From positions 1 to 32,193 of the forward strand of contig PLMK01000071.1 in NCBI GenBank assembly GCA_003142475.1: DNA of 32,193 nucleotides. Direction: 5' to 3'. The first letter of the stretch is position 1, and each line of letters begins with the position of its first letter. Origin of the DNA: Ignavibacteriota bacterium. GTDB lineage: Bacteria; Bacteroidota; Ignavibacteria; UBA10030. The notes below the pieces were generated by a model. The model did no database searches, was not told where the DNA came from, and was given only the letters and a program-made list of their open reading frames with translations. Below are positions 1-32,193 of this stretch, piece after piece. The position numbers and the translations under genes were made by a program.

Positions 1-419
<419 letters not shown>

Positions 420-520
420 AATTTTTGTTGATCCATCGATAGAATCATCTCGAAGATGAAGGTCATCATTAGAATTGCGAAACAGAGTTTAGTTTTATGC
501 ATTTTCCCAATTGAGTTTTT

Positions 521-634
<114 letters not shown>

Positions 635-646
635 ATTTATAATTAG

Positions 647-684
647 AACCCCAAGTGACGAAAGTTGCCTGGGGTTTTCTTTAT
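647..684 (+). terminator. Rho-independent terminator of the rRNA operon
   Basis: AACCCCA (647-653) pairs with TGGGGTT (670-676). An inner stem, GTGAC/GTTGC, is closed by a GAAA tetraloop. A T-rich tract follows (TTTTCTTTATTTTT). Position directly after 5S and the shape of the hairpin support an intrinsic terminator. Confidence 0.9.
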
Positions 685-831
685 TTTTAAACCTTTCCGC
701 AAGTACTTTAATTATTGTACTTCATTCTTTTGTAACCCCTTGTAAATTGTATACTAAATATGTGTACTTATGTATAGAGGACATGCAATTAAATGTGGAA
801 TTGATATAGATGACTAATTTGGAGATAAATT

Positions 832-1302
832 ATGGGACCGGATTTGACTCGAATCTTAATAAGACATTTGTTAGGTGATGGCATACCCATAAAACCAGTT
901 GAGCATGAAAGAGGATTCATAAAGGCTGTCAGAATTGGTAATAATGGACTTGTGATGACCAAATATGCCAACCTTTCGCATGGAAATAGATACTTTTTTG
1001 GTTTTACACCTTGTGATGTTCAAACAGACCATAAATATACTGATGCACTATTGTTCATCGGTGATGGAGATTTGCAGCGATGTTATTTTATTCCATATCA
1101 AAGTTTCTGTGAATATCTCAGTACTGGCTCCCTAGTATATATTCAAAAGCAAGATTATTATTCCTACAAAGCCAATATTTTTCCTAATCGTGGGTACATT
1201 TTTCTTGTTGAAAAACAAAACGATAAAAGGTCACTCGAAATTGAAAGTTTTAGATTGAAAAACATAGATGAATATTTTAAATCCATGTTTATGCAATCAT
1301 AA
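832..1302 (+). CDS. Hypothetical protein, 156 aa, unrecognised family
   Basis: I do not recognise this protein. The start is supported by GGAG about eight bases before the ATG (TTTGGAGATAAATTATG), so it is probably a real gene. It has no signal peptide or membrane segment. It is rich in aromatic residues, with an alternating hydrophobic pattern suggesting a beta-rich core (for example RYFFGF near 53, DALLFIGDGD near 71, and RCYFIPYQSF near 83), then a Lys/Arg-rich C-terminus. It stands alone between the rRNA terminator and rlmN on the same strand, a common place for recently gained orphan genes. The D...GDGD...R pattern could belong to a small nuclease-like fold, but that is speculation and no function is assigned. 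Confidence 0.72.
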   Translation: MGPDLTRILIRHLLGDGIPIKPVEHERGFIKAVRIGNNGLVMTKYANLSHGNRYFFGFTPCDVQTDHKYTDALLFIGDGDLQRCYFIPYQSFCEYLSTGSLVYIQKQDYYSYKANIFPNRGYIFLVEKQNDKRSLEIESFRLKNIDEYFKSMFMQS

Positions 1303-1321
1303 AGATTGGTTCTGCTGGTAG

Positions 1322-1348
1322 ATAATCGTCCCGCCAGAAAACGATTAT
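1322..1348 (+). other. Hairpin downstream of the orphan gene
   Basis: ATAATCGT (1322-1329) pairs perfectly with ACGATTAT (1341-1348) across an 11-base loop. It lies 20 bases after the stop codon of the 156-aa gene. There is no clear T-run after it, so a terminator role is possible but weakly supported. The rest of 1303-1459 shows nothing recognisable. Confidence 0.35.
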
Positions 1349-1459
1349 TAGGCTACTTCAACTTCGACGGACAACAATGTAGATGCTAGATTTGTTTATT
1401 GAATGTCTTTGGCGTTTCACCTTGCTCTCCCTCTCTTCTTTCCTTACCTTGTTCATACA

Positions 1460-2560
1460 ATGACAAAGAAAAATCTCAAAGGTCTTAACCTTACCGAGCT
1501 TCAAGTGTTTGTAGAGGAACTCGGTGAGAAGAAATATCGTGCAGCACAACTTTACGGTTGGCTATATGCAAAAGCCGCTCAAAGTTTCGATGAAATGACT
1601 GACATCTCAAAAGATTTTCGTCAAGTTCTTTCTCAAATTTCATGTATCTCAAATCTTCAATTGGTAACTCAGAGCATCTCCACTGATAGTACAATAAAAT
1701 ATCTTTTCAAATTGAATGATGATTTAGCGATAGAAAGTGTTTTGATTCCATCAACAAAAAAATCGCCAGAGGAAGAGAATCGACTTACTCTTTGCGTTTC
1801 TACACAAGTTGGTTGCCCGCTTGACTGTAAGTTCTGTGCAACTGGCACAATGGGCTTTATGCGAAATCTCACAGCAGGGGAGATTGTCGATCAAGTGATC
1901 CAGGTTCAGCGGAATAGTCAGAAACGTATCACCAATCTTGTTTATATGGGCATGGGCGAGCCGATGCTCAATTATGAAAACGTGATGAAATCCATTGACA
2001 TCATTAATGATGATCATGGATTAAATATTGGTGCGCGGCATATCACTATTTCTACTGCTGGTTATGCCGATAAAATCCGCCAGCTTGCAGATGAAGAACG
2101 CCCTGTAAAACTTGCGCTCTCCCTTCACTCACTGGATAACGACAAACGTACCAAGCTTATGCCGATTACAAAGAAATTCTCTGTGGATGAATTGATCAAA
2201 GCCCTAGAGTACTATTACCATAAGACACGCCGCCGCCCCACATTTGAGTATATCCTATTTGACGGCTTCAATGATACAGCCGCCGATGTTAGGTCTTTTA
2301 TAAAACTGAGCAGGAGAATTCCCTGTAAAGTCAATCTTATTCCATTTCATTCCATTTCGTTTATGCTTCCATCCAGCATCGGAGCTTCACTCAAACCAAC
2401 ACCAGCTCCGCGTATCGAAGCATTTGCTGATGCACTACGCAAATCCGATATCACCGTAATGGTGCGTGGCAGTTCCGGTCAGGATATCAACGCTGCATGC
2501 GGACAACTTGCTGTGATTGAATCAAAGACTAAATTAAAAATTGCAGAAGGTTTGTTATAG
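1460..2560 (+). CDS. rlmN: 23S rRNA (A2503-C2)/tRNA (A37-C2) methyltransferase RlmN
   Basis: This is a radical-SAM methyltransferase of the RlmN/Cfr family. It methylates C2 of A2503 in 23S rRNA and A37 in some tRNAs by a ping-pong mechanism. With this start the protein has 366 residues, usual for the family. The iron-sulfur CxxxCxxC motif is C119-P-L-D-C123-K-F-C126. It is followed by the family motif GMGEPMLNYENV, and near the C-terminus by the methyl-carrying cysteine in RGSSGQDINAACGQLA (C347). The N-terminal helical domain (LNLTELQVFVEELGEKKYRAAQ) is also typical. An in-frame ATG at 1403 would add 19 hydrophobic residues that the family lacks, so the ATG at 1460 is preferred, although neither start has a good ribosome site. 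The motifs favour RlmN over the antibiotic-resistance branch Cfr, but the two are related. Confidence 0.95.
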   Translation: MTKKNLKGLNLTELQVFVEELGEKKYRAAQLYGWLYAKAAQSFDEMTDISKDFRQVLSQISCISNLQLVTQSISTDSTIKYLFKLNDDLAIESVLIPSTKKSPEEENRLTLCVSTQVGCPLDCKFCATGTMGFMRNLTAGEIVDQVIQVQRNSQKRITNLVYMGMGEPMLNYENVMKSIDIINDDHGLNIGARHITISTAGYADKIRQLADEERPVKLALSLHSLDNDKRTKLMPITKKFSVDELIKALEYYYHKTRRRPTFEYILFDGFNDTAADVRSFIKLSRRIPCKVNLIPFHSISFMLPSSIGASLKPTPAPRIEAFADALRKSDITVMVRGSSGQDINAACGQLAVIESKTKLKIAEGLL

Positions 2561-2667
2561 ATGAAGCGATTTTTCATTTTATCTTTTTTTAATCTAAACA
2601 TTTTCCTGTACATTAATTTGGTTTTAATTCACTTATTATCAACTAAGAAAGAACGACGAACGAACTA

Positions 2668-3318
2668 ATGAAAATTATTCTCTTTGGACCTCCAGGCGTG
2701 GGCAAAGGTACCCAGGCTAAATTACTTGTTGAAGAATTTCACTCAGCACATATATCCACCGGTGATTTACTGCGCGAAGCGGTGAAGAACAAAACTGCTC
2801 TTGGATTGAAAGCGAAATCTTTTATGGACGCAGGTAATCTTGTTCCCGACGATGTTGTTATCGGCTTGATTGAAGAAGTGCTTAAGTCCGATGAAGCGCG
2901 AGATAATTTCATCCTCGACGGTTTTCCACGAACGCTTCCGCAAGCTCGCGCTCTTGATGCACTCTTTGAAAAAATCGGAATTAGACTTGATTCTGTTATA
3001 AGTCTTGAAGTGAATAATGAAGAAATAATAAATCGTCTCGACCAACGGCGTCTCTGTCGTGGTTGCGGCCGTATTTATACAATTGCTCGCATCGGCGCTG
3101 ATCTAAAAAAATGCCCATCGTGTGGTGGTGAACTGTATCAACGGGATGACGATAAGCCGGAACCAGTTCGCAGGCGTCTTGAAGTCTATCAACAACAAAC
3201 GAAACCACTTATCGAATATTACCGCGAAACTGACCGACTTGTCCCTATCGATGGTATGGACGAGATTGGCTATGTACACAAACTTGTTCTCGATGCGCTC
3301 TATAAAAATAGAATCTGA
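2668..3318 (+). CDS. adk: Adenylate kinase, zinc-containing lid
   Basis: Adenylate kinase catalyses ATP + AMP = 2 ADP in the cytoplasm and balances adenylate pools. The 216-residue protein has the P-loop GPPGVGKGT (residues 7-15), the AMP-site segment STGDLLREAV (30-39), the DGFPRT motif (84-89), and a long LID domain with four cysteines, C130-xx-C133 and C149-xx-C152, which in this family bind structural zinc. The DDDKPEPVRRRL segment carries the conserved arginines. In many bacteria adk sits in the secY ribosomal-protein operon; here it follows rlmN after about 100 bases and overlaps the next gene by one base (TGATG), so it is probably co-transcribed with the phosphodiesterase. Confidence 0.97.
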   Translation: MKIILFGPPGVGKGTQAKLLVEEFHSAHISTGDLLREAVKNKTALGLKAKSFMDAGNLVPDDVVIGLIEEVLKSDEARDNFILDGFPRTLPQARALDALFEKIGIRLDSVISLEVNNEEIINRLDQRRLCRGCGRIYTIARIGADLKKCPSCGGELYQRDDDKPEPVRRRLEVYQQQTKPLIEYYRETDRLVPIDGMDEIGYVHKLVLDALYKNRI

Positions 3319-4109
3319 TGAGACCATATCAGCCTAAACCTTTGCCAGGTGCACCGCCATATATCGTTGCGCACCGCGGCATTTCGGCAAAGGCGCCTGA
3401 AAACACGCTTGCCTCTTTTGAACAAGCTGCCGAAGCCCCCGGCATCGATATGATCGAATTAGATGTTCGCTTGACAAAGGATGAAGAAGTTATTGTTTTA
3501 CATGACCGGACACTACAACGCACATCCACAGGTAACGGTCCTGCACGCAATTATTCGCTAGAAGAAATTCGGCGGTTTGATGCCGGCTCATGGTTTCATC
3601 CAATGTTTGCCAATCAGAGAATTCCAACACTTGCAGAAGTGTTTCAGCAAATAGGAAGCCGGCTTTGGGTAGACGTAGAAATCAAATCAGATCGGCTACA
3701 TCGAGAGCCGCCTGGATTGCTGGAAGAAAAAGTACTTAATGTGGTTCATAATTGCGGTATGGAAGACCGTGTGATGTTTTCTTCTTTCGATCATAAAATT
3801 TTATCAAATATTAAGCGAATAAGATCATCAGCGATGACAGGTGTGCTATTTGATTTTTTGCATGACTTCGGCCATTCGCCCTCGAAGCTCGCTGAGCGTG
3901 TTGGGGCAAAAGTGTTTAAATGTGCCACGCGCGAATTAAACCGCCAAATGTTAAACGATGCTCATAAGCATGGTATCGCGGTTTATGTCTACACACTCAA
4001 CTCAGTACAGGGTGCACAACGAATGTTAAGATACGGCGTTGACGGCATATTATCCAACAATGCAGATGATATCGTTGCCGTTGTGAAGAGCTATAGTGGC
4101 AAGCGTTAA
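3318..4109 (+). CDS. Glycerophosphodiester phosphodiesterase, cytoplasmic type
   Basis: This 263-aa protein is a GDPD-family TIM-barrel enzyme that hydrolyses glycerophosphodiesters, products of phospholipid turnover, to glycerol-3-phosphate and an alcohol. The catalytic signature is clear: AHRGISAKAPENT (H19-R20), IELDV (E47, D49), HD (H62-D63), and VDVEIKSD later in the chain. The C-terminal VDGILSNNADD is also typical. There is no signal peptide, so it should act in the cytoplasm (UgpQ-like rather than the periplasmic GlpQ type). Its ATG shares a base with the adk stop codon (TGATG), implying translational coupling. The exact substrate cannot be read from sequence. Confidence 0.92.
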   Translation: MRPYQPKPLPGAPPYIVAHRGISAKAPENTLASFEQAAEAPGIDMIELDVRLTKDEEVIVLHDRTLQRTSTGNGPARNYSLEEIRRFDAGSWFHPMFANQRIPTLAEVFQQIGSRLWVDVEIKSDRLHREPPGLLEEKVLNVVHNCGMEDRVMFSSFDHKILSNIKRIRSSAMTGVLFDFLHDFGHSPSKLAERVGAKVFKCATRELNRQMLNDAHKHGIAVYVYTLNSVQGAQRMLRYGVDGILSNNADDIVAVVKSYSGKR

Positions 4110-4208
4110 TTCTTTTTGTTGAAGCATAAGCAGGAGTTTGTTATATTCTGCTCGTGGTTTAATTGATTCGGAATTAATATCCATAACGAAACGGAAATTT
4201 CAGCCATA

Positions 4209-6836
4209 GTGAAACTCATATTATTTCTTCTTGTGCTCGCCATCTTTTTTGTGTCTGGTTGCAATTTCGGAAGACATCCGCAGACTGATCCTACTGAAAT
4301 GTACGAAAAAGCGGTTGCGCTTATCAGTGAGCAATCATTCAAACAAGCGAAGCCGATTTTAGAAGATGCCATTCGAGCATATCGTGATCTCAAGAAAAAC
4401 GACCAACTAATAGAAGCGCTTACATTTCTTGTTCAAACTGATTTGAATTTGGGAGAATTCCGTGCGGCAATTACTGCATCGGAACAAGCTGCATCACTCA
4501 TGCGCAAGGAAGGGGATGTGCATGGTGAAATCCGACTTGCACTTCTAGAAGGCGACATCTATGCCGCAATGCATATGAACGATCGAGCCATTGCCCATTA
4601 CCGTACCGCCGCCGCCTCTGCTACAGCGTTTGATGACAAGATCGCCGGGGCAGAGTCAGAATTTAAACTTGCTTCAATCTTGAAAACAAGCGGCGATCTG
4701 GATGAAGCGCTGAATGAATTTAAAAGTGTGCTTACTCTCTCTCAGGAAAGCGGTGATCGCCAGCATCTCGCTGCAGCATTGGGGGGCATCGGGAGTATTT
4801 ATCGAATGCAGCAACGAAATGAGGAAGCAGCAAATTCACTTTCACAAGCAGTCACATCGATCAGTCAAACAAGTAGTCCATTGCTTATTGCTCGGTTACA
4901 AGCGGAACTCGGTCTTCTTCATTTGGCACAAAACAGCAAAAACACCGCAATCCGCGATTTTCGCGATGCTATCAATATACTTCGTCGCGCACGCACTGGT
5001 AAAGATGTCCAAACGATCCTATTCTTCCAGCTTGGACATCTCTATGAGCAAAGCGGTAACCTGTCAGAAGCAAAACGTTACTATAGTGAGGCGTTGGAGC
5101 TTGCACGTTCAGAAGGTGATCGAATTGCAGAGAATTATCTTTCTATCTTCTTAACTCGCTGTGACTTCAATATTTTATCACCGGAACAGCGATTGCAGAA
5201 TGGAGAGAAGCTTAGACGGTCGTACGAACAAATTGCAAAGAATTTTTTAGAATGCGGTCACATTGCCGGCGAAGGATTTCTATATATTCAGCTTGGAAAA
5301 GAATATGAACGTGTAGGTGATCCCTTGAAAGCCCGCGATTTTTATTTAAAAGCAATCACGCTTGACCAAAATGCATTTTCGGAATATTCTATTGAAGAAT
5401 TGCATATGCCATATCAGAATGCACTAGGCATTCTGCCATCGCATCTGGATTGGTATGGTAGTCTAAGTGCATTGCTTATCAAGTCACAACGTCAAGAAGA
5501 AGCATTGAAGATCGTTGAGTACGCGCGGACAAAACAACTCGCCGGTACATTTCAGAATATTTTAATTTCGCTGCGCTATCCGCAAGTGAAATTGCAAACG
5601 AGAGATGTGCAAGGGCAAATTCAAAAAGCGAGAATGCTTGAAGCCGAATATACTGCACGGCTAGCCAGCACAAAGCATTCATCTGACGGTAACGATTTGA
5701 ATGCACTGCATGCTGAACTTGAATCAGCCAAACAAAATCTCCGAAAAGAATCGCAGCAAATTATTGACGAGCATCCAAACTACGAAACGCTGGTTTTGCC
5801 GAGTCCAGTAGAAGCGGGAATTCTAAAAGCGAGCATCCCGTCCGGCTCACTGGCAATAGAATTTCTGCCGACAGATGATTTGCTCTATATTTTTGCCGTA
5901 ACGCACTCACAGATTATTGTCCGCACCTCGGCGATTCATCATGACAGTCTTTTGCAGGTGATGACGGAATACCGGCAGCTTCTTCAAGACCCGAATGTGT
6001 ATTCTGGCGAAGCTGGAGAAGCAAGTGTGCCTTCGATGATGCAATTTGCAAGACTTTCTACTCATCTGTATGATATTCTTCTTCGCCCGGTGGACGATTT
6101 ATTTGAACGAAATCTTATCATAGTGGCAAATAAAGAGATGGATGGTTTTCCATTTCACGCTATAGAACGACAGGATGCAAAAGGGAATGTAAAATATGTT
6201 ATTGAATTAACAAGCATAGATTATGTACCATCAATTGCCTCACTGCGTTATCGTGCTGTATCCGCGGCTCGCTTGCAAGATGTTGTAGCATTTGGCAATC
6301 CGACAGGTAAAAACTGGTCGGTGGATTACGAATTGCGGGATATCCGCAGCTTTTTCAAGGGTGCAAGAGTGATGGTAGGATTAGAGACATCGTGGGATAA
6401 TTTAAAATCTACCAAGGCCGATATCTTGCAGATTTCTACTGAATTTAGTCAGCGAAATGCAGAATTTCCACTTGGCAATTTTGTTCTCTCAAATGGTCTG
6501 ATGGTGGAACAATCTACGATCATTCCATTCGAAAAGCTTGCGGAGCTTGAAGCAATTCCGGTTATCGCACTCTCCAATCATCATGGTCAAGGTGTTGGAC
6601 TCTCTGCAGAGCATGCACTTTTACTACGTTTGAACGGAACTCCCGATATTTTTTTCAACGCATGGTCGGCAGATAGAAAAGCGGCAAAATTTTTCAGTGA
6701 ATATTTCTTTACGCATCTTGCCAACGGTCTCGCTCCCGGCGATGCATACCGGCAAGCGCTCCTCAATCTTATCCGCACGCGTGAAGTGAGCCACCCGCGT
6801 TCGTGGGGGCAATTCTTCCACTTCGGAGTGGGATAA
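4209..6836 (+). CDS. TPR-CHAT lipoprotein with a degenerate (pseudo-protease) CHAT domain
   Basis: This is an 875-residue protein with a GTG start. Residues 1-18 form a lipoprotein signal peptide (MKLILFLL through the lipobox VSGC, with C18 as the lipidated residue), so it should be anchored in the envelope. About residues 25-470 are tandem tetratricopeptide-like helical pairs (for example SGDLDEALNEFKSVL and SGNLSEAKRYYSEALELA). A coiled-coil-like stretch follows, and then a CHAT (caspase HetF-associated with TPRs) domain from roughly 540 to the end, recognised by SIDYVPSIASLRYR and the closing RSWGQFFHFGVG. The two catalytic sites look lost. Where active CHAT proteins have H-x-A-T-H-G this one has QISTEFS (Glu at 745), and where they have LSACETG it has LSNHHGQG (His at 791). 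It is more likely a scaffold or sensor than a protease. It follows the adk-GDPD pair after about 100 bases. No effector or bacterial gasdermin partner is visible. Confidence 0.85.
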   Translation: MKLILFLLVLAIFFVSGCNFGRHPQTDPTEMYEKAVALISEQSFKQAKPILEDAIRAYRDLKKNDQLIEALTFLVQTDLNLGEFRAAITASEQAASLMRKEGDVHGEIRLALLEGDIYAAMHMNDRAIAHYRTAAASATAFDDKIAGAESEFKLASILKTSGDLDEALNEFKSVLTLSQESGDRQHLAAALGGIGSIYRMQQRNEEAANSLSQAVTSISQTSSPLLIARLQAELGLLHLAQNSKNTAIRDFRDAINILRRARTGKDVQTILFFQLGHLYEQSGNLSEAKRYYSEALELARSEGDRIAENYLSIFLTRCDFNILSPEQRLQNGEKLRRSYEQIAKNFLECGHIAGEGFLYIQLGKEYERVGDPLKARDFYLKAITLDQNAFSEYSIEELHMPYQNALGILPSHLDWYGSLSALLIKSQRQEEALKIVEYARTKQLAGTFQNILISLRYPQVKLQTRDVQGQIQKARMLEAEYTARLASTKHSSDGNDLNALHAELESAKQNLRKESQQIIDEHPNYETLVLPSPVEAGILKASIPSGSLAIEFLPTDDLLYIFAVTHSQIIVRTSAIHHDSLLQVMTEYRQLLQDPNVYSGEAGEASVPSMMQFARLSTHLYDILLRPVDDLFERNLIIVANKEMDGFPFHAIERQDAKGNVKYVIELTSIDYVPSIASLRYRAVSAARLQDVVAFGNPTGKNWSVDYELRDIRSFFKGARVMVGLETSWDNLKSTKADILQISTEFSQRNAEFPLGNFVLSNGLMVEQSTIIPFEKLAELEAIPVIALSNHHGQGVGLSAEHALLLRLNGTPDIFFNAWSADRKAAKFFSEYFFTHLANGLAPGDAYRQALLNLIRTREVSHPRSWGQFFHFGVG

Positions 6837-6883
6837 AGGCGTTTCGGTCAGATTATTCTCTATATGTTAATTATCTTAAGTTT

Positions 6884-8314
6884 ATGAAAACATACGTTTT
6901 ATTCTTATTGGTTTTTTCTGTTGTTTTAATTTCACGCCTTCCATTTCTTGATGCTGGTTATGGTACCGATACCGATGGCTGTCGTGTGGCGACAGCGGCA
7001 CGTTATATAGCCACAACAGGAGAATACAAAGCCTCGCGACTGCCAGGATTTCCAATTATAGAGTTCACTTGTTCATTAGCATGGAAAAATGGAGCTCGGT
7101 TTCTCAATTTATTGACTGCCTTTATGAGTGCAATTGCAGTTGGAATGCTGGCGATTATTGCAAAAAAATATGGATGCAAAGATTTTTTATTGATTGCGTT
7201 TACTTTTGCTTTCACGCCTGTCGTCTATATCTCCAGTACAATTACAATGGATTATATGTGGGCAATAATGTTTGTCATGTTTTGTTGGTATGCTGGACTC
7301 TTTGGAAAGCCATTTGTTGCAGGGTCGTTACTTGGAATTGCAATAGGTTGTCGTATTACGACAGCAGCTATGACTCTACCATTTGCTTTGCTTTTCTTAG
7401 ATCACGACAATTGGAAATTGTCGTTTATCAGAATCTTAAAATTTTGGTGTGCCGCTGCAGTTGTGGCAATAACTGCTTTCCTTCCTGTCTTTCTCACATA
7501 TGGATGGCACTTCTTTACATTCTTTGGACCGGCTTTCCCGCCGATTGCTACAATCCTTAAAACAATCACATTGGACGTATGGGGTATCGTAGGTTTTTCT
7601 GCCATTTCGATTATTTCTTTTCTGGTACTGGTTAGGAAAAAAACAATTCATATTGTTTCGTTAACATCATTATTTTTGCAGAGAAACTTCTCAGTGTGTA
7701 TCGCTGTGCTGATCTTATTTGTGATTGAGTATGCAATTCATCCTAAGGATCCGGGTTATCTTATTCCGCCGATTCCCTTTTTCCTCCTGATTATAGCGCG
7801 TTATTTTCCGCGCCGACAGTTCGTACTCATGTGCGGTTTGATCATCTTGTCTTCGTTCGTAGGAACCATCGACTCAATTGATAGACCTTGGAGTCCGAAG
7901 CCGTCAAAACTTTCTATCCTTTTAGATATTTCTGGACGCTCAATTGCGGTGGATTTGTTGGGTCCAATTTTTAATGATCATGAACGACGTTTACAACAGA
8001 TGAGATTTGTGCAGGCTGTCATTGCAACATCCGATAGTATCGGATATAAAAGTGCAGTTGTTGCAGGAGCTTGGTTACCTAGTATTATTGAGAATACACA
8101 GGGATCAATACCAGAATCCGAATTTTCCGATTTCTCTATGAAACGCAATAATGTAGAATTTGTAAACTTGATGGATAAAAGATTGTTACTACGATTCAAA
8201 AAAAACGGATACAGGATATACTATCTCAAGACAGTTGAGGGGTATAACTACAGTGTTAATGCAATCGATTTAAGGAAAGAAGGGGCGATAGAATTAATAC
8301 CGGGAAAGATATAG
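6884..8314 (+). CDS. Polytopic membrane protein, GT-C-type glycosyltransferase-like
   Basis: This 476-residue protein has about ten hydrophobic segments, beginning with a first membrane helix at residues 4-20. Directly after it comes an extracytoplasmic loop with acidic residues (GYGTDTDGCR, D29/D31) and AARYIATTGEYKASRLPGFP. That arrangement matches the first loop of GT-C polyprenyl-phosphate-sugar mannosyl/arabinosyl transferases (PMT/ArnT relatives), where acidic residues bind the donor. A soluble C-terminal part begins near residue 340. A reading frame open from GTG at 6803 would overlap the CHAT gene by 34 bases and add a non-hydrophobic leader, so the ATG at 6884 is chosen, although its ribosome site is weak. 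The sugar and acceptor are unknown. Confidence 0.7.
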   Translation: MKTYVLFLLVFSVVLISRLPFLDAGYGTDTDGCRVATAARYIATTGEYKASRLPGFPIIEFTCSLAWKNGARFLNLLTAFMSAIAVGMLAIIAKKYGCKDFLLIAFTFAFTPVVYISSTITMDYMWAIMFVMFCWYAGLFGKPFVAGSLLGIAIGCRITTAAMTLPFALLFLDHDNWKLSFIRILKFWCAAAVVAITAFLPVFLTYGWHFFTFFGPAFPPIATILKTITLDVWGIVGFSAISIISFLVLVRKKTIHIVSLTSLFLQRNFSVCIAVLILFVIEYAIHPKDPGYLIPPIPFFLLIIARYFPRRQFVLMCGLIILSSFVGTIDSIDRPWSPKPSKLSILLDISGRSIAVDLLGPIFNDHERRLQQMRFVQAVIATSDSIGYKSAVVAGAWLPSIIENTQGSIPESEFSDFSMKRNNVEFVNLMDKRLLLRFKKNGYRIYYLKTVEGYNYSVNAIDLRKEGAIELIPGKI

Positions 8315-8330
8315 CCTCTATAGTATAACG

Positions 8331-8360
8331 AATAACAATCTTCTAATTGTTATTTTCTTT
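8331..8360 (+). terminator. Hairpin terminator between convergent genes
   Basis: AATAACAAT (8331-8339) pairs perfectly with ATTGTTATT (8346-8354) across the loop CTTCTA, and TTCTTT follows on the plus strand. It lies between the convergent membrane protein and toast-rack genes and overlaps the stop codon of the latter. It best fits termination of the plus-strand transcript. Confidence 0.6.
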
Positions 8361-9219
8361 GCACCCGCACGCTGCCTAATCCGGATTCCAGACGGATAGT
8401 CAATCGTTTAGATGCGTCTTGGAAATCGCTCGTCTCATATACACCACTTCGAGTTTTCTCAAAATCATCATCAAGCTTGAAACTGGAAAGCCAGTTATCA
8501 TCGTACACTAATTTGGCGGGAATGGTATTGGGTACATACACATTGATAGAGCCGAGCCCAACTTCAATCTGCACTTCGGCACTTTGTTTAAGTTTGCCGT
8601 CGAAATCAAGTTTATAAGAACCTACACCGCCGCTAAATTTTAGATTGCGGAAATTCAAATTGCTAAGATTTGTTGCTGTGAATTTACTCACACCCGATTC
8701 AATGGAGATATCGTCTGCAGATATCGGATTTGGCTTGCTGCACTTCATCGTCACACTGCTGGCGCCTGTCGATATTTTTACATCTTTCACTTGCAAGTCG
8801 GTTAAGTCGATCTCACCATTTCCTGCTCCAAGCTCTAATTCTAAAGAAATCGGGATGGTATTGCCCAATCTGATATCAAGATGGCGATTACGATCATTGC
8901 GGTCACCATCATCGCCCCAGAAGTGTGTGGATTCTTTTAGTTTAATATACAGTGTGCCAGTTTCGTTAGAGATATCGTAAGAAATGTATAATTTTTGTTT
9001 GGCCGCTTCTTCTTCGTCGTAATCAATAGAAGCAATTTTATCCTGTTCGCTTTGTTTAATGGAAATGCTTCCGAACGAAATATCGAGAATAACCCGCAAC
9101 TCTTTCTCTTTTGTGCGGCTGAACTCACGATGTTTGTTTTCAAGTGTACTAGCAAACGCCGCGACGGCACAAACGGCACCGACGATAAGTAACAACAGAA
9201 ATTTCATAGAGTTTTTCAT
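8350..9219 (-). CDS. Secreted toast-rack (DUF4097-like/LiaF-type beta-repeat) protein
   Basis: This 289-residue protein has a signal peptide (MKNSMKFLLLLIVGAVCAVA, cleavage probable after AFA). The rest is an acidic beta-rich region with repeated short strands such as LDISFGSISIKQ, ELGAGNGEIDL, STGASSVTMKC, GGVGSYKLDF, GLGSINVYVP and, at the very end, GLGSVRVQRK. This periodic pattern is typical of the parallel beta-solenoid 'toast rack' domains found in cell-envelope stress proteins. The ATG at 9219 has AGGTGG just before it, which rules out the longer frame that overlaps the sigma gene. It lies 58 bases downstream of an ECF sigma factor on the same strand and is probably in its operon. A role in envelope sensing is inferred from this context only. 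Confidence 0.82.
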   Translation of the reverse strand: MKNSMKFLLLLIVGAVCAVAAFASTLENKHREFSRTKEKELRVILDISFGSISIKQSEQDKIASIDYDEEEAAKQKLYISYDISNETGTLYIKLKESTHFWGDDGDRNDRNRHLDIRLGNTIPISLELELGAGNGEIDLTDLQVKDVKISTGASSVTMKCSKPNPISADDISIESGVSKFTATNLSNLNFRNLKFSGGVGSYKLDFDGKLKQSAEVQIEVGLGSINVYVPNTIPAKLVYDDNWLSSFKLDDDFEKTRSGVYETSDFQDASKRLTIRLESGLGSVRVQRK

Positions 9220-9277
9220 GACCCACCTGTATGCCTCTGATATTACGTTGTCACCGCAGCAGAAGTTGCATCTATTT

Positions 9278-9943
9278 TCAATAATGACGCATTTTGTCGC
9301 GTAGCTGCTTATAAAGAAGTTCGCGGGCGCGAAAGATGTGAGCTTTAATAGTTCCAAGTGGAAGTTTCAACGTCTTTGCAATTTCTTGGTATTCTTTTTC
9401 GTCCACGTGACGCATAAGAATGACCTGCCGATACTTTGGCGGCAGTGAATCCATTGCCTCGTCTAACATTTTCTTCCGTTGAGCGGCAATTAGCTCTTGA
9501 TCTGGTTCCGGTTCTGTATCCGGCAGTTCGAATGAATAATCGCTCTCTTCAGATTCAATAGGTTTGTTGATAGAAAATGTTTGAAGCTTCCGTTTTCGAA
9601 CATGGTCGATTGCATTGTTCGTTGCTATTTTGTAAAGCCAAGTTGAGAATGAATATTCTTCATTAAAACTGGCTAGCGACGTAAATGCCTTTATAAACGC
9701 TTCCTGGATGAGATCTTCTACTTCCTCGCGGTTGCGTATCATTCGGCTGATAAGTTTGAATATTGGCGAATAATATTTTAGCCGGAGCTTGCGAAATGCA
9801 TTCTGGTCACCTGTAAGCGCTTGCCGGATGAGCGTAGAATCCTCTTTGCGCGATTCAAATCGCCTTTGCTCTATGATGCTCAATGCTCTGGGAGTTGAAA
9901 TCGGAGAAGGTGGCGGAGTATGTTTCTTCTGTACTTTAGGCAT
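9278..9943 (-). CDS. ECF-type RNA polymerase sigma factor
   Basis: This 221-residue sigma-70 family protein directs RNA polymerase to a specific promoter set. It has an unusual basic/proline-rich 35-residue leader (PKVQKKHTPPPSP). Region 2 follows at about 45-118 (LTGDQNAFRKLRLKYYSP, VEDLIQEAFIKAF, STWLYKIATNNAIDHVRKRK), then an acidic linker (about 128-150) and region 4 at about 160-213 (LPPKYRQVILMRHV, EYQEIAKTLKLPLGTIKAHI). This architecture is RpoE-like. No anti-sigma gene follows; the next gene in the operon encodes a secreted toast-rack protein. The start has only AGG directly before the ATG, and an internal start near residue 33 is possible. Confidence 0.93.
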   Translation of the reverse strand: MPKVQKKHTPPPSPISTPRALSIIEQRRFESRKEDSTLIRQALTGDQNAFRKLRLKYYSPIFKLISRMIRNREEVEDLIQEAFIKAFTSLASFNEEYSFSTWLYKIATNNAIDHVRKRKLQTFSINKPIESEESDYSFELPDTEPEPDQELIAAQRKKMLDEAMDSLPPKYRQVILMRHVDEKEYQEIAKTLKLPLGTIKAHIFRARELLYKQLRDKMRHY

Positions 9944-10049
9944 CCTGAAATATCTGTCACCGCTTCATTTTTCTAAGTTATGGTAGTGAAAAAAGTCGAG
10001 AGGAGCAAGAAAGGCAAATTTGAAATCAGTCTTGTGGCGAGTTTAATGT

Positions 10050-10376
10050 CTATAATGTAGAATCAAGAGATTTATCGTCACCGCAAATAAATTCAATATC
10101 TGATGAAACGGGAGCAGATGAAAATTCAATTATTCCATAATTTACAAATGAAGTAAGAATATCCTGCAAATTTTCCGGCGAGCAAATCCAACATGTATTT
10201 TTCCATTTCCATAATGCTATTCCACGAGGAAAATTATGGTCGGAGAAAAAATTGATGAATTGCGTTTTCAATTTTTCTGGTTCATTACCGGCTAACAAGA
10301 ACCAAAGGAGCATATTATCACCAACCATATATAAATAAGATCGCGATTTAATTATGACAGCTTTAACATATAACAA
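10050..10376 (-). CDS. Hypothetical protein, 108 aa, TTG start
   Basis: I do not recognise this small protein. The TTG at 10376 is preceded by AAGGA with a seven-base spacer (AAGGATTAATATTTG), a strong ribosome site. That supports translation from TTG rather than from the in-frame ATG at 10328, which has none. The protein is mixed alpha/beta with hydrophobic MLLWFLLAGNE near residue 22 and an aromatic Cys-containing stretch (ALWKWKNTCWICSPEN). There is no clear membrane helix or signal peptide. It sits upstream of the ECF sigma gene on the same strand, about 105 bases away. Confidence 0.6.
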   Translation of the reverse strand: MLYVKAVIIKSRSYLYMVGDNMLLWFLLAGNEPEKLKTQFINFFSDHNFPRGIALWKWKNTCWICSPENLQDILTSFVNYGIIEFSSAPVSSDIEFICGDDKSLDSTL

Positions 10377-10678
10377 ATATTAATCCTTGTCAAACATATG
10401 AATAATTCATCTTCCATGTGAAAAATTCCTAGTCTATAGTCAAAGATTAAATAATATTTTTATCAGAATTGACATCAATAAAACCTTATTGGAACTATCA
10501 TATGTGGTTCAATTGTTTGCTTAACAAAGCGAAATTAAGTATTTTAATAATAGAAATCAGGAAGAAAAACCATAAGAAATAAAGCAATACAAAACACAAA
10601 TCTTGAGTCTTAAATCGCCATTCATCAGTTACAGATCACAAAATTACTATTTATTCACTCATCACCACATCAACTCCC
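10377..10678. other. Intergenic region between divergent genes, 302 bases
   Basis: This is an AT-rich stretch between the minus-strand 108-aa gene and tmk. It should hold the divergent promoters. A TTGACA hexamer at about 10468 has no convincing -10 partner at normal spacing. There is no hairpin, RNA gene or credible reading frame. Confidence 0.5.
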
Positions 10679-11299
10679 ATGCTAATCACGTTTGAAGGTC
10701 TCGATTATTCAGGCAAGTCAACACAAGTACAGCTACTTGCAGATCGTCTAACACTACAGGACCATCATGTGCTTGTTCTCCGCGAACCGGGTGGTACAGA
10801 CATAGGCGAAAAAATTCGAAAAATGCTGCTCGATAAAAACAACGATGGTATGACGGAAGCAAGCGAGTTATTTCTCTTTTCCGCAAGTCGCTCACAGCTA
10901 ATTCAAGAGGTTGTGCGTCCGGCACTTGATGGCGGCATGGTAGTCATTTGTGATCGTTATTATGATTCCACTACTGCATATCAAGGTTTTGGCAGAGGTA
11001 TTCCACTCGAAGTAATAAATGCAATTAACAAATATGCTACCGGAGGGCTTGTGCCCGATGTAACATTCTTTCTTGATATTCCAATTCGGGAAATTGAAAA
11101 ACGCATGCATTCGGCCAAAAAAAATAAAGACCGGATGGAATCGAATAGTATCGAATTTTACGAGCGCGTTCGAAACGGATTCCTTCAAATAGCAAAAACG
11201 GAATCTCGGTACTGTGTCATTGATGGATTACAACCCATCGATGATTTGCACGAACTGATCTGGCAGCATATTACAGATACATTAATGACACAAAAATGA
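10679..11299 (+). CDS. tmk: Thymidylate kinase
   Basis: Thymidylate kinase phosphorylates dTMP to dTDP for DNA synthesis. The 206-residue protein begins MLITFEGLDYSGKST, with the P-loop GLDYSGKST at 7-15, then the LREPGGT motif (residues 35-41), SASRSQL in the dTMP site, and the family signature DRYYDSTTAYQG. Length and order of motifs match bacterial Tmk. No Shine-Dalgarno sequence is seen before the ATG. The stop overlaps a possible ATG of the next gene (ATGA at 11296), so tmk and the downstream protease are probably one transcript. Confidence 0.96.
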   Translation: MLITFEGLDYSGKSTQVQLLADRLTLQDHHVLVLREPGGTDIGEKIRKMLLDKNNDGMTEASELFLFSASRSQLIQEVVRPALDGGMVVICDRYYDSTTAYQGFGRGIPLEVINAINKYATGGLVPDVTFFLDIPIREIEKRMHSAKKNKDRMESNSIEFYERVRNGFLQIAKTESRYCVIDGLQPIDDLHELIWQHITDTLMTQK

Positions 11300-11316
11300 T
11301 CTTGGAGCGAAGTTGT

Positions 11317-13005
11317 ATGAATCAAACACGAATAAGTTCACGGAAGAAAATATACAGGGCGGCATTTTTTCTTATGCCTTTATTGGCATTAACATTTTTC
11401 GGATTCGTCTCAGAAGGCAGTGATGCCGAGTTCTATCTAAAAATTTATCGCGGCATTGATGTATACGGGAAAGTATATAAAGAGGTCGCTGTAAACTATG
11501 TTGATACGCTCAACCCGGAAGAATTTATGCGTGCCGGTATCGATGGCATGCTCAAAACACTCGATCCATACACAGTGTTCATTGGTGAGAAAGAGAATGA
11601 TGAGATCGATCTTATTACCACTGGCAAGTACGGTGGTGTCGGTGTAACCATCGGTTTTCGCGATGGCTACATAACAGTAATAAATTTACTTGAAGGATTT
11701 TCTGCCGCAAAGCAAGGCGTTGAAGTTGGCGACCGGATTATTGAGGTGGAAGGAAAGACAACAAAAGGAATTTCATTGGAAGCTATTCGCCAGCTTGTGC
11801 GCGGCGCGCCCGGTACAGAAATGAAAATGAAAGTCGAGAGAGAAGGCGAGAAGAAACCCATTGACTTTGTATTGATGCGCGAAGAAATTTCTGTTCACAA
11901 CATTGCTTATGCGGGATATGTCGAGGATGGCGTCGGTTATATTCGACTGGAAAGATTTTCACGGACAGCAGGAGATGATTTACGGAACGCGATTAAAGAT
12001 TTACGGGCGAAGGGAGAGCTCAAGGAATTGGTGCTTGATTTGCGTGATAATCCCGGTGGATTGCTCGAAAGTGCAGTTGAAGTGGTTTCGAAATTCGTTC
12101 CGGAAAATAGTCTCATTGTCTCAACGCGCGGGCGTAAAAGCGGTTCTGAAAGAAAGTACACTTCTTCGGAAGCTCCTATGGTACATGATCTACCATTAGC
12201 TGTACTCGTCAATCGTTTTAGCGCTAGTGCCAGCGAAATTGTCAGTGGGGCGATACAAGATTTAGATCGTGGTGTTGTTGTAGGAACGCGCACCTTCGGT
12301 AAAGGTTTGGTGCAGACTATCATACCACTTTCGGAAAATTCATCGATCAAGATGACATCAGCTAAGTATTATACACCCAGCGGACGGTGTATCCAGGAAA
12401 TTGACTATGGGCATCGTGATGGTGACGGCAATGGAACAATTGTTCCCGACAGTCTGAAACGTGAATTTCGCACAGTCCATAATAGGCGTGTTTGGGAAAG
12501 CGGCGGAATCCTTCCTGATACGATTGTATCTGATTCTCCGCATAGCACATTTCTCAATGAACTCAATCGGAAGGCTATGTTCTTCAAGTATGCAAACCAT
12601 TATGCTGCCGAGAATAAAACACTTCCTGATAATTTTGAAGTAACCCAAAAACAGATCGAGGATTTTGCGATTTTTCTCAAAGAAAATGGGTTTGAATGTG
12701 AGGAAGAAGGAGAAGCGAAGTTGAAGGAGTTGCGTACACTTGCTACTGACGCGCGATATGACAAATCATTTGTGGATGGTATTGAAAAATTAGAAACAAT
12801 TCTTAAAGGAGATAAGGGCAAACAGATTTATCGTTATCAGGATGAAATACGCTTAGCGCTTAAAACAGAAATCCTTGCAAGAATGAAGGGCGATAAGGCG
12901 CGGTTTGAATCTACGTTTCCATCAGATAGACAACTTCAGACTGCTGTGAGAATTCTGAAAAGCAAGAAGATATTTGATAAATTACTAGGTATGAAAGGAA
13001 AGTAA
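11317..13005 (+). CDS. ctpA: C-terminal processing peptidase, S41 family (CtpA/Prc)
   Basis: This is an envelope serine protease of the tail-specific (S41A) family, which trims or degrades exported proteins from their C-termini. The product has 562 residues from ATG 11317, which has GGAG in front (TTGGAGCGAAGTTGTATG); an ATG at 11296 overlapping the tmk stop lacks one. Residues about 11-30 form an N-terminal signal/anchor. A PDZ domain follows (YGGVGVTIGFRDGYITV, GVEVGDRIIEVEGK), then the protease core LVLDLRDNPGGLLESA. The catalytic dyad is the Ser in SASASE (middle Ser at 304) and the Lys in TFGKGLVQ (K329). A long C-terminal helical extension (about 400-562) ends in a segment whose degenerate copy occurs about 1.2 kb downstream (14029-14217). 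Confidence 0.94.
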   Translation: MNQTRISSRKKIYRAAFFLMPLLALTFFGFVSEGSDAEFYLKIYRGIDVYGKVYKEVAVNYVDTLNPEEFMRAGIDGMLKTLDPYTVFIGEKENDEIDLITTGKYGGVGVTIGFRDGYITVINLLEGFSAAKQGVEVGDRIIEVEGKTTKGISLEAIRQLVRGAPGTEMKMKVEREGEKKPIDFVLMREEISVHNIAYAGYVEDGVGYIRLERFSRTAGDDLRNAIKDLRAKGELKELVLDLRDNPGGLLESAVEVVSKFVPENSLIVSTRGRKSGSERKYTSSEAPMVHDLPLAVLVNRFSASASEIVSGAIQDLDRGVVVGTRTFGKGLVQTIIPLSENSSIKMTSAKYYTPSGRCIQEIDYGHRDGDGNGTIVPDSLKREFRTVHNRRVWESGGILPDTIVSDSPHSTFLNELNRKAMFFKYANHYAAENKTLPDNFEVTQKQIEDFAIFLKENGFECEEEGEAKLKELRTLATDARYDKSFVDGIEKLETILKGDKGKQIYRYQDEIRLALKTEILARMKGDKARFESTFPSDRQLQTAVRILKSKKIFDKLLGMKGK

Positions 13006-13073
13006 ATTCATAATTAATTCGTACCTTAATTTTTATTGTAAATTGCTTTCAGGTTTCTCTTTGGGTAGTTCTT

Positions 13074-13092
13074 AATATATATGCTATATATT
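13074..13092 (+). promoter_or_regulatory. AT-rich palindrome upstream of the LacI-like remnant
   Basis: AATATATA (13074-13081) and TATATATT (13085-13092) are perfect inverted arms around TGC. The centre lies about 35 bases before the ATG at 13117, where an operator or -10 region could be. It lacks the central CG usual in LacI-family operators and could also act as a weak hairpin after the protease gene. Confidence 0.3.
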
Positions 13093-13116
13093 CATACGTA
13101 AGAGGAAATTTCCAAC

Positions 13117-13943
13117 ATGGCAAACCGAGAAACGAAAGTCGTCGTTGCGGTACCGACATTCCAATCAACAATTCTGATTGCAATGAGTGATCATTTAAAG
13201 AAGTTGTTTAAACAGGATGAGATGATATTGCGATCTGTGACAGGTGAAACTGATGCTCAGAAGGATCATTTAAACGAATACTCACACAAATAAAACCCAC
13301 CGCTTTAATAGCAATGGATATACATCCGGATTCCAGTACGATTACTGCCTATACTGTTGCCGGTGTACCTATTGTTCTCATTGATGAAGAAGTGGCTGGT
13401 GTATCCACTATTACCACAGATAATTATTTGGGTGGCCGAATAGCTGGTGAGTACCTAGTAAAAAAAGGTAAGAAAAAAATCGCAATCGTTAGCGGCAAGA
13501 CTCAAATTGAAGGTAGCTATAATGCAGAACGAAGGCTTAAAGGATTTCAACAAGCACTCAATACCGCACGGCTTTCAATACCGTCGAGGTGTATGATTGA
13601 GGTGCCACATTACTCGCGGGAAGATGGTGTTGAGGTTATGCCGAAATTAATAGATGCTGGTGTAGATGCTGTTTTTTGTGCCGCAGGTGACAATTGTGCA
13701 ATGGGATTAATAACTGTAGCTAAAGAAAAGAAGGTCCGTATACCGGAGGATATCGCAATTGTGGGTTTTGATGACTTATTAATTGCACAGCTTTCAACTC
13801 CCAAGCTTACGACGATCAGACAACCTTTGATGGAGATAGCTGAAGCCGCATATAGGATGGCTGTTATCCACAGAGATGAAATTCTTCGCAAGCCACAGAA
13901 TATGAAATTCAATCCGGAATTGGTGGTTCGCCAATCGGCATGA
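13117..13943 (+). pseudogene. LacI/PurR-type sugar-binding domain, frameshifted and lacking the HTH
   Basis: Two frames together encode the effector-binding (periplasmic-binding-protein-like) part of a LacI/GalR family regulator. The first, 13117-13293, begins MANRETKVVVAVPTFQST and runs to HLNEY before a stop. The second continues from about 13281 as LTQIKPTALIAMDIHPDSST and runs to VVRQSA at 13943. It includes the family motifs TTDNYLGGRIAGEYL, AERRLKGFQQAL, AVFCAAGDNCAMG and IPEDIAIVGFDD. One missing base near 13279-13281 would join them. The DNA-binding helix-turn-helix that normally occupies the first 50-60 residues is absent, although AGAGGAAA sits before the ATG. It was either a truncated regulator or a stand-alone sensor domain, and it is now broken. 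A sequencing error at the frameshift cannot be excluded. Confidence 0.8.
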
Positions 13944-14028
13944 AATCACACGGTCCGTTGATCGTATGTGTTGAACGCGAATTGTTTTTATAAACAGTAC
14001 AAGAGGGTGAAGAGGAAGAGTTGGAAGG

Positions 14029-14217
14029 GGTAAGAAGATCCATCGTTATTAAGGAGATATCCGTATTGCGTTAAAAACGGAAATCCTTACACGAACGAAA
14101 GACGACAAAACGTGCTTCAAATCATTGTTTGCTACCGATAAGAAATGGCAAATCACAATCAGTATTCCGAAGAACAAAAAGATTTATGACAAATTATTAG
14201 GGTTGCATGGTGAGTGA
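14029..14217 (+). pseudogene. Degenerate copy of the 3' end of the S41 protease gene
   Basis: The frame read from 14056 (DIRIALKTEILTRTKDDK through to KNKKIYDKLLGLHGE and a TGA) aligns with the last residues of the protease at 11317-13005 (EIRLALKTEILARMKGDK through to KSKKIFDKLLGMKGK). By hand alignment about 29 of 52 residues are identical, ending at the same place. Upstream, GKKIHRY matches GKQIYRY, but the next codon is TAA where the parent has CAG. No start and no protease core are present. This is the tail of a second, decayed protease gene. Confidence 0.82.
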
Positions 14218-14239
14218 ATAAAGAATCGATTCATTTCAC
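14214..14239. terminator. Possible bidirectional hairpin between convergent ends
   Basis: GTGAA and TTCAC enclose the palindrome GAATCGATTC between the protease-tail remnant and the stop of the minus-strand gene. The stem is interrupted by unpaired bases, so support is modest. Confidence 0.35.
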
Positions 14240-15070
14240 TTATTCCCAACCTTCTTTTGCCAGCATCGCATGCAATTCGCTGGGATGATGCCGACAGTAG
14301 TATTCGATCTTGCTTGAATCTTCGTGCGCTTTGCTGTAAGTCCAACCCTTTGCCATTAAATTCCGCTCGTGCAGTTCATGTAGAAGAACATATGGGCGCT
14401 CAGCTTCTTCAAGGTCGTTATCAATCCAAACTTCGTTCTGGGGAACAAATTCATACACATGATCATGACCACCTTCAGTAAAATCAATATCGAAGACACT
14501 ACGCACTAATCTGCCATTTATAATCCAGACGCTAACACCCGATTCTAATTTTTTCCAAAGTTTCACATGTACTTTTATTGGATCAGGAAGATTGCTTCCT
14601 TTAATTAACTTTTCTACATCACCGGCTTTTTTTCGTTCTGCTCTCTCTGCCTTGTCTGCCGCTTCGAGCGCATCATCATATGATGTTCCTTTTTCGCATA
14701 AGCGGTACTCGACAAGCAAATGATCGATGAAGAATTGCTGCTCATCTTCTGCGGCTTCTTTATCGAGCCAGAATTCATTCTTTGGAATGCACTTGAATCC
14801 ATAGTGCTCACCGTAGTTTGTGAACTCTTCGTCGAGATGTGTTCGCACATATGTTCCATCGACGACCCAAATAATAATCGTACCGCGCTGTCCAACTTTT
14901 TTTATATAGGGGGGTTGAATAGATTTCTCCATTTTCTGTCCTTTGGAAATGACCTGTTGCCGTTGGGTATCGCTTGCATCTTGTTTGACTATACTCTGGA
15001 TGAATGGCGGTTTGATGAAGAGGCACATCAAACAAATAACACCCCAAAAATTATAATGATTAACATACAT
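14240..15070 (-). CDS. Uncharacterised protein with two diverged copies of an H-E-x-x-E domain
   Basis: I do not know a function for this protein, but it is an internal duplication. Numbered from the internal Met at 14932, copy 1 (residues 18-100) and copy 2 (133-212) share the order IIWVVDGTYVRT / SVWIINGRLVRS, then FKCIPKNEFWLD / YEFVPQNEVWID, then IDHLLVEYRLCEKGTSYDDA / LLHELHERNLMAKGWTYSKA. Copy 2 has H185-E186-L-H-E189, a metal-binding-like motif. In copy 1 it has decayed to H71-L-L-V-E75. There are two possible starts. ATG 15070 has AGAGGA six bases upstream and gives 276 aa with a short hydrophobic leader (FWGVICLMCLFI). ATG 14932 has AAGGA and gives 230 aa. The longer form is listed because the extra 46 codons stay open and look coding, but this is uncertain. 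Confidence 0.75.
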   Translation of the reverse strand: MYVNHYNFWGVICLMCLFIKPPFIQSIVKQDASDTQRQQVISKGQKMEKSIQPPYIKKVGQRGTIIIWVVDGTYVRTHLDEEFTNYGEHYGFKCIPKNEFWLDKEAAEDEQQFFIDHLLVEYRLCEKGTSYDDALEAADKAERAERKKAGDVEKLIKGSNLPDPIKVHVKLWKKLESGVSVWIINGRLVRSVFDIDFTEGGHDHVYEFVPQNEVWIDNDLEEAERPYVLLHELHERNLMAKGWTYSKAHEDSSKIEYYCRHHPSELHAMLAKEGWE

Positions 15071-15277
15071 CTAAAATCCTCTTTCAAGCATGCTGTGATC
15101 GTGTTCCTGCACATTTACCTAAAAATCTTACTTAAATTTTATTGGAGAGTCAATTTTAAAAAGATGAATAAATGAACCATTAAATTACCAAGACTGAAAA
15201 TCCATTCCTTGCCTTTCCTTCATCCGATACCTATATTCATTTATCGAATATTCTCTGTTTATCAAAAGGAAAAATCT

Positions 15278-16669
15278 ATGGAAAAGATTCTATCATATAT
15301 TGAATCCAATCATGAACGTTATCTTTCTGAGCTCAAAGAACTTCTTGCAATTCCAAGTGTAAGTTCACAAACAGAACGCAAACCAGAGATGCGGCGCGCA
15401 GCCGAATGGCTTAAAAACCACATGACGAATATCGGTTTGCAGAATATGCAAATACTAGAGACCGGAGGACATCCGGTTGTGTATGCTGATTGGCTTGGTG
15501 CAGCTGGCAAACCGACGATTCTCGTTTATGGACATTACGATGTACAGCCGGAAGACCCTGTGGATTTATGGAAGACGCCCCCGTTTGAGGCAACGATCCG
15601 TGGAGAAAATTTATATGGGCGTGGTGCATCGGATGACAAAGGACAAATATTCATCCATCTAAAAGCCATCGAAGCTTTTTTGAAAAATGGCGGCGCACTG
15701 CCGATGAATATTAAAATTATTTTTGAAGGGGAAGAAGAGATCGGCAGCGAGAACCTTGCGAAGTTTATTAGCGAGCACAAAGAACTGCTCAAAGCCGATG
15801 TGATAGTCATTTCTGATTCAGGTATGTTTGCCAAAGGTGTTCCCTCTGTTACTTATGCCTTGCGTGGTTTAGCGTATATGGAAGTGGAAGTAACAGGACC
15901 AAATGGCGATCTGCATTCCGGTTCGTTCGGAGGTTCTGTGCACAATCCCATTCAAGCGCTAACGGAAATGATCGCATCTCTTCACGATAAAAACGGACGC
16001 ATCACTGTAAAAGGAATGTATGATGATGTGCGTCCTTTGACTAAAGCTGAACGTGCAGCATTTAAAGAACTGCCATGGAGCGATAAGAAGTATGCAAAGT
16101 CGCTCGGACTGAAACAACTCTATGGTGAAAAGGGATTTACAACGCTCGAACGGCTGTGGGCACGGCCAACACTTGAATGCAACGGCATCTGGGGCGGGTA
16201 CACAGGTGAAGGAGCAAAGACTGTTCTTCCAGCGAAAGCGTTCGCAAAAATTTCTATGCGATTGGTACCGGATCAGTCGTCAGAAAAAATTGCAAAGTTG
16301 TTTGAGAAGCACTTTAAGGCAATTGCACCGAAAACAGTTTCAGTACACGTACGTAACCTGCACGGTGGTGAACCGGCAATCACTCCGGTAGACAGTCCGG
16401 GTGTGCAAGCAGCTGTTGTTGCATTGGAAAAAGGATTCGGCAAAAAACCATTATATCAGCGCGAAGGCGGCTCAATCCCAATTGTGGTGGACTTTAAGAA
16501 ACTGCTCGGCATAGATTCGGTGTTGCTCGGCTTCGGCCTGCCGGATGAAAATGCTCATGCGCCGAATGAATTTCTTAATCTCGACAATTTCTTTGGCGGC
16601 ATAAAGACAGTTGCACATTATTACAAGGAATTTCCGAATTTTTGGAAGACAGGGAATCGGAAGAAGTAA
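15278..16669 (+). CDS. M20-family metallopeptidase (dipeptidase/CNDP-like)
   Basis: This 463-residue zinc amidohydrolase has the M20 residues in order: GHYDVQPEDPVDLW (H86, D88), GRGASDDKGQ (D119), EGEEEIGSEN (catalytic E153, metal E154), D180 in VISDSG, and the late histidine in DENAHAPNE. The dimerisation domain starts near 195 (LRGLAYMEVEVTGPNGDLHSG). These features match cytosolic carboxypeptidase/dipeptidase-like M20 enzymes that cleave di- and tripeptides. The ATG at 15278 has AAAGGA in front; a frame open from 15209 adds an unconserved hydrophobic leader without a ribosome site. It is divergent from the duplicated-domain gene, and the 207 bases between them (15071-15277) should hold both promoters. 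Confidence 0.93.
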   Translation: MEKILSYIESNHERYLSELKELLAIPSVSSQTERKPEMRRAAEWLKNHMTNIGLQNMQILETGGHPVVYADWLGAAGKPTILVYGHYDVQPEDPVDLWKTPPFEATIRGENLYGRGASDDKGQIFIHLKAIEAFLKNGGALPMNIKIIFEGEEEIGSENLAKFISEHKELLKADVIVISDSGMFAKGVPSVTYALRGLAYMEVEVTGPNGDLHSGSFGGSVHNPIQALTEMIASLHDKNGRITVKGMYDDVRPLTKAERAAFKELPWSDKKYAKSLGLKQLYGEKGFTTLERLWARPTLECNGIWGGYTGEGAKTVLPAKAFAKISMRLVPDQSSEKIAKLFEKHFKAIAPKTVSVHVRNLHGGEPAITPVDSPGVQAAVVALEKGFGKKPLYQREGGSIPIVVDFKKLLGIDSVLLGFGLPDENAHAPNEFLNLDNFFGGIKTVAHYYKEFPNFWKTGNRKK

Positions 16670-16710
16670 CTTAATAAATTTGAAGCCACCTTTGATTATT
16701 GCGCGATGTG

Positions 16711-17391
16711 CTATGAGCTCTCGCCCAATCCGATTTTAGCAAGTTGAGCGATATCCATGTTTTCCAAAATCTGCTTTTGATAACCAACCTCTACAGCATG
16801 AATCATAGCAAGACCGACATCTTCCAATGTGCAAATATTCCTGGGAGATATTAATTTCAACACAGGATACATCAGCCCTGCAGCTTTGAAGATTGGTTTT
16901 ACATTCTTCTGACCCTTGGTCGGTTTCATAAGCCCCGGCCTAAACAAGTATACAGATTTGAATGGTAGTTTTTTGAGATCATTTTCTGTTTTCCCTTTCA
17001 CGCGCGCCCACATCATTTTACCATGTTCAGTACTATCGGTTCCCGTTCCTGACACATAACAGAATGTCATATCGGGATTGATTCTTGATAAAGTAGTTGC
17101 CACTTGCATAGTAAGATCGTATGTAATTCGCGTGTAGTTCTGTTCATTCATTCCCACAGAAGAAACTCCAAGGCAGAAAAAGCATGCATTGTACCCTTTA
17201 AGACGCTCTTCAATGGTGGAGTAGTTGTAGAAATCATGATGAATAATCTCCTTTAATTTTTCATGCGTCACCATGCACGGTCTTCTGCCAATAATTAAAA
17301 TAGATTCTATGTTTTTATACTTAAGAGTTTCGAGGAGAACTCCCTCACCAACCATTCCCGTTGCGCCGAATATTATTGCTTTTATTTTCAT
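16711..17391 (-). CDS. Atypical short-chain dehydrogenase, TIP30/HTATIP2-like NAD(P)-binding protein
   Basis: The 226-residue protein opens with a Rossmann dinucleotide motif, IIFGATGMVGEGVL (G9-x-x-G12-x-x-G15), followed by an Arg pair (GRRP) suited to NADP. Later come CFFCLGVSSVG and the family segment SGTGTDSTE then WARVKGKTEN, where the usual catalytic Tyr position is Trp but the Lys is kept; I recall this pattern in several members of this branch. RPGLMKPTKG and the C-terminal helix also fit. The substrate is unknown. It lies 71 bases downstream of the metallo-beta-lactamase gene on the same strand and may share its transcript. Confidence 0.82.
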   Translation of the reverse strand: MKIKAIIFGATGMVGEGVLLETLKYKNIESILIIGRRPCMVTHEKLKEIIHHDFYNYSTIEERLKGYNACFFCLGVSSVGMNEQNYTRITYDLTMQVATTLSRINPDMTFCYVSGTGTDSTEHGKMMWARVKGKTENDLKKLPFKSVYLFRPGLMKPTKGQKNVKPIFKAAGLMYPVLKLISPRNICTLEDVGLAMIHAVEVGYQKQILENMDIAQLAKIGLGESS

Positions 17392-17462
17392 TTATTACCT
17401 CAGCTCATTTAAAGTACGTTCAACGCATGTGATTATCAAACGAATTATTATAACAGTAGTTT

Positions 17463-18209
17463 CTATTTTGTCTTTGTCAATAAGTCCTGAGTGTGTTTCA
17501 ATAGTTCCTGACCGCCAAAGGCTCCATGTCCGGGGATAACAATGTTAGCGGACGAGTAGGCCGCAATAACTCGAGCAATAGTCTTAGGCCATTCAGTAAG
17601 ATCGGCGTCCGCAATATTACCTAATGTTTCTGATTTTAATTCTTTAACCATACATCCTCCAAACAGTATTCTTTCTGATGGAATCCATGTTACAATATTA
17701 TCTACAGTGTGGGCAGGCCCGTAATACTTGCAAATAGCTGATTGGTTGCCGATTTGTAAAGTCAATGAATCAACAAAGCCATGTTGTGGGATCGGAAGAT
17801 TTTTGGATTTAACTATTGCTAGTGTCTTCTCGTTTGCATATGAAGAAATTCCGATACTATTGAGATAATTCAAGCCACCCATACAGTCGTCATGCCAGTG
17901 GTTCGGAACAAATCCCACAATGCGTATTTTCAGAGAATCTGTTATCCAATTTACTAATTGCTTTGTGAGCGAATCATTCATCGGTGTGTCAAACAGTAGG
18001 GCTTCTCCATTGACCGTGTATATCAATCCATTGGAACCAATCCGTCCCCATCCAGGCAATTGAGCATAGGATACATGGACATAAGAGTGCACAGAAATCT
18101 GTATTACTTCAATATCGTTTGAAACCTTAAAGTGTTTATACATTCCTTGAGAAAAAGCCGGAATGGTCAAACACAAAACGGAAATTATAATAGCTAATGA
18201 TGTGCGCAT
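17463..18209 (-). CDS. Subclass B1 metallo-beta-lactamase
   Basis: This 248-residue protein has a cleavable signal peptide (MRTSLAIIISVLCLTIPAFS) and should act in the periplasm. The full B1 zinc ligand set is present: H104-W-H106-D-D108 in NHWHDDCMGG, H167 in GPAHTVDN, C186 in LFGGCMVKE, and H228 in IPGHG. The Cys at the second zinc site and the spacing mark subclass B1, the branch containing CcrA, BlaB, IND, VIM and NDM, rather than a glyoxalase-type MBL-fold hydrolase. Segments such as GGCMVKELKSETLGNIADAD are strongly like the BlaB/CcrA/IND side. Known B1 enzymes hydrolyse penicillins, cephalosporins and carbapenems; whether this one does is inference. No integron, transposase or resistance cassette surrounds it, so it looks chromosomal. 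Confidence 0.93.
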   Translation of the reverse strand: MRTSLAIIISVLCLTIPAFSQGMYKHFKVSNDIEVIQISVHSYVHVSYAQLPGWGRIGSNGLIYTVNGEALLFDTPMNDSLTKQLVNWITDSLKIRIVGFVPNHWHDDCMGGLNYLNSIGISSYANEKTLAIVKSKNLPIPQHGFVDSLTLQIGNQSAICKYYGPAHTVDNIVTWIPSERILFGGCMVKELKSETLGNIADADLTEWPKTIARVIAAYSSANIVIPGHGAFGGQELLKHTQDLLTKTK

Positions 18210-18375
18210 ACATTTCCCTGTTAGGAATATTTCTTAACTCGGAATAATAGGTTTTGTATGTAGTACACTAATTTTTTTATACGCCACAGGATTATTTTAA
18301 CATCAAAAAGAAGACAAAATGTAAATGGCAATATTTTTCATAATCATACTTTTATATTATTGTATTTAATAATTA

Positions 18376-19290
18376 TTAGCACATTTTATGATTTTTATTG
18401 TTTTTCATAAATGCCAGAACACCATCTATTTCCGGCGCATTTAAGGTATGCGGGATCGTCAGACACACACATGCAGCCACAGCCGATGCAAAATCTATTG
18501 TTGTCTTATCGTCCCATGATTTCAAAATGCCATAAATGATACCAGAACGGAATGAGTCTCCTGCACCTGTTGTATCAAGCGGTGTAATGTTGTAAGGTTT
18601 ATATGTTCTCAGTTGCTGACCTTTACGTGCGTACCACAATTCATCACTGCCAAAAGTAAATATGATTAGACCATTGCAATGGGTTTGATATTTTTCAAAG
18701 ACTTCAAACATGTTACTTGTGGGATATGCCTGCTCTCGTAATTCATGGGAAATTATTACAGCTTCCGCATTCTGGGCAATGAAGTCGGTATATCTGCAAT
18801 CAAGTGTGACATACGGCTTTTTATTTCGCACACACATTTGTGCGGTACTCAATGCTTCCTCCTTGAAATATGGATCCAAACCAATTATCGCTGCATTTTG
18901 TATATCTTCTTCTTTAGAGGTATTCCACTGTTTATTTCCTGAATGAAATTTAGCATAATTACCAAATACTGTGCGCGAATTTTTATCGGTAATGACAAAT
19001 TCCTCGGCACCGCAATTTTGTTTTATTGCTAAACGTGAAATATCAATGTTAAAAGGTTTCAAAAGCTTTATAATTTTATCAGCATTATTCTGGTTTAACC
19101 AATTACCGTCGAGTTTTGTTTTCATGCCGAGCTTTGATAACATAATCGCTGAATTTACGGCTTCGCCACCGACCGAAGAAAAAGATTGCTTTATTTCTGC
19201 ATATTGATTCGGTTGAGGAAAAGCAAAAGCATCGTCAATAATGTAAACTGTACTCGGAGCAATCATACCATAAAGATATACGTCATACAT
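18376..19290 (-). CDS. PfkB-family sugar/nucleoside kinase
   Basis: This 304-residue ribokinase-fold kinase has the glycine motif GGEAVNSAIMLSKLG (residues 41-55), which contacts the sugar, and the C-terminal signature DTTGAGDSFRSGI (239-251) with catalytic Asp at 245 and the anion hole. It phosphorylates a sugar or nucleoside with ATP; the exact substrate cannot be read. It is alone in direction with moderately long gaps on both sides (about 165 and 100 bases), so it is probably its own transcript. The region 18210-18375 upstream of the beta-lactamase shows no feature. Confidence 0.9.
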   Translation of the reverse strand: MYDVYLYGMIAPSTVYIIDDAFAFPQPNQYAEIKQSFSSVGGEAVNSAIMLSKLGMKTKLDGNWLNQNNADKIIKLLKPFNIDISRLAIKQNCGAEEFVITDKNSRTVFGNYAKFHSGNKQWNTSKEEDIQNAAIIGLDPYFKEEALSTAQMCVRNKKPYVTLDCRYTDFIAQNAEAVIISHELREQAYPTSNMFEVFEKYQTHCNGLIIFTFGSDELWYARKGQQLRTYKPYNITPLDTTGAGDSFRSGIIYGILKSWDDKTTIDFASAVAACVCLTIPHTLNAPEIDGVLAFMKNNKNHKMC

Positions 19291-19391
19291 AACTGATTTT
19301 TCCGTTCATGAAATATAATTTGATAGTGTCACATTCTGTTTTGATCAAGCATGTATGAATAAAATAATTCATGAAGACCTAATTGTCTCCG

Positions 19392-20057
19392 TTAATATTT
19401 TTTATCCTTAAATAATGTGTTTCCCTTTACCAACCATGAAATACCGAACGCTATTAATGCTATGGATTCAAGTATCAACACAGGGTTTATTTTTGAAATA
19501 GATGTATTCCTTAAAAAAATCATATATATACTTATGCATACTATTGCCATAATCATCACGATACCGCAAATGCGATAAATTATATTCCTTCGCTTTTTTT
19601 CTTTACTAAGAACACCCGGTCCACGTTTTGTAAAGAGAAATATCGAGTTGAACGACAATGAAAGAAAAAACAATGCACCGAAAGCCAAATGTATATATTC
19701 GGAAATATTATCGTTGATAAGAAACATTCCTACTTTAACAACTTTCCCCGAGAACATAGAAGTCGGAAAGATCATCATTCCCAAAGCAAACACTCCGCTC
19801 ATGTTTCCAATGATATCATCAATTTTTTTATACCCTTTATATGACAGGAGAAATAGAGTAACTCCGCAGAGTATTCCGATAAAAAAATCATGCATGTTTG
19901 TATAATAATAGCCGCTTATTGATCCTTGTATAGCAGTTCCATCCTGAATAAATCCTCCTGCTACAACTATGATAGGCAGCGCTATTCCCAGAATACCTAT
20001 CAATCTTCGCATTGCTAAGTACGAGATTATCAGATTTTTATTTTGACTCTCTAACAT
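19392..20057 (-). CDS. Multipass membrane protein of unknown function (DUF998-like)
   Basis: The 221-residue protein has about six predicted membrane segments, the first at about 16-37 (RLIGILGIALPIIVVAGGF). A conserved-looking loop, GSISGYYYTNMHDFFIGIL, is followed by a short polar turn (YKGYKKIDDIIGNMSG). The pattern resembles DUF998-type small membrane proteins, but I am not certain of the family. AAGG lies eight bases before the ATG. It is the last gene of a tight minus-strand run with the isochorismatase-like and LysE-like genes (48 and 51-base gaps), so it is probably co-transcribed with them. Confidence 0.7.
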   Translation of the reverse strand: MLESQNKNLIISYLAMRRLIGILGIALPIIVVAGGFIQDGTAIQGSISGYYYTNMHDFFIGILCGVTLFLLSYKGYKKIDDIIGNMSGVFALGMMIFPTSMFSGKVVKVGMFLINDNISEYIHLAFGALFFLSLSFNSIFLFTKRGPGVLSKEKKRRNIIYRICGIVMIMAIVCISIYMIFLRNTSISKINPVLILESIALIAFGISWLVKGNTLFKDKKY

Positions 20058-20105
20058 ATTAAGACCTTTGATTATTTACTTACAAAGTAGGTTCTCAATT
20101 CTTCC

Positions 20106-20597
20106 TTATTCTAAAACTTTTTTCAATGCCTTATAACTAATAATTTCATTTATACTTTCAATGATTCTTAAGTTCTCAAGATTTCTACTTGCTATTCCAT
20201 CCTTTAATAATATTGGAACTAAATCTTGGTCTAATGCACCTATATATGTTCCCTGGATACAGAATTCTGCACGATAACCAGTAATAATAACTGTATCTAT
20301 ATTTTCTTTTCTTATAATCTCCAGACAATTTGTCTTATTAAATGTATTTCTATATCGCTTCTGGACTCTATAATCGTTGGAATGAGGTTTTAATTGTTCG
20401 ATAAATTCAAATCCTACTTTCCCTGACTCAGACCCATCTTCTTCGTCAATATGCTGAACCCAAATAATAGGCAGATTCTTTTTCCTAAATAATGGGATAA
20501 CGGCATTTATGAAGCCACAGGCATTATCCATTGATTTTTTTGTTTCATCATCATAATAAGCTTTCTGTAAGTCAATTATCATTAATGCAGGTTTCAT
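20106..20597 (-). CDS. Isochorismatase-family cysteine hydrolase
   Basis: This 163-residue enzyme has the catalytic triad of the isochorismatase/nicotinamidase superfamily: D9 in IIDLQKAYY, K80 in RVQKRYRNTF, and C113 in GYRAEFCIQGT. The small size and no other domains suggest a nicotinamidase-like or amidohydrolase-like role on a small molecule; the substrate is not known. ATG 20597 is chosen because AAGGAG precedes it by seven bases (AAGGAGTTGAGAATG); a TTG two codons earlier would overlap that site. It lies between the LysE-like exporter and a membrane protein. Confidence 0.88.
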   Translation of the reverse strand: MKPALMIIDLQKAYYDDETKKSMDNACGFINAVIPLFRKKNLPIIWVQHIDEEDGSESGKVGFEFIEQLKPHSNDYRVQKRYRNTFNKTNCLEIIRKENIDTVIITGYRAEFCIQGTYIGALDQDLVPILLKDGIASRNLENLRIIESINEIISYKALKKVLE

Positions 20598-20648
20598 TCT
20601 CAACTCCTTATCATAAGATCTTAACCGTCTGCTGGGTATCGTTTATAT

Positions 20649-21278
20649 TTAATTGCTTAATATTTTTATTCCATCATAGAAGAAGAATATCGCGAATATA
20701 AAAAGAGTTATTCCAAGTATACGCATAGCCCAAATGTAAGCTCTGTTATCTAATAAAGTTTTTGATCTTTCCACTATCAACACAATACAAATTTTCGAAC
20801 CAATTAATAGAGTGTAAAATGAAAGAAAATAAAGAATTACTGTAACTAAGCTTATTCCATAGGCTTTAAATGCAATTGGAGTGCCGATTGTAAGCCAAAA
20901 AAGATATGGACTCGGATTTAAAAAATTTGCAGTTACTCCCTTTTTTAAAGAATCAGATTTGAGTCTTTGTACATTAATATCTAATCCCTTCGACTTTATG
21001 GCCTCATATCCCAGATAAGCAATAAAAATCCCTCCAAGAAATGAAATCAAACTTAATACAATATTAAACTGCGAGAACTTAGAAAAAATAAAATATGTAA
21101 TAACAATAATAGGTATGTCTGTAATCAATGGAGAAATTGCAATTTTTATTCCCTCTGTTTTATTGTGTTGTAAAGTCTCAGTAATAACAAGAGTGAGCAA
21201 AGGTCCCGGAGATATTCCCGCAGTTAAACCGAAGAATACTCCCATCGTTAAAAATTGTAAAGAAGAAACTGTAATCAT
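20649..21278 (-). CDS. LysE/RhtB-family amino-acid exporter
   Basis: This 209-residue protein has about six membrane segments and the family signature near the N-terminus, GLTAGISPGPLLTLVITETL (residues 18-37), with the SPGP motif. The middle segment NFLNPSPYLFWLTIGTP is also typical. LysE/RhtB proteins export amino acids or related small molecules. The cargo is unknown; pairing with an isochorismatase-like hydrolase hints at a shared small-molecule substrate, which is inference. No Shine-Dalgarno is seen before the ATG. Confidence 0.88.
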   Translation of the reverse strand: MITVSSLQFLTMGVFFGLTAGISPGPLLTLVITETLQHNKTEGIKIAISPLITDIPIIVITYFIFSKFSQFNIVLSLISFLGGIFIAYLGYEAIKSKGLDINVQRLKSDSLKKGVTANFLNPSPYLFWLTIGTPIAFKAYGISLVTVILYFLSFYTLLIGSKICIVLIVERSKTLLDNRAYIWAMRILGITLFIFAIFFFYDGIKILSN

Positions 21279-21416
21279 AAAATAAATATATCAGATTTAT
21301 ACTTAAAGTTGGACCATTCTTTGCTTTGCAACTAACGTCTCTTTGTTTCCAAATTATTTTACCCGCCTATCTTGATGGCAGAGCGTTTGGTAACATGTAT
21401 AATATTATTTTTTTAC

Positions 21417-21660
21417 TTAGTTAAAGGTTCCTGCAAATACAATAGCGTACATAAGAAGTATTATGCTAACGATTGCCCCGATGAGGCCTTCATCGGCCAG
21501 GAGTTGTGTCTGTTCATCCCAGAAAACTGCAAAACCTGTAATTTACTGTAACTGCACCAATGATCGCAAGTGGACGTCACATTGAAGCAAGAAAATCTTC
21601 AATTTGATTGTCGACTAATGGTGCTTCTTTACGAAAAATAATCCGTCTTTTTTTGTAATA
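21417..21660 (-). pseudogene. Remnant of a small membrane-protein gene
   Basis: Within a 390-base gap, the minus strand reads KKRRIIFRKEAPLVDNQ then IEDFLASM, an in-frame TGA, and RPLAIIGAVTV. After a one-base shift it continues TGFAVFWDEQTQLLADEGL and a hydrophobic helix (IGAIVSIILLMYAIVFAG) ending FN and a TAA at 21417. The two pieces together look like a protein of about 80 residues with one or two membrane helices. The layout slightly recalls three-helix holins, but this is not secure. The remainder of 21279-21668 holds nothing recognisable. Confidence 0.5.
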
Positions 21661-21668
21661 AACCTTTT

Positions 21669-22595
21669 TTACATCGACCATTGTTCTGCATGAATATCGA
21701 CCTCATCCGACCAGCGGTACTGCAATCGAACAATTTCGTCTCGAATTTCCGACGGTAATGGTTTGATATTTTTTGATGATGAAAGGAAGTCGTTAAGATT
21801 ATCCGAGCGACTTGTCGCACCAACAGTCGCACGTACTTGAGGAAAGCTAAAGGCAAATCGCACACAAAACTCAGCCCAGCTTTTAATTCCTGAACGCTCG
21901 AAGATCGGTGCAACTTCAGCAGCGCGCTTTTGTAAATATTCTTTCCACGCTGCGCCGGGAACATCGCGCAAACGGTGAACATTGCCTCCTGCAACAGTGC
22001 GCAACGCGATGATGGGTTCGTTCATCTCTTTTATTAAATTCCATAATTCATTGGATGCAAATCGTTGGAGCGGATTAAAATAAAAAATGCAGCCGTCAAC
22101 TACATCTTTCGTATAACCGCCGCGCAATGCTTTGAGTGCCGTATTGGATGTCCATGGGAAGACTTCAAGTACAAATCGTTTTACCGTTCCTTCTTTTCTT
22201 AACTGTGAAAATGTTCCATAACACGCGCCTCCATGAGCAAAGTCTTCAGCGAGTTGCCCGCCAAGACAGAGCTGTCCTATATCGATACTCTTTAAACCTA
22301 AGGGATCGATGTTTTGATGAATGACATCGCGCAATTCTTCAACTGTATTCCAGCCGATCTTTACGATTAACTTTGGGACTTTTGTGCGATCCTGATCGAA
22401 AGCTGTACGCAGAACTTCAAGTGCATTTCCATACGTATGGCTGGTATGAAACCAGACACCTGAGTCCATTGCTGCCCGCGCTATCTTCACCCGCTCGGCA
22501 AAAGAAATTTTATCATCACCTAATCTTGTTGTTCCATATATATACTGTGAGAGGTCGGTTAATAAACCTGATTTATCTGAATTTGTTTTATCCAT
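21669..22595 (-). CDS. Aldo/keto reductase homologue with altered catalytic residues
   Basis: This 308-residue TIM-barrel protein has aldo/keto reductase features: GTTRLGDD near 21, an FxTxxxYG loop (residues 49-56), LIVKIGW (K79), IDIGQL (104-109), and GATSRSDNLNDF in the C-terminal NADPH-binding part. Of the usual Asp-Tyr-Lys-His tetrad, Tyr55 and Lys79 are present. The Asp position reads His50 (FHTSHTYG where DTA is usual), and the His position after QL reads Cys110. Classic carbonyl reduction is therefore doubtful. It follows the cupin gene by 74 bases on the same strand. Confidence 0.8.
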   Translation of the reverse strand: MDKTNSDKSGLLTDLSQYIYGTTRLGDDKISFAERVKIARAAMDSGVWFHTSHTYGNALEVLRTAFDQDRTKVPKLIVKIGWNTVEELRDVIHQNIDPLGLKSIDIGQLCLGGQLAEDFAHGGACYGTFSQLRKEGTVKRFVLEVFPWTSNTALKALRGGYTKDVVDGCIFYFNPLQRFASNELWNLIKEMNEPIIALRTVAGGNVHRLRDVPGAAWKEYLQKRAAEVAPIFERSGIKSWAEFCVRFAFSFPQVRATVGATSRSDNLNDFLSSSKNIKPLPSEIRDEIVRLQYRWSDEVDIHAEQWSM

Positions 22596-22669
22596 TTGGA
22601 AAATCCTTTTTCCATTATCGTATTCGGTTCATTAAAATTTTCTAGCTTATTCTACATTGAGCGCCGCAA

Positions 22670-23020
22670 TTATGGAACGGCAGCATCAGTGTCTAAAAAT
22701 TTCTTATAGTCCTCTCGCGGAGGCGAAAATATTTCTAATGCTATTGAATCTTCTAGAGTTTCTGCTTGATGCGAAATATTCTTTGGAATGCACCAGCTGT
22801 CGCCCTTATTCATTTCATATTTCTTTTCGCCGATTTGAAGAAGGAGCTTTCCAAAAACTAAATATCCCGTTTGTTCATAGGGATGGTCATGACGCGGCAG
22901 GGTGCTTTTATTCGATAAGTGAACCTCTGTCATGAGTGTTGCTTCACCAAGCACGAGTGTCTTAATCCGAATTCCTTCTATGATAGGGTGATAATTTTTA
23001 TCGGAATGTCTGCTAATCAT
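22670..23020 (-). CDS. Small cupin-domain protein
   Basis: This 116-residue single-domain cupin has a first motif with histidines at PRHDHPYEQTGYLVFG and a second at GDSWCIPKNISHQAE, giving the usual His/Glu metal-binding set. Such proteins act as small metal enzymes or sensors; the ligand is not known. GGAGG lies five bases before the ATG at 23020, so that start is preferred over the upstream in-frame ATGs at 23023, 23032 and 23053. It begins 36 bases after the class D beta-lactamase stop codon and is likely in its transcript. Confidence 0.87.
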   Translation of the reverse strand: MISRHSDKNYHPIIEGIRIKTLVLGEATLMTEVHLSNKSTLPRHDHPYEQTGYLVFGKLLLQIGEKKYEMNKGDSWCIPKNISHQAETLEDSIALEIFSPPREDYKKFLDTDAAVP

Positions 23021-23056
23021 CATAACCTCCATCTCCTCATATGAACTTCTCAATTT

Positions 23057-23875
23057 CTATTTAATGATTTTCAATTCCCTCAATATGGTCTTCGTCAGTT
23101 CAATCCGGAAGTTATTTTTCAATTCATCAAAACTATCGACGATGATGTTCATCGCAAATACACTAGCGCCCGCATCAGTCTCCACAAACCCGACATACCA
23201 GGCAAGAAACTTATCCTCAAAACAATCGCCTGTACCTGTCTTTCCAAACAGTTTATACTGCGGCGTAGATTCGTACAGCATAATGCCTTTGACGGTATTA
23301 ATAGATTTATCCGAGAATCCGTTCAGCTGATGCATATACAGTTTCTTCAGAAATTCAATTTGTTCATTGATTGAAATCTGCATGGAGCCGCACAGCCAAA
23401 ACGTATCATCTCCGCTCGAGATATCCTTGTTGCCGTAATCAAGAAGAGTGACATACTTTGCCATGCGCTCATGCCCAATTCTCTTTGCCAATTCCTGATA
23501 ATACCACACACACGAATATTTAAAAGCCTTCTTGAGAGACAAATCCTGAAACCAGTATTTGAACGGCTCTATGTTTAACATTTCTGCATCTCTCGGATGC
23601 AACACACTGTCATACTTGATAATAAATTCGGAATTGGGCACAACTCCGGTTTCCAAGCCAATGAGGGAGTTGGGAATCTTAAACGTAGAACACGGCGAAA
23701 GTCTTTTCTTACAGTGTTCAACATTGTATTGAATATACATGTCCGTTTTGAAATTATAGACACTGAATCCGCCCACGTGATCGCCAAAATGGGATTTGAG
23801 ATCGACTGTATCAATCGTTTGACAAAAGACATTGATGGTCAATATGAACAAACAAAGCAACAAGAGGTTTTTCAT
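23057..23875 (-). CDS. Class D (OXA-type) beta-lactamase
   Basis: This 272-residue serine beta-lactamase has all class D motifs: S63-T-F-K66 (catalytic Ser; the Lys is carboxylated in known enzymes), S121-C-V123, Y147-G-N149, K212-T-G214 and W226-x-x-G229. The N-terminus MKNLLLLCLFILTINVFCQ is a signal peptide, so the product is periplasmic. ATG 23875 is preferred over a longer frame beginning at 23920, because the signal peptide starts there and GGAA lies upstream. The domain lacks membrane helices, which argues against the related BlaR/MecR sensors. Hydrolysis spectrum cannot be predicted. There is no mobile cassette around it. Confidence 0.94.
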   Translation of the reverse strand: MKNLLLLCLFILTINVFCQTIDTVDLKSHFGDHVGGFSVYNFKTDMYIQYNVEHCKKRLSPCSTFKIPNSLIGLETGVVPNSEFIIKYDSVLHPRDAEMLNIEPFKYWFQDLSLKKAFKYSCVWYYQELAKRIGHERMAKYVTLLDYGNKDISSGDDTFWLCGSMQISINEQIEFLKKLYMHQLNGFSDKSINTVKGIMLYESTPQYKLFGKTGTGDCFEDKFLAWYVGFVETDAGASVFAMNIIVDSFDELKNNFRIELTKTILRELKIIK

Positions 23876-24043
23876 GTAATCATTCCGAATGAAGTGGCAA
23901 AGAATTGACCTGTCCACCAAAAAAGCGATCCATTATGAACTTAGCAAAAAGTATATTATGTATCAAAGGAGCAGAATGATTTATCCGTGCAGAAGCGAAA
24001 TGACAACGCCGCTGTTTGCTGATAAATGTAAAATTAAATATTA

Positions 24044-24454
24044 TTACCCCGTTCGCAGTTTTTGCTTGATGCCGAAATAGATGCCCCAGAATACCACGGC
24101 AAACGGTACATAGATCAATGCCTCTGATGGATGTTCAAGGAACAGAAAAGCTGATCCGTTGTCGGTATGGTAATATGAAAATGGGCACAGCGAGCAGAAA
24201 ATGGCGAAAGCAAGCACAAACGATCGCACTTTCATCCATCGCCGTGTGGATTTCAATGCTCTCACTTCTTCAGTGGGCATCAATGAAGGAACATCTTTTT
24301 CGGAAAACAGATCTTTGTACTTCTGTCGTGATTGTTGTTCAAACTTCGGATGTTCCTGAAAATATTCTTCCACCAACGTCTTCGTATCACTGCTGCATTC
24401 GTTTACAAAATACAACGGCAGCAGATCACTCATCACTTCTTCTGTTATCTTCAT
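24044..24454 (-). CDS. Anti-sigma-factor-like membrane protein
   Basis: This 136-residue protein begins ITEEVMSDLLPLYFVNECSS, then DTKTLVEEYFQEHP. It is laid out like the N-terminal anti-sigma domain of zf-HC2 proteins but without the zinc Cys/His residues. Two membrane helices follow (about 77-93 and 110-128). ATG 24454 has AAGGAG at good spacing, which decides against the frame open from 24490. It is the last gene of the sigma/CPBP/anti-sigma-like minus-strand operon, consistent with holding the upstream ECF sigma factor at the membrane. That role is inferred from shape and position. Confidence 0.75.
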   Translation of the reverse strand: MKITEEVMSDLLPLYFVNECSSDTKTLVEEYFQEHPKFEQQSRQKYKDLFSEKDVPSLMPTEEVRALKSTRRWMKVRSFVLAFAIFCSLCPFSYYHTDNGSAFLFLEHPSEALIYVPFAVVFWGIYFGIKQKLRTG

Positions 24455-24486
24455 ACAACTTCTCCTTGTATCATAAATAAAGAAAC

Positions 24487-24552
24487 TCATTTCACTCGTT
24501 TAAGAAACGCTTTTACATTCGCAGCGATCGTTAAGTCTATTGCGCGTGTTAT
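24487..24552 (-). pseudogene. Leftover duplicate of the ECF sigma-factor 3' end
   Basis: Between the CPBP gene and the anti-sigma-like gene, the minus strand reads ITRAIDLTIAANVKAFLKRV and ends in a stop. This matches the end of the sigma protein encoded at 25467-25976 (RTTGLTITAAKVKVFRARAK) with one codon gap. The DNA matches too: plus-strand positions 24476-24547 align with 25501-25577, sharing for example CTTTTAC and TTCGC with few mismatches. No start codon is present. Confidence 0.75.
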
Positions 24553-24556
24553 GGAA

Positions 24557-25474
24557 TTATTTATCGATGACATTTTTATTCCGTCTCCATGCCAGCCACA
24601 TCAACGCGGCTACAACGAGAAGCAGCGGTATAATCAGCAAACTTCCTTCCGGACCAGTTGCACCGCCGCTTAAAAGAATATTTCCCTTCGGATGCACCGC
24701 AAACAAATGTCCCTGTGCAATTGTTCCGCTATCTGCTGTTCCCCACAAGTAAGATTCCGCCCAATCCCATGAAGCATGAAAACCTATTGCCCACCAGAGG
24801 GATTTTAAATACCAGAGACTAATGCAGAAAACAAATCCGATGAGCGCGGCGGCGGCTATTCCCACTGGTGATTCTCCGGGATTCCTAAAATGAATGCAGC
24901 CGAAGAGAATGGAAAACACAAAAGCACTCCACCAGAATCCAATGCCGCGTGTTAATGTCACCATCATATAGCCGCGCATAAAGTATTCTTCATAGAGACC
25001 GATTAATAAGAATCCAACGCCCCAGGCAGCGGCATACCACAGTGCTGCTTTACCGAACAATTGCTGCCCATCGAAGATAAGCAAACCGCTGAGATTCAAT
25101 ACACCTACGAGGATTGAAAGAGCGATCACGCCGCAAAATAATCCATAGAGAAACCGCACAATGCGCCGCGTTCCTTCTAATCCATAAAAAATGAGAGGTT
25201 TATGTTCGATCCGAGCCATGACCATTGTAGCTGCCAGCAGTCCAAGAAATCCGGCAAGCTCACTAGCACATGTCTGCAAGGGCTGCATCACGTTCATAGA
25301 TAAATGATTTTTCTCAAGGAGATATTGGGTCGGTATAATGAGTATTGCTGTAAACAGCCCCAGCAGGAGGACAAAGATACCGATACTCCAGCCGGCACGA
25401 ATTCCCTGCTTGCCAACGAAGACGCGATGAAAAAAAGATTGAGGCACTTCTTGTGAAATCAAATTATCATTCAT
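24557..25474 (-). CDS. CPBP-family intramembrane metalloprotease (Abi/CAAX-like)
   Basis: This 305-residue multipass protein has the CPBP signature: E162-E163-x-x-x-R167 (YEEYFMRGY), then FGCIH (H195), and H233-A-S-W-D237. In known relatives these residues bind a metal in the membrane and cleave prenylated or other membrane peptides. The start overlaps the sigma-factor stop: ATG 25474 has AAGGA six bases before it inside the sigma gene, while ATG 25480 is two codons earlier. Such an overlap implies translational coupling. The gene is enclosed by the sigma factor and its anti-sigma-like partner, so a role in releasing the sigma factor or in bacteriocin/self-immunity is possible but unproven. 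Confidence 0.9.
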   Translation of the reverse strand: MNDNLISQEVPQSFFHRVFVGKQGIRAGWSIGIFVLLLGLFTAILIIPTQYLLEKNHLSMNVMQPLQTCASELAGFLGLLAATMVMARIEHKPLIFYGLEGTRRIVRFLYGLFCGVIALSILVGVLNLSGLLIFDGQQLFGKAALWYAAAWGVGFLLIGLYEEYFMRGYMMVTLTRGIGFWWSAFVFSILFGCIHFRNPGESPVGIAAAALIGFVFCISLWYLKSLWWAIGFHASWDWAESYLWGTADSGTIAQGHLFAVHPKGNILLSGGATGPEGSLLIIPLLLVVAALMWLAWRRNKNVIDK

Positions 25475-25976
25475 GCTCATTCCTTGGTGTGGTTTTAGAT
25501 AATAGAGAAACTAATTTTGCGCGCGCGCGGAACACTTTTACTTTCGCTGCGGTAATAGTTAAGCCGGTCGTGCGTGCAATTTCTTCGTATGATAATCCCT
25601 CTTCCGCTCGCAGAATCAACACCGCTCGGTCGATCTCCGGCAATAGCTGCATTGCCTCTAATGTTAATTGCAATTCCGATTGAAGCTCAGTTCTCGTTTC
25701 TAACGCCGTTGTAGTATCGGGCATTGCTTCGTTCAGCAATGTGTGGCGTTTATGCCGCCGCCGTTTATACAGAAAGCGATTCCGCGCAATCGTGAAGAGG
25801 TACGCCTTCACGGTCTCGGTGCGTATTTCGGAATCGGCAAGCCATGCACGCTCGAACGTTTCCAATGTAATGTCATTCGCCTCATCCGTATCGCCGCACA
25901 GCCAGAACGCAAACCGGTGCACATCCTTTGCGTACGTGTGATACAACTGATTGAACGTGAGAAGATTCATGCTCAT
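25467..25976 (-). CDS. ECF-type RNA polymerase sigma factor
   Basis: This 169-residue sigma-70 family protein contains region 2 (FNQLYHTYAKDVHRFAFWL, ANDITLETFERAWL, KAYLFTIARNRFLYKRRR) and region 4 (LLPEIDRAVLILRAEEGLSY, EEIARTTGLTITAAKVKVF). It is the first gene of a minus-strand operon with a CPBP protease (overlapping start) and an anti-sigma-like protein. A degenerate duplicate of its own 3' end lies between those two genes. An alternative Met two codons in is equally possible; no ribosome site distinguishes them. Confidence 0.93.
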   Translation of the reverse strand: MSMNLLTFNQLYHTYAKDVHRFAFWLCGDTDEANDITLETFERAWLADSEIRTETVKAYLFTIARNRFLYKRRRHKRHTLLNEAMPDTTTALETRTELQSELQLTLEAMQLLPEIDRAVLILRAEEGLSYEEIARTTGLTITAAKVKVFRARAKLVSLLSKTTPRNEHE

Positions 25977-26322
25977 ATCTATACTATACTATCTTCGATA
26001 TAAGGAAAAGTTACATGAAAAATGAAATATTTTTTCAATATTGACAATATTTTCTTGCTTCCAGCTGCTTGCAGATAACTATAAAACTAAGTACCATTAT
26101 ACCGTTGTTCGCACCTCGTAACGCAATTTTCCAAAACAGGTCTGGTATGATGAATGCAGATTCGTTGATACCAAAGATGCACTTATGCAAGGATGGAGTT
26201 TGCTCAATTGAGGCGATTGTTTGGCAGAAGTAGCTACAAAGAAAAATAGATTTGTCTATACACTATATTGGAAGTATAAATTATTGTCAAGGCAATCAGT
26301 AAATCAATAGTAGGGGTTTATC
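25977..26322. other. Divergent intergenic region, 346 bases, containing a direct repeat copy
   Basis: This lies between the minus-strand sigma factor and the plus-strand molybdenum hydroxylase operon. It contains the first copy of the 22-bp direct repeat (26069-26090). A 28-codon frame near 26148 has no other support. Promoters for both operons should lie here, but none is clear by eye. Confidence 0.5.
26069..26090 (+). repeat. 22-bp direct repeat, left copy
   Basis: TTGCAGATAACTATAAAACT followed by AA occurs here and again, perfectly and in the same orientation, at 28963-28984 just after the molybdenum hydroxylase operon. The next bases are also similar (GTACCATT against TTACGATT). Confidence 0.9.
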
Positions 26323-26799
26323 ATGACAGAAAGAATCAGATTCAAACTCAATGGGCAACCCGTCGAGTTGACAACTGATTCAGAGCGAATGCTGCTCTGG
26401 GTCTTGCGAACTGATTTGGGCTTGACGGGAACGAAATTCGGCTGCGGCGAAAGCTTCTGCGGCGCGTGCACTGTGCTCGTGGATGATCTGGCTGTGCGGT
26501 CGTGTGCGACACCTCTCAAAAATGTTCAAGACAAGGGTGTGACAACTATTGAAGGGCTGGCGAAAGGGGGAAAGCTTCATCCATTGCAAAAGGCATTCGT
26601 GGAGCACGATGCACTCCAGTGCGGATATTGCACTCCTGGGATGATTATGAATGCCTTCTCGGTGTTGAAGAAACATCCTCACCCGACGGTCGCAGAGATT
26701 ATCGAAGGGATGGATGACAACTTCTGTCGCTGTGGAGCTCATAACCGGATTATTCAGGCAATACAGGTTGCGGCGAAGGAAATGGAAAGAGGAAACTAA
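26323..26799 (+). CDS. (2Fe-2S)-binding small subunit of a xanthine dehydrogenase-family hydroxylase
   Basis: This 158-residue protein carries two [2Fe-2S] clusters that pass electrons from the molybdenum site to an external acceptor. The plant-type cluster ligands are C41, C46, C49 (GCGESFCGACT) and C61. The second, helical-domain cluster uses C100 and C103 (QCGYCTPG) and C135 and C137 (FCRCG). It matches the small subunits of isoquinoline 1-oxidoreductase, aldehyde and CO dehydrogenase relatives. AGGGG precedes the ATG. One base separates its stop from the start of the large subunit. No FAD subunit gene is present, pointing to the two-subunit (IorAB-like) type that donates to a cytochrome or quinone. 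Confidence 0.95.
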   Translation: MTERIRFKLNGQPVELTTDSERMLLWVLRTDLGLTGTKFGCGESFCGACTVLVDDLAVRSCATPLKNVQDKGVTTIEGLAKGGKLHPLQKAFVEHDALQCGYCTPGMIMNAFSVLKKHPHPTVAEIIEGMDDNFCRCGAHNRIIQAIQVAAKEMERGN

Positions 26800-26800
26800 C

Positions 26801-28960
26801 ATGAAAGACGACCAATACTCAGGACTGGAGTTCCTCGAGCAACCATCTGAGATGGAGATGAGCCGGCGCGATTTTTTCAAAACAGCCGGCGCAGGAATCT
26901 ACGTTCTGTTCACGATCGGTGATTCTTTGGTTTCCTGGCAAGAGAGACAAGGAATACCTCAGAGGAGTACGCCGACCGATTTCAATGCTTTTCTGAAAAT
27001 CGGTGAAGACGGTCGAATTGCATGCTACACAGGAAAAATTGAAATGGGGCAAGGTGTTGTCACTTCTCTTGGTCAAATGCTGGCTGATGAACTCGATGCG
27101 GAAGTCGAGTCCGTCGATATGGTAATGGGTGATACCGACCTTTGTCCCTGGGATATGGGGACATTCGGTTCTATGTCGACCCGTATCTTCGGACCAGCAC
27201 TTCGGACAGCAGGTGCTGAAGCCAGATATGTCCTCCTCGAACTCGGCTCGGAACACTTAAAGATTCCTGTGGAACAACTTACAACGGCTAATGGCTTCGT
27301 TATCGATAAAACGAAAAAGGAGAATCGGGTTTCCTATGCTCAGCTCGTAAAGGGGAAAAAGATCGAACGTCACCCTACAGGAAAAGTGAGCGTCAAGAAA
27401 CCTTCCGAATTTAAGATTATGAACAAGTCGCTGACTCGCAGAGACTCTGAGGAAAAGGTCACGGGCAAAGCAAAATACGCTGGTGATATTCGGCTCCCCG
27501 GAATGCTCTATGCTAAAGTTCTGCGTCCCCCGGCGCACGGATCGAAACTCCTCGATGCGGATATTTCTGAAGCAAAAGAAGTAGAAGGCGTGCAGGTAAT
27601 CAAAGAAGGAGATTTTATTGCCGTTCTCCACAAGTATCCAGACGTCGCGGAATCCTCCCTGTCAAAGATCAAGGCGAAATTTGACGTACCAAAATCAGAT
27701 ATCGATGACAAGAACATCTTCGACCATCTGCTGAAGGTTGCCCCCGAGGGAAAAGTCGTTGCAAAGGAGGGTGATCTTCAGGCGGGTCAGAATGGAGCAA
27801 AGGCAACAGTTGAGGCGACCTATTTCAACGACTATGTAGCGCACTCGCCTATTGAACCGCACACTGCGATCGCGCAAGTCGAAGGTAACAAAGCAACCGT
27901 GTGGGCATCGACTCAAAACCCCTTCACGGCCAAAGAGGAAGTCGCCAGAGAACTCGGCTTCGCTTCGCAAAATGTGCGAGTGATTACCCCCTTCGTCGGT
28001 GGAGGCTTTGGCGGCAAGACAAGGAACCTGCAAATTGTTGAAGCGGCCCGCCTCTCGAAGATGACAGGGAAACCGGTGCAAGTCGCATACACCAGAGAAG
28101 AGGAATTCTTCTTCGATGCATTTCGCCCTGCAGCGATTGTAAAAATTAAATCAGGTATCACGGATCGTGGGAAGATCAATTTTTGGGACTACCACGTCTA
28201 TTTCGCTGGCGAACGTGGAGCCCAGCATTTCTATGATATCCCCAATCATTGCACGACCGTATACAATTCGAGTTGGGTTGGCGCTGCGGGCTCACATCCG
28301 TTTGCAACAGGACCATGGCGCGCCCCGGGAAACAACACAAACACCTTCGCACGAGAATCGCAGATCGAAATGATGGCAGCAAAAGCGGGAGTGGACCCGG
28401 TTGAATTCCGTTTGCAGAACCTGACCGACAAGAAAATGATACGTGTCCTTAAAACTGCTGCCGAAAAATTCGGCTGGAAACCGATGAAGGGTCCAAGCGG
28501 ACAAGGCTTTGGAGTGGCATGTGGGATCGATGCTGGAACATATGTCGCGTCGATCGCGCACGTCGAAGTCAACAAAACGACAGGCATGGTGCAGGTGAAA
28601 AGAGTTGTGTGCGCACAGGATATGGGTCTCGTCATTAATCCCGAAGGGGCAACCATTCAAATGGAAGGCTGCATCACTATGGGACTTGGGTACGCCCTTT
28701 CGGAGAAAGTTGTCTTTAAAGGGGGTGAGATCCTAACCTCCAACTTTGATACATATGAGATTCCCAGGTTCTCATGGCTCCCCAAGATAGAGACTGTCAT
28801 CATCGAGAATAAGGATGCTGATCCTCAGGGAGGTGGTGAACCCGCCATCGTGACCATGGGAGCTGTTGTGGCAAACGCTATCTATGATGCCGTCGGTGTC
28901 AGACTTTTCCAATTGCCAATGACATCCGACAGGATTAAGGAGGCATTAAAGAAAACATAA
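26801..28960 (+). CDS. Molybdopterin-binding large subunit, xanthine dehydrogenase family (IorB-like), Tat-exported
   Basis: This 719-residue catalytic subunit hydroxylates an aldehyde or N-heterocycle at a molybdenum-cytosine-dinucleotide type cofactor. A twin-arginine signal lies at SRRDFFKTAGAG (R22-R23) after an acidic 20-residue leader, so it should be folded in the cytoplasm and exported. Cofactor motifs include KIEMGQGVVTSL, THVGGGFGG-type GGGFGGKT, EPHTAIA, GPWRAPG, and the catalytic Glu in GGGEP (E680). AGAGGAAA before ATG 26801 sets the start; the longer open frame from 26714 lies inside the small-subunit gene. Codon usage looks GC-richer than in neighbours. The substrate is unknown, and no maturation gene (XdhC/MobA-like) is in the window. 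Confidence 0.94.
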   Translation: MKDDQYSGLEFLEQPSEMEMSRRDFFKTAGAGIYVLFTIGDSLVSWQERQGIPQRSTPTDFNAFLKIGEDGRIACYTGKIEMGQGVVTSLGQMLADELDAEVESVDMVMGDTDLCPWDMGTFGSMSTRIFGPALRTAGAEARYVLLELGSEHLKIPVEQLTTANGFVIDKTKKENRVSYAQLVKGKKIERHPTGKVSVKKPSEFKIMNKSLTRRDSEEKVTGKAKYAGDIRLPGMLYAKVLRPPAHGSKLLDADISEAKEVEGVQVIKEGDFIAVLHKYPDVAESSLSKIKAKFDVPKSDIDDKNIFDHLLKVAPEGKVVAKEGDLQAGQNGAKATVEATYFNDYVAHSPIEPHTAIAQVEGNKATVWASTQNPFTAKEEVARELGFASQNVRVITPFVGGGFGGKTRNLQIVEAARLSKMTGKPVQVAYTREEEFFFDAFRPAAIVKIKSGITDRGKINFWDYHVYFAGERGAQHFYDIPNHCTTVYNSSWVGAAGSHPFATGPWRAPGNNTNTFARESQIEMMAAKAGVDPVEFRLQNLTDKKMIRVLKTAAEKFGWKPMKGPSGQGFGVACGIDAGTYVASIAHVEVNKTTGMVQVKRVVCAQDMGLVINPEGATIQMEGCITMGLGYALSEKVVFKGGEILTSNFDTYEIPRFSWLPKIETVIIENKDADPQGGGEPAIVTMGAVVANAIYDAVGVRLFQLPMTSDRIKEALKKT

Positions 28961-28962
28961 AT

Positions 28963-28984
28963 TTGCAGATAACTATAAAACTAA
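28963..28984 (+). repeat. 22-bp direct repeat, right copy
   Basis: This perfect second copy of the 22-bp sequence at 26069-26090 starts two bases after the stop codon of the large subunit. The pair brackets the molybdenum hydroxylase operon exactly. Confidence 0.9.
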
Positions 28985-29025
28985 TTACGATTTCCAATTT
29001 AAATTGTTGGGGATCGAATAGAAGA

Positions 29026-29060
29026 AAACCGCTTCAGGGAGTTGCGGCGGTTTAGTCTTT
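29026..29060 (+). terminator. Candidate terminator after the molybdenum hydroxylase operon
   Basis: AAACCGC (29026-29032) pairs with GCGGTTT (29047-29053) over a 14-base loop, and AGTCTTTCTT follows. The loop is long and the tail only moderately T-rich, so this is a probable but not certain intrinsic terminator. Confidence 0.5.
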
Positions 29061-29160
29061 CTTGAAGAATCCTCTGAATACTAAACCCGGGAATATACCG
29101 TTGCAACCTAAGCAAGGTTTGGCTACATTTTGTGTGAAAGCGAAATAATTGGAGGCTAAA

Positions 29161-30099
29161 TTGAGTTACGAAAGTAAGATTTTCAAAGAACTATCTCTTC
29201 CAAATCGGGATGAAGTTATCCATGTCTTATTAATGTCCTTGCTTAAACGCAATGGATATATAAAGGAATTTGGGTCGGGTAATCAAGAATTCGTAAATGA
29301 ACTTGCGGATTTGCTTGGTTTATCAATACAACAACGTTCTTTTCTCATGCAAACAATTGTGAAAAAAGAAGGACGAATTAAGACTTTTCCAGCATGGCAT
29401 CGACTTTTATTCAGAGCTGCTGATACTGCAGCAAAGGAAAATCTACTTTCACACCCAAAAGATACTTTAAAGATTACTGGAAAGCGAGAATGGATGCTGA
29501 CAGAAAAGGGCTGTGATGAGGCTTTTCGTCTTTCAAAAATCCCAATCGTCAGAAAACAAGAACTTCCAATTATAACCTATGAAGTTCAGAAAATCAAAAA
29601 CTCTTTAGAGAAAGCGGAACGGATCAAAAATTACAATCCTGTTGATACTACTAAAAGAACAAAAATAACGACACGAGAATCATTGTTACGTTCAAGAGGT
29701 TTTAGACAAGCAATTATCCAATCCTATGATTATAGATGCTGTATTTGTGGATTAAAAATTGCTTCACCTGATAACCTAACATGGGAAGTTGAAGCAGCCC
29801 ATATTGTTCCCAACAGATTCTATGGAAAAGATGATATTTGGAATGGAATTGCACTTTGTCATTTTCATCATTGGTCATTTGATGTAGGTTGGTTTACACT
29901 ACGTAATGATTTTACAATTGAGGTTAACGATAGGATTGAAAAAATTCCAAGAGAACACGGCTATATGGGCAACTTCGATATTTTACGTCAATCATTAAAA
30001 CCTAATAAATCGATAGTGTTGCCTAAAAAAAATTCAATCTTCCCACACGAAAACGCTATTTCTTGGCATCGTAACAACATCTTTTTGCATACAAAATAG
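29161..30099 (+). CDS. HNH endonuclease with an N-terminal winged-helix-like domain
   Basis: This 312-residue protein begins at TTG 29161, five bases after GGAGG; an in-frame TTG at 29149 lies before that site. Residues about 15-125 resemble a winged-helix domain like those at the N-terminus of Mrr-type restriction enzymes (VLLMSLLKRNGYIKEFGSGN and WMLTEKGCDEAFRL). The C-terminal HNH nuclease (HNH_2 type) is clear: C193-xx-C196 in YRCCICG, the AAHIVPNRF motif (H214), DIWNGIALC (N228, C233), HFHHWSFDVG (H236-H237). All catalytic and zinc residues appear intact. It is probably a stand-alone restriction (type IV-like) or defence nuclease; no methyltransferase is nearby. The gene is AT-rich, unlike the preceding operon. 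Confidence 0.87.
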   Translation: MSYESKIFKELSLPNRDEVIHVLLMSLLKRNGYIKEFGSGNQEFVNELADLLGLSIQQRSFLMQTIVKKEGRIKTFPAWHRLLFRAADTAAKENLLSHPKDTLKITGKREWMLTEKGCDEAFRLSKIPIVRKQELPIITYEVQKIKNSLEKAERIKNYNPVDTTKRTKITTRESLLRSRGFRQAIIQSYDYRCCICGLKIASPDNLTWEVEAAHIVPNRFYGKDDIWNGIALCHFHHWSFDVGWFTLRNDFTIEVNDRIEKIPREHGYMGNFDILRQSLKPNKSIVLPKKNSIFPHENAISWHRNNIFLHTK

Positions 30100-30108
30100 G
30101 ATGGTATT

Positions 30109-30291
30109 ATGGACACACGCAAGCACATTTACTACCTCACCGTCGGGGATGTACAAACCGTTGCACAAGAAACTTTGGAACGTGAACTTACTGAAGAAGA
30201 ATTAAAACGGGTTGTCGATAAGCTTCGTGATAAAATCCAATGGTATGATGCAATTGAGGATGTTATAGATCGGGAAACCATAGCGCATTAA
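30109..30291 (+). CDS. Small uncharacterised protein, 60 aa, paralogue of the 30772 gene product
   Basis: This acidic, helical small protein has no recognised function. It contains IYYLTVGDVQTVAQETLERE then LTEEELKRVVDKLRDK, which matches the 64-aa protein at 30772-30966 at VG--Q--A, R-LT--EL--V-D-L. I recall short proteins of the form 'V-x-x-V-Q-x-x-A ... R-x-L-T-x-E-E-L' in many Bacteroidota without a function. The ATG has AGGATGG in front and starts nine bases after the HNH gene, so the two are probably co-transcribed. It could modulate the nuclease, but that is speculation. Confidence 0.7.
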   Translation: MDTRKHIYYLTVGDVQTVAQETLERELTEEELKRVVDKLRDKIQWYDAIEDVIDRETIAH

Positions 30292-30312
30292 CACCTGCCC
30301 AAAACGCTTGGA

Positions 30313-30705
30313 TTGAATTGGGGAAACAGTTCTCAGTATAAGGCGTTACGTGACCATTTTAAAAAAGCAGTCCAAATTCTCAAACAATCGAAATCAGTAA
30401 AAGCAGTTCAACCGGTTCTTGCATCTTGTTATGGTAAAAGAAAAACTACGGATAATGGAGAATATTTAAAAATATGTGGACAAGAATTTTGGTTTTTTAT
30501 TAGTGGAAATAAAAATTTGTATACTGATATTATTGAGCCGATTGGACATCAAGCCAAAGAACATAATCAACATTATGAAGAGGAACGTGCTGTACTTATT
30601 AATAAATTCACATCAGAGTTTTCTCGAAATTTTTGTGTCGCTGGAAGAATTGATTGGAAAAGACTTGTTCAATTTAATAGTGGTAATCTAAAAGAAAGCG
30701 AATAA
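30313..30705 (+). pseudogene. C-terminal fragment of a PmeII-type type II restriction endonuclease
   Basis: From TTG 30313 the frame reads NWGNSSQYKALRDHFKKAV, CYGKRKTTDNGEY, ICGQEFWFFISGNKNLY, IIEPIGHQAKEHN, VLINKFTSEFSRNFC, and RIDWKRLVQFNSGN. This matches the C-terminal half of PmeII-family restriction enzymes as I remember them. In full-length relatives the catalytic core ends in a segment like 'I-K-S-G-P-N-W-G-N-S-S-Q', so this piece begins almost exactly where the catalytic lysine motif would end, and the nuclease residues are gone. No ribosome site precedes the TTG. The frame behind it is closed by the stop of the 60-aa gene. It is a relic, possibly still transcribed with its neighbours. 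Confidence 0.75.
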
Positions 30706-30771
30706 TATTCGGCCATAAGCTTTAGAGGTAATCGTGAACAAACTAGGCGTCAAACAAAAAAGGAGGAGGTT

Positions 30772-30966
30772 ATGAAAGATGAAAAGATTTTGTTTTCTGT
30801 CAATGTCGGTTGGATTCAAGCAGAAGCCAAACAACGCATCAATCGCAGATTAACAGATTCAGAACTTCTTTTAGTAAAAGACGGATTAGATGAAGGACTT
30901 GGTTTTGATATTGAAACTGTTTTCAAAGCCGCCATTACCGAAGCTGTCAGAATTGCAAAAGAGTAA
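30772..30966 (+). CDS. Small uncharacterised protein, 64 aa, paralogue of the 30109 gene product
   Basis: A very strong ribosome site (GGAGGAGGTTATG) introduces a 64-residue helical protein: ILFSVNVGWIQAEAKQRINR then RLTDSELLLVKDGLDEGLG. It shares the VG--Q--A and R-LT--EL--V-D-L framework with the 60-aa protein on the other side of the PmeII relic. No signal peptide or membrane helix is seen. Function unknown; the quality of the ribosome site argues that it is expressed. Confidence 0.72.
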   Translation: MKDEKILFSVNVGWIQAEAKQRINRRLTDSELLLVKDGLDEGLGFDIETVFKAAITEAVRIAKE

Positions 30967-31016
30967 AATCTATATTTTCTTCTCGTTCCCAAACTCTCCA
31001 CAACTAAAATCCCTTG

Positions 31017-31031
31017 CCTGCCGAAGGCAGG
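31017..31031 (+). repeat. GC-rich hairpin (REP-like) in an AT-rich gap
   Basis: CCTGCC (31017-31022) and GGCAGG (31026-31031) pair around GAA, flanked by CCCTTG and GCGG. It is a GC-rich island in an otherwise AT-rich intergenic region (30967-31219). Hairpins of this form are dispersed in many genomes; dispersal here cannot be tested in one window. There is no T-run. Confidence 0.5.
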
Positions 31032-31219
31032 GCGGAATTAATATTATGCTCCGCTAGCAAAGAATTCAAACAAACTCTTCCTTCTGTAATCCATTCCCTT
31101 AGCTTCTTCCCTGTAATCTTTATATATTTTAAAAACACGCGTTTGCGTGATTGCGTTTATTGTACCGATTTTTTATCTTTCAATTAATTAAAACCTTAAT
31201 CATGTCTTTCTAAAGGAAA

Positions 31220-31561
31220 GTGTCACCCGTGACCTCTATTTCTATACCTGTAACTCAGTCCCCTGAACAGTCCACGGAAACAATGGACCTGGCGGTGAAA
31301 AGAAAGGTACTAGCCGCAAAAAATTTTATCATGGCGCAGAAACGGCGATCTATGGTGCCAAAAAGAAGGGCTCTGGTTTCGGAAAGTCTAACCCAGGGGG
31401 AAAAAAGTGAGGCTTTGATAATAAAAAGAACTTTATTTGCCATGGAAAGTCTGATCCTAGAGGACAAAAGTAAAGACCTTGCAGTAGAAGGAATTACTCT
31501 TGCGATGAAACTTAAATCTTGGCAAAATGATCCGTGGCATTTGCTATCTGACATTTTATAA
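31220..31561 (+). CDS. Repeat protein ORF, 113 aa, built of 21-residue units
   Basis: This ORF from GTG 31220 (AAAGGAAA just upstream) ends at 31561 and belongs to no family I know. After a Ser/Thr-rich leader it consists of three full and one partial 21-residue units of the form x-x-L-x-x-K-R-x-x-L-x-x-E-S-L-x-x-x-x-K-S. Examples are MVPKRRALVSESLTQGEKS and LIIKRTLFAMESLILEDKS. A heptad-like spacing of Leu and Lys suggests amphipathic helices. A second GTG at 31229 could be the start. Whether it is translated, or is only an expanded 63-bp DNA repeat that happens to be open, is undecided. Confidence 0.5.
   Translation: MSPVTSISIPVTQSPEQSTETMDLAVKRKVLAAKNFIMAQKRRSMVPKRRALVSESLTQGEKSEALIIKRTLFAMESLILEDKSKDLAVEGITLAMKLKSWQNDPWHLLSDIL
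31283..31525 (+). repeat. Degenerate 63-bp tandem repeat, about 3.9 units
   Basis: Units lie at 31283-31345, 31346-31408, 31409-31471 and 31472-31525 (partial). Units 2 and 3 are most alike (for example GGAAAGTCT and an AAAAGT end in both). The 63-bp period is a multiple of three, so the frame is kept through all copies. Confidence 0.7.
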
Positions 31562-31637
31562 GTGTTTATCTCGTTCTAAAACTCTCCACCCCCCAAAAAA
31601 GAACCCCCCATACAAAATGGGAATCTGCATTGCTTAT

Positions 31638-31658
31638 GTAATATGCTATGCATATTAC
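31638..31658. repeat. Perfect 21-bp inverted repeat
   Basis: GTAATATGC (31638-31646) and GCATATTAC (31650-31658) are perfect nine-base arms around TAT. It stands in the region upstream of the DUF559 sequences (31562-31865), which has no complete gene but several C-rich runs and palindromes. It could be a regulator-binding site or a mobile-element end. Confidence 0.6.
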
Positions 31659-31697
31659 TGTAATACGCTCCTCTTCAATTTGAAGGGGGAAGCTTAA

Positions 31698-31832
31698 ATG
31701 CAGGGGGGCAAAACCGCGATGGCAAGAATCTATACCAGAAAAAACGAGCAAGAGAAACGACGGTATCTACGAAATAACATGCCGAAGTCGGAAGTGCTAC
31801 AAAAAACAACCTCCCCTTCCCCTCCTTGCTAA
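31698..31832 (+). pseudogene. Truncated N-terminal copy of the DUF559 gene
   Basis: From ATG 31698 or 31719 the frame reads MARIYTRKNEQEKRRYLRNN then MPKSEVLQK, aligning with the start of the intact DUF559 gene (MTKIFNKKSQTLRRRVLRHT then MPKPEIILWK). After LQK the similarity stops where a GC-rich palindrome begins, and the frame ends within it at 31832. The similarity also includes the TAM just before the second ATG, so both copies share a few upstream codons. It is a decapitated paralogue cut by the palindrome. Confidence 0.72.
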
Positions 31833-31848
31833 GGAGGGGATAAAGGGG
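31813..31848. repeat. Nested C/G-rich palindrome between the two DUF559 copies
   Basis: The inner hairpin CCCCTCCTT (31819-31827) / AAGGAGGGG (31831-31839) is perfect over nine bases with loop GCT. An outer pair, CCCCTT (31813-31818) / AAGGGG (31843-31848), extends it. A weaker hairpin of similar character (CCTCTTCAA / TTGAAGGGG, around 31671-31689) precedes the truncated copy. Confidence 0.8.
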
Positions 31849-31865
31849 TGATTGAAACTACTGCG

Positions 31866-32193
31866 ATGACAAAAATATTCAACAAAAAATCTCAAACTTT
31901 GAGACGCCGTGTTCTACGTCATACAATGCCAAAGCCAGAAATCATCTTATGGAAAGAACTTTCGAGAAAACAGATGCATGGAGTTAAATTCCGTAGACAG
32001 TACAGTGTTGACCAATACGTGATCGACTTCTATTGTCCACGATTGAAACTTGCAATCGAAGTAGACGGTGACTCGCACTTTATTGGAAACGCCCAAGAGT
32101 ACGACAAAGAACGACAGAGTCATATTGAAGCACTCGGTATCCACTTTTTGCGTTTTACAAACACAGATATCTGCGAAAACATAGATGGTGTAT
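31866..32193 (+). CDS. DUF559 (endonuclease-like) protein, 3' end outside window
   Basis: The frame is open to the window edge. It encodes at least 109 residues with the DUF559 layout: MPKPEIILWKELSRKQMHGV, then KFRRQYSVDQYVIDFYCPRL, KLAIEVDGDSHF, YDKERQSHIEALGIHFLRFT and the start of a helix. The D-F-Y-C ... E-V-D-G pattern is that of the PD-(D/E)xK/Vsr-related nuclease fold. Function is not known; these genes are often found near repeats and mobile elements. GTG 31848 in the same frame is an alternative start, directly inside the palindrome. Confidence 0.85.
   Translation, partial: MTKIFNKKSQTLRRRVLRHTMPKPEIILWKELSRKQMHGVKFRRQYSVDQYVIDFYCPRLKLAIEVDGDSHFIGNAQEYDKERQSHIEALGIHFLRFTNTDICENIDGV

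Follow-up and report, generated by a model that had tools for sequence, protein, structure and literature searches.

A CfiA/CcrA-like subclass B1 metallo-beta-lactamase gene on the chromosome of a member of the Ignavibacteria

Introduction

Berglund et al. 2017 (PMC5637372) report that imipenem was hydrolysed in E. coli by 18 of the 21 novel B1 metallo-beta-lactamase (MBL) genes tested and that, in the CcrA group (group B1-3), five of eight genes did so, all three failures of the set coming from B1-3. The same paper names chromosomal hosts of the CcrA group among Bacteroidetes only, applies an identity threshold of 70%, assigns both ECV-1 and MYO-1 to group B1-3 and describes SPS-1 as active despite a glycine at position 116 (PMC5637372). 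A second report indicates that MYO-1, ECV-1 and SHD-1 are active when purified, at <5% to ~70% of the activity of NDM-1 (PMC7443720). Our search, judged by titles and abstract openings, found no publication on a metallo-beta-lactamase gene in Ignavibacteria.

The stretch of DNA analysed here (the window, 32,193 nucleotides, positions 1-32193 of contig C76) derives from a 3.58-Mb host genome that is 98.98% complete. A previous reading of the window, made from its sequence only, had called a complete subclass B1 metallo-beta-lactamase at 17463-18209.

Results

The gene and its active site

Analysis of the minus strand from 18209 to 17463 revealed a single intact open reading frame of 248 codons followed by a stop codon. 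The coordinates given earlier were thus correct, and the strand, which had been left unstated, is minus; a gene on the plus strand at 17463-18209 was ruled out by stop codons throughout that frame. The features of the gene are as follows.

17463 to 18209, minus strand: subclass B1 metallo-beta-lactamase gene, 248 aa, CfiA/CcrA-like, of an unnamed family (profile, structure model and trees)
18147 to 18209, minus strand: probable Sec signal peptide, residues 1-21, ending AFS/QG (by eye from the translation)
17886 to 17900, minus strand: HxHxD motif with zinc ligands H104, H106 and D108, BBL 116, 118 and 120 (motif positions and alignment)
17709 to 17711, minus strand: zinc ligand H167, BBL 196 (motif positions and alignment)
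17652 to 17654, minus strand: zinc ligand C186, BBL 221, followed by K189, BBL 224 (motif positions and alignment)
17526 to 17528, minus strand: zinc ligand H228, BBL 263 (motif positions and alignment)

The N-terminus of the deduced protein is hydrophobic and ends in a site resembling that of signal peptidase I, and no lipobox cysteine was seen there, both judged by eye; the AF2 confidence over the N-terminal helix was low. The HxHxD stretch reads H104-W-H106-D-D108. Alignment with CfiA2, VIM-2, IMP-1 and NDM-1 placed all six B1 zinc ligands where the sequence-only reading had put them (H104, H106, D108, H167, C186 and H228), and none of the six columns varied when the window protein was aligned with 17 relatives (18 sequences in all). 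K224 and N233 also have their counterparts in the protein, as K189 and N198, and loop L3 (PGWG) contains a tryptophan. We take K189 and N198 to correspond to BBL 224 and 233 and PGWG to be loop L3; K224 and N233 presumably help to hold the substrate in B1 enzymes.

The ligand table covered 93 rows, drawn from an alignment of ungapped rows. In three of the 93, H116 was replaced by glycine, as in SPS-1: L051:9844-10740 (minus strand, genome G003), L052:5397-6278 (minus strand, genome G001) and L151 (genome G389). G001 and G003 belong to the same genus as the host and G389 to the same class, and these rows grouped together (SH-aLRT 98, 99-row tree). In the two same-genus proteins, about 27 residues are inserted ahead of the PNKTF stretch.

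Assignment to subclass B1

The protein scored 267.6 bits against the NCBIfam subclass B1 equivalog NF033088 (cut-off 200, E = 7.7e-80), and the best 25 NCBIfam models were all B1 families. Pfam at E 1e-3 gave no match to the protein, and the NCBIfam, PDB and fold matches concurred on the family. On the CfiA family model NF000322 the score was 273.2 bits, far below the cut-off of 550, and therefore the enzyme is not CfiA; a CfiA allele was ruled out on this score together with an identity to CfiA of about 48%. The best PDB sequence match was B. fragilis CcrA (1kr3, E 1.4e-81). The AF2 model, built from an 18-row alignment, had a pLDDT of 93.8 and a pTM of 0.87, and Foldseek placed this model closest to CcrA (1a7t; 0.8 A over 220 columns, 50% identity); the best 50 structures listed were all metallo-beta-lactamases, with CcrA first.

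Two phylogenetic trees were constructed. The first, a quick tree with SH-aLRT support only, held 99 rows, 92 of B1 proteins and seven of an outgroup, and no B2 or B3 sequences; a 560-residue row (L161) was left out. It was rooted on the seven outgroup rows, MBL-fold proteins that match the window protein weakly (E 1.9e-15 to 2.2e-6), one of them being the other match in the host genome itself (contig C18), which scored 91.7 bits on the B1 model and has no cysteine at 221. The 92 B1 rows, the window protein included, stood apart from the seven distant rows (SH-aLRT 98), and the window protein fell in a 20-row group with CfiA (SH-aLRT 95). The B1 tree proposed in the earlier reading therefore places the protein inside B1, on the CfiA/CcrA side, among sequences that include no B2 or B3 enzymes. 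Ligands, B1 profile, AF2 fold and tree agree with its call of a complete subclass B1 enzyme.

The second, more careful tree held 79 rows. Partial rows L011, L020 and L029 (the last being the remnant from sister genome G004 described below) and the L004 copies L107 and L144 were dropped from it, and the duplicate loci L025, L080, L101, L104, L109 and L111 had been skipped when relatives were collected; G584, G598 and a decayed fragment from G001 (contig C53) are in neither tree. The window protein formed a clade with four other Ignavibacteria sequences (support 98/94 for all five and 95/85 for the inner four), and the tree gave no resolution among the CfiA group, the wider group of the window protein and a third group.

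Relatives and distribution

The closest intact relative found was 68% identical and came from an Ignavibacteriae MAG of another genus in the same family (G009), and further close relatives (60-64%) came from another family of the order. An intact copy from the host's own genus (G002) was 50% identical and lay outside the supported clade of the window protein. Judged by these identities, the nearest relatives, apart from the broken G004 copy, are in another genus and other families and not in the host's own genus. The window enzyme is 68% identical to the nearest intact sequence found here and about 48% to the nearest with a name, and so would fall under the 70% threshold of Berglund et al.

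Matches to B1 over the cut-off were found in 42 of the 391 genomes drawn from the class and in 61 of the 395 drawn from the phylum, the host included in each case; in the phylum-wide set, loci were taken for the best 30 matches only. With the window protein as query, 13 of 61 near relatives (host included) gave a match at E 1e-3, several of which were remote MBL-fold proteins. When the label Ignavibacteria was traced on the 79-row tree, it changed 13 times, at least eight of these on well-supported branches, compared with an average of 25.5 for shuffled labels. Since the closest sequences lie outside the genus, the G002 copy is only 50% identical and the label changes repeatedly, we read the distribution as one of repeated transfer and loss and not of ancestral inheritance.

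The scheme of the genome set unites the class Ignavibacteria and Bacteroides in one phylum, so the extension of the host range is a step from class to class; a genome counted as same phylum (G288) carries the same protein as Bacteroides ihuae. The suggestion of a complete B1 enzyme on the chromosome of a poorly sampled lineage, here the Ignavibacteria, was borne out.

Neighbourhood and mobility

The nearest neighbours of the MBL gene and a second beta-lactamase homologue lie on the same strand.

16711 to 17391, minus strand: NAD(P)-binding epimerase-like gene, downstream of the MBL gene with a gap of 71 bp (Pfam Epimerase match just under the cut-off)
18376 to 19290, minus strand: PfkB-family carbohydrate kinase gene, upstream of the MBL gene with a gap of 166 bp (Pfam)
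23057 to 23920, minus strand: divergent, complete-looking class D beta-lactamase homologue, 4.8 kb from the MBL gene (STFK, SCV, YGN and KTG)

Further upstream, also on the minus strand, are genes for a DUF998-like membrane protein (below the Pfam cut-off), an isochorismatase-like hydrolase, a LysE-type exporter and an aldo-keto reductase. The genes for the hydrolase, the exporter and the membrane protein dip to a GC content of 30-33%, and the MBL gene has one of 39.9%, against 40.9% for the window.

The chromosomal, non-cassette setting described by the sequence-only reading broadly stood: a Pfam scan of 26 window ORFs (E 1e-3) revealed no transposase or integrase, the contig carrying the gene is 109,833 bases long, and no plasmid or phage match supported a mobile location. 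In the plasmid collection the best among the matches listed was CfiA2 (47.6%) and all 2741 matching records were below 60% identity; the phage collection gave no match to the MBL, and the viral contigs gave no confirmed relative of it. A phage- or plasmid-borne gene was ruled out by these searches, and within the scans made no integron, IS or plasmid context of the kind that marks the mobile B1 genes was found. Insertion with flanking repeats was ruled out as well, the longest repeat in 16600-24100 being one of 31 nt at 71%. The description of the surroundings as ordinary metabolic genes did not hold in full, as it had overlooked the class D homologue.

Comparison of the window genes with the loci of relatives (tblastn) showed that the neighbours are common only to G004, and a conserved operon partner was therefore ruled out. 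Since they were not found at the tested MBL-bearing loci outside G004, the neighbours give the enzyme no pathway context. The genome gave no match to the BlaI family of regulators and a single class A model match, under the cut-off, and an inducible bla regulon was ruled out on these grounds. Promoter-like sites in 16600-19400 were at chance level (12, against 11.2 +/- 4.0 expected) and no terminator was found in the same interval; with no BlaI-type regulator either, nothing ties expression of the MBL gene to beta-lactams.

Several other genes of the window were noted. A SigW-like ECF sigma factor is followed by a toast-rack/LiaF-like cell-envelope protein at 8350-9943 (minus strand), and the pair, about 7.5 kb away from the MBL gene, may be an envelope-stress module. 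On the plus strand are a TPR-CHAT protein with a lipoprotein-like N-terminal signal, by eye (4209-6836), two subunits of the molybdopterin aldehyde/xanthine oxidoreductase type (2Fe-2S and MoCo) with no adjacent FAD subunit noticed (26323-28960), an HNH endonuclease that resembles phosphorothioate-dependent restriction enzymes, under the model cut-off (29149-30099), and, after it, a short ORF (30313-30705), probably a fragment, whose match is to the C-terminal portion of the EcoO109I restriction endonuclease family.

The class D homologue

The protein encoded at 23057-23920 carries STFK at 78, SCV at 136, YGN at 162 and KTG at 227, and we take STFK, SxV, YGN and KTG to be the motifs of class D beta-lactamases. 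Its score on NCBIfam NF012161 was 221 bits, under the cut-off of 250. It was matched in 11 of 61 relatives (host included), at 87% identity in G004, 74% in G005 and 41-46% in the others. In G004 the class D gene and the MBL remnant are on different contigs, and in G005, whose genome gave no MBL match, the class D gene is flanked by those for the hydrolase and the aldo-keto reductase; the pairing of the B1 and class D genes is accordingly loose. The host genome gave just one further class D match, a weak one (31.9 bits) inside a penicillin-binding protein (PBP) gene. PBPs are the usual targets of beta-lactams, and the genome has, the class D gene apart, four genes for PBP transpeptidases.

The class D and aldo-keto reductase genes of the window flank a gene for a cupin protein (22670-23053, minus strand), and in G005 the same two genes flank a cupin-like ORF of similar size, identified by eye (L142 5400-5756, plus strand).

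The locus in the sister genome and selection

Sister genome G004 also has most of the block bounded by rlmN and the epimerase-like gene, mostly at 79-96% protein identity, with one small ORF at 68% and a 42-residue piece of another at 60%; window ORFs at 832, 6803 and 13314 were unmatched in the G004 stretches read. Adjoining the epimerase-like gene, G004 carries an MBL remnant (L047:15005-15226) that comprises the C-terminal 74 residues and is 79.7% identical to the window protein. Nucleotide comparison placed the break at about 17688 in window coordinates. Beyond it, G004 runs into the flank of an acetyltransferase-like gene, which is located on contig C29 in the host genome, and the two matches at the junction overlap by 11 bases, within a short stretch common to both parents. 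These alignments suggest that the MBL gene was present at the locus before the host and G004 separated and was then cut in one species, probably by a rearrangement at short homology.

The G004 remnant showed a dN of 0.11 and a dS of 0.82, and the neighbouring gene 0.10 and 0.94; since the values are close, the cut is, compared with the split, probably recent. As G004 keeps only the last 74 residues at the locus, the gene is dispensable in the sister species, and its absence from most relatives together with the G004 fragment shows that it is not essential to the genus. In G001 and G003 the stretches read that surround the epimerase-like gene, 9 kb and 11 kb long, contained no MBL gene. Elsewhere in G001, of the same genus, a decayed B1 gene fragment with four stop codons was observed (L050:7693-8028, minus strand, contig C53).

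Comparison of the window gene with the G009 copy gave a dN/dS of 0.12 at a dS of 1.94, a value at which synonymous sites are nearly saturated. Among 15 MBL pairs, six gave dN/dS values of 0.12-0.22 and nine failed on saturated dS. The values obtained are consistent with purifying selection on the MBL.

Discussion

The window very probably encodes a periplasmic di-zinc metallo-beta-lactamase belonging to the CfiA/CcrA side of subclass B1; the gene is an accessory one on the chromosome, and its product would protect penicillin-binding proteins against the beta-lactams of neighbours. The gene is intact, has every ligand and the predicted B1 fold, and falls within B1; known B1 enzymes were the guide to its export, zinc binding, hydrolysis, spectrum and ecological role. 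By this analogy the protein would be exported through Sec to the periplasm and would bind two zinc ions, one by H104, H106 and H167 and the other by D108, C186 and H228. The bound zinc would activate a water molecule (hydroxide) and the beta-lactam ring would be opened, with K189 (BBL 224) and N198 (BBL 233) helping to hold the substrate. The PBPs of the cell would then be shielded from beta-lactams of neighbours, carbapenems probably included. Carbapenemase activity is likely on the same grounds, and the role would most likely be intrinsic beta-lactam tolerance. The E. coli results of Berglund et al. (18 of 21 genes) and the activity of purified MYO-1 and ECV-1 speak for this reading, the three failures within the CcrA group against it.

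It is improbable that the protein is instead a B1-fold zinc hydrolase acting on a non-antibiotic substrate, such as a cell-wall or signalling molecule, with weak or incidental hydrolysis of beta-lactams. Such a substrate would suit the neighbouring sugar kinase, isochorismatase-like hydrolase, exporter and aldo-keto reductase and the genome's want of a BlaI-type regulator, and three environmental B1 enzymes are given <5% to ~70% of NDM-1 activity in one report (PMC7443720). The neighbour genes were, however, not found at the MBL loci tested outside G004, the full B1 active site is kept, K224 and N233 included, and the patchy presence looks like that of a dispensable protective trait.

We give very little credence to the proposal that the enzyme has recently become non-functional or unexpressed and is a relic being lost as in the sister species. 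The truncated G004 copy at the same locus and the decayed fragment of another B1 copy in G001, with its four stops, would fit such a loss, but in the window the gene has its full length, no ligand has been lost and dN/dS against G009 is low. Least credible of all is a strong form of the ancestral enzyme suggested by the sequence-only reading, namely a vertically inherited B1 carbapenemase defining the root of the CcrA group: five Ignavibacteria sequences, including that of the window, do form a supported clade (98/94) and the gene was apparently at the locus before the G004 split, but the protein nests on the CfiA/CcrA side, Ignavibacteria rows are scattered (13 changes in the 79-row tree, at least eight on well-supported branches), the intact same-genus G002 copy (50%) lies outside the clade and just 42 of 391 class genomes have a B1 match over the cut-off.

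The protective B1 beta-lactamase is thus the preferred reading. A wider and more speculative proposal, which we regard as possible and not as probable, is that genes of the CfiA/CcrA side of B1 are exchanged through an unrecognised pool in Ignavibacteria, with repeated cassette-free moves and losses among Ignavibacteria, Bacteroidia and perhaps Delongbacteria, and that a B1 and a divergent class D gene were here brought within 5 kb as a small beta-lactam defence stretch. The involvement of Delongbacteria comes from one MAG contig.

Mechanistically the window enzyme adds nothing new; it belongs by sequence to a well-known kind that is scattered through its relatives. It does widen the host range, taking CcrA-like B1 enzymes to Ignavibacteria, and it offers an instance in which one species retains such a gene and its sister has a truncated copy, at a locus where no mobile element was seen. 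This bears on where carbapenemase genes reside outside clinics.

Comparison with known systems

The nearest counterparts are the B1 genes of the Ignavibacteriae MAGs fen_1254 (L003) and fen_1286 (L004), which are full length, 68% and 64% identical to the window protein and members of its clade; their loci carry none of the neighbour genes of the window, except for a weak sigma-factor similarity in L004. ECV-1 and MYO-1, environmental B1 enzymes of Bacteroidota, have the common B1 fold and are 36% and 34% identical to the window model, and they come from other hosts. SPS-1 shares only the subclass, and has a glycine where the window enzyme keeps H116. The closest described system is CfiA/CcrA, from which the window enzyme differs in identity (about 48%), in its score of 273.2 of 550 bits on the family model and in a host that is not Bacteroides, and which it resembles in the best profile, PDB and fold matches, in all zinc ligands, in equal length, in a tryptophan-bearing L3 loop and in its side of the B1 tree.
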